Assembly: GCA_009840215.1 (NCBI GenBank)
Contig: VXOC01000104.1
Span: 1 to 42,773, forward strand
DNA length: 42,773 nucleotides
Origin: Gemmatimonadota bacterium
GTDB taxonomy: Bacteria; Gemmatimonadota; Gemmatimonadetes; Longimicrobiales; Gaopeijiaceae
Reading direction: 5' to 3'
Part shown: piece by piece, positions 1-42,773 of the stretch
How the letters are laid out: the number at the start of each line of letters is the position of its first letter
Position numbering within the stretch: the first letter of the stretch is position 1
Notes under the pieces: model-generated
Seen by the model: the letters and a program-made list of their open reading frames with translations, nothing else
Told to the model about the DNA's origin: nothing
Databases searched by the model: none
Made by a program: the position numbers and the translations under genes

Positions 1-1869
1 GAACTCCCCGCGATACCCGCGCGGATCATCCCCCTTCCCCTTCTCCGCCAGCCCCACCACGTCACCCAGCGTCAGGTCCCCCGCGTGCTTCGAGTCCCGC
101 AGCAGCATCCCGAACCCCGCCACCGCCGTCGCGAACCTGAAGTCCACCGAAGGCTGCCCCGAACGATCCGCCACCGCCTGCTCCAACAGCTTGCTCCTCG
201 TCCCGTCGGGGTCCTTGTAGCGCACCTTCACGTACATCATCTCGTCCGCGAACTCGCTCGCCGGCAGGTCGTCCGGCTGCGGCTGGTAGCGCAGGTCGTC
301 CACCTCCTCGCGCGGCACCGCAACCCCCACGGGGACCACCTCATACAGCGCCGTCACCGTGTGCCCCGCCCCCAGCTCCCCCGCGTCCTTCGTGTCGTCG
401 TTGAAGTCCTCGTCCGCCAGCAGCCGGTTCTCGTACCCGATCAGCCGATACCCGGCCACGCTCGCCGGATTGAACTCGATCTGCAGCTTCACGTCCTTGG
501 CCAGCGCAAAGAGCGTCCCGCCCATCTCCTCGACCAGCACCTTGCGCGCCTCGAGCAGCCCGTCGACGTAGTGGAAGTTGCCGTTCCCGTGGTCGGCGAT
601 CTGCTCCATCTTCGAGTCCTTCAGGTTCCCCGTCCCGAAGCCCATCACGGTCAGGAAGGTCCCGCCGTCGCGCTCCTGTTCGATCAGGCGCACCATCTCC
701 GCGTCGCTCGACGCGCCCACGTTGAAGTCGCCGTCGGTGGCGAGGATGATCCGGTTGTTCCCGCCGTCCATGAAGTGCTCGAAGGCCGTGGCGTAGGCGA
801 GCTCGAGCCCGGCGCCCCCCGCCGTGCTCCCGCCGGCCTGCAGATTGTCGAGCGCGGCCAGGATCTTCTCCCGCTTGTTGCCCGGCGTCGACGGCAGCAC
901 CAGCCCAGCCGCGCCCGCGTAGACCACGATCGCGACCCGGTCCTGCGGCCTCAGCTGGTCCACCAGCAGCGCGAACGCCTTCTTCAGCAGCGGCAGCTTG
1001 TTCTCGGGCCGCATCGATCCCGACACGTCCAGCAGGAAGACCAGGTTGCTGGGCGGCAGGTCCTCGGTGTCGATCGAACGCGCGTGCAGCCCGATCCTGA
1101 CCAGCCGGTGCTCCCGCTTCCAGGGCGCGTCCCACACCTCGGCGGTCACGGAAAACGGGTGCTCGCGCCCCACCGAGCCCCACTCGTACGGGAAGTAGTT
1201 GATCATCTCCTCGATGCGCACCGCGTCGACGGGCGGCCGCTCGCCGTCCTGGATGAAGCGGCGGATGTTCGAGTACGAGGCCCGGTCCACGTCGATCGAG
1301 AAGGTGGAGAGGGGGGCTGCGCTGACCAGGCGGAAGTCGTTCTCGGAGATGTGGGCGTAGGATTCGGTGTTGAAGTCGGCGGGCGGCGGAAAGTGGAGGG
1401 CCTGGACCTGGACCACGCGGTCCGCTGCGCGGAGCTGGCCGGGTTCCACCTGCCTCCTGGCCGCTTCGGCCTCTACCACCACCCCGGTGAGCGCCGCGCT
1501 TCGCATCAACTCCTCCGCCAAGGCGAACTCCGACGACCCCAGGTGGAAGTCCACCGTCGTCGTCCGGCTCCGAGCCACCCTCACCTCCCGCCGCTGCGGC
1601 TCGTACCCGAACAACTCCGCCACCACAACCACGCCCCCCACCGGAACGCCCGTCAGCGTGTAGCGCCCATCCTGATCGGTCCTTGTACGAATCCGTGTGC
1701 CCTCCACCGAGATCCGCGCAATAGGGATCCCCGCGCCGGTGACGGAGTCGGCGACCTGACCCCGAATGGTCCCGGTCTGGGCCTCGGCGGCGGTGGCGCC
1801 GCCCAGGACGAATACGGCAAGCGCAAGTCCCAGGGCGGTGGTGGCACGGTCTCTCATGGCGTATCGCAT
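1..1869 (-). CDS. Exported VWA-domain protein (YfbK-type), 3' end cut by window
   Basis: Secreted or periplasmic protein with a metal-ion-dependent VWA fold, probably binding a protein ligand; no enzymatic role is known for the family. The frame is open from 1869 to the window edge (623 codons), so the last few residues are missing. A signal peptide covers residues 1-31 (hydrophobic stretch 11-28, cleavage near AEA-Q). A carboxypeptidase-regulatory-like beta-sandwich follows at about 33-110 (GTIRGQVADSVTGAGIP). The VWA N-terminal signature lies at about 165-230 (STFSIDVDRASYSN), then the VWA domain with an intact MIDAS DVSGS at 281-285, then the start of the YfbK C-terminal domain. I chose the ATG at 1869 because AAGGAGG sits 8 nt upstream; an in-frame ATG at 1857 is the alternative. 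Third codon positions are almost all G or C, as in the other flank genes. Family assignment is firm; its partner is unknown. Confidence 0.9.
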   Translation of the reverse strand, partial: MRYAMRDRATTALGLALAVFVLGGATAAEAQTGTIRGQVADSVTGAGIPIARISVEGTRIRTRTDQDGRYTLTGVPVGGVVVVAELFGYEPQRREVRVARSRTTTVDFHLGSSEFALAEELMRSAALTGVVVEAEAARRQVEPGQLRAADRVVQVQALHFPPPADFNTESYAHISENDFRLVSAAPLSTFSIDVDRASYSNIRRFIQDGERPPVDAVRIEEMINYFPYEWGSVGREHPFSVTAEVWDAPWKREHRLVRIGLHARSIDTEDLPPSNLVFLLDVSGSMRPENKLPLLKKAFALLVDQLRPQDRVAIVVYAGAAGLVLPSTPGNKREKILAALDNLQAGGSTAGGAGLELAYATAFEHFMDGGNNRIILATDGDFNVGASSDAEMVRLIEQERDGGTFLTVMGFGTGNLKDSKMEQIADHGNGNFHYVDGLLEARKVLVEEMGGTLFALAKDVKLQIEFNPASVAGYRLIGYENRLLADEDFNDDTKDAGELGAGHTVTALYEVVPVGVAVPREEVDDLRYQPQPDDLPASEFADEMMYVKVRYKDPDGTRSKLLEQAVADRSGQPSVDFRFATAVAGFGMLLRDSKHAGDLTLGDVVGLAEKGKGDDPRGYRGEF

Positions 1870-2116
1870 CGTCCGATCCTCCTTCTTGGCGCGGCGGGGC
1901 GCCGGTTACTCATCCAACCTTCATTTGACCTGATTGGACACCGCGCGTCCAGTGCAGGGTTGTCAGCGTTCGGATAGCCCGGGAGTCTCCGATCCTGACA
2001 AGTCGCGCATCCACGGGTAGTCCTTCACTTCTTCCGGATTGAGGGTGGAGGGGAGCACATCCGGGCCTGCGGGGAGTCAAGGTCCCCGCTTGCCGCAGGC
2101 CGCAATCACAAAGTAA
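1870..2116. other. Intergenic spacer, both neighbours on - strand
   Basis: Separates the AlkD-like gene (stop at 2117) from the downstream VWA gene (start at 1869). It holds the VWA gene's Shine-Dalgarno (AAGGAGG, about 1878-1884 on the - strand) and presumably its promoter. I see no convincing -10/-35 pair, no terminator with a T-run and no small gene. Confidence 0.5.
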
Positions 2117-2881
2117 TCACGCCGGACTACCGCCCACCCCCCGCTTCCTCTCCCTGTACCCCTCATGCCCCGGCAGGTACCGCGTATGCCGCCGCACCAC
2201 CTCGGCCGAGAGATCGTCGAAGTGCCGCTCCACCAGCGCGGCCGCAACCTCCGGATGCGCCTTCGACATGTCGCTCACCACCCACCCGATCCCCGTCTGA
2301 ATGAACCGCTCACGCTCCCCCGCCAGCGCCGCGATCGTCTCCTCGATGAGCGCGTGGTACGCCTCATCCCGCACCACCGCCCGAAACGGCACGATCGCCG
2401 CGCGCCGCTGCCACAGACTCCCGGCCACCCGCCACCCCGCGATCCGTTCGGCCACCCCGCTCCCGCCGCGCCGAAGCAGCGGCCCCAGCACCCGCACGCT
2501 GAACCAGTCGCTCGTCGACCAGTCGAAGAACGCGCCCCCGGCGAAGAGTCCCTCCGCCACCTCGAGCAACCGCTCCGGCTCCACCCGCCGCACCAGGTAC
2601 CTCTGCATGTAGAGAATCCCGGCGAACTTGTCCTCGGCCAGCGTTTCCTCGATCAGCGACCGGGCCAGACCCAGCTGCTCTCCAACCGGCAGCCGCCCCA
2701 GCTCGCGCTCGCGCCGCCACTCCCCCACGATCCGCGTGACCACCGGCGACTTCACCCCGCGGTACCCGATCGCGTGCTTCAGGTAGTTCTCGAACCACGC
2801 CTTCGTGGCGGGTTCCGCGACCGCGTCCAGCCGTCCCTGCAGGTCCGCGATGACTGCATCGAACTGCGGAATCCCCGCCAC
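2117..2881 (-). CDS. AlkD-like DNA alkylation repair enzyme (HEAT-like repeats)
   Basis: Predicted DNA glycosylase removing alkylated purines, in the cytoplasm. The 254 residues match the usual AlkC/AlkD-type size and are a row of paired helices as in HEAT-like repeats. The motif FDWSTSDWF at 119-127 holds the Trp and Asp (W121, D125) expected in the AlkD active-site cleft. The later W157-x-RR motif is also typical of the family (established knowledge of PF08713). Translation starts at GTG 2881, only 2 nt after the stop of the upstream lipoprotein gene (TAG at 2886-2884), so the two are very probably one transcript. Nothing is broken. Why a repair enzyme is paired with an exported hydrolase is unclear and may be accidental. 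Confidence 0.85.
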   Translation of the reverse strand: MAGIPQFDAVIADLQGRLDAVAEPATKAWFENYLKHAIGYRGVKSPVVTRIVGEWRRERELGRLPVGEQLGLARSLIEETLAEDKFAGILYMQRYLVRRVEPERLLEVAEGLFAGGAFFDWSTSDWFSVRVLGPLLRRGGSGVAERIAGWRVAGSLWQRRAAIVPFRAVVRDEAYHALIEETIAALAGERERFIQTGIGWVVSDMSKAHPEVAAALVERHFDDLSAEVVRRHTRYLPGHEGYRERKRGVGGSPA

Positions 2882-2883
2882 GG

Positions 2884-4086
2884 CTAGCGCGAGTCCCCCT
2901 CGAAGAACCCGTAGTGCTCCAGCATGAATTCGCGGATCACCGCGGCGGCGATGGCCGCGTAAGCCTGGCGGTTCGCGTCGTTGTCCCGGATCCCCTGGTA
3001 GTGATGCTCGATCTGGATGCCGTCGATGACCTCGGCGTCGTTCAGGGAGCCGTGGCGGCGCGTGTTGTATCCGCCGCGGAAATAGGGATCGTCACCGGGG
3101 CCGGGCACGGCCGGACTGGGGACCGAGGGGATATCCCGCTCCTGAAAGAGTCCTCCCAGCGAGGCGGGCCCGCGCAGCAGCCGGGAAAAGGGGATCGGGG
3201 AGGTGCGGCCGAGTTCGCGGATGCTCGTGCGCGCCACGATGTCGAGCGAGTTGAGATTGGCGTCCGGCCGGTTGAGTTCCGCGGAGGTGAGCAGGTATCC
3301 CAGCTCGAGGCGGTCGATGTCGTGGCCGTGGCCGTGGATGTCCAGGAACAGCCCCCTCTCGAAGTCGGCCGAGACCGTCGCGCGCGCCGTCACGAGCCAA
3401 TCGTGAAACTCCCGCCATGCCTGCTCGGCGTAGGGGCTGTCCTGCGCGGCCTCCTCGATCTCGCGGTTGGCGTCGAGCTTGCTGCGGTGGAGGTGGGAGA
3501 GGATGACATGGGGCGCCTGTCCGGTCAGGTCGATCAGCGCCTGCCGCATGGCCAGTGTGAGTTCGAGCGAATTCAGGTCGTTGCGAACGACGCCGTAGCT
3601 CCGGTCCGGGATCTCGTCGGGCACGAGCCTCCCGCCGTGGGATGAGGCCAGGACGAGAGGCAGTTCGCCCGGGATGTACTCGACGTAGTCCCGCCGCCCG
3701 TAGTAGCGCTGGCCGGGTTCGTAGTCGGTGATGATCCGGGGCACATACACTTCCAGCTGGGCGGTCGCGCCGACCCCCCCGATCGTCGCGGTGACGGTCG
3801 TTACGCCGTTGGCCCGGCCCGTCGTGAATCCCCTGCTCGAGATCTCGGCGACCCCCGGCCTGTCCACCGACCACTCCGCGGCGGCGGTGACCGTCTTCCC
3901 CGCGGCGTCGTACGCGAAGGCCACGAACTGCTGCCCGCCCCCCTCGCCCACGATCAGCGCCTCCTCCGGCACGACCACGACTTCTGCCACTTGGGGCTCG
4001 GTCCCGCCGCCCTCGCACGCGGCCGCGAACACGGCGGCGGCGAGCAGGCCGGGAAGCGCCCACGGTGAGCGCACTCTCCCCTTCAT
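2884..4086 (-). CDS. Big2-domain lipoprotein with N-formylglutamate amidohydrolase-like domain
   Basis: Lipid-anchored zinc amidohydrolase candidate of 400 residues. A signal peptide ends in lipobox AAAC with Cys24. A bacterial Ig-like Big2 domain spans about 31-115 (VVVVPEEALIVGEGG ... GVTTVTATIGG). A domain matching the N-formylglutamate amidohydrolase/FGase family (PF05013) follows from about 137: SSHGG with H150, DEIPDR, then HRSKLDANREIEEAA and DIHGHGHDIDRLELGY, which carry the family's conserved acidic and His residues. Cytoplasmic FGase in histidine degradation normally has no signal peptide or Ig domain, so the substrate here is probably not formylglutamate; a cell-wall or extracellular amide is an inference. 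The ATG at 4086 is the first in-frame start giving a full signal peptide; its Shine-Dalgarno is weak. The AlkD-like gene follows 2 nt downstream. Confidence 0.75.
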   Translation of the reverse strand: MKGRVRSPWALPGLLAAAVFAAACEGGGTEPQVAEVVVVPEEALIVGEGGGQQFVAFAYDAAGKTVTAAAEWSVDRPGVAEISSRGFTTGRANGVTTVTATIGGVGATAQLEVYVPRIITDYEPGQRYYGRRDYVEYIPGELPLVLASSHGGRLVPDEIPDRSYGVVRNDLNSLELTLAMRQALIDLTGQAPHVILSHLHRSKLDANREIEEAAQDSPYAEQAWREFHDWLVTARATVSADFERGLFLDIHGHGHDIDRLELGYLLTSAELNRPDANLNSLDIVARTSIRELGRTSPIPFSRLLRGPASLGGLFQERDIPSVPSPAVPGPGDDPYFRGGYNTRRHGSLNDAEVIDGIQIEHHYQGIRDNDANRQAYAAIAAAVIREFMLEHYGFFEGDSR

Positions 4087-4147
4087 TTGCCGTCATCCGG
4101 TTCAAGAGGTATGATTTTCCGCATCAGAAATTCATATGGAGAGTGTC

Positions 4148-4363
4148 ATGCGCATTTCGCAACGGGGCCAGCTCACGATCCCCAAGCGCCTGCGGGACCG
4201 CTTCGGAATGAACCATAACGTCGAGGTCGAGATCGTCCCAACGCAAGCGGGCCTCCTGATCCGCAAGCGGTCGGCGGCGGAGCACCCGGTGGAAGGCGTC
4301 TACGGCGTCCTGGACCGGGGCGGCGAGAGCGATCGGTACATGAAGCGGATCCGCGGCCGATGA
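4148..4363 (+). CDS. vapB: AbrB/SpoVT-type antitoxin (VapB-like)
   Basis: Small DNA-binding antitoxin expected to neutralise the adjacent PIN toxin and autorepress the operon. The N-terminal swapped-hairpin AbrB motif is clear (MRISQRGQLTIPKRLRDRFG), followed by EVEIVPTQAGLLIRKR and a basic C-terminal tail (about 45-71) that would contact the toxin. The ATG at 4148 is preferred: GGAGAG lies 4 nt upstream and the AbrB motif begins directly there. An in-frame ATG at 4136 would add four residues. Its stop overlaps the start of the toxin by 4 nt (ATGA), the usual arrangement for coupled vapBC genes. It is divergent from the lipoprotein gene starting at 4086, so the 60-nt gap must hold both promoters. 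Confidence 0.9.
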   Translation: MRISQRGQLTIPKRLRDRFGMNHNVEVEIVPTQAGLLIRKRSAAEHPVEGVYGVLDRGGESDRYMKRIRGR

Positions 4364-4770
4364 TCACCGCCGTGGACACGAGCGTTCTGCTCGACGTGTT
4401 CCTTCCGGACGAGCGCTACGGCCCCAGATCCGCCGATTGGCTCCGCGGGGCCTACGACGCGGGTGCCATAGTGATCTGCGACATCGTCTACGCGGAACTC
4501 GCCCCCGCCTTCCCCGACGGAAACGCACTGGACGACGCGTTGCGCCGGATCAACGCCACCCGGTCGCCGGTCGACGCCGCGATCGGCCAGGACGCCGGAC
4601 GCCGGTGGCGGCGCTACGCGCGGTCGGGGGGACGGCGGACGCGCATCCTCACCGATTTCCTGATCGGGGCGCACGCGGTGGCGACCGCCGAGAGCTTCCT
4701 CACCCGGGACCGGCGCTTCTTCAGGACCTGGTTTCCGGAGCTGGCCGGACGGATTCCGGGGGGGAGGTAG
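4360..4770 (+). CDS. vapC: PIN-domain ribonuclease toxin (VapC-like)
   Basis: Predicted Mg-dependent endoribonuclease toxin of a type II toxin-antitoxin module. The 136 residues are the normal PIN length, and all four acidic residues of the PIN catalytic centre are in place: D6 (AVDTSVLLD), E46 (DIVYAELA), D99 (ILTDFLIGAHA) and D117 (LTRDRRF). The toxin therefore looks active. It overlaps the antitoxin by 4 nt. Downstream genes are convergent (the M28 peptidase stop is at 4915), so this is the end of the transcript. Its RNA target cannot be read from sequence. Confidence 0.92.
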   Translation: MITAVDTSVLLDVFLPDERYGPRSADWLRGAYDAGAIVICDIVYAELAPAFPDGNALDDALRRINATRSPVDAAIGQDAGRRWRRYARSGGRRTRILTDFLIGAHAVATAESFLTRDRRFFRTWFPELAGRIPGGR

Positions 4771-4803
4771 AAGGCGCCCCGGCGGCAGCGGACGTTCCCG
4801 GCG

Positions 4804-4839
4804 CCATGCAGAGGCCCCCAGGTGGCATGCAGAGGCTCC
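4804..4839 (+). repeat. Short tandem direct repeat between convergent genes
   Basis: CATGCAGAGGC occurs twice 20 nt apart (about 4805 and 4825), followed by CCCC and TCCC respectively. A weaker third echo (CTGCAGAGGGC) lies near 4886. It sits in the 144-nt gap between the VapC stop and the M28 stop. No protein or RNA is suggested. Confidence 0.45.
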
Positions 4840-4849
4840 CGGCAGGTGC

Positions 4850-4864
4850 TGGGCCCCCGGCCCA
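4850..4864. terminator. GC-rich hairpin between convergent genes
   Basis: TGGGCC-CCC-GGCCCA forms a 6-bp stem with a 3-nt loop between two convergent transcripts (vapBC on +, M28 peptidase on -). There is no T-run on either side, so termination is only a positional guess. Confidence 0.3.
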
Positions 4865-4914
4865 CGGCATCTCGCCCGCGTGGACCTGCAGAGGGCGCGA
4901 TGCCCGCCGGACAG

Positions 4915-6807
4915 CTACCTATCCTCTCTCTCGCGCTGCCTTTCCTTCTCGACGAGATCCTCGACGACCGCCCTGATGTCGTCCAGGTCCTTGAACACGG
5001 TGACCCATTGGGCCATGAAGAGCGCCTCATCCACCGCCTCGATCAGGCGGTTGCGTTCGCGCGAAGTGACGGGAGCCGCGAATCCCCGCCGGTCGATCCC
5101 CGCGCCGTCGTCCGCCAGGATTCTCCCCGCCGCCAGACCCGGCAGCGGACCCAGGGTGATCCCGGGATCGGGGTGATAGTCGTTCAGTGGCACGTACATC
5201 ACGCGGTGAAGCGGCCGCAGCACCGCGATCTGCGCGAGCGGACCCCCCTCACCCGCCGCCGCCATCCCGTCCACCCGCCCCGCCGCCTCCCGGAGACGCC
5301 CCAAACGGTCGCCGAGGTGTTCACGCAGCCGCAGCCCACCCCCCGCCTCCTCCTCCCGCGCGGCCACCGCCTCGGCCAGCGCCTCCACCTGCGCCGCCAC
5401 ACTCACCGGATAAACGTCCCCCGCCAGCATCTCCACCAGCGCCTCGGCGTAGAGGTCCGTGTCGGTCTTCAGCACCCCGGGGTCGATCTTGTCGTAGGTG
5501 TCCTCGGGCGTGTGCCACCACCAGTAGCCGCCGTCCTCGGCCAGGCGTGTGTGGTTGAACTGGAGAAGCGGCAGACCGACGCCGTTGAAGGCCTGGTCCG
5601 AGTTGCGCCCCGGCCGCGACGGCGAGATCTCCGCGCCCCGGGTCTCCCGCACCACCCTTGCCGCGAAGTCCTGAAACGCCTCCGACGCCGACGCGCCGAA
5701 CCGCTTCGCCCCCGTCTGTCCCACCCCGTCGATATTCATATACGCGAGCCCGCGCGCGCGCAGGTCGGTGAAGAACTCGTCCGCGTACCACGTCGACCCC
5801 GCGTACCGCGCGTTGCTGTGCCCGGGCCACCACGCCACCCTCAGCCCGTGCCGCAGCCTGTTCCGCACCTCGTGAAAGGCCAGCGCAAGCACCAGCATGG
5901 CCGCATTCGACGCGGCCTCGTCGGTCGCGCCGTGGTGCCACCCGTCGATGTGGCCGCCGAGCACGACAAACGGGGCGTCCCTCGGCCGCACCGGCTCGAT
6001 CGTCGCCACCGCCAGCCGCAGCGTCTTCCACCCCGTGGCGACCTCGGTCTCCACGCGCAGTTCCACCGGCCCGTCCGCCATCCGCGCCCGCAACTCCTCA
6101 CCCGCGCTCCGCGTGATCTGCGCGACGGGCACCTCCGGCAGCCGGTGTTGGTTCATCAGCGACGGACTGCCCCACGTCGACGTCACGATCAGCTCGTTGA
6201 GACGCTCCTCGGGGTTGATGAAGACGACCGCCGCCGCGCCCAGCCGCTGCAGCACGAGGGTCGGCACGTTGCGCGGCTGCCCGTCCACGATGGCCACCCT
6301 GCCGCTCAGATCGGGCAGCTCGGCGCCGAAGTCCTCGCCCTCGACCACGAGCCGCTCTCCCGTGCCGACCTCGAGCCGCGGCAGGTCGCGCAGCGTCCCC
6401 ATGTCGACCACCTCGCCCACCGTGCCCGAAGTCGAGGCCGAATACGACGCGGTGATCGCGGGCGGGGCGAAGTCGGTGCCGGGGATGGTGACCGCCGCCG
6501 AGACGGGGTCGCTGGCGTAGGCGTCGAGTTCGTACACCGTGACGGGCACGCCGGCCGCCTCCAGCGTGGCCACGATGGTGTCGATCGCGGCGTTCTCGCC
6601 GGGACTGCCCGACGGGCGGACGTGGTCGGTGATCGCGGCGGAGACGGTCATGAGCGCGTCGGTGGTGACTGCGTCCCTGACGTCCCGTGCGAGGTCGTCG
6701 AGCTCTTCGGGTGTCAGTGTGGGGGCGGGGGCCGAGCAGGCCTGGAAGGCGAGCGCAACCATCGCCGCCGAAAGGCCCGCTTCCGCCCTCGCACGGGCTT
6801 TTTTCAT
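4915..6807 (-). CDS. Exported M28-family peptidase with PA domain
   Basis: Secreted zinc-peptidase-like protein of 630 residues. An N-terminal signal peptide ends in an imperfect lipobox (FQAC, about residue 24). A protease-associated (PA) insert lies at about 130-260 (LSGRVAIVDG ... GAAAVVFINP). The M28 core follows from about 265. Counting from the upstream TTG (subtract 1 for the ATG start), likely metal ligands are H287 (GGHIDGW), D297 (GATDEAASN), D361 (MNIDGVG) and H433 (WWWHTPEDTYDKID). The canonical Glu-Glu pair (general base plus ligand), which should precede the GST motif, is replaced by His-Ser in WWPGHSNARYAGSTWYAD. The ATG at 6807 is chosen over the adjacent TTG at 6810; GAGGG lies just upstream. 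The gene begins 7 nt after the NTF2-like lipoprotein stop, so they are probably cotranscribed. Activity is uncertain because of the motif change. Confidence 0.87.
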   Translation of the reverse strand: MKKARARAEAGLSAAMVALAFQACSAPAPTLTPEELDDLARDVRDAVTTDALMTVSAAITDHVRPSGSPGENAAIDTIVATLEAAGVPVTVYELDAYASDPVSAAVTIPGTDFAPPAITASYSASTSGTVGEVVDMGTLRDLPRLEVGTGERLVVEGEDFGAELPDLSGRVAIVDGQPRNVPTLVLQRLGAAAVVFINPEERLNELIVTSTWGSPSLMNQHRLPEVPVAQITRSAGEELRARMADGPVELRVETEVATGWKTLRLAVATIEPVRPRDAPFVVLGGHIDGWHHGATDEAASNAAMLVLALAFHEVRNRLRHGLRVAWWPGHSNARYAGSTWYADEFFTDLRARGLAYMNIDGVGQTGAKRFGASASEAFQDFAARVVRETRGAEISPSRPGRNSDQAFNGVGLPLLQFNHTRLAEDGGYWWWHTPEDTYDKIDPGVLKTDTDLYAEALVEMLAGDVYPVSVAAQVEALAEAVAAREEEAGGGLRLREHLGDRLGRLREAAGRVDGMAAAGEGGPLAQIAVLRPLHRVMYVPLNDYHPDPGITLGPLPGLAAGRILADDGAGIDRRGFAAPVTSRERNRLIEAVDEALFMAQWVTVFKDLDDIRAVVEDLVEKERQREREDR

Positions 6808-6814
6808 CAAACCC

Positions 6815-7354
6815 TCAGCTCTCCGGCTCCGGCTCCCCGGTCTCCTCGGCGGGTTCGCGCCCCGGCGGGTAGAAGCAGTTCTCGCGGCGGCTGGTGTCGA
6901 TCAGCTGCGTGATCTGCCACCCGGTGTCGGCCTTGTAGAGCTGGAACGACTCCTCGCCGCAGTGGGAGAACTCGTCGCCGAGGTAGAAGGCGTACTTGGT
7001 CCACATGTGGGCGAGGCGGCCGTCGATCTGCACCACCCAGTCCCAGATGGGCTCGTCGTAGACCACGTCGCGCGGCTGCCCGATCATGTCGATGAAGCCG
7101 TCGGCGGGGCGGAATGTGATGCCGTCGTCGTCGGCGCGGCCGAGGCGGGCGTCGGGGTGGAAGACGGCGCGGGCCATCTCGCCGTCGGCGGTGCGCATGG
7201 CCTCGAAGAGCTGCAGGACGGCGGCTACGACGGCCTCTTCCTCGGGGTCGGGCCGGGCGGCCTCGGGTTCCGGCTCCGGGGCCTCGGTTTGACATGCGGC
7301 CAGCAGGGTCAGGACGGCGGCGGTTGCCAGGGATGCGATTGCGGGAGTCTTCAT
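6815..7354 (-). CDS. NTF2/SnoaL-like lipoprotein
   Basis: Small exported lipoprotein of 179 residues. The signal peptide has a clean lipobox (LLAAC, Cys21), followed by an acidic Pro/Glu linker (about 22-38). An NTF2-like cone fold follows at about 39-160: EEEAVVAAVLQLFEAMRTADGEM, then FHPDARL, then the WTKYAFYLGDEFSHCG strand typical of SnoaL/DUF4440 proteins. Members of this fold serve as small-molecule isomerases or ligand-binding modules; no catalytic set can be assigned here. AGGA lies 7 nt before ATG 7354. It is the first gene of a probable two-gene transcript with the M28 peptidase (7-nt gap) and is divergent from the amidohydrolase gene. Confidence 0.8.
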   Translation of the reverse strand: MKTPAIASLATAAVLTLLAACQTEAPEPEPEAARPDPEEEAVVAAVLQLFEAMRTADGEMARAVFHPDARLGRADDDGITFRPADGFIDMIGQPRDVVYDEPIWDWVVQIDGRLAHMWTKYAFYLGDEFSHCGEESFQLYKADTGWQITQLIDTSRRENCFYPPGREPAEETGEPEPES

Positions 7355-7452
7355 GGTGTTCCTCGGGGCATGGGGCTTGTGGACTTCCCAGAGCCTCTAC
7401 GCTACCGGACCCCGGTTCCGCGCGCTATGCTGTGCGGCGCAAAGCCGACTCA

Positions 7453-7516
7453 CCCGGGCAACCCGCGGACGCTGTCCGGTGCCTGTCCGCTCACGGGGGT
7501 GCCCGGGCAATCCGCG
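7453..7516 (+). repeat. 15-nt direct repeat in a divergent promoter region
   Basis: CCCGGGCAACCCGCG (7453-7467) recurs as CCCGGGCAATCCGCG (7502-7516), 49 nt apart and with one mismatch. It lies inside the 190-nt gap between the divergent NTF2-like lipoprotein and the amidohydrolase. The spacing is close to five helical turns, so paired operator sites are possible; no regulator is identified. Confidence 0.4.
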
Positions 7517-7545
7517 TCCACCAACCGCGACGCAGGAGCGACCCG

Positions 7546-9063
7546 ATGCGCATTTCGCCCTTGACAGCCGCCGCCGCAATGGCCTTCCTCACCGCCCCCC
7601 TGCCGCTGACCGCGCAGGAACCCGCCGCCGCCCGCCCAACCAACACCCCCTTGGCCATCGTCGGCGCCACGATCATCGACGGCAACGGCGGCCCGCCCCT
7701 TGCCGACGGCACACTGCTGATCGAGGGGAACCGCATCACCGCCGTCGGCCCGAGCTTGTCGATTGAGGTCCCCGAGGGCTTCCAGGTCATCGACGGCGCC
7801 GGCCGGTACGTCACCCCCGGCTTCATCGACACCAACGTCCACCTGTCGCTCTATTCCGGCCACGAGACGCTGGTCCGCTACCAGGACCGCAACGCCGCGC
7901 TCACCCTCGAAGCTGCCCAGATGCAGCTCAAGCACGGCTTCACGACGGTGCGCGACAGCTACGGGTCGCTGCTCCCGCTCATGGAGATCCGCGACGCGAT
8001 CGCGCGGGGCGACACGGTGGGGCCGCGCATGCTGGTGGCGGGGAACATCGTCGGGTGGGGCGGTCCCTGGTCGATCTCCTTCTCCGTGATTCGCCAGCAG
8101 GGGCTGACGCTCTTCCAGGAGCAGTTCAACGACTTCATCACGCAGGGGTCGGGCGAGGAGTGGATGGAGATGGAGCCCGAGGAACTCCGGGCCGCGGTCA
8201 ACGAGTACCTCGATCTGGGGCCGGACTTCATCAAGTACGGAGGGACCGGGCACTTTTCGAACCCGGTCATGATCGGGTTCTCGCCCGAGGCGCAGCGGGT
8301 GATGGTCGAGGAGACGCATAAGCGGGGACTGATCGCCGAGACGCACTCCACCTCGCCGGAGGGGTTGTGGATGTCGGTGCGGGCGGGGCTGGACCTGATC
8401 CAGCACCCCGAGGTGCTCACCAAGGAGATGCCGGACGCGCTCGTGGCGGAGATCGCGGAGCGGGGAATCGTGTGCTCCATGTTGGCCAACACGATCACGG
8501 GCGAGGCGTGGGAGCGGCATCTGGAGAGGCGGGAGAGTTCGGAAGGGGGGGACGAGGAGGCCGGGAGCCGGCGGCGCGATGGGCTCGAGAAGACCTCGGC
8601 CGAAATGCGGGCCGAGCGGCGGGCACAGGGTGAGGGAATGGAGATCCGCCGCCGGAACGCCGAGAAGCTGATCGCCGGAGGGTGCGTGACCACGATCGGG
8701 ACCGACAACTATCTCGGTGCGGCCCCCGAGTTCCGCCGTGAGAAGAAGCTGGAGAACCAGTCATTCGGGTTCGGGAGCGTGATCGCGACCGAGGGACTGG
8801 TGGAGCTGGGGATGACACCGATGGAGGCGATCGTGGCGGTGACCCGCAACGGGGCGATCGCCAGCGGGATGCTCGACGAGCTCGGCACGCTCGAGGCCGG
8901 CAAGTTCGCCGACGTGCTGGTGCTGGGCGCGAACCCGCTCGAGGACATCGCGAACATACGGGCGCTGGAGGCGGTCATCCGGGACGGGCGGATCGTGGAC
9001 CGGGACGCGCTGCCGTACGAGCGGATATTCTCGACCCCGGGGAAGGGGCACGCCTGGGAGTGA
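7546..9063 (+). CDS. Exported amidohydrolase-superfamily protein
   Basis: Predicted periplasmic metal-dependent amidohydrolase of 505 residues. The signal peptide covers about 1-23 (PLPLTAQ). The urease-like beta-sandwich (AIVGATIIDGNGGPPLADG) is followed by the TIM barrel. Metal site: the first-strand HxH is N97-V98-H99 (GFIDTNVH), with the lysine that is normally carboxylated at K230 (DFIKYGG), H267 (ETHSTS), H287 (IQHPE) and D387 (GTDNYL). Only the first His is changed, to Asn. A charged insert at about 326-370 is rich in Arg and Glu. The ATG at 7546 has AGGAG 8 nt upstream; the frame is open further 5' but the signal peptide fixes this start. Substrate unknown; relatives act on dipeptides or imidazolone-like rings (inference). 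Confidence 0.85.
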   Translation: MRISPLTAAAAMAFLTAPLPLTAQEPAAARPTNTPLAIVGATIIDGNGGPPLADGTLLIEGNRITAVGPSLSIEVPEGFQVIDGAGRYVTPGFIDTNVHLSLYSGHETLVRYQDRNAALTLEAAQMQLKHGFTTVRDSYGSLLPLMEIRDAIARGDTVGPRMLVAGNIVGWGGPWSISFSVIRQQGLTLFQEQFNDFITQGSGEEWMEMEPEELRAAVNEYLDLGPDFIKYGGTGHFSNPVMIGFSPEAQRVMVEETHKRGLIAETHSTSPEGLWMSVRAGLDLIQHPEVLTKEMPDALVAEIAERGIVCSMLANTITGEAWERHLERRESSEGGDEEAGSRRRDGLEKTSAEMRAERRAQGEGMEIRRRNAEKLIAGGCVTTIGTDNYLGAAPEFRREKKLENQSFGFGSVIATEGLVELGMTPMEAIVAVTRNGAIASGMLDELGTLEAGKFADVLVLGANPLEDIANIRALEAVIRDGRIVDRDALPYERIFSTPGKGHAWE

Positions 9064-9118
9064 GGCTGACGCGGGGCGTGTGAGCGGGTGCCCGCCCTGT
9101 TGGTGTCCGGCTGCCTCA
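9061..9118. terminator. Nested inverted repeats between convergent genes
   Basis: The 52-nt gap between the amidohydrolase stop and the hydrolase stop holds GCGGG-TG-CCCGC (9084-9095). An outer pair, TGAGGC (9061-9066) and GCCTCA (9113-9118), reaches into both stop codons. A shared bidirectional terminator fits the position, but there is no T-run. Confidence 0.3.
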
Positions 9119-10426
9119 GTCCTTCTCGCGGAGCGGCGCCAACGGCGGATTCCACTGCTCCACACCCGGCAGCCGCCGTCCCCATGTGTTCCCGTACCCA
9201 TCCCCCTTCCCCAGCAGGAAGCGGATGATGAGGCGGTGCAGCATGTTCATCTTCGGAATCAGGCCATGGAAGCCGACCAGACTGCTCAGCGTGCGATCGC
9301 GCAGCTCCCAGTAGCCGAAGTCGCGGGGGGTGACGCAGACCAGCCGGGACTCCTCGAGGAAGGGAGGGATCGCGCCCCGCAGGGGGACGGTGCCATCGCC
9401 GGTGTCGCGCCGATCTCCCTTGCTCTTCGGATCCCAGTCGTTGCGCCGTTCGTCGGACCTGAGGTCGAAGCGTGGCGCGCCGGTGTCGTCGCGATCGACG
9501 CGAAGGCCCACGCGGGTCTCGCAGTCGGCGCCCGCGATGGCGAGCCAGTGGTCTCTGCGGAGCAGGTCGGAGCGGGATTCGGCGTTCGCCGGATCGGACA
9601 ACTCCAGCCCGAGGATGCGGTCCCGGTGCGCACGGGCCTGATCGAGCATGGCCTGGAAGAGATCGCCGGCCGAGACGTTCCAACCTGCCACCTGGGCCGT
9701 GATCGACCCGGCCACGTTGGGCTGCCAGGCGGCGTGATGGAAAAGGTCGGTTTGCAGGCTGTCGTCGGCGACATCGAGGCCACCGAATCCCGGAAGGAGG
9801 TGGTAGAGCGCGGGAGTGAGGCGCGCCATGCGGCGTTCCCGCGCATTGCCGGAATCGTCGCCGAAGTCGGCGGTGCCGGTGGCGACCTTCAGGACTGCCT
9901 CGAAGGAGCCCTGAAAGGGGGTGGCGAGGGTGACGACCCTGTCGACCTTCGCGGCCGTGTGGCGCGCGATATGCCCGGCGATGATCAGGCCGCCCATGGA
10001 GTGGCCGATCAGGGTGACCGTGGGGTGGTCGCGGTAGCCGCTGTCGTCGCGGTAGTGCCGCATGAGGAGCGTGCGGTCGATGACTTCGTCGACGAAGGCG
10101 GCCAGACGTTCCTCGGTACGGTCGAGAGGCATGCGCCAGTCGTAGCCGAAGGGAAAGACCGGTACGGGCGCGCCGCCGTCGTCGGAAAGGCCGTCGCGGA
10201 GTTCCTCGACAAGGTCCTTGTAGATGAGGGGAAAAGGGCCGTGGGGGGAGACGCGGGCGGGCTCGCGAAACTCGTAGCGCTGGTCCTCGGGGTGCAGGGT
10301 GACGCGATCGTAGTGCCGCTTGAGGACGGTGGTCCATACTGCTTTCGGGGGCAGCTCGTACTCGTCGTGCAGGACCGATGCGGTGATGCCCGGGACAAGG
10401 ATCACCGGTGGAATCATGTGGGGCAT
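9116..10426 (-). CDS. LCAT-type alpha/beta hydrolase (lipase/acyltransferase-like)
   Basis: Predicted serine esterase or acyltransferase of 436 residues. The protein opens with PPVILVPGITASVL, the oxyanion-side strand of lecithin:cholesterol acyltransferase-like enzymes, and has PFGYDWR. The nucleophile elbow is GHSMGG (Ser about 143). The later acid GDGTVPL (Asp about 344) and the His in GFHGLIP (about 387) complete a plausible triad, and TLATPFQGS is the typical post-elbow strand. No signal peptide is visible, so it is probably cytosolic or exported by an unusual route. The ATG at 10426 is chosen because AGGAGG lies 8 nt upstream and the conserved fold starts at once; an in-frame upstream extension to 10495 would add 23 residues of low-complexity sequence. 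Confidence 0.85.
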   Translation of the reverse strand: MPHMIPPVILVPGITASVLHDEYELPPKAVWTTVLKRHYDRVTLHPEDQRYEFREPARVSPHGPFPLIYKDLVEELRDGLSDDGGAPVPVFPFGYDWRMPLDRTEERLAAFVDEVIDRTLLMRHYRDDSGYRDHPTVTLIGHSMGGLIIAGHIARHTAAKVDRVVTLATPFQGSFEAVLKVATGTADFGDDSGNARERRMARLTPALYHLLPGFGGLDVADDSLQTDLFHHAAWQPNVAGSITAQVAGWNVSAGDLFQAMLDQARAHRDRILGLELSDPANAESRSDLLRRDHWLAIAGADCETRVGLRVDRDDTGAPRFDLRSDERRNDWDPKSKGDRRDTGDGTVPLRGAIPPFLEESRLVCVTPRDFGYWELRDRTLSSLVGFHGLIPKMNMLHRLIIRFLLGKGDGYGNTWGRRLPGVEQWNPPLAPLREKD

Positions 10427-10803
10427 TTGAGACACCTCCTCCTCACCTCCTGGTTCGTCTGTCACCGGGACCTGTGGATTGCACTGGACACCCACACTAA
10501 TCGCATCAGCCCGGTCTGAGGGACCACACTAACTTCCCGGGGGCGATTACCGCAAGGCGAACCATACCGGGCGAGATTTCGAGTCATTCGCTGATGATTA
10601 TAATAATCTACATAAAACAGTATTGAGTATATTCTGACGCCAGAACCGCGGCATTTGGGTGACCGGAGCACTCGTGCCGTCATGGCCGTCCCCTTCTACC
10701 GGAAACGGGTCTGGGCTACATTCCGGGCGGATCGGAAGCGGGGCTCGCGTGTCCCCGGCTTCATGGAGCGAGGGGAATAGGGAGGAGATCGGGGGCTGCC
10801 AAC
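10427..10803. promoter_or_regulatory. Divergent intergenic region with AT-rich core
   Basis: Lies between the divergent hydrolase (-) and hipB-like (+) genes. About 10588-10635 is strikingly AT-rich against its surroundings. It contains TTATAA within ATTATAAT (10597-10604), so a TATAAT hexamer can be read on both strands, and a second TATATT at 10628-10633. This is the likely promoter and operator area for the toxin-antitoxin-like operon, but I cannot define a matching -35 box with confidence. No gene is seen in it. Confidence 0.4.
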
Positions 10804-11145
10804 ATGCCAAATCGCACTTCAATAACGAGCTGTCCACCCGCCGCCATCGAGGAGGCGTTGCAGTGCCTGGGCAGGAATCTCCGCACCGCCCGATTGCGGC
10901 GGAGACTCCGCATCCAGGACATCGCGGATCGCCTGGGCACCTCCCGTTTCACGGTCGCCAACGTCGAAAAGGGGAAGCCGGGCGCCTCGGCAGCCGCCTA
11001 CTTCGGTGTGCTGTGGGCGCTGGGACTTCTTGACGACGCGTGCCGCCTGGCCGACCCGGACCGCGACGAGGAGGGCAGGATTCTGGAGTCGGCCCGCCTC
11101 CCGACCCAGGCTCCGCGCAACCGGCGGCTTCATGGTGACTTCTGA
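10804..11145 (+). CDS. XRE-family HTH regulator, HipB-like
   Basis: Predicted DNA-binding partner of the HipA-like protein encoded next. The 113 residues contain a helix-turn-helix domain at about 22-78. It runs LGRNLRTARLRRRLRIQDIADRLGTSRFTVANVEKGKPG, then a conserved tail (VLWALGLLDDACRLADPDRDEEG) seen in HipB-type antitoxins paired with short-form HipA proteins. The C-terminus is basic and Pro/Arg-rich. The GGGAGGAG upstream is about 15 nt from the ATG, longer than ideal. The stop overlaps the next start by 14 nt, so the two are translationally linked. Confidence 0.82.
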   Translation: MPNRTSITSCPPAAIEEALQCLGRNLRTARLRRRLRIQDIADRLGTSRFTVANVEKGKPGASAAAYFGVLWALGLLDDACRLADPDRDEEGRILESARLPTQAPRNRRLHGDF

Positions 11146-12364
11146 TTCCGACCGCTTCGTCTTCGTCGCTCTGCCGGGACAGAGCGAGTATGTCATCGCA
11201 GGCCGCTATCGTGTCTCTGTCGAGCCGGGAGGCGCCCCGCTCGGGGAGTTCGTGTACGGACGCACCTACCTGGGCCGACCCGATGCGGTCGAACTCGACC
11301 CGGCCGAACTCAAGCTGACCGAGCGGGTCATGAAGACGCACAGTGGCGATGGGCTCTTCGGGGCGATCCGGGACTCCAAGGCGACTTCGTGGGGTCGTCC
11401 GCTCAACCTTGAGGGGGAGGTCTCCAACGGAAACGAACCTGTGAATCAACTCCGATTCGAGCGCCCCGGGGCCGTTGTTATCGGTCGAGGCCACGAAGCC
11501 CCCGGCCCCACGCGCCGCATGTTAGCCATTGACGAACTGGGCAGGCTCCAGACGGCGCTTGACGCCGAGAGGGAATGGCGGAACGCATGCCGGGAAACGC
11601 ATGACTCCGGGGCCCGGGACTCTTCGGTCAGGATCGCGGCGAAGGTGACGGTCGAACACGAGCGCACGCTTTGGGTGGCCAAGTTCGGACAGGAGCACTC
11701 GCTGTGGAATCAGGCGCGGGTCCGGCACGCGACACTGCAGCTGGCACGTGAATGCGGCGTTGACGTCGCTCCCACCCGGGTCAGGCGTGCAGCCGGCAGG
11801 GACCTCCTGCTCGTGCAACGCCCGGACCGCGAGTGGGCTGGCGACGGCTACGCGTGCAGCCGCATGATCCGCGGCCTCACGCTGCTCGGCACCGAGGACA
11901 CCCCGGAGGAGCGGCGGCACTGGTCCTACCTGAGCCTCGCCGATGAGGTTCGCCGCACGAGCTCACGTCCTCTGGCGGACCTGCACGAACTGTTTCGACG
12001 GATCTGCTTCAACGCGGCCATCACGAATCTGAACGACGACCTCCTCCGCCCCACGATGGTTGCCAAGGGGCGCAGTTGGCGGCTTGCCCAGGCAACCGGC
12101 CCGGTGCCGACACTCCCCGTCGAGGGCGCCGGCGGCGATTTCGCCATGATCTGCGGCCCGCAAGGCCGTTCGCCGAGTCGTGAGAACATCGTGGGCGGGG
12201 CGGGACGGTTCCTCCTGGAACGCCCGGCGGCCGAAGCCATCTTCGACGGGGTTTCAGCGACGGTTCGGGCCTCGTGGTACACCGTCATGCGCCAGAGCGG
12301 CGTCAGCGAGGAAGACTGCGAGTTGGTGGCGCGGTCTATTGTCCACCGCGCGGACGACCGCTGA
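11132..12364 (+). CDS. HipA-family protein with degenerate kinase motifs (putative pseudokinase)
   Basis: The HipA fold is preserved over 410 residues: N-terminal HipA subdomain (VFVALPGQSEYVIAG, FVYGRTYLGRP, GLFGAIRDSKATSWGR), middle strand LWVAKFGQE, GVDVAPTRV, LLLVQRPDRE and RRHWSYLSLADEVRR. The signatures for phosphotransfer are eroded. The Gly-rich loop expected as SxGGARPK reads SSVRIAAK. The catalytic stretch expected as NDDHxRN reads NLNDDLLRP, losing the His and the metal-binding Asn, and keeping the Asp only if a one-residue insertion is allowed. The second metal Asp of the SPAYDLxP segment is Gly (LAQATGPVP). The frame is open with no stop or frameshift, so loss of function would be by substitution. 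The start at 11132 is set by the conserved N-terminus and overlaps the HTH gene by 14 nt. Confidence 0.8.
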   Translation: MVTSDSDRFVFVALPGQSEYVIAGRYRVSVEPGGAPLGEFVYGRTYLGRPDAVELDPAELKLTERVMKTHSGDGLFGAIRDSKATSWGRPLNLEGEVSNGNEPVNQLRFERPGAVVIGRGHEAPGPTRRMLAIDELGRLQTALDAEREWRNACRETHDSGARDSSVRIAAKVTVEHERTLWVAKFGQEHSLWNQARVRHATLQLARECGVDVAPTRVRRAAGRDLLLVQRPDREWAGDGYACSRMIRGLTLLGTEDTPEERRHWSYLSLADEVRRTSSRPLADLHELFRRICFNAAITNLNDDLLRPTMVAKGRSWRLAQATGPVPTLPVEGAGGDFAMICGPQGRSPSRENIVGGAGRFLLERPAAEAIFDGVSATVRASWYTVMRQSGVSEEDCELVARSIVHRADDR

Positions 12365-12393
12365 TTCGGCGCGGGCGCCCGCGGCGCATCGCG

Positions 12394-12423
12394 GCTCGAA
12401 TGCCCCGGGGGGGTCGTCCACGG
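12394..12423 (+). repeat. Dispersed intergenic repeat, copy 1
   Basis: The sequence GCTCGAATGCC, a run of G, then GTCCACGG occurs here just after the HipA-like stop. It recurs at 42043-42073 in the same orientation, with a 2-nt difference in the C/G run and a short change before GTCCACGG. Function unknown. Confidence 0.6.
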
Positions 12424-12674
12424 ACCAACGGGGGAGTTGGGTGCCTCGGAGCCAGCAGGGGCGAACGGCCAGTGTGGTATCCCTGGCAGGACTCTGTGAC
12501 ACCGGATCGGCGGTTAGGATGTTGATGATTTAATACGCATAACGTTGTTACACACTTTCAAGCAGTCATCATGCTTTCTGGGTCCTAAGTCGAAGGCAAG
12601 TCCGCCCCGCCTTGCGGCACCAGCGGAGACCTTGCATGGCATTCGTTTGGCTTACCACGATTATATGGGGACAC

Positions 12675-12692
12675 GCCCGCGATGTCGCGGGC
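12675..12692. repeat. Perfect 18-nt inverted repeat
   Basis: GCCCGCGA-TG-TCGCGGGC is a perfect palindrome around a 2-nt centre. It is followed by CAAACCG rather than a T-run. It could be a terminator-like hairpin after the hipBA-like operon or a dimeric operator for the beta-helix gene about 115 nt downstream. Confidence 0.5.
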
Positions 12693-12806
12693 AAACCGAC
12701 GGAATACGATCGACAACTCCTCCTGCGAGGATAGGTGAGTGGCGTGCGAAGATGGGGTGGCACCGCAGGCGGCATTGCGCCGGCTCCCGGGAGAAGTACC
12801 GTGACG

Positions 12807-13385
12807 ATGGGCAACATTGACCCCACCGCCACGGTTCACTCCACGGCCAGCGTCGACCCGTCCGCCACAGTGAGGGCGGGCGCCATGATCGGCTGCAAAG
12901 TGACTGTAGGCCGCAACGCGCACGTCGGTGCCAACGCCATCATCCAAAGCGGTGTGCACGTGGGGGAGTACGCGACGATCAGGGATGAGGCCATGGTGGG
13001 ACCGGGAGCGCTGCTTGGCCCCGGGTCGACTACGGGACGAGGCGCCAGGATCGGCCCGAAGGCCGAGGTGGGAACACGCGCCGTGGTTGGCGACCGGACC
13101 AACATCGGTTCGGGATCGCGGGTCTCCGCCGGTGCGCTGGTCGAACAGCGAACGACGCTCCGCAGGGGTGCGCTCGTTGACCGCGGCGCGAAGGTCGGCA
13201 GCCGTGTTTCGGTCGGTTCCCACGCGTGGATAGGGGCCGGAGCCCGTATCGGCTCGCGTACCGCGCTCGGGGCGCGAGTGGTGGTCGGATCCAACGCGGA
13301 GGTCGGTCACCGCGCCCGTTTGGAGCAGGGTGTGCAGATTCCCAGAAACGCGGTCGTGCCAGCGCGCGCGCGCGCGGTGTCGTAG
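12807..13385 (+). CDS. Left-handed beta-helix (hexapeptide-repeat) protein
   Basis: Nearly the entire protein (192 residues from this start) is hexapeptide repeat, roughly 30 units or ten coils of a left-handed beta-helix. It starts DPTATVHSTASVDPSATV and ends QIPRNAVVPARA. Families with this fold include acyl- and sugar-nucleotide acetyltransferases and gamma-carbonic anhydrases. Here the C-terminal helix and the inserted loop that usually carry the catalytic His are not evident, so enzyme identity is open. The ATG at 12807 starts right before the first coil; an in-frame GTG at 12735 with GAGGA upstream would add 24 non-repeat residues. The gene sits alone between the hipBA-like pair and transposase fragments. 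Confidence 0.7.
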   Translation: MGNIDPTATVHSTASVDPSATVRAGAMIGCKVTVGRNAHVGANAIIQSGVHVGEYATIRDEAMVGPGALLGPGSTTGRGARIGPKAEVGTRAVVGDRTNIGSGSRVSAGALVEQRTTLRRGALVDRGAKVGSRVSVGSHAWIGAGARIGSRTALGARVVVGSNAEVGHRARLEQGVQIPRNAVVPARARAVS

Positions 13386-13391
13386 CCTGTC

Positions 13392-13747
13392 ATGTCCGGG
13401 ATGAGGAGGAACGGGCGGCGCGGCCGGGATCGCGGCGGATGCCGGATCGATCCCCAGTCGGGGTACGCCTTCATCAAGGCCCACAAGGCAGAATTCCCTC
13501 TGGCGGCAATGTGCAGGGCGCTGGGTCTTTCGACCAGCGGGTATTACGACTGGTTGAATCGACCCCCTTCGGACCATTCGCGGCGTGACGCCGAGCTGCG
13601 AGACCGAATCCGGACCATCTGGAGCGACAGCCACGGCGCCTACGGACGGCCGCGGATCCATGCCGCGCTGAGGGAGGAGGGCATCCGCGTGAGCCCGAAA
13701 CGGGTTGCCCGCCTGATGAGGAGCATGGGGATCCGTGGAGGAGGACC
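13392..13747 (+). pseudogene. IS3-family transposase OrfB, N-terminal fragment
   Basis: About residues 24-115 match the N-terminal helix-turn-helix half of IS3 OrfB: YAFIKAHKAEFPLAAMCRAL, then STSGYYDWLNR, then SHGAYGRPRIHAALREEG and KRVARLMRSMGIRG. The protein then ends within about ten residues, so the whole DDE integrase core is missing and it cannot transpose by itself. The reading frame continues to 13763, past the OrfA start. It begins 7 nt after the beta-helix stop. It is followed by an OrfA, the reverse of normal IS3 order. Confidence 0.82.
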
Positions 13748-14086
13748 GTGGCCTCCGCGGTAGGCCGGTATTCGCCGGAGTTCAGGGAGCGGATGGTCAA
13801 GCTCGTGAGGGCCGGGCGCAGCCCCGGGTCCCTTGCGAGGGAGTTCGCGCCCTCGGAGCAGACGATACGGAACTGGGTCCGGAGTGCGGACCAGGACGAA
13901 GCATGGCGCGGCAACGGACTGCCGGCTGAAGCGCGGAAGGAGTTGCTTTGCCTGAAGCGGGACAACCGGCGACTCAGGATGGAGCGTGACATTCTCAAGC
14001 GGGCCGTCCGTTGGTTTGCGCGGGAGAACGGCGTGGGGCCGGGAGGCCGCAGGCACGCTCTTGAGGAGCGCGAAACATGTGGATAG
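13748..14086 (+). CDS. IS3-family transposase OrfA (orphan)
   Basis: The 112 residues hold the complete OrfA HTH and leucine-zipper region: RYSPEFRERMVKLVRAGRS, then SEQTIRNWVRSADQDE, then a heptad-rich LKRDNRRLRMERDILKRAVRWFARENG. After FARENG the usual frameshift into OrfB should occur, but the frame runs into about 15 unrelated residues and stops. GTG 13748 has a strong GGAGGAGGA a few nt upstream, so OrfA keeps its native start. Without OrfB it can at most bind DNA; it is best read as half of an IS remnant. Confidence 0.85.
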   Translation: MASAVGRYSPEFRERMVKLVRAGRSPGSLAREFAPSEQTIRNWVRSADQDEAWRGNGLPAEARKELLCLKRDNRRLRMERDILKRAVRWFARENGVGPGGRRHALEERETCG

Positions 14087-14455
14087 GAGTCCGATTCTTG
14101 ACCGTTGCGAGGAAACCTGACGGACGGAATGCCTGCCGAATCCGGCGGGTTGGTTTTCTGACGATTCGGGATGACCCGATGCCGTGGATGGTCGTCTTTT
14201 CCTGGCTTCGACCCGTGTACTTTCTTGGATGGGTTGACATAAATGCAAAAGCCCGCGGTGCTACCCCGATTGATGGCCTCCGTTCACATCATGGAACACC
14301 CCAAACGTCTGGTATACGCCTTAGCGGTACACCTAACGACCAGGGCCGGAAAGCCGCAAATCTGGCACCGATTTTGCCCCTGAGATGACACATAATCCAG
14401 GCTCCCGCGAGTGGGGGCTGCACCTCAACACTTCTCAAACTGGAGAAGAACAAGC
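14087..14455 (+). promoter_or_regulatory. Long leader region upstream of the giant lipoprotein gene
   Basis: The 369 nt before ATG 14456 contain the conserved leader block described separately (14096-14191), and a TTGACA at 14234-14239 without a convincing -10. They also contain a hairpin at about 14339-14364: outer CCAG/CTGG, inner GGC/GCC around CGGAAA. GGAGA lies about 10 nt before the start. An open frame covers part of it (14077-14388), but it has no family signature and its counterpart near 38 kb is interrupted by a stop, so I do not call a gene. Confidence 0.45.
14096..14191 (+). repeat. Conserved leader block, copy 1
   Basis: Homologous to 38016-38115. The first 29 positions match at 24 (TCTTGACCG, GAGGAAA and CTGACG identical). 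After a comparable spacer, CCCGATGCCGTGGATGG matches CCCGTTGACGTAGATGG at 14 of 17. This copy begins 360 nt before ATG 14456; the other begins 362 nt before ATG 38378. Confidence 0.6.
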
Positions 14456-17400
14456 ATGAACAGACTCAAGCTACTGGCGGCAGCCATGTTGCTTGCGCTC
14501 CCGATCATCAGCGCATGCGGGGAGACTCCTCCTCCGCCTCCGCCGACCGGCTCGATTGACGGGCTGGTATCGATCGAGGGCCAGGGGATCGACGGAGTTT
14601 CCGTCACCCTTAGCAACGGCGCGACCGTCACCACGGCGAACGGAGGCATGTTCCGGTTCGACGGCGTCGAAGCCGGAGCATACACGGTCACCATCAGCAA
14701 CTACCCGGACGACGCGAGCTTCAACCAGACGTCGGCCGCGGCGACGATCGCCACGGACGGCGAGAACGTCACCGTCAACTTCCCGGGCACGTGGATCCGC
14801 ACTGCCGCCATCATGGGGGCAGTGACGGTCGAGAACGAGGGCCTCGGCGGTGTGACCGTCAAGCTCTCGGGCATGAGTGATTCCGAGACCCTGACGGACG
14901 GCAGCGGCCAATATGCGTTCAGCGGCCTGCGCGCGGGGAACTACACCGTGCAGATCTCGGGGTTCGACGAGGAGGACGTCGCCTTCGGCAGCACTTCGTC
15001 GACCGCGATGGTGGCCGTAGGCGAATCGAAGGTCGTCACCTTTGAGGGCACCTACCTGCGGAGCTCCGCGATCACCGGCCAGGTCACCGTCGAGAACAAC
15101 CCCCTCGAGGGCGTGACCGTCAGCCTGCAGGGCAGGGGCGAGGACCGGACCGCGACGACCAACGGCGCGGGCCAGTTCACCTTCGGCGAGCTGCGCCGGG
15201 GTGACTACTCCATCGGGATCACCAACCCCGACGCGGACGAGTACAGCTTCGAGGTGACGTCGAAGACCATCACGGTCGCGCACGGCGAAACCGCCAACGT
15301 TCCGTTCGAGGGTATCCTGCTGCGCACCGCATCGATCATCGGTACGGTCACGGTCGAGGGCACGGGACTCGGCGACGTCAAGGTCACGATCACCGGCGGA
15401 CCGGACGGCGAAGAGTTCGACGCGGTGACGAACGCTGCCGGACAGTTCTCTTTCACGCGCCTGCGCGCGGGTGAGTACTCGGTCGGCATCTCCGGCTTCG
15501 ACGACGACCTGTACGGCTTCGAAGTCACCACCTCGACGGTCACGGTCGAGCTCAAGGAGACGGCCACGGTGCCGTTCGAGGGCATCGATCTCCGCACGGC
15601 GGGGATCCAGGGCACGATCACGGTCGAGGGCCATCCGCTTCCCGGTGTGACGGTCACGGTGACCGGCGGCCCGAAGGACGAAGAGCACACCCGCGTCACC
15701 GACGACGCCGGCCACTACATGGTCGACCAGCTGCACGCCGGTGACTACGCGGTCGCGATCTCGGACTTCGACACCAACGAGTACGGGTTCGAAGCCACGA
15801 CGCGTACGGTCTCGGTCGGCCTGCGCGAGACGGCGACGGTTGCGTTCCAGGGCGACCTGCTGCGCACGGGTGGGATCAGCGGGCGGGTGGTGGTCGTGGA
15901 TCCGGACGTCGGCCTGGACGGCATCACGGTGACGCTTTCGGGCGACGCCGACATGACCGCGATGACAGCCGACGGCGGGCAGTACGCCTTCAGCGGCCTG
16001 GCCGAGGGCGACTACACGGTCGCGATCGAGGGCTGGGACGAGGTGGCGTACAACTTCGACATGACCGAAGTTGATCGGCATGTAGCCAAGGACGGTTCGG
16101 AGATCGTGAACTTCGAGGGCACGCACACGCGGACCGCTTCGGTCTCGGGGTACCTGTTCCTGGACGAGGTGGACGCCGACGGAATGCTCACCGAAGGCGA
16201 GCCTCCGCTCGCGATGACCGCTGAGATGATGACGGCGCTGGCGGAGGCAGGCATCCCCGGCGTCCCGTTGCTGCTGCAGGGCCCGGGTGTGAACGACGTG
16301 CAGTCCGGGTTCGTCATGCCGGACGGCTCCTACGCCTTCGAGAAGCTGATGGCGGGTTCGTACCGCGTGCTCGTCCACATGGATGCGGAGGGACTGGCGG
16401 AAGCGATCGCCCAGTTCGGCTTCCGCTTCGCGGGTGAACTCACCGGACAGGTGGTCAACGTGGACCCCGGGATGGCCGCCACCGTCAACTTCCCCTTCCG
16501 GATCGTCATGCAGACGATTTTCGCGGGCGCGGTAATGGGTAACGCCGAGGTCGCCACTCGGCTCCCGGTGCCGGGTGTGACCCTGTCGATGTACCCGACC
16601 GCCGAGGACGCGGACGACGGCACCAACATGCTCGGCGAGGCGTTGACCGACTCGACCGGCGTGGCGCGGTTCGACTTCGCGCGCGACATGGACATCGGTC
16701 CGGGCGGGCAGGGGACCGACCACCTGGTGTTCATCAAGGCCACCGGGATCACGCTGCCCGGCCTGGTGGTCTCCGAGAACGCACACATCGAGGTCGAGTA
16801 CGCGGCGGTCGACCGGGTCAGCAGGGCACCGGCGGCGGTGCGCATGCTGAACACGATCGCCAACTTCCAGTGGTGGGTGAAGAGCAACGCCAACGCCCGC
16901 GACGGTAACGAGTTCCTCGAAGGCTGGATGGCCACCAACGGTGTCGCGACCGACGCGGACGGTCTGGCCACCCTCACGGTCCCGGTCGACGTGGACAGTC
17001 TGCCGGTGACCTTCGAGGTCACGATGGCCGAAGAGCAGTCCGATAGCGTCGACATGGGCGAGGTGTGGACGCAGTCCGACACGCTCACGCATACCCACAC
17101 GGGTCTCGAGCATCCCTTGCAGCTGAGCGGTCTTCCAGCAGACCCGGCCGACCTGGGCGCCATCTACGTCACCTACGAGACGCAGAGGCTGGTGCTGGGC
17201 GTGTACCGCGAGACCGACGACTTCAACGGGTTCACCAACTACGTGAGCCCGGTCGTGGGCGGCGACCACAGGCCTGCCAACAGCACGGGCGCCGAGATGA
17301 CCGCCGAGCTGTTGGTGCGCGGCGATCGCAACCGTCTCGAGACCCTGGAGTACGACCACGACCTCGACGACGAGACCGACATGATCGAAGCCAGGGGCGA

Positions 17401-19603
17401 CTTCGGCGATGGCGGCCTGCTCACCTTCACGCACCTGCCCGCCGACGAAAGGATCACGGTCCGCTTCCGGATGGGCTCGTCGGACCGGGTCATGGTTTCG
17501 CCCTACGCGGACATCGAGACCTTCGGCGACGATCTCGACCTCGGCATGTCCCTGGGTTCCTTCGGCGCGATGAGCGGCGGCAGCCCCGAGGTGCGGCTCT
17601 GTTCGGCGTCGGCGGTCGACACGAGCGACGATTGGTGCGCCACCTACGGGTACCAGTGGGCGACCGGCGCGATCAGCGGCACGGTCGGCCTTCACAGCGG
17701 CAACAACATCTCCGTCGAGCCGACGACGGGCCAGGGCGCGTCCAGCATGAGCGACACCACCGGGGCCGGCGGCGACTACGCGTTGACCGGCCTGCAGGAC
17801 GGAACCTACGAGGCTACGGCCGCGAACAACGACGGCGACTACCGACTCAACGGCACTCCGACCCGATTGGATATCGAGGTGTACCACGACGAATTCGCCG
17901 ATGAAGAGGACGAAGACCAGGCGGATTCCGCCTGGGCCGGCCGAAGGGCGCAGATTACCGAGGACTGGGGTGTCACCAGAGTCGGCCTGAAGATCATGGG
18001 TTACGTCGCCAACGACGCCAATCGCGACAACCTGATTCGGGGCGACGAGGCGGTCGCCGGCGTCACATTGCGGCTCTTGACGGACGCGACGTTCTCCACG
18101 ACGACGGGTGCGCTGACCGGTGGCAAGGAGGTCACGACCACGGAGACCGACGCCAGCGGGTTCTACTCCTTCGATGCGCTTGACGGCGACGGTACCGAGT
18201 ATTGGGTCCACGCCGTCTCGACCGATGAATACTATGCGCTCCGTCAGCTTACGGGAGCCTGGAACGTCTCCGGAAGTCACGAGGCGTACGACTATCCGGC
18301 CCTGCCGGCTGCGCGCGACGTAAACAAGCCCTACTGGATACCCGAGTCGGCCAGCTCAGGTAACAACACGTTCGACGTTCCGGACGCGGAAGGGGACAAC
18401 TCAGGTACGCTGCTGGTGAACTTCGCCCTGGTCTACCGGAACGGGACGATCACGGGCAGCGTGATGAACATGAGCGGCTCCGGCGGTAACATCGATATCC
18501 GCGTCTACCGGTGCACCGAGTACGACACCGCAACGGGTGCCTGCACCCGCTCTACCACGGCGAATGAGTTGACAACCACCATGACCGGAGGATTCGAACT
18601 GCCGGGCGCGATGGAAGCCTGGTACGTCGCCGAGATCGAGGACCGGGGCTTTGGGGCGCCGTGCGTGGATGCCGACGGCGACCCGGACGATGACGCTACA
18701 CAGGATCACGACGACGACGCGGGCACCGACCCGGAATGTGTTCCGGCCGCCACGACCGTCTTGGCGCAGATCTCGGGTAGCCGGGACGCCGCGACCTTCG
18801 ACCCGCTGCACGTTTACAGCACGGCCGCGTCGGAGAACGACACGCTGGCCGACGGGGTGAGAGTGGCGTTCCGGGCCGTGGGCACAGACGACGCCGGCTA
18901 CAACGCTGCCGATACGGCGGACGCGGGTTGGACCCGCGTCGCGGGCGCAGCGACGACGGCGAACACGACCAGTCTCGGAACCATCAGCTGGGCCTCGGAG
19001 AGCGTCACCTTCGTGTACCCGACGAACGCGATCCCCACCGGTGCTTCAGTGCGGTACATGGTGGGCACCAGCACCACGGCGTGCGCGGGCAACACCTGCA
19101 CCCTGGAGGCCAACGAGACTCCCACCACCGCAACGGCCGTGGTAAACACCATCGAGGTCACGGTCACCGCGGCTAACGGGTACGACGACCACGTCTATTC
19201 GGTCTTGGTCGCGCGCGCGAATCCGGAGGACAACGAGCTGGGGACCACCAGGGTGCGGCGCCACAACGCCGACGACACCTATGCGGATGCGGGCGGTACC
19301 GGCACCTTCGCCGACCCGTACACGCTACAGACCGCAAGCTCAACGGTCACCTCGCTCAACCTGCACGTCAACCTGAAGAACCATGGTCTCTTGAACGATA
19401 ATGCCAGGTGCGCGCAGACGCTCATCGTCAGGAACAGCGCCGACGAGGAGGTCGAAGCCAGCCAGGACGACGAGGATGACATCTGCGGGAACGAGCGGTA
19501 CACGCTTACGGCGGCGGAGGGCGGTTCCCGCTACACGCTGCACGTGAGTTCGGAGGACGGGGTGGAGAAGGTGCACCACCTGGAGCTGACTCGAGGCTCC
19601 TAG
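14456..19603 (+). CDS. Giant repeat lipoprotein (Cna-B/carboxypeptidase-regulatory repeats)
   Basis: Surface-exposed or periplasmic lipoprotein of 1715 residues, likely structural or adhesive. The signal peptide ends in lipobox ISAC (Cys21), then a Pro-rich stalk. From about 33 to 550 come six tandem beta-sandwich repeats of about 86 residues. Each starts like GTVTVEG-x-LxGVTVT, has a GQYAFSGLRAGxY core and ends FEGxxLRTA, as in carboxypeptidase-regulatory/Cna-B domains. Larger variants follow, including one at about 550 (SGYLFLDEVDADGML) and an SdrD-B-like one near 1180 (MGYVANDANRDNLIRGDE). A very acidic stretch (DADGDPDDDATQDHDDDAG, about 1403-1421) resembles calcium-binding loops. The C-terminus has a cadherin-like beta-sandwich motif (NGYDDHVYSVLVARA, near 1575). 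It lacks an LPXTG or barrel. It heads the same-strand surface block. Confidence 0.82.
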   Translation: MNRLKLLAAAMLLALPIISACGETPPPPPPTGSIDGLVSIEGQGIDGVSVTLSNGATVTTANGGMFRFDGVEAGAYTVTISNYPDDASFNQTSAAATIATDGENVTVNFPGTWIRTAAIMGAVTVENEGLGGVTVKLSGMSDSETLTDGSGQYAFSGLRAGNYTVQISGFDEEDVAFGSTSSTAMVAVGESKVVTFEGTYLRSSAITGQVTVENNPLEGVTVSLQGRGEDRTATTNGAGQFTFGELRRGDYSIGITNPDADEYSFEVTSKTITVAHGETANVPFEGILLRTASIIGTVTVEGTGLGDVKVTITGGPDGEEFDAVTNAAGQFSFTRLRAGEYSVGISGFDDDLYGFEVTTSTVTVELKETATVPFEGIDLRTAGIQGTITVEGHPLPGVTVTVTGGPKDEEHTRVTDDAGHYMVDQLHAGDYAVAISDFDTNEYGFEATTRTVSVGLRETATVAFQGDLLRTGGISGRVVVVDPDVGLDGITVTLSGDADMTAMTADGGQYAFSGLAEGDYTVAIEGWDEVAYNFDMTEVDRHVAKDGSEIVNFEGTHTRTASVSGYLFLDEVDADGMLTEGEPPLAMTAEMMTALAEAGIPGVPLLLQGPGVNDVQSGFVMPDGSYAFEKLMAGSYRVLVHMDAEGLAEAIAQFGFRFAGELTGQVVNVDPGMAATVNFPFRIVMQTIFAGAVMGNAEVATRLPVPGVTLSMYPTAEDADDGTNMLGEALTDSTGVARFDFARDMDIGPGGQGTDHLVFIKATGITLPGLVVSENAHIEVEYAAVDRVSRAPAAVRMLNTIANFQWWVKSNANARDGNEFLEGWMATNGVATDADGLATLTVPVDVDSLPVTFEVTMAEEQSDSVDMGEVWTQSDTLTHTHTGLEHPLQLSGLPADPADLGAIYVTYETQRLVLGVYRETDDFNGFTNYVSPVVGGDHRPANSTGAEMTAELLVRGDRNRLETLEYDHDLDDETDMIEARGDFGDGGLLTFTHLPADERITVRFRMGSSDRVMVSPYADIETFGDDLDLGMSLGSFGAMSGGSPEVRLCSASAVDTSDDWCATYGYQWATGAISGTVGLHSGNNISVEPTTGQGASSMSDTTGAGGDYALTGLQDGTYEATAANNDGDYRLNGTPTRLDIEVYHDEFADEEDEDQADSAWAGRRAQITEDWGVTRVGLKIMGYVANDANRDNLIRGDEAVAGVTLRLLTDATFSTTTGALTGGKEVTTTETDASGFYSFDALDGDGTEYWVHAVSTDEYYALRQLTGAWNVSGSHEAYDYPALPAARDVNKPYWIPESASSGNNTFDVPDAEGDNSGTLLVNFALVYRNGTITGSVMNMSGSGGNIDIRVYRCTEYDTATGACTRSTTANELTTTMTGGFELPGAMEAWYVAEIEDRGFGAPCVDADGDPDDDATQDHDDDAGTDPECVPAATTVLAQISGSRDAATFDPLHVYSTAASENDTLADGVRVAFRAVGTDDAGYNAADTADAGWTRVAGAATTANTTSLGTISWASESVTFVYPTNAIPTGASVRYMVGTSTTACAGNTCTLEANETPTTATAVVNTIEVTVTAANGYDDHVYSVLVARANPEDNELGTTRVRRHNADDTYADAGGTGTFADPYTLQTASSTVTSLNLHVNLKNHGLLNDNARCAQTLIVRNSADEEVEASQDDEDDICGNERYTLTAAEGGSRYTLHVSSEDGVEKVHHLELTRGS

Positions 19604-19655
19604 GAACGCAGAGCCCTATCGCAGCCTCTTTTCTGACGACCCGCGGGAAGAGGTA

Positions 19656-19703
19656 GCGACGCACCCCCCGCCCGGCATCGATGCCGGACGGGGGATGCGT
19701 CGC
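19656..19703. terminator. 48-nt near-perfect palindrome
   Basis: The arms pair over 22 of 24 positions around the centre CATCGATG, giving a very stable cruciform or hairpin. It lies 52 nt after the giant lipoprotein stop and just upstream of the first fn3 autotransporter. It could terminate transcription by structure alone (there is no T-run), stabilise the upstream mRNA 3' end, or be a protein-binding site. Confidence 0.6.
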
Positions 19704-19750
19704 CGGGGACGAAGACGATCAATGTGCGGGACGGTACGAGGAAGGGTGGA

Positions 19751-22700
19751 ATGCTTGTGAAACCGCAGACTATCAGCGTCAAGTCCGTTTTTGTCCGTTG
19801 GAACCCACGGCGACCAACCACGCTACGAGTACGACAGAGGATGGCCTATGCCCTGTTGGTTCCACTCGCTTTCCAGGCGTCCGCAGCAAACGCAGAAAGC
19901 GGTGAGACCAATCCGCGGAATCGAGGCGACACTTCGGTCGTGGAGGCCCCGCCGAAGACCTCGATGAAACCGGCGGAGAGCACGGCGACAGCGCCGGGCG
20001 CGCCCGCGTTCTTTACAGCGACAGCTCTGTCCGACGTTTCAATCAGGCTGGATTGGCAGCCGCCTGCGGATACTGGCAGTTCCGCGCTGACGGGCTACGA
20101 GATCGAATGGACGTCGGACGGCCTCACCTGGACCGATCTGGTCGATCTGGACGACACGGAATTGACCTACACCGACACAAATAATGGACTATCAGCAGGT
20201 ACGGTCAGGGTTTACAGAATCTATGCCGTGAACCTTTCCGGCCCGGGAGAGGCCAATTTCACAAGCGCGGTCACATTCGGCGACGAGCCGGGCCCACCCA
20301 CCAATCTTGTGGCGACGGCAGACGGGCAAACGGCCATCGACCTGTCCTGGGACGCGCCGACGTACATCGGCAACAGCAGCCTCGTCGGCTATAAGATCGA
20401 GGTGAAAGGGCTGTTCACCTGGGACAATCTGGTTCAAAACACCAATTCGACCTCGACCACCTATAGGCACACCGGACTTACACCGGACACCACAGTCATT
20501 TACCGGGTACTTGCGATCAATGGCTCCGGGGAGGGGACTCCTTCGGGCGCTGTGGGCGCTACGACTGCCCCCGAGGGGACGCCCGGGCCTCCTACCAATC
20601 TGACCGCGATGGCGATCAGCTCGACGGCCATCGAGCTTTCGTGGGATGCGCCAGCCGATGAAGGGGATGGCAACGTTACCGGATATCGAATCGCACGACG
20701 GCTTCTGCCGATCGGTTCCTGGATGGTAATAGCCACCAACACCAATTCGACATCGACCACCCACACGGATACCGGAGTCGAACCCGATACCTCGTATCAG
20801 TACCGGGTGTCCGCCATCAATTCCGCAGGCACTGGAGACTGGTCGGCGACTGCCAACGCAACCACAAGAACCGGGCCTACACTTGGCGCACCAACCAACC
20901 TCACTGCCGAGGCGATAGACGAGACGACCATCGAGTTGAAGTGGGAGGCACCCTCGGAGACTGGAGGAAGTGCGATCAACGGCTACGTGATCCAAACATC
21001 CGTCGGTGACACCACGAGATGGACCCACGTGGCCCATACCGGCACAACAGATACCGAATACGTCCACGAGGGGGTCCAGCCGGGGACCACGCTGTACTAC
21101 CGAGTCTTGGCGCTCAACGCTGACGGTCGCGGGCCGCCCTCCAAAGCAGCACGCGTGACCACACCAATCGGGCCAGCTGCGCCTGGCCCACCCACCAACC
21201 TGACCACCTTTGTGCAGGACCAGACAACCATCGAGTTGGAGTGGGATGCCCCCGCGGACACGGGAAGCAGTGCGGTCGCCGGCTACCGGATCCAGACATC
21301 CGTAAACGACACCACGAACTGGACCCATGTGGCCAATACCGACTCAGATCCCTATTACCTCCACGAGGGGGTCCAGCCGGGAGCCACGCTGTATTACCGA
21401 GTGTTCGCGATCAATGCTGCCGGTGTCGGTCCACCCTCCGAAGTAGCAAGCGCGACCACAACCGTATCGGGCACGCCTGGCGCACCAACCGACCTCACCG
21501 CCGACGCGAATGACGCGACGACCATCGAGCTTAAGTGGGAGACCCCCACGGACGTCGGGAATAGTGCAATCACCGGTTACCGAATCGAAGTGTCCGAAGA
21601 CGGGGGTGGCAGCTGGGCCGACCTCGAAGACGACACGGAATCGGCGCAGACCGTTTACGAGCACACGGGGCTTCAGCCGGGCACCACCCGGCACTACCGC
21701 GTCTCGGCCATCAATGGGTCCGGCACGGGGCCTCCGTCAGATGTCGCATTCGCCACCACCACCGGAGGAGGTACGAGGTTGCCCGGACGTCCCACCAACC
21801 TCGTGGCAAATGCTGATGGGAGGACCACCATCGTTCTCGAATGGGACGAGCCCGCCGATCCGGGGAGCAGCCCGATCAGCGGCTACCGCATTGAAGTATC
21901 GCGGGACGGCGGCGCATCCTGGAACGATCGGGTGGCGAACACGAATTCGACGAACACCACATACCGGCACACGGGACTTCAACCCGGTTCGACCCGGCAC
22001 TACCGAGTGTCGGCGATCAATGCGAACGGGACGGGTACGGCTTCCGGGATAGCCCACGCTACAACGCCCACCGGTACCCTGGGGTCGCCAACCAGTCTGA
22101 CGGCCGAGGCTCGAGGTTCATCGCAGATAAACCTCTCCTGGAATGCGCCGACGGACGATGGGGGCTCGGCCATCACCGGCTACCGGATTGAGATCTCGAG
22201 CAATGGGGGTTCCTCATGGGTTGTCCTGGTGGCGAACACGGGTTCGACTACCACGACCTACGCTCACGCCGGTTTGGCGGCTGGTACGACCCGCCACTAC
22301 CGGGTGTCGGCGATCAACGCGAACGGGACCGGTCCGGTTTCCAACATCGCACACGCGACCACAGGAGGCGACGTTACCGGCTCACCGTCGAACCTGACGG
22401 CGACCGCGAACGGTTCATCGCAGATCGATCTTGCGTGGGCGGCGCCCGCCAATCAGGGCGGCTCGCTGGTTACCGGATACCGAATCGAGGTTGCGACACC
22501 AGACAATCCCACCTGGGCCACCCTGGTCGACAATACGGGTAGCACGGCGACGACGTATTCGCACACGAACCTTCCTCCGGCCAGTACCTGGAGCTACCGA
22601 GTGGCAGCGATCGGCTCGTCCGGTACGAGCCCAGCCTCCAAGTCGGCAACCGCGACGACCGATCCGGCAGTACCCGATCCACCAACGGAGCTCACGGCCG

Positions 22701-25522
22701 TCGCACGCGGATCCTCCTGGATCGAGGTTTCCTGGAAGGCGCCCGTCGTCACGGGTGGGGTCGAAATCACGGGCTACCGAATCGAGGTCTATGACGAGGA
22801 GCGTTCACTCTGGACGATGCTCGAGGCTGACACGCGGAACACCGCGACACAATACCATCACCTCGATCTGGATCCGGGGAGCACCTGGAACTACCGGGTA
22901 TCGGCGATCAATGAAGCCGGAGTGGGGACCCCGTCGGAAGTGGCCCGGGCGACAACAGACGCGGTGGAACCGGACGCGCCCACGGGACTGGTCGCCACGG
23001 CGAAAGGAACGTCGCAGATCGATCTGGAGTGGCGGTCGCCGGACTACACCGGAGGCGCCCCCATCAAGGGCTACCGGATCGAGAGCTTCCGGGAAAGCGA
23101 CGCGCAATGGCAAGTTCTCGTAGACAATACGAGTTCGACCGCGACGACGTACTCGCATACGGGATTGGACCCGGCGAGCACCCGGCACTACCGGGTCGCG
23201 GCGATCAATTCCGCCGGGGCCGGACCACCGTCCAGCATGGCAAGCGCGACGACGGACCCGGTGGTTCCCGACGAGCCTGCGGGCCTGCACGCCACGGCCA
23301 ACGGTGCCAGGCGGATCGACCTTTCGTGGAGGGCCCCGGAATATGACGGCGGCGCGCGCGTCACAGGGTACATGATCGAGGTGTCGGAGAACGCCGGAGC
23401 GGTCTGGAGAGATCTGGTCACTGACACGCGTTCCACAGCCACGGCCTTCTCCGACGTGGATCTGTTGCCCGGCAGTACGCGGCACTACCGCGTCTCGGCG
23501 ATGAACGCGGCCGGATCGAGCCAGCCATCGGACGTCGCGTTTGCAACGACGGACGCCACGCCGCCCGACCCACCAGGACAGCTGACGGCTCAGGCCCGGG
23601 ACCATTCGCAGATCGACCTTTCCTGGGAGGCACCCGACTTCGACGGCGGCTCCCGAATCACAGGGCACCGTATCGAAGTGTCAGACAACGGAAGAGACTG
23701 GACGGACCTGGTCGCCAACACGGGATCGACGAATACGTTCCACACGCACTCGGGTCTCCCGCCGGCGACCCTTCGCTTCTATCGGGTATCGGCGATCAAC
23801 GAGATCGGCACCGGCGGGGTGTCGAACGTAGCAAGCGCAACCACCGACGCGACCGTGCCGGATCCGCCCACCGATCTCGTGGCGACCCCTGTTGCTCCCG
23901 GGCAGATCGATCTGAGCTGGGCCGCTCCCGAGTACGATGGCGGTGCTCCCGTGACCAGCTACCGCATCGAGGTCTCACGGGACGGCACGGACTGGACCGA
24001 CCTTGAAGCGTCGACCGGAGAATCCCTCACGTCCTATTCCCACATTGGACTGGCGCCGCGTAGCACGCGGCACTACCGGGTGTCGGCCATCAACATTGCG
24101 GGTGCCGGCATGCCGTCGAATGTCGCGAGCGCTTCCACCGACGATCCCGTGGAGCGTGCGGGCCGCGTCAATCAAGCGCTGCTCCCGCATTTCACCGCGA
24201 CGATGACCACGAGCACCCTTTCGGCGATAGCCGGCCGGGTCGAAGCCCTCGCCTTCGGCACGCCGGAAGCGAGCCATTCAGCCAATGCCGGCCTTGCTTC
24301 GCTCGCAGGCAGAGCAAGACAGAACGGGTCGGTCCGCGACTTCAGTACCGCTCGCCTGCTCGACGGGATGTCGTTCGTTCTGCCGCTTGGCGACCGGACC
24401 GACGGCCGGCAGGCCGCGCGATCGTTCCGGCCGGGTACCTGGGGTAGTGTGGCGAGCCACCGCATGGGGCAGCCCGACGATGGGACAGTCCGATGGGAGG
24501 GCGACATGCTCAGCACGCACATCGGTGCCGACATGCGCGTGCATCGCGGCATCGTGGCCGGAGTTGCGGGCACACGGTCATCTGGAAACTACGAGTTCAC
24601 TGATGCAACGGGGGAACGCGAGGTAGAGGGGACCTATGAAGCCCGAATGACCAGCGTAAACCCCTACCTGGGATGGATATCGGCGGAGATGGGCATGGCC
24701 GCATGGGTCGCGGGTGGCTTGGGCTGGGGAGAGGTCGCCATCGAAGATGAGCTGGAGAGCAGACGCGCGAGCGACAGCCGCATCAAGACGGGCGCGCTGG
24801 GCGCGAGCCGCATCCTGTTGTCCAGCGGTGTCGCCTCGCTTCGGCTCCGCGCCGAGGGATGGCTTTCCGAAGTGGAGGTGGATGGGGGTGAGATGATGGA
24901 TTCGCTGGAACTTCAGATGCGGCGGGCGCGCCTGGCACTGCAGTGGTCGCAGGCACACCGGTTCGCGACTGGCCAGCAGGTGTCGGTGCTGTTGGAGGGT
25001 GGCATGCGACACGACAGCGGTGATGGGACGAACGGGACCGGAATGGAATTCGGGGCCGGACTGCGGTACCTCAGCGCTTCCAGGCGACTCAGGATGGAAG
25101 GACACGGGAGGGTGCTGGCGACAAGCAACGCCGGCTACGAGGAATGGGGAATCAGTGGATCAATCCATATCGATCCGCCCGGGGGGAGCGGGGGACTGTC
25201 CATGAGGATCGCTCCCGCGTGGGGCGAAGCGGCGAGCGGAATCCGGCGACTCTGGGAGACGGGTGTGAGCGACAAGCCCGCTGGAGACATGGCTCCGAAG
25301 CGTGGTCGGGTCAACGCCGAGGTGGAGTATGGTTTGGCCTCATTCCAGGGTATCCCCTACAGCCGCTTCCATATCGCCGAGGGCGGCACCTGGGCCATCG
25401 CGACCGGAGTGCGATACGAGACAAGCCGGATGTTGGCCCTGCGCATTGAGGGCTCGCGCAACGAAAGTGCCGACGGGTTGCCGAGACACCGACTGACATT
25501 GGGAGGCCGCTTGCGGTTCTGA
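19751..25522 (+). CDS. Giant autotransporter-like protein with 14 fibronectin type III repeats
   Basis: Predicted outer-membrane autotransporter of 1923 residues. A long signal region has a basic stretch (WNPRRPTTLRVRQR) before the hydrophobic core AYALLVPLAFQASA, like the extended signals of large autotransporters. Fourteen fn3 domains of about 98 residues follow (about 82-1463). Each begins PGxPTNLTAxA, has IELxWDAPADTGSSxITGYRIE, and ends TRHYRVSAINxxGTGPPS. A helical linker (DDPVERAGRVNQALLPHF) leads to a C-terminal beta-barrel of about 360 residues ending in Phe (GGRLRF), the usual Bam recognition residue. The fn3 passenger would reach roughly 50 nm if extended (inference). The ATG at 19751 is chosen; GTG 19724 is the alternative. 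A 13-nt gap separates it from the paralogue. Confidence 0.88.
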   Translation: MLVKPQTISVKSVFVRWNPRRPTTLRVRQRMAYALLVPLAFQASAANAESGETNPRNRGDTSVVEAPPKTSMKPAESTATAPGAPAFFTATALSDVSIRLDWQPPADTGSSALTGYEIEWTSDGLTWTDLVDLDDTELTYTDTNNGLSAGTVRVYRIYAVNLSGPGEANFTSAVTFGDEPGPPTNLVATADGQTAIDLSWDAPTYIGNSSLVGYKIEVKGLFTWDNLVQNTNSTSTTYRHTGLTPDTTVIYRVLAINGSGEGTPSGAVGATTAPEGTPGPPTNLTAMAISSTAIELSWDAPADEGDGNVTGYRIARRLLPIGSWMVIATNTNSTSTTHTDTGVEPDTSYQYRVSAINSAGTGDWSATANATTRTGPTLGAPTNLTAEAIDETTIELKWEAPSETGGSAINGYVIQTSVGDTTRWTHVAHTGTTDTEYVHEGVQPGTTLYYRVLALNADGRGPPSKAARVTTPIGPAAPGPPTNLTTFVQDQTTIELEWDAPADTGSSAVAGYRIQTSVNDTTNWTHVANTDSDPYYLHEGVQPGATLYYRVFAINAAGVGPPSEVASATTTVSGTPGAPTDLTADANDATTIELKWETPTDVGNSAITGYRIEVSEDGGGSWADLEDDTESAQTVYEHTGLQPGTTRHYRVSAINGSGTGPPSDVAFATTTGGGTRLPGRPTNLVANADGRTTIVLEWDEPADPGSSPISGYRIEVSRDGGASWNDRVANTNSTNTTYRHTGLQPGSTRHYRVSAINANGTGTASGIAHATTPTGTLGSPTSLTAEARGSSQINLSWNAPTDDGGSAITGYRIEISSNGGSSWVVLVANTGSTTTTYAHAGLAAGTTRHYRVSAINANGTGPVSNIAHATTGGDVTGSPSNLTATANGSSQIDLAWAAPANQGGSLVTGYRIEVATPDNPTWATLVDNTGSTATTYSHTNLPPASTWSYRVAAIGSSGTSPASKSATATTDPAVPDPPTELTAVARGSSWIEVSWKAPVVTGGVEITGYRIEVYDEERSLWTMLEADTRNTATQYHHLDLDPGSTWNYRVSAINEAGVGTPSEVARATTDAVEPDAPTGLVATAKGTSQIDLEWRSPDYTGGAPIKGYRIESFRESDAQWQVLVDNTSSTATTYSHTGLDPASTRHYRVAAINSAGAGPPSSMASATTDPVVPDEPAGLHATANGARRIDLSWRAPEYDGGARVTGYMIEVSENAGAVWRDLVTDTRSTATAFSDVDLLPGSTRHYRVSAMNAAGSSQPSDVAFATTDATPPDPPGQLTAQARDHSQIDLSWEAPDFDGGSRITGHRIEVSDNGRDWTDLVANTGSTNTFHTHSGLPPATLRFYRVSAINEIGTGGVSNVASATTDATVPDPPTDLVATPVAPGQIDLSWAAPEYDGGAPVTSYRIEVSRDGTDWTDLEASTGESLTSYSHIGLAPRSTRHYRVSAINIAGAGMPSNVASASTDDPVERAGRVNQALLPHFTATMTTSTLSAIAGRVEALAFGTPEASHSANAGLASLAGRARQNGSVRDFSTARLLDGMSFVLPLGDRTDGRQAARSFRPGTWGSVASHRMGQPDDGTVRWEGDMLSTHIGADMRVHRGIVAGVAGTRSSGNYEFTDATGEREVEGTYEARMTSVNPYLGWISAEMGMAAWVAGGLGWGEVAIEDELESRRASDSRIKTGALGASRILLSSGVASLRLRAEGWLSEVEVDGGEMMDSLELQMRRARLALQWSQAHRFATGQQVSVLLEGGMRHDSGDGTNGTGMEFGAGLRYLSASRRLRMEGHGRVLATSNAGYEEWGISGSIHIDPPGGSGGLSMRIAPAWGEAASGIRRLWETGVSDKPAGDMAPKRGRVNAEVEYGLASFQGIPYSRFHIAEGGTWAIATGVRYETSRMLALRIEGSRNESADGLPRHRLTLGGRLRF

Positions 25523-25535
25523 GATCGACGTGTCG

Positions 25536-28500
25536 ATGCCTGGGCGACCGAACGTGCGCATGCTCGCGGCAGCGGTGGGAGGATTGCGGTTACCGTGCGT
25601 GTTTGCGGTAGCCGTACTACTTCCCACCACTGCTGCGGCTGTCCCCGCGCCCGGGTTGGGCAGTGGAGCAGCCATGGTGATGTCGTATCCCAGTGCCATG
25701 GTGGCCGGCGATTCCATGAGTACCGATGAGTCGGTGGTGGTCCGTGAGACAGTCCCCGGCGCGCCCACCAATCTGTTCGCCCAGGCGCGAGACACGACGA
25801 CCATCGAGTTTGCGTGGGATGCCCCCGCAGACACCGGCTCCAGTGCGGTCACGGGCTACCGGATCGAAGTGTCGGAGGACGGGGGAACGACCTGGGCCAA
25901 CCTTGACGACGACACGGAATCGACGGAGACCTCCTACACGCACACGGGACTTGAGCCGGGTTCGACCCGCCACTACCGCGTGTCGGCGATCAATGCCAGC
26001 GGCCCGGGGATGCCGTCGGACGAGGCGTCCGCGACGACCCCGACTCCTCCCGGGGCGCCCACCAGTCTGACCGCCGAGGCGAAAGGCGGAAGGGCCATCG
26101 AGTTGAATTGGGAACCTCCGGCGGACACCGGCAGCGGTGCGCTCACAGGCTACGAGGTCCTGTTGTGGGATGGTAACGACTTCGGCGGTTTGGCATTCAC
26201 CGGACCGGCAAAGACCACCTTCAGGCACACTGGGCTGCAGCAGGGTACGACCTACCAATACCAGGTGAGAGCGTACAATACCGTCGCCGTGGGGCCACCG
26301 TCGAACTCTGCGTCTGCGACTACCGAGACTCCTCCTGGCAAGCCCGCCAATCTGGCCGCTGAGGCGCAAGACACGACGACCATAGAGTTGTTTTGGGATG
26401 CCCCCGCTGACACCGGCTCGGGTGCGATCACCGGCTACCGGATCCAGGCGTCAGCGGATGGGAGTTGGCCCTGGACCACCCTTGTTCGAGACTCGGAATC
26501 GACGCAGACCACCTACGAGCACACGGGGCTTCAGCCTGGTACCACCCGCTACTATCGGGTGAGAGCAATCAATGTCGGCGGCACTGGAGGGTGGTCGGAC
26601 GTGGCGTCCGCGACTACCGAGTCTCCCCCCGGCGCGCCCACCAATCTGGCCGCGGAGGCGCAAGACACGACGACCATTGAGTTGAGGTGGGATGCCCCCG
26701 CGGACACCGGGAGCAGTGCGCTTACCGGCTACCGGATCGAAGTGTCCGAGGACGCGGGCGGGACCTGGGCCGCCCTTGTCGAAGACACGGAATCGACGCA
26801 GACCAGCTACGAACACACGGGCCTCCCGGCGGGTGCGACCCGTCACTACCGGGTGGCTGCGATCAGTGCCGTCGGCACCGGGCCGCCGTCGAGCGAGGTG
26901 TCTGCGACTACCAGGGCTCCTCCCGGCGCGCCGGCCAATCTGGTCGCCCAGGCGCAAAACTCGACGACCATTGGGTTGGAGTGGGATGTTCCCGCTGACA
27001 CCGGCTCAAGTGCGATCACCGGCTACCGGATCGAAGTGTCGGAGGACGGCGGTGGGACCTGGACTGCCCTTGTGGAAGACACGGAATCGACGCAGACCAC
27101 CTACGAGCACACCGGACTTCAGCTGGGTGAGACGCGCCACTACCGGGTGTCGGCGATCAATGCCGACGCCACGGGGCCGCCGTCGAACGAGGCGTCGACG
27201 ACTGCAGGGGAGCGACCTGGAGCGCCCACCGATCTGGTTGCCGAGGCGCGGGACACGATGACCATCGAGCTCGGGTGGGAGGCCCCGGCCGACACCGGCA
27301 CCAGTGCCGTCACGGGCTACCGGATCGAAGTTTCCGAAGACGCGGGCGGGACCTGGGCCGCCCTTGTCGAAGACACGGAATCGACGCAGACCACCTACGA
27401 GCACACGGGGCTGGAGCCGGCTTCGACCCGCCACTACCGGGTGTCCGCGATCAACGCCAGCGGCACGGGCCCCCCGTCGACCGAGGCGTCCGCGACTACC
27501 GAGTCTCGTCCTGGCGCGCCCACGGATCTGGAGGCCGAGGCGCAAGACACGACGACCATTGAGTTGAGGTGGGATGCCCCCGCGGACACCGGGAGCAGTG
27601 CGATCACCGGCTACCGGATCGAAGTGTCGGAGGACGAGGGCGGGACCTGGGCCGACCTTGTGGAAGACACGGAATCGACGCAGACAACCTACGAACACAC
27701 GGGACTCCCGGCGGGTGCGACCCGCCACTACCGGGTGGCTGCGATCACTGCGGTCGGCACGGGGCCGCCGTCGAAAGAGGCATCCGCGACTACCAGGGCT
27801 CCGCCCGGCGCGCCCACGAATCTGATCGCCCAGGGGCAAGGCGCGAGGACCATTGGGTTGGAGTGGAATGCTCCCGCTGACACCGGCTCCAGTGCGATTA
27901 CCGGCTACCGGATCGAAGTGTCGGCGAACGGGGGCGAGACCTGGACCGCCCTTGTGGAAGACTCGGAATCGACGCAGACCAGCTACGAGCACAAGGGACT
28001 TCGGCGGCGTGCGACCCGCCACTACCGCGTGTCGGCGATCAACGCCGCCGCCACGGGGCCACCGTCGAACGAGGTGTCCACGACTGCAGGGAGGCGACCT
28101 GGGGCGCCCGCTGATCTGGTTGCCGAGGCGAGAGGCAAGAGCACCATCCAGCTCGAGTGGGAGGCCCCGGCGGACACCGGGACCAGTGCGGTCACGGGCT
28201 ACCGGATCGAAGTGTCGGAAGACGCGGGTGGGACCTGGGCCGACCTCGACGGTGACACGGAATCGACGCAGACCACTTACGAGCACACCGGACTTCAGCC
28301 GGGTTCGACCCGCCACTACCGGGTGTCCGCGATCAACGCCAGCGGCACGGGGCCGGCGTCGGATGCGGCGTCCGCGACGACAGAAGTGCCACCTGGGGCG
28401 CCCACCGATCTCACTGCCGAGACGGCCAGTGTCTTCGCCATCCGATTGTCGTGGACTGCACCAGCGGACTCCGGGAGTAGTGCGATCACCGGCTATCGGA

Positions 28501-31500
28501 TCGAGATATCGGACGATGGTGGCACGAATTGGGTGACGCTGGTGCGGAACACCAGGTCACTGGTCACCACCTACGAGGACCCCGGACTCCAACCCGGCCA
28601 ACTCCGGCACTATCGGGTCTCGGCGATGAATAGCAGCGGCCGCGGGCGACCGTCAAATGTCGCCAGTGCCAGAGCTCATGATCTCGGCGTGCCCGGCCCT
28701 CCCACAAGTCTGACAGCCGAGCCGGTGAATCCCTTTGAGATCTACCTGTCATGGACGGAACCGGCGGACACCGGAATGAGCGCGGTGACCGGCTACCGGA
28801 TCGAAGTGTCGCTCGACGAGGACGGCGACTGGACCGAATTGGTGGGCAATACCAATTCCGATGGGACCGACCATACGGCCGCCGGGCTTGAACCAGGGTC
28901 CCTTCGCTTCTATCGCGTGACGGCAATCAACGACAGCGGTCCCGGGCTGCCGTCCCCCGTTGCCAGCGCAACCACGACAGGAGGGAGGGTGCCTGGAGTT
29001 CCCACGAGCCTGACTGCGGCAGCGGAAGGCCAGAGGGCCATCGGGCTGGCGTGGACGGCTCCGGCCGATGCGGGGACCAGCATGATCAGGGGATACCGGA
29101 TTGAAGTTTCGGCAGATGGGGGGACAGACTGGAGCGACCTTGAGACCAATACAGGTTCGCCCGAGACCGAATACCGGCACACGGGGCTTCAACCCGGCAC
29201 CGTACTCCACTACCGGGCATCGGCGATAAACGGGACCGGCACGGGGTCGCCGTCCGATGTCGCAGTGGGGACAACGGGAGATTCAAGAGCACCAGGGGCT
29301 CCACGGAACCTTACAGCGACGGCGGTTGGACAGTCGGTGATCGAGCTGGAATGGTCGGCGCCAACGGACGTGGGCGACAGTACGGTCACCGGCTACCGCA
29401 TCGAAGTATCGGCCAGTGGAACGGACTGGACCGACCTTCGGCGAAACACCAACACGGCCACCACCACATTCAAGCAAAGGGGTCTTCCACCGGGTAGCAG
29501 ACGGTATTATCGGGTGTCCGCGATCAGTGCCGTGGGCACGGGTGTGGCATCCGACGTAGCGAGTGCAAGGACGGATGCGACCGTGCCCGGTGCACCAACC
29601 GCGCTTCGGGCCACTCCGCGCGGACAGACGCAGATCGACCTGGCCTGGACTGCTCCCTCCGACGATGGCGGCGCCGCCATTGCCGGATATCGGATCGAGG
29701 TGTCGGAAGACCCCGATGCCGACTGGACCGTTCTTGCCGCCAGCACTGGTTCCACGTCCACGACGTACTCGCACACTGGGTTGTCCAACGGCAGCACGAG
29801 ACACTACCGGGTCTCGGCGGTCAACGCGGCAGGAGTGGGACCCGCGTCCAACGTTGCCCACGCCACCACGGAGGCCGCCAGCTCGGATCCGCCAACGGAC
29901 CTGAGAGCGACCGCAATCAGCGCCTCGCGGATCGACCTCTCGTGGAAGGCGCCCGCCAATGATGGCGGGACCGCAGTCACGGGATACCGAATCCGGGTCT
30001 CAACCGCGGGCAACCACGCCTGGTCCGCTCTGGTCGAAGACACGGAGTCGACATCAACGACGTATTCGCACACCACGGCTGTCCCGGGCACGACTTGGCA
30101 CTACCGGGTCGCAGCCATCAACGCGGCCGGCCCGGGGCCTGAGTCCAACACGGCCGCCGCAACCACCCCGGCCGGTGCCCCCGACGCCCCGGAGGAGCTG
30201 GCCGCGCGCACCCGTGGCACCTCATGGATCGAAGTGTCCTGGAAACCACCCGCCTTCGACGGCGGCGCCAGGGTCACGGGATACCGGATCGAGACCCGCC
30301 AGGACGACAACGCCCTGTGGACCGTCCTTCTGGCCGACACTCGCTCCGGCGCGCTCCAATACCAACACGTGGGACTTGCTCCGGGAACAACCATGCGCTA
30401 CCGGGTCTCGGCAATCAATTCGGCCGGGGCGGGTGTGCCATCGAGTGTTGCCAGAGCCACCACGGATGCCACCATTCCCGACGCGCCTACGGACTTCGCG
30501 GCTGCAGCCAGCGGAAGCACGGGAATCGACCTGGTCTGGAGGGCACCGCGGTACGACGGGGGCGCCCCCATTTCGGGTCACCGGATCGAGGTATCGGAGA
30601 ACGGTGTTGACCGATGGCGCGTTCTCGAGGCAAACACCGGTTCGGCCACGACATCGTACGCGCACACCGGATTGCAACCGGTGAGCACGCGGTACTACCG
30701 GGTTTCCGCGATCAACTCGGCGGGGGTCGGCGCCTCGTCCGAGGTGGCCGCCGCGACGACGGATCCAGCGGCGCCGGGCGAACCGGGCAACCTGACGGCG
30801 ACGGCAAGCGGAACCGAACAGATCGATCTGGCCTGGACACCGCCACCGTTCGACGGCGGGGCTCCGGTCACGGGTTACCGCATCGATGTGTCGGCAGACG
30901 GGGCGGAAACATGGACGCAGCTACTCGCCGACACGCGTTCCACAATGACCGCTTTCTCTCACGTTGGCTTGACACCGGGGACGACGCGCCACTACCGGGT
31001 TGCGGCAATCAACTCGGCGGGCGCGGGCAGGCCGTCGAAAGTCACATTCGCCGCGACCGACGCCACCGTACCCGATCCACCCGTGGGCCTGAGGGCGGTC
31101 GCGGTGGATCACTCGCAGATCGACCTGGCCTGGGCGGCCCCGGACTTCGATGGTGGATCGGCGATCACCGGCTACCGCATCGAGTATTCGGAAGACGGTG
31201 GGGCGAGTTGGACAGACCTGGTGGCGAATACGGAATCGACGGCGACCGGGTACTCGCACACCGGATTGCGGCCGGCGACCTCGTGCCAATACCGGGTATC
31301 GGCGATCAACGTAATCGGGGTCGGTGGTCCTTCCGGGTCCGCGACTGCCACCACGGATGCGATCCTGCCAGCGCGGCCCACCAATCTCGCGGCGACCCCG
31401 AAGGCGCCCACGCGCATCGATCTCTCATGGTCGGCACCCGGATACGACGGCGGTGCCCCGGTGATCGGCTACAAGGTCGAGGTATCGGAGGACGGCGGGA

Positions 31501-33032
31501 TCTGGAGCGACCTGCAGACTTCGACCGGCTCGGCACTGACCTCGTATTCCCACAGCGGGCTGACACCAGGGAGTACGCGGTACTACCGGGTATCGGCCAT
31601 CAACTCCGTGGGAGCCGGCCCGCCATCCGATGTCGCGAACGCTTCAACGGACGATCCGGTGGAACGCGCAACCCGGGTAAACGAGGCCGTGCTGCCACAC
31701 TTCGCCGCGGCGATGACCACGAGTACGCTGTCCGCGATCTCCCACCGGATCGAAGCTGTTGCAACCGGTAGCCGCGCATCGAGTCAACCGGGAAGACCGG
31801 CGCTTCCGTCGCTGGCGGGTCGCGCGATCCGACGGGTGGAGAGAAGTGGTGGGAGCCTTGGCCGGCTGCTCGACGGATCGTCATTCAAGCTGTCCCTTGA
31901 CAGAGGTGGCGCCGACGGGCGAGCCGGAACAGCCTTGTCGGCGGCGGCCTGGGGTGGAGCGGAGTACGTCAGCATGGGTGAGCCGGGTGGTGACGCGGTG
32001 CAATGGCAGGGCGACATGCTGAGCTTCCATGCCGGGGCGGACGTGCGTCTGCGGCGCGATCTCCTGGTGGGCGTGGCCGGAACGCGATCGTCTGGCGAAT
32101 ATGACTTCACCGACCTGACCGGAGAGGGGAGAATCGAGGGTATCTACGAGGCCGACATGACGAGCCTCAGCCCTTTTGTTGCCTGGTTCCCGGGCCGGAC
32201 AGGCGGAGCTGTATGGGCGGTGGGAAGCCTTGGTTGGGGTGGAGTAGTGGTCGACGACGAGATCGGTGGTCGACGACCTGGTGATACGCAAGCCAGAACC
32301 GGCTCGCTCGGTGGCAGCTACATCCTTCTTTCCAGTGGCGCCTCTTCGCTTCGGCTGCATGGCGAAGCCTGGCTTTCGCAGGTCGAGGTTGGCGCCGACG
32401 AAGGAATGGACTCGCTGACGCTGGAGATGAAGCGTGCCCGGCTGGCTATGGAGTGGTCCCGGGAACACACCCTGGGTGCCGGACATGAGCTGGGCCTGCT
32501 GTTGAACGGAGCGACGCGCTACGACGACGGTGACGGTACGGACGGTATCGGCGTTGAGCTGGGAGCGGGTCTTCGCTTTGTCGCTCTATCGAAGAGGCTG
32601 ACCATCGAGGGACAGGGCCGGATGCTCGCGACGGGTGGGAAAGGATACGAGGAGTGGGGCGTCGGAGGCCTGATCCGGATCGATCCGCAAGGCAGGAACG
32701 AAGGGCTTTCGCTGAGCCTGGCTCCGGCGTGGGGCGAGACGGCGGGTCGGGTGGAGCAACTGTGGGAGCACGGCGTGGGCGGGCAGGCCGATGGAATGCC
32801 TACGGGACGAGGAGGTCGGCTCAACGCCGAAATGCAGTACCGCCTGACTGAATTCCATGGAACGCCCTACACCCGCTTTCAAATGGCGACGGGTGGCTCC
32901 CGCGCCCTGGCAACCGGAATGCGATACCAGGTGAGCCGTGTACTGGCCGTGCACCTCGAGGGGAAGAGTGCCGCGAGCAGCGACGGCCCGCCGCAGCGGA
33001 GGCTCACTGTAAGAGGTCACTGGCGATGGTGA
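25536..33032 (+). CDS. Giant autotransporter-like protein with 20 fibronectin type III repeats
   Basis: Paralogue of the preceding protein, with 2498 residues. The signal region is PGRPNVRMLAAAVGG then LPCVFAVAVLLPTTAAA. Twenty fn3 repeats follow (about 73-2038). The helical linker DDPVERATRVNEAVLPHF and a barrel aligned throughout with the first protein come next (GDMLSFHAGADVRLRRDLLVGVAGTRSSGEYDF). It ends in Trp (GHWRW), an aromatic terminus suitable for barrel insertion. Repeats 3-9 are very alike at DNA level, and repeats 4-6 and 7-9 form two copies of an 882-nt unit. Candidate starts are GTG 25530, ATG 25536 and ATG 25560; none has a strong Shine-Dalgarno, so translation may be coupled to the upstream gene 13 nt away. 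It is the longest gene in the window. Confidence 0.88.
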   Translation: MPGRPNVRMLAAAVGGLRLPCVFAVAVLLPTTAAAVPAPGLGSGAAMVMSYPSAMVAGDSMSTDESVVVRETVPGAPTNLFAQARDTTTIEFAWDAPADTGSSAVTGYRIEVSEDGGTTWANLDDDTESTETSYTHTGLEPGSTRHYRVSAINASGPGMPSDEASATTPTPPGAPTSLTAEAKGGRAIELNWEPPADTGSGALTGYEVLLWDGNDFGGLAFTGPAKTTFRHTGLQQGTTYQYQVRAYNTVAVGPPSNSASATTETPPGKPANLAAEAQDTTTIELFWDAPADTGSGAITGYRIQASADGSWPWTTLVRDSESTQTTYEHTGLQPGTTRYYRVRAINVGGTGGWSDVASATTESPPGAPTNLAAEAQDTTTIELRWDAPADTGSSALTGYRIEVSEDAGGTWAALVEDTESTQTSYEHTGLPAGATRHYRVAAISAVGTGPPSSEVSATTRAPPGAPANLVAQAQNSTTIGLEWDVPADTGSSAITGYRIEVSEDGGGTWTALVEDTESTQTTYEHTGLQLGETRHYRVSAINADATGPPSNEASTTAGERPGAPTDLVAEARDTMTIELGWEAPADTGTSAVTGYRIEVSEDAGGTWAALVEDTESTQTTYEHTGLEPASTRHYRVSAINASGTGPPSTEASATTESRPGAPTDLEAEAQDTTTIELRWDAPADTGSSAITGYRIEVSEDEGGTWADLVEDTESTQTTYEHTGLPAGATRHYRVAAITAVGTGPPSKEASATTRAPPGAPTNLIAQGQGARTIGLEWNAPADTGSSAITGYRIEVSANGGETWTALVEDSESTQTSYEHKGLRRRATRHYRVSAINAAATGPPSNEVSTTAGRRPGAPADLVAEARGKSTIQLEWEAPADTGTSAVTGYRIEVSEDAGGTWADLDGDTESTQTTYEHTGLQPGSTRHYRVSAINASGTGPASDAASATTEVPPGAPTDLTAETASVFAIRLSWTAPADSGSSAITGYRIEISDDGGTNWVTLVRNTRSLVTTYEDPGLQPGQLRHYRVSAMNSSGRGRPSNVASARAHDLGVPGPPTSLTAEPVNPFEIYLSWTEPADTGMSAVTGYRIEVSLDEDGDWTELVGNTNSDGTDHTAAGLEPGSLRFYRVTAINDSGPGLPSPVASATTTGGRVPGVPTSLTAAAEGQRAIGLAWTAPADAGTSMIRGYRIEVSADGGTDWSDLETNTGSPETEYRHTGLQPGTVLHYRASAINGTGTGSPSDVAVGTTGDSRAPGAPRNLTATAVGQSVIELEWSAPTDVGDSTVTGYRIEVSASGTDWTDLRRNTNTATTTFKQRGLPPGSRRYYRVSAISAVGTGVASDVASARTDATVPGAPTALRATPRGQTQIDLAWTAPSDDGGAAIAGYRIEVSEDPDADWTVLAASTGSTSTTYSHTGLSNGSTRHYRVSAVNAAGVGPASNVAHATTEAASSDPPTDLRATAISASRIDLSWKAPANDGGTAVTGYRIRVSTAGNHAWSALVEDTESTSTTYSHTTAVPGTTWHYRVAAINAAGPGPESNTAAATTPAGAPDAPEELAARTRGTSWIEVSWKPPAFDGGARVTGYRIETRQDDNALWTVLLADTRSGALQYQHVGLAPGTTMRYRVSAINSAGAGVPSSVARATTDATIPDAPTDFAAAASGSTGIDLVWRAPRYDGGAPISGHRIEVSENGVDRWRVLEANTGSATTSYAHTGLQPVSTRYYRVSAINSAGVGASSEVAAATTDPAAPGEPGNLTATASGTEQIDLAWTPPPFDGGAPVTGYRIDVSADGAETWTQLLADTRSTMTAFSHVGLTPGTTRHYRVAAINSAGAGRPSKVTFAATDATVPDPPVGLRAVAVDHSQIDLAWAAPDFDGGSAITGYRIEYSEDGGASWTDLVANTESTATGYSHTGLRPATSCQYRVSAINVIGVGGPSGSATATTDAILPARPTNLAATPKAPTRIDLSWSAPGYDGGAPVIGYKVEVSEDGGIWSDLQTSTGSALTSYSHSGLTPGSTRYYRVSAINSVGAGPPSDVANASTDDPVERATRVNEAVLPHFAAAMTTSTLSAISHRIEAVATGSRASSQPGRPALPSLAGRAIRRVERSGGSLGRLLDGSSFKLSLDRGGADGRAGTALSAAAWGGAEYVSMGEPGGDAVQWQGDMLSFHAGADVRLRRDLLVGVAGTRSSGEYDFTDLTGEGRIEGIYEADMTSLSPFVAWFPGRTGGAVWAVGSLGWGGVVVDDEIGGRRPGDTQARTGSLGGSYILLSSGASSLRLHGEAWLSQVEVGADEGMDSLTLEMKRARLAMEWSREHTLGAGHELGLLLNGATRYDDGDGTDGIGVELGAGLRFVALSKRLTIEGQGRMLATGGKGYEEWGVGGLIRIDPQGRNEGLSLSLAPAWGETAGRVEQLWEHGVGGQADGMPTGRGGRLNAEMQYRLTEFHGTPYTRFQMATGGSRALATGMRYQVSRVLAVHLEGKSAASSDGPPQRRLTVRGHWRW
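26619..28382 (+). repeat. Duplicated three-repeat fn3 unit (2 x 882 nt)
   Basis: Positions 26619-27500 and 27501-28382 encode the domain series A-B-C and A'-B'-C', each 294 residues. A and A' share TTTIELRWDAPADTGSS and LPAGATRHYRVAAI. B and B' share the unusual IGLEW and TGPPSNE-x-STTAG. C and C' share TSAVTGYRIEVSEDAGGTW. The matching order of idiosyncratic residues shows duplication of the triplet rather than of single domains. Confidence 0.8.
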
Positions 33033-33108
33033 TGCCGGTGCACCGAATAGATCGGCAACGGGCAACGATGAGAGCACATCAACAAGATCGGATCAAAGGA
33101 GCAGAACA

Positions 33109-35886
33109 GTGTCACAGACGGTGAGAATGACCGGCATCGGTACCGATGTGTCCATGTGGTGGGGAGTTGTCCGCACGGCGATTCTCTGGTGTGGTCTCGT
33201 GGTGGTTTCAGCATGCGAAGAGCCGGTGGAGCCCGACCCGGAGCCCGAACCCGTACAGGTGCCTACGGCCATAGTCGTGACACCGGATCGAGCGGACTTC
33301 AGCGCGATCGGGGACACGGCCCGCCTCGTCGCGGTGGTTGTGGACCAGGATGGCGACGAAATCCCTGATGCGGAGGTAGAGTGGGCCAGCGCCAATGTTG
33401 CGATCGCCACGGTCACGGGAGCGGGCCTGGTGACCGCGGCCGGTGCAGGCAACACGAACGTCACGGTTCGATATCGGAATCTCGAAACACAGGTGCCAAT
33501 CACCGTCACCGTCCCTACGTGGCCGCGGGCCCTGACGGTCTTCTATGAATCGACGGACGGACCCAACTGGATCCGCAACGACAATTGGTTGAGCAACAAG
33601 GCATTCAGATGGTGGTGGGGACTCGGTGTGGACGCCCAGGGTCGAGTGAACAAGATTGGCATCTTCAAGAACGGCCTCAACGGCAACATTCCCCCGGAGC
33701 TCGCTGAGCTCAAGCGTATCGGGAAACTCTACCTGCACGACAACGACCTGACCGGAAACATCCCGCCCACGATCTCCCGGTTGACGGGCCTGACGTCTTT
33801 GACCCTGGATCGAAACAGCCGGATGGAGGGACTGTTGCCCCATGAACTTCTCGAGCTCAACCTCTATGAATTCGGCTACGAGGATACCAAACTCTGCGCT
33901 CCGCGTACCGAGGCCTTCGAAGATTGGCTGAATGGGGTGAGGCGCCTCGGTTTCCAGTTGTGCGTACCGACCAGGCATGACAGGCTGGTGTTGACCGAGC
34001 TCTATCATGCACTCGGCGGCTCCAATTGGGTACGAAGGGGCGGATGGCTGTCGGAGGAATCTCTCGATCAGTGGGCGGGCGTGACGGTGGATGCGGAGGG
34101 TATGGTTGTGGGCCTGGACCTCGCGGCCAACGGCGTGGTGGGCGACCTGCCTCACGAACTCAGCTACCTGAGTGCCCTGACGCGGCTTGACCTGAGCGGC
34201 AACCCCGGACTCGGAGGCGCCCTTGAGGAGTGGATCAGGAACTTGAGCCTTCAGTCCTTCGACTTCTCCGGTACCGGGCTGTGCGTACCTCCCAGTGAGC
34301 ATTATGAAGGCTGGTTGACGAGTCTCGGCGAATGGAACGGCGATGTCTGCGCCGGAGCGGATTCGATCCTCGCGTCCATTCCGGTGGTCTACCTGACCCA
34401 GGCAACCCAGAATCGTCAGGCTGAGGTCCCGATGATCGCCGGACGAGATGCACTCCTGCGCGTCTTTCCCGTGGCGGACGCGGAAAACTATTTCGATTCC
34501 GAAGTGCGGGCGACCCTCTATCAGGACGACCAGGAGGTACATTCGGTGACCATGGCGTTGAGTGGGCGTCTCGGGATAGGGGTCGACATCGACGAGAGCC
34601 GATTGGATCGGTCCTACGCCGCGAGGATCCCCGGGGAGGTGCTGGTTCCGGGTGTGGCACTCGTGGTGGAGCTTGACCCTGAAGGAAAGCTCCCACTGAA
34701 GGAGGGAAGTCAGCGGCGTGTGCCGGAAACCGGTGCACTCGCCGTCGAAATCCGCGAGATGCCGGTGATGGAGTTGACGATCGTGCCGGTCAAGATCGCC
34801 GGAAAATCGGATTCCGCCGTAGTTGCCGCGGTCCGCGCCCTCACGTACGACAGTCCTGAGTTAAAGGACTTCCGAACCATGATCCCCGTCGGGGAGGTAG
34901 ATTTCTCCGTGAGGGAGCCGATCACGGTCAAATCCCGGGAGTGGAACAACCGTGCCCTGGAAATACTCGAGGCGCTCCGCAAGGCCGACGGAGCTGAAGG
35001 GTACTATCTCGGCATCTGTGACTGCCGCGGCGGGGTAGCGGAACTCGGAGGGAAAGTGAGCCGCTCGGAGCTTGATAGCTACATCATGGCCCATGAAATC
35101 GGCCACAACCTGAGTCTTCTTCACGCACCGTGCGGAAGTCCGGCCGGATTCTTGGATGACAACTACCCGTATGCTGGAGGGCGGACGGGCACGTGGGGAT
35201 ACGATACGGAGACCGGGGAGCTGAGGACGCCGCGTGTTCCAGATCTCATGTCGTATTGCGAACCGCCATGGATCGGTGACTATGGCTATCTCATAGCGAT
35301 GGAGCACCGCCTCAGCGTGGAGAATGGAGTATCCGGTCGGTCGACCAGGGGAGACCGGCGCGTGCCTACCCTGCTCCTATGGGGACGCGCCGGTCCTGCG
35401 GAGGTGACCCTGCGGCCCGCGACCGTGTTGAACGCCATACCGTCGATTCCTGACGGCGGGCCATACCGGGTCACCGGACGTGCCGTGGGCGGCGAGACGT
35501 TGTTCTCGGTTAGCTTCACACCGATGGTCGAAGCCGAGAGCGGAACGGAGCACTTCGTCATCACCCTGCCGGTGGATCCGGCATGGCTTGGTTCCTTGGC
35601 GAGCATCACACTGTCGGGTCCTGGCGGCTCGGACACACTGGACGCCTCGAGCGACCGTCCGCTTGCGGTTGTCACCGACAGGGAAACAGGTCGAATCCGG
35701 CGTTTCCTGTTTGACTTCGCGGAACCCCCGGAGGCCGGGCCGGACGAGGAGGTCACGGTGAGCTACGGCATCCCGGGCGCAAGGCGACAGGAGGGGGCGG
35801 ATGGCGGACTGGAATCCGGATTGTCGTGGGTTGACGACACAAGTAACCTGCCGGGTCGGGCAGGAGACCGGAGAACGATCCGATGA
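33109..35886 (+). CDS. Big2-LRR-metzincin zinc-protease lipoprotein
   Basis: Predicted surface metalloprotease of 925 residues. The lipobox is VSAC (Cys36). A Big2 Ig-like domain spans about 51-136 (TAIVVTPDRADFSAIGDTA). Two leucine-rich-repeat cassettes lie at about 138-425. Each opens with the plant-like LRR cap (LTVFYESTDGPNWIRNDNW; LTELYHALGGSNWVRRGGW) and continues with LNGNIPPELAEL-type repeats. The protease domain follows, with zinc motif HEIGHNLSLLH at 662-672 (catalytic Glu663, His ligands 662, 666, 672) and a Met-turn DLMSY (Met714), both diagnostic of metzincins. A beta-rich tail follows (about 760-900). The GTG at 33109 is the start because AGGAG lies 8 nt upstream; ATG 33127 is the alternative. 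Its stop overlaps the next start (ATGA). LRRs could dock the substrate (inference). Confidence 0.85.
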   Translation: MSQTVRMTGIGTDVSMWWGVVRTAILWCGLVVVSACEEPVEPDPEPEPVQVPTAIVVTPDRADFSAIGDTARLVAVVVDQDGDEIPDAEVEWASANVAIATVTGAGLVTAAGAGNTNVTVRYRNLETQVPITVTVPTWPRALTVFYESTDGPNWIRNDNWLSNKAFRWWWGLGVDAQGRVNKIGIFKNGLNGNIPPELAELKRIGKLYLHDNDLTGNIPPTISRLTGLTSLTLDRNSRMEGLLPHELLELNLYEFGYEDTKLCAPRTEAFEDWLNGVRRLGFQLCVPTRHDRLVLTELYHALGGSNWVRRGGWLSEESLDQWAGVTVDAEGMVVGLDLAANGVVGDLPHELSYLSALTRLDLSGNPGLGGALEEWIRNLSLQSFDFSGTGLCVPPSEHYEGWLTSLGEWNGDVCAGADSILASIPVVYLTQATQNRQAEVPMIAGRDALLRVFPVADAENYFDSEVRATLYQDDQEVHSVTMALSGRLGIGVDIDESRLDRSYAARIPGEVLVPGVALVVELDPEGKLPLKEGSQRRVPETGALAVEIREMPVMELTIVPVKIAGKSDSAVVAAVRALTYDSPELKDFRTMIPVGEVDFSVREPITVKSREWNNRALEILEALRKADGAEGYYLGICDCRGGVAELGGKVSRSELDSYIMAHEIGHNLSLLHAPCGSPAGFLDDNYPYAGGRTGTWGYDTETGELRTPRVPDLMSYCEPPWIGDYGYLIAMEHRLSVENGVSGRSTRGDRRVPTLLLWGRAGPAEVTLRPATVLNAIPSIPDGGPYRVTGRAVGGETLFSVSFTPMVEAESGTEHFVITLPVDPAWLGSLASITLSGPGGSDTLDASSDRPLAVVTDRETGRIRRFLFDFAEPPEAGPDEEVTVSYGIPGARRQEGADGGLESGLSWVDDTSNLPGRAGDRRTIR

Positions 35887-37217
35887 GGATGCGGCATCCC
35901 TTTCAGCTTCGGTCTTCGGTCGATCGTCCGGTCTTCGTTTGGGTGGCGGTAGTGCTCGGGGCCGTCTGTATCCTTGCCTGTGAAGAGCAGCAGATGCCTC
36001 CGGCGGCGTGTGGGACCATACCGTCCCAGACATTGACCGTTGATGGACGCGTTTGGGTGACTCCCTGCTTCGAAGACCCGGAAATGGGTGAGATCACACT
36101 GTCGGCGGAGTCTTCAGCCCCGGAGGTGGCCAGAGTGGTGGCCCATACGCGTGTCGTCGAGGTTCTTGGGGTTTCCCCCGGCGACGCCACCATATCCGTC
36201 ACGGGAACGGATCCCGAGAACATGACCGGCGAGCTGACCTTCCAAATCCTGGTACCAAACCGGCCACCTCTGATCATTCGAGCGTTGCCGCGGTTGTGGC
36301 TGTTCCCGGAGACCACGTCGCGCACGGTCTTGTCGGAGTATTTCCTCGAACTCGACAACCAGGAACTGACGTATTCCGCCCAATCGTTGAACCTGGACGT
36401 CGCGTCGGCCTCGGTGGCGGAAGACACTCTGATCACTTCGGGCATCTCGCTTGGAAGAGCGAGCGTCAGGGTAACGGCTACCGATCCCGGAGGGTTAAAC
36501 GCAGTGCAGCTGGCCGAGGTGGTCGTCGTCCCAAGACAGGATTCACTGTTCCACGATGACTTCGAATCCGAGACGAGTCTGGACAACTGGGAGGCGGTCG
36601 AGGCGCAGATGGAAATCGACGAAGGGGTGCTCCAGATCGCCAACACGCATGGCGAGCGTCAGGGTTGGGCCATCATGCCAATGAGGGCGGTGCAATGGGA
36701 AATCGCGGCGAGCATGGGGAATGCCCATGAGGGTGGCTGGGCGCAGCTGGTGATCATCGTGCAGCATGACCGGTTTCCGGCGTACCTGGTCCAGATTGGA
36801 GACGACGACGGAGCATTCGGATTGTCAGCGACCAACTACCGGGTGTTCGTGTTCGACATTGCCGATGAATTGTGGCACACCAGAGAGGGCTGGTTCGGTC
36901 AGTCGCACGCAGTCGGAGGCCTGGGGGAGTTCACGGAAGTGACGGTGTCCGCCGTGGGCGGCCATTTGACCGTTTTCGCCGACACGACGGAACTCGTCAG
37001 CTCCGCTCTTGCGGGCCTTGCTGACAGGATGAACTTCGTGGGCCTCGGCATTTGGCCGGAGGGCGGCGCAACGGGGAAAGTTGGCATGTTTGACCACGTG
37101 AGCGTGGTCGGTGTCGAGGTCGGGTCGTCAGCAGCCGTGCCACGATTCCACGCGCGGGATCTGCGCGCAGTGCACACTGAAACCAAGATCATGAGCAGAG
37201 TTCCGGGGACCGGGTAG
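35883..37217 (+). CDS. Lipoprotein with Ig/cadherin-like repeats and C-terminal lectin-like jelly roll
   Basis: Exported protein of 444 residues. The lipobox is ILAC (Cys33) after a typical charged then hydrophobic signal. Two Ig- or cadherin-like modules lie at about 45-215: VTPCFEDPEMGEITLSAES with GVSPGDATISVTGTDPEN, and YFLELDNQELTYSAQS with GRASVRVTATDPGGLN. These resemble the paired pseudo-repeats often attached to Big domains. From about 219 a jelly-roll domain begins (HDDFESETSLDNWEAVEAQMEIDEGVLQI), as in concanavalin-like or DUF1080-like carbohydrate-binding folds. No catalytic residues are recognised. It overlaps the metzincin gene by 4 nt, so the two are translationally coupled and may act as partners. 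The first ATG of the frame fits the signal peptide. Confidence 0.75.
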   Translation: MRMRHPFQLRSSVDRPVFVWVAVVLGAVCILACEEQQMPPAACGTIPSQTLTVDGRVWVTPCFEDPEMGEITLSAESSAPEVARVVAHTRVVEVLGVSPGDATISVTGTDPENMTGELTFQILVPNRPPLIIRALPRLWLFPETTSRTVLSEYFLELDNQELTYSAQSLNLDVASASVAEDTLITSGISLGRASVRVTATDPGGLNAVQLAEVVVVPRQDSLFHDDFESETSLDNWEAVEAQMEIDEGVLQIANTHGERQGWAIMPMRAVQWEIAASMGNAHEGGWAQLVIIVQHDRFPAYLVQIGDDDGAFGLSATNYRVFVFDIADELWHTREGWFGQSHAVGGLGEFTEVTVSAVGGHLTVFADTTELVSSALAGLADRMNFVGLGIWPEGGATGKVGMFDHVSVVGVEVGSSAAVPRFHARDLRAVHTETKIMSRVPGTG

Positions 37218-37305
37218 TGGAGGCACTCGCGACCAACTGTCCCGGATTTTCGGAGGTCGCCACCGGTCAGAGGTCAACTCCGAACCGAGGCGAATCCGGG
37301 CGTGG
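37218..37305. other. Gap between convergent lipoprotein genes
   Basis: Holds no gene. The pair GAGGTCGCCACCGG / AGAGGTCAACTCCG is loosely repeated, but I see no clear terminator hairpin. Confidence 0.4.
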
Positions 37306-37836
37306 TCACTCTTCACACCTCGGAGCGCCCGGTGGGCCGAGGTCCTGGTCGACCACTGTCTTTCTGTTCAGGGTCCACATGGACCTGTGGATACGAGGGG
37401 GAGTCGACCTGAGCGAAAGGACACCGTCGGAGATTGTGTAGGTATGGTGTATGGCACCGGGGGGGTATATGATTCCCGCTGTCTGAGTGATCACAACACT
37501 GTCGCTGTATTGTCGGTAGTCCCCTCCGGTGGTGTGAATCAGCTGGGCAAAGTCTGGAATGCACTCTCTGATTCTCATGAAGAAGAACCCGTTGGCGCGT
37601 GCATTGCCCCCTTCATCGTGGCCCGACGATACTTCAACGAAGGCGATACTGCCTCCCAACGGGTGGTCAGGCTGATTGGGAATCAGCGCACCGCCATTGT
37701 GCCGGATGTCCAACAGAGTATAGTATCCGGTGAGATTGAGGATCTCTTCGACCTCCTCGATTTCGGTCATCTCACAAGCCGATGGGCACAGAATGGCCAA
37801 TACGAGAATCGTTGTCTTGGGAATCATCCCGTTCAT
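37306..37836 (-). CDS. Small lipocalin-like lipoprotein of unknown function
   Basis: Exported protein of 176 residues, convergent with the surface block. The signal peptide ILVLAILCPSAC has an imperfect lipobox with Cys21. An acidic segment (EMTEIEEVEEILN) is followed by a beta-rich body (LTGYYTLLDIRHNGGALIPN ... YRQYSDSVVITQTAGIIYPPG ... HTYTISDGVLSL). The opening TGYYTLLDI strand and the TYTISDGVLSL / WTLNRK strands resemble small lipocalin-like proteins often annotated as hypothetical in these bacteria, but I recognise no family with certainty. ATG 37836 is preceded by AAGGAGGAGGGGTG, an excellent Shine-Dalgarno. The open frame further upstream (to 37992) lacks such a site. Confidence 0.72.
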   Translation of the reverse strand: MNGMIPKTTILVLAILCPSACEMTEIEEVEEILNLTGYYTLLDIRHNGGALIPNQPDHPLGGSIAFVEVSSGHDEGGNARANGFFFMRIRECIPDFAQLIHTTGGDYRQYSDSVVITQTAGIIYPPGAIHHTYTISDGVLSLRSTPPRIHRSMWTLNRKTVVDQDLGPPGAPRCEE

Positions 37837-38377
37837 CACCCCTCCTCCTTGTCCTGTGGTCGGCGTGGAAGACCACTGAGCGACTCGATCCACCACGGAA
37901 AATAGGGACATGGAAGCGGATGTCAAGAGCACCCACGGAGCGCCGACGGACCGTCGGCACGTTTGCCCTCTGTTCACCGGACAACCCGCCAAGGCGCGGG
38001 GAAGGGGCGTCAGGATCTTGACCGCGGTGAGGAAAGCTGACGCATGAAGAGAAATACGTGCGTTCGGAGGGCATCGGCCTGGTTCGGCCTCGGATGATCC
38101 CGTTGACGTAGATGGCGACTTTGGGGTGATTCGTGTATTGCTGCGGAGGTGGTGTACACGGATGCCTCATTGGACCCATTCCATTGTCGGCAGGATTCGG
38201 CAACTGGTTCCTGAGAGTCCCCTAATCACTTGTCATATGTCATAGTGGGACAACCCCAGTCTGAATCGGAAGTGCTGCAAGTGATGGCATGAATGTTGCG
38301 TGTTGGTCGGCGTCATATCCAGGCCGTCGAAAGAGGTGGACCGTTTCGAACCGCTACCGAATCGGAGGAGGAAGGAG
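37837..38377. promoter_or_regulatory. Divergent intergenic region with conserved leader and 7-nt tandem repeat
   Basis: The 541 nt between two divergent lipoprotein genes contain the second leader block (38016-38115) and TGTCATA repeated back to back at 38231-38244. They also hold the Shine-Dalgarno sites of both genes: AAGGAGGAGGGG on the - strand near 37850, and GGAGGAAGGAG ending at 38377 on the + strand. No coding sequence is supported. Confidence 0.5.
38016..38115 (+). repeat. Conserved leader block, copy 2
   Basis: Same strand and same layout as 14096-14191. The GAGGAAA-to-CCCG spacing is 70 nt here and 66 nt in copy 1. After the shared GATGG, both continue with CG-x-CTTT and, a little later, TTCG then TGTA, so similarity fades rather than ending sharply. 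Block 2 starts 362 nt before the next lipoprotein ATG. Confidence 0.6.
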
Positions 38378-39073
38378 ATGCAGGCAACGCGGCAGGTGGG
38401 AATTGTTCTGGTTGGGGTGCTCGTTACAGGAGGTTGCGACCGGATGACTGTCGACCCGGAAGATCAATTGACCGAAGAGGAGGCCAAGGCCCTCTTTTTC
38501 GGCGCTGGCGTGGCGCGCCTGCTTGAGGACACGTCGCGGATAGTCGAGAATCGTGGCGATACAATCCATGTGTCATGCCAGTTCGGAGGGACGGTTACGG
38601 TCGTGTTCCCCGATCCGACGGTCAGAATGGTGGGTGACACCGTGCAACAGAGCAGACTCGCCGAGATGCGATACTCGGGCTGCGAGTTCGAGTCGGAAGG
38701 ACTCCGATTCGTCCTGGCCGAGGGTTCATACATGGATCACCTGCTAGGTCTCTGGGGCGCGCGCGGCTCGTTGTTGGGGCCGTTTGGAGGGGCGACGGCA
38801 TCCCTGGACTGGTCTTTTGCGGACCGGTCCAACACATGTGAAATCGAATTGGTGGCTGACGGGGTATTGGATATCTCCGATCCCAACAATCCGGTGGGCG
38901 ATCCGTGGCCGCACTACGCGGGAACAGTCTGTGGACACGAAGCGGTGTATGACATTGAATTCGAGTTCTCGGAGCAGGGTCCCAATGGGGGCGCGCGCGG
39001 CGACGAGGTGCCCTATGGGATTCGCAATCGGTTCCGAATGCTGTTCCCGCGGGGCTCCGGAGCGCCGGGGTGA
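38378..39073 (+). CDS. Lipoprotein of unknown function
   Basis: Exported protein of 231 residues. A signal peptide (GIVLVGVLVTGGC) has Cys20 in a good lipobox, followed by an acidic segment (DPEDQLTEEEAKALFFGAG) and a beta-rich body with five cysteines (for example SCQFGGTVTVVFPD, MRYSGCEFESEGLRF, NTCEIELVADGVLD, GTVCGHEAVYDIEFEF). Paired cysteines suggest disulfides outside the cytoplasm. I do not recognise a family. The body alternates short strands, like small beta-sandwich or lipocalin-like lipoproteins. The ATG at 38378 directly follows GGAGGAAGGAG; the open frame extends upstream but only this start gives a signal peptide. It lies downstream of the second conserved leader and convergent with the BNR gene. 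Confidence 0.75.
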   Translation: MQATRQVGIVLVGVLVTGGCDRMTVDPEDQLTEEEAKALFFGAGVARLLEDTSRIVENRGDTIHVSCQFGGTVTVVFPDPTVRMVGDTVQQSRLAEMRYSGCEFESEGLRFVLAEGSYMDHLLGLWGARGSLLGPFGGATASLDWSFADRSNTCEIELVADGVLDISDPNNPVGDPWPHYAGTVCGHEAVYDIEFEFSEQGPNGGARGDEVPYGIRNRFRMLFPRGSGAPG

Positions 39074-39096
39074 TCGTTTGGGGTCGCCGCCCCCCG

Positions 39097-41949
39097 TCAC
39101 CGCTCCTCCATCCACACATCCTCGAGCACCGTCACCGTCGTCTCGAACTCCTGCCCGTCCACCGAGAGAGACACGCGGTACAGCCCCGGCTCCGCCATAG
39201 GCCCCTGGCGTCCGCTCCCACCACCAAACCCGAATCCACCCCCCTGCCGCTCCCGCGGATTCCCGCGCAGGTCCCAACGTACCCGGTTGATCCCGCTGTT
39301 GCCGATCGCCTCCAGATCGCGGAACAGCTCACCCGTGGCCACGCGTGTCACGGTCAGGCTCACGTCCCCCGACGCTTCGGCCAGCCAGTACTGAATCGCG
39401 ACCCCCGGCTCCGCGTTGTCCCCGCGCAGCACCTTGGTCCCCGTCACCGAGCGCGACCGCCTCAGGTCCTGCTTCCACCTCACCGCATCGCGCGGCTCGA
39501 ACAGGTACGCCGGCGCCTCCGCCACCTCGTCCGTAAACTGCTGCAGTGACGTGATGTCGTCCGCGATCATCACGCTGCGACCGTGCGTCGCCAGCACCAG
39601 GTCCCCATCCCGCGGGTGCACCACGACGTCGTCCACGCGCACAACCGGCAACCCGTTCATGAAACGGCGCCACGTCCCCCCCTCATCCAGCGATACGAAG
39701 AACCCGAACTCGGTTCCCGCGTACAACAGCCGCGAGTTCACCGGATCCTGTCGCACCGTGTTCACGTTCCCGTACTCGGGCAGGTTGGACGAGATGCTCT
39801 CCCAGGTCACGCCGTAGTCGCGCGTCACGAACACGTGGGGCCGCAGGTCGTCGCTCCGGTGCCCGTCGAGCGAGACGTATGCAGTCGCCGCGTCGAAGTG
39901 GGAAGCCTCCACCCGCGACACGTAGTACTCCATCGTGCCGCCCGGAATGTTCCGGCCCACCTCGACCCAGCTGGAACCCCCGTTGCGGCTGAACTGGATG
40001 TTCCCGTCGTCCGTGCCCACCCACAGCAGCCCCGGCACCAGCGGCGACTCCGCCACCGACACGATCGTGCTGTAGCGGCTGACACCGTCGTTGCGCGACA
40101 GGATGCACTCCTCGCCCCGGTCCACGCGGTTGCAGCGGGGCAATGAGTTCGCCTGGCCCATCAACTTGACCTCGTCGCGGTCGATGTTCTTCGTCAGGTC
40201 GGGGCTCATCGTCCACGTCTCGCCGCGGTCCATCGAACGGAACAGGCGGTTGCCGCCCACGTAGACCACATCCGGGTTGTGCGGCGACAGGATGAAGGGC
40301 GTGTTCCAGTTCCAGCGGATCTCGGTGCCCTCGTCCGGCGTCGGCACGATGTTCGAGTTCGGATTGTTACGCGACGGCGCTCGCGGCCGGATGCTGCCGC
40401 TCTGGCCGGTGGTCAGACTGGTGCGCCGCACGTTCCCGTTCTGCGACTCGAGGTAAACGACGGTGTAGTCGGTCGGATCGACGGCCGTGTAGAAACCGTC
40501 CCCACCCCCCACGCGATACCAGTCCTCGCTCAGGATGTCGCCGTTGCGCACCTGGCTGGGACCGCACCAGGTGCCGTTGTCCTGCAGGCCGGTGCAGACG
40601 TAGTAGGGGCGCCGCATGTCCACGGATGCGTGGTAGGGCTGCCCGACCGCCCAGCGCCGGAACGACTCCCATGTGTCGCCGCGGTCGTAGCTGACGTCGA
40701 TCGCTCCGTCGTTGCCGAGGACCAGGTGATCGCTGTCATCCGGGTTGATCCACATGGCGTGCTGGTCGACGTGTCCGTACCCGGTCAGGGTCTCGAAGTT
40801 CTCCCCGCCGTCGGTCGACATGTGCAGGCGCTGGTCGACCACGTACACGACGTCCGGATCGTTCGGATCGACCCGGATCTGGCTGAAGTACATCGGCCGC
40901 CCGTTCTCGTTGCTGCGGAACTCCCAGGTCGCGCCCCGGTCGCTCGATCGCCAGACGCCGTTGTACTGTGGATCGGGGGGAAGGGGCTCACGCGCGCGGG
41001 ACAGGCGCTGCAACTCTTCCCGTTCCTCGTCGCTCAGCGGCTCCTCGCGGTCGGCCGCCACCTCGATCTGGGCGTACACGACGTTCGGATCGGCAGGGGT
41101 CATGGCCAGTGCGACGCGGCCCATCGTGCCATTGGGCAGCCCACCACCGCTCAGCCGGGTCCAGGTGTCGCCGCCGTCGTCGGAGCGCCAGATCCCGCTG
41201 CCGGGCCCGCCGCCCACGAAACAGCACGCCGTCCGGCGCCGCTGGTAGGTCGCCGCGAAGAGGGTGTTGGGGTTCGCGGGGTCGATGACGAGGTCGGTCG
41301 CGCCGGTGTTCTCGTCCACGCTGAGCACGTGGTCCCAGGTGCGGCCGCCGTCGCCGGTCTTGTAGACGCCTCGCTCGGGGTTGGGGCCGAAGAGGTGCCC
41401 GGTGGCCGCGACCCAGGCCACATCCGCGTTGGTTGGATGCGCGATCACCCGCGCGATGGTCTGGGTCTCGCGCAGCCCCACATGCGTGTAGGTCTCGCCG
41501 CCGTCGGTGGATTTGTACACGCCGTCGCCGAATGAGGAACTCTGCCGGTTGTTCGCCTCACCCGTGCCGACCCACACGATGTCGGGGTTGGCGGGCGAGT
41601 AGGCCAGCGCGCCGATCGAGTGCGTGCCATGGCTGTCGAAGACGGAGCGGAAGGTTGTCCCGTTGTTGGTCGTCTTCCAGAGGCCGCCGGTCGCGAAGCC
41701 GACGAGGTAGGTGTGGATGTCGCGCGGGTGGACCGCGAGGTCGTCGACACGGCCGCCTTGCCCGAATGGCCCCACGGAACGCCAGCTGAATGCGCGCAGG
41801 AGGGGGTCGTCGGACTGGTTTACGAGAGGGGTGTCGTCCCGGTCCTGGGCGTGGGTGGGGGTGAGGAGGAGGGTGGTAGTGGCGGCGACGGCGAGCATGG
41901 CGGCCGCCGTGGCGAGACGGGTGCGGAAGAGCTTGCGATTCCCGAACAT
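39097..41949 (-). CDS. Exported BNR/sortilin-like beta-propeller protein
   Basis: Large secreted beta-propeller of 950 residues, commonly annotated as a glycosyl hydrolase or exo-alpha-sialidase-like protein; enzymatic activity is not proven for this group. The signal peptide covers about 1-34 (LLLTPTHAQ). Many Asp-box/BNR repeats follow (GLWKTTNNGTTF, GVYKSTDGGETY, GVYKTGDGGRTW, GIWRSDDGGDTW, GVWRSSDRGATW, RLFRSMDRGETW, IQFSRNGGSSW, FFVSLDEGGTW). They resemble the ten-bladed VPS10/sortilin family. A C-terminal beta-sandwich (about 850-945, Gly-rich GGGFGFGGGSG then TVTVLED) may be a sorting or accessory domain. ATG 41949 has AGAGGA upstream. Codon use is strongly GC-ending, like the left flank and unlike the central block. 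Confidence 0.88.
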   Translation of the reverse strand: MFGNRKLFRTRLATAAAMLAVAATTTLLLTPTHAQDRDDTPLVNQSDDPLLRAFSWRSVGPFGQGGRVDDLAVHPRDIHTYLVGFATGGLWKTTNNGTTFRSVFDSHGTHSIGALAYSPANPDIVWVGTGEANNRQSSSFGDGVYKSTDGGETYTHVGLRETQTIARVIAHPTNADVAWVAATGHLFGPNPERGVYKTGDGGRTWDHVLSVDENTGATDLVIDPANPNTLFAATYQRRRTACCFVGGGPGSGIWRSDDGGDTWTRLSGGGLPNGTMGRVALAMTPADPNVVYAQIEVAADREEPLSDEEREELQRLSRAREPLPPDPQYNGVWRSSDRGATWEFRSNENGRPMYFSQIRVDPNDPDVVYVVDQRLHMSTDGGENFETLTGYGHVDQHAMWINPDDSDHLVLGNDGAIDVSYDRGDTWESFRRWAVGQPYHASVDMRRPYYVCTGLQDNGTWCGPSQVRNGDILSEDWYRVGGGDGFYTAVDPTDYTVVYLESQNGNVRRTSLTTGQSGSIRPRAPSRNNPNSNIVPTPDEGTEIRWNWNTPFILSPHNPDVVYVGGNRLFRSMDRGETWTMSPDLTKNIDRDEVKLMGQANSLPRCNRVDRGEECILSRNDGVSRYSTIVSVAESPLVPGLLWVGTDDGNIQFSRNGGSSWVEVGRNIPGGTMEYYVSRVEASHFDAATAYVSLDGHRSDDLRPHVFVTRDYGVTWESISSNLPEYGNVNTVRQDPVNSRLLYAGTEFGFFVSLDEGGTWRRFMNGLPVVRVDDVVVHPRDGDLVLATHGRSVMIADDITSLQQFTDEVAEAPAYLFEPRDAVRWKQDLRRSRSVTGTKVLRGDNAEPGVAIQYWLAEASGDVSLTVTRVATGELFRDLEAIGNSGINRVRWDLRGNPRERQGGGFGFGGGSGRQGPMAEPGLYRVSLSVDGQEFETTVTVLEDVWMEER

Positions 41950-42080
41950 CGAGTCCTCTCGGCTTGGGGCAATAGTGCGGATGGGGAGGGATAGTGTAGG
42001 CTGGCTCGTTTCATCTGGCCACTAGCAGTCCGTGGATGAAGCCGCTCGAATGCCGGGGGGATTTTGTCCACGGGCTTGTG
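41950..42080. other. Intergenic spacer with dispersed repeat
   Basis: Contains the second copy of the dispersed repeat and an inverted pair, CCGTGGA (42030-42036) and TCCACGG (42067-42073). On the - strand this lies between the M28 stop and the BNR start, so a terminator or attenuator is possible. Confidence 0.4.
42043..42073 (+). repeat. Dispersed intergenic repeat, copy 2
   Basis: Matches 12394-12423 through GCTCGAATGCC, the G-run and GTCCACGG. Its right end forms the second arm of the local inverted pair. Confidence 0.6.
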
Positions 42081-42773
42081 CTAGTGCTCCATCATCCCCG
42101 CCACCCCCCGCATCCGCTCCACCAGCTCCCGCACCGCCCCGATGTACACCCTCTCCCACCCCGGCAGATCCGCGCGATCATCCGTCTCGATCTCGTACCG
42201 GAGCCCCGGCAGCATCCACGATGCATACCCGCTGAACGGATCCGGCGACACGTAGATCGACCGGCTCCACGGCCGCCCCTGCAGCCCCCGGTCGTTCAGC
42301 CACGCCTTCTCCAGCCCGATCAGCGCCCGGTTCACCGCCTCGGCCCGCTCCGCGTCCACCTCCCCCGACTCGATCCACCGCTGCCGCGCGGCCACCAGCT
42401 CCGCTGCCGCCGCGTCCAGCTCCGCGGTCGACTCCACCAGCCGCGCAAAATCCACCTCCAGCCCGCGCGACTCGGCCACCCGGTACAGTGTTTCCACATG
42501 CGTCCGCGTGTCGCTCGCATACCGCGCCACGTCGTACGGCAGCACGTCGGCGTTGGCGAACCGCAGCGCCAGCACCCCGTCCACGCGTGCGACCATCGGC
42601 CCGTACACCCAGGCGGTGTCCCCGAAGCGCTCAAACCACGCGAAGTTGTCGTAGTTGGAGTGGTAGACGCCGCTCGGATTCCCGGACGACAATCCGGCCG
42701 ACGGCACCCCGGCGTGCGTGTAGAACCCCACGTGATCCGACCCGCCCCCCAGGTTGCCGAGCCCCGGCTCCTC
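42081..42773 (-). CDS. PSMA-like M28 peptidase, C-terminal part (5' end beyond window)
   Basis: The frame is open from the window edge to the stop at 42081, giving 230 residues of a larger protein. It opens with GLGNLGGGSDHVGFYTHAGVP and YHSNYDNFAWFERFGD. This is the end of the M28 catalytic domain of glutamate-carboxypeptidase-II-like enzymes, with the final His ligand in VYHSNYDN. A helical transferrin-receptor-like dimerisation domain fills the rest (ELDAAAAELVAARQRW ... LEKAWLNDRGLQGRPWSRSIYVSPDPFSGYASWMLPGL). The N-terminal signal, PA domain and first metal ligands lie outside the window. An internal Met at 42731 is not the true start. Unlike the M28 protein at 4915-6807, the visible part is canonical. 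Confidence 0.88.
   Translation of the reverse strand, partial: EEPGLGNLGGGSDHVGFYTHAGVPSAGLSSGNPSGVYHSNYDNFAWFERFGDTAWVYGPMVARVDGVLALRFANADVLPYDVARYASDTRTHVETLYRVAESRGLEVDFARLVESTAELDAAAAELVAARQRWIESGEVDAERAEAVNRALIGLEKAWLNDRGLQGRPWSRSIYVSPDPFSGYASWMLPGLRYEIETDDRADLPGWERVYIGAVRELVERMRGVAGMMEH

Follow-up and report, generated by a model that had tools for sequence, protein, structure and literature searches.

Organization of the locus and fold of the protein

The window, by which we mean the whole stretch of 42,773 nucleotides that was analysed, carries an HTH (HipB-like) gene that runs into a HipA-like gene with degenerate kinase motifs. The features are listed here, where dead members are the six related HipA proteins with common motif losses described below, and canonical relatives are those with the motifs intact.

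10600..10636, + strand: AT-rich stretch, 168–204 nt upstream of the HTH gene, partly conserved in the orthologous locus of genome G028
10804..11145, + strand: HTH (HipB-like) partner gene, 113 aa; Pfam HTH_31, E 2.8e-7
11132..11145, + strand: 14-nt overlap of the HTH gene 3′-end and the pseudokinase start, read from the sequence
11132..12364, + strand: HipA-like pseudokinase, 410 aa; HipA_C, E 3.4e-20; AlphaFold2 pTM 0.85
11618..11641, + strand: remnant of the Gly-rich loop, SSVRIAAK (residues 163–170; canonical TSMGGARPK), from the alignment; model confidence low
11681..11683, + strand: kept nucleotide-binding Lys, K184 (AKF), invariant in dead and canonical members
11723..11725, + strand: R198 in place of a Glu invariant among the canonical relatives compared; Arg in 6/6 dead members
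12026..12052, + strand: degenerate catalytic stretch NLNDDLLRP (residues 299–307; canonical NLDDHPRNH), from the alignment
12098..12100, + strand: G323 at the position of the Mg-binding Asp (canonical SPAYDL), from the alignment

The first-pass annotation had described an uninterrupted HipA-like frame that overlaps its HTH partner by 14 nt, and the ORF coordinates bear this out, as the 410 codons contain neither a stop nor a frameshift. Overlapping HTH-HipA frames occur in canonical relatives too. The HipA_C match spans residues 170–382 and scores 73 bits, compared with about 160 bits in the two canonical relatives scanned. The N-terminal subdomain, which had been called intact, is recognisable in alignment and model and aligns over its full length with canonical relatives, but it gives no match to Pfam Couple_hipA at E ≤ 1; the canonical relatives scanned match that family weakly. 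The HTH partner matches NCBIfam couple_hipB with E 1.3e-6, at a score under that model's cut-off. By its HipA_C domain, fold and descent the protein belongs to the HipA superfamily, and with an overlapping HTH gene directly upstream the pair has the layout of a hipBA module.

The claim that the HipA fold has been kept also held. An AlphaFold2 model built with 26 homologues reached pLDDT 82 and pTM 0.85, with low-confidence stretches at residues 95–109 and 157–168, the latter being the lost loop. The best PDB match found by Foldseek was E. coli HipA (3hzi; E 6e-13, TM 0.69 by query length), 3dnu and 2wiu were among the other top matches, and Shewanella HipA and HipT followed after E. coli HipA. 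When the PDB was searched by sequence, the single sequence gave no match and a profile gave matches.

Homologues and descent

Searching 121 genomes of the same family yielded about 30 full-length homologues, and order- and phylum-wide searches were made with a profile built from the dead clade. In this profile search the dead clade scored 749–767 bits (five genomes) vs 507 bits for the best canonical match. A contig scan with the single protein returned nothing; with an alignment as query, matches were recovered. The dead clade has six members, five from genomes of one Gemmatimonadota genus (G000, the window's own genome, and G013, G014, G028 and G031), which judging by isolate names are sponge-associated MAGs, and one from a contig, L074, of an assembly titled Chloroflexota (IRC4_bin_30). 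As the L074 contig is about 95% identical to, and syntenic with, the G013 and G014 loci, we consider that it was probably mis-binned into the Chloroflexota MAG.

In the tree the six are monophyletic (support 100/100), with a stem branch of 0.54 changes per site, and nest inside a canonical HipA subfamily. Identity among them falls to about 55%, and all six frames are open. Three of the loci are nearly the same (about 95% identity or more), so the six amount to about four independent lineages. A local duplication of the canonical hipA gene that neighbours the pair in G013 and G014 was considered as the origin and rejected, as the dead clade sits on its long stem outside that neighbour's clade. 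Viral carriage was likewise rejected, a single scan of viral contigs having found no relative. Plasmid matches were all below 60% identity.

Loss of kinase motifs

The motif readings of the first-pass annotation proved exact, namely SSVRIAAK at residues 163–170, NLNDDLLRP at 299–307 and G323 for the Asp of SPAYDL. In the window copy the catalytic Asp is N301, the His is D303, the Asn is R306, the Mg-binding Asp is G323 and the conserved Glu is R198, so that neither the GGxRPK loop nor the DxHxxN stretch nor the Mg-binding Asp of an active kinase is present. These losses are largely common to the clade: a deletion of about three residues in the Gly-rich loop is found in 6/6 members of the alignment, all six lack the catalytic-stretch Asn as well as the SPAYDL Asp, and the latter position holds G or S throughout. 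At the catalytic Asp position the window and G028 have N, whereas G013, G014 and L074 have T and G031 still has D, so that the homologue search for the same substitutions returned six proteins with common losses, one of which keeps the catalytic Asp. K184 and D302 are invariant across the clade. None of the 19 nearest canonical rows of the alignment has lost GGxRPK, the catalytic Asp, the Asn or the YD motif, and as the losses are common to a clade with 100/100 support that is set apart by a clean score gap, a chance origin of the losses is excluded on these comparisons.

In HipT of E. coli O127, replacement by Ala of K64, K86, H212, N215 or D233 each abolishes toxicity (PMC9325769), and D210 is the catalytic Asp (PMC10627512). 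The alignment places K170 (register uncertain), K184, D303, R306, G323 and N301, respectively, at these six positions of the window protein. With D303, R306, G323 and N301 in these places, catalysis by the HipA mechanism appears very unlikely and toxicity is predicted to have been lost, although residual nucleotide binding could persist since K184 and D302 are kept.

Selection on the two genes

All dN/dS values were obtained by NG86 as pairwise estimates, which cannot date a relaxation and for which dS is near 1 in the more distant pairs. For the pseudokinase the window–G028 value is 0.42 (bootstrap 0.32–0.57, maximum 0.63), G013–G014 gives 0.25, compared with 0.17 for these genomes' canonical HipA, and other pairs of dead lineages give 0.34–0.41; canonical HipA pairs give 0.11–0.21. 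The dN/dS called for by the first-pass annotation thus runs from 0.25 to 0.42 across orthologues, with a bootstrap upper bound of 0.57, that is, below 1. As this is two to four times the value in canonical relatives, part of the protein appears relaxed. By region, the window–G028 comparison gives 0.28 for the C-lobe and 0.65 for residues 101–170, the linker up to the lost loop, and conservation is weaker in the N-subdomain than in the C-lobe. The genes around the pair gave 0.22–0.27 in the same comparison, and a giant repeat protein 0.46. Eighteen residues, among them R198, C242, P307, K312, S347, P348 and E351, are shared by every dead member and found in none of the 16 canonical sequences used for comparison.

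The HTH gene is the most constrained part of the window–G028 comparison (89% aa identity, dN/dS 0.12); its G013–G014 value of 0.56 is based on very few changes. The dead kinases' HTH partners group in a single clade (94/90), mirroring that of the pseudokinases. A C-terminal tail LDNDF is found in 15/15 canonical partners read in frame, and it is altered in 6/6 dead-kinase partners (LHGDF, LDGNF, LRDDF or an ending in PQ). For E. coli HipBA it was proposed that HipA is restrained by a hydrophobic residue at the C-terminus of HipB (PMC10627512), and the altered tail would therefore fit a partner with no kinase to restrain. The tail is also constrained by the overlap, because part of it is encoded together with the kinase start codon.

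Real decay looks different in this genus, as three other HipA genes (G015:C233, G022:C40 and G027:C43) are each split into two adjacent pieces in different frames and the dead-clade genes are not. A recent pseudogene is ruled out by the six homologues with common losses, dN/dS below 1 and open frames, and the pattern expected of one, namely orthologues with canonical motifs beside random decay in this copy, was looked for and not found. The suggestion of a pseudokinase under selection beside an intact HTH partner gains from the common losses, the dN/dS values, the six open frames, the newly fixed residues and the congruent HTH tree. At the level of sequence, these comparisons establish that the window gene belongs to a family of HipA pseudokinases that is monophyletic and kept by selection, and in which each gene overlaps that of a co-inherited HipB-like HTH protein.

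Genomic context and upstream DNA

Three different sites in the genome harbour the pair. In the window and G028 its neighbours are a lipase gene on one side and a hexapeptide-repeat gene on the other, in G031 it lies downstream of a GntR-like gene (by eye), and in G013, G014 and L074 it adjoins, in divergent orientation, a canonical hipBA from its own subfamily, with VapBC-like genes (by eye) farther out. G031 has the lipase island without the pair, which is on another contig. From the three contexts and this pairless island, it follows that the HTH and pseudokinase genes moved as a unit; a vertically fixed locus is rejected by the same island and by the third context, in G013 and G014. Searches of G000 (94.6% complete), G028 and G031 detected no canonical protein from this subfamily, and in G000 they detected no other close relative belonging to it either. 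All five genomes carry other HipA_C genes, and the one on contig C325 of G000 has canonical motifs.

Several observations were made in passing on the surrounding genes. Directly downstream of the window pseudokinase, 12735–13385 (+) encodes a protein for which Pfam reports only hexapeptide-type repeats (G028 dN/dS 0.22). It is followed by two overlapping IS3-like ORFs in reversed order (13392–13763 and 13748–14086, +), an OrfB N-terminal HTH_21 piece and then an OrfA-like HTH_Tnp_1, which are conserved in G028 (76–81%, dN/dS about 0.25) and are possibly domesticated pieces of a transposase. Very large ORFs of 1730, 1932 and 2500 aa occupy 14411–33032 (+), the first of which is lipoprotein-like with many similar repeats (by eye). 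Elsewhere, VapBC-like ORFs, recognised by eye and not by profile, adjoin the canonical hipBA at L049, L050 and L074, making a cluster of three module-like pairs. At L058 (G021, 1980–3629) the hipB frame continues into hipA as a 549-aa HTH-kinase ORF, through either a hipB frameshift or an assembly error. A distant HipA_C-like kinase ORF at L113 (G017:C5, 1177–2100, −) overlaps an ORF at 434–1258 (−) that looks HIRAN-type-like by eye, and weak HipA_C matches akin to it occur in G030:C97 and G013:C155.

Upstream of the dead-kinase operons we found no palindromes with arms of 7 bp or more and no convincing operator; the AT-rich stretch at 10600..10636 is a possible promoter or operator. Canonical operons have palindromes with arms of 8–10 bp in G002 and G003 and of 7 bp in G016. 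These clear palindromes (e.g. GGTGATGTTGCAATTAGTCAACATCACC) lie about 50 nt before canonical hipB at L060, L063 and L054 (G002, G003 and G016) and are candidate HipB operators. An operator common to dead and canonical operons was looked for, and no convincing palindrome was found.

Discussion

That a dead HipA has been conserved suggests a function for which the kinase fold is needed and catalysis is not. Pseudokinases are well known as regulators in eukaryotes. The first-pass annotation had proposed that the dead HipA may serve as a corepressor or as a decoy antidote, and a canonical hipBA standing divergently next door at three loci fits either role alike. E. coli HipA is a co-repressor with HipB in the DNA-bound complex (PMC3920265). 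We consider it the most likely reading, held at about even confidence, that the HTH protein and the kinase-dead HipA (HipA*) would form an HipA2B2-type complex, in which HipA* would have no role but a structural one, as co-repressor or by stabilising the HTH dimer on DNA, and that the pair would be a purely regulatory complex for its own promoter and possibly for adjacent genes. With no toxic kinase remaining to be neutralised, it would not be a toxin-antitoxin module. Counted against such a kinase-free regulatory complex are the lack of a palindromic operator upstream, the relaxed dN/dS and the retention of K184 and D302.

The main rival, which we consider less likely, is that the dead HipA, with or without its HTH partner, is a trans-acting antidote that joins complexes of active HipA and damps their toxicity, or sequesters a substrate or HipB. 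In its favour, the divergent canonical hipBA of the same subfamily adjoins the dead pair in G013, G014 and L074, and other HipA_C genes are present in all the pseudokinase-bearing genomes, with canonical motifs on C325 of the window's own. In HipBST, moreover, HipS, a stand-alone HipA N-subdomain, acts as antitoxin (PMC8262856, PMC10627512). However, a same-subfamily canonical member was not detected in G000, G028 or G031, the recognition helices of the neighbouring HTHs are unlike (ASRSTVTN vs VSRLTIAD), suggesting insulation, and the N-subdomain is conserved less than the C-lobe. Stated as a module, the dead HipA and its own HipB could together form a stand-alone anti-toxin ('immunity') unit that neutralises active HipA in trans via mixed complexes, which seems to us rather unlikely; if true, such trans 'immunity' by a dead HipA-HipB pair would control HipA in a way that the literature searched does not describe.

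We think it unlikely that the protein is repurposed instead of dead, its cleft hosting another kind of chemistry or binding nucleotide without Mg in the manner of some atypical kinases. Pointing that way are the invariance of K184 and D302 in the clade, the new invariants P307 and K312 close in sequence to the catalytic stretch, an E331 common to five dead members and the catalytic Asp kept in G031, but all six lack both metal-ligand residues (at 306 and 323) as well as the phosphate-binding loop, and known atypical kinases such as SelO retain their metal ligands. Ordinary decay of a silenced toxin gene, retained alongside a useful HTH gene, would account for the dN/dS above that of canonical relatives and the nearly unconstrained 101–170 linker, but is highly improbable given losses that predate the common ancestor of six homologues diverged to about 55% identity with all frames open, a bootstrap maximum of 0.63, the newly fixed clade residues, the frame-split appearance of truly decaying HipA genes in the genus, and the persistence of the unit at three sites.

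A catalysis-free HipA kept by selection separates regulation by HipA (co-repression and complex assembly) from its toxicity, and the family offers natural material for asking what HipA does without phosphorylation. It also cautions that a HipA_C annotation alone does not equal an active toxin. A literature search of open-licence papers found no description of a HipA pseudokinase.

The window protein belongs to the same superfamily as the Hip kinase families of Gerdes et al. (2021; PMC8262856), which in the available part of that paper are described with four conserved kinase motifs; the phylogeny, in that same part, contains no pseudokinase family. Like the HipBST systems of E. coli O127 and Legionella, the window pair combines a non-catalytic HipA-derived protein with a HipB-like HTH protein, and HipT aligns with the window HipA_C region. 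In HipBST, however, HipA is split into HipS and an active HipT kinase encoded by separate genes, whereas the window has a single ORF with the N-terminal region fused, giving one full-length dead protein with no active partner in the operon. With HipBA of E. coli K-12 and Shewanella the pair shares the HTH-then-HipA order, the overlapping frames and the HipA fold. The nearest HipBA group is an HTH-HipA subfamily of rhizobial plasmids and Gemmatimonadota, and the window pseudokinase is 42% identical to a 'HipA domain-containing protein' of a Sinorhizobium plasmid that adjoins an HTH gene. Unlike HipBA, the window pair has lost the Gly-rich loop, the catalytic Asp, His and Asn, the Mg-binding Asp and the conserved Glu, and its HTH LDNDF tail is changed. 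In conclusion, the window protein is a member of the HipA superfamily by fold and descent and, judged by its residues, lacks what defines an active HipA kinase.
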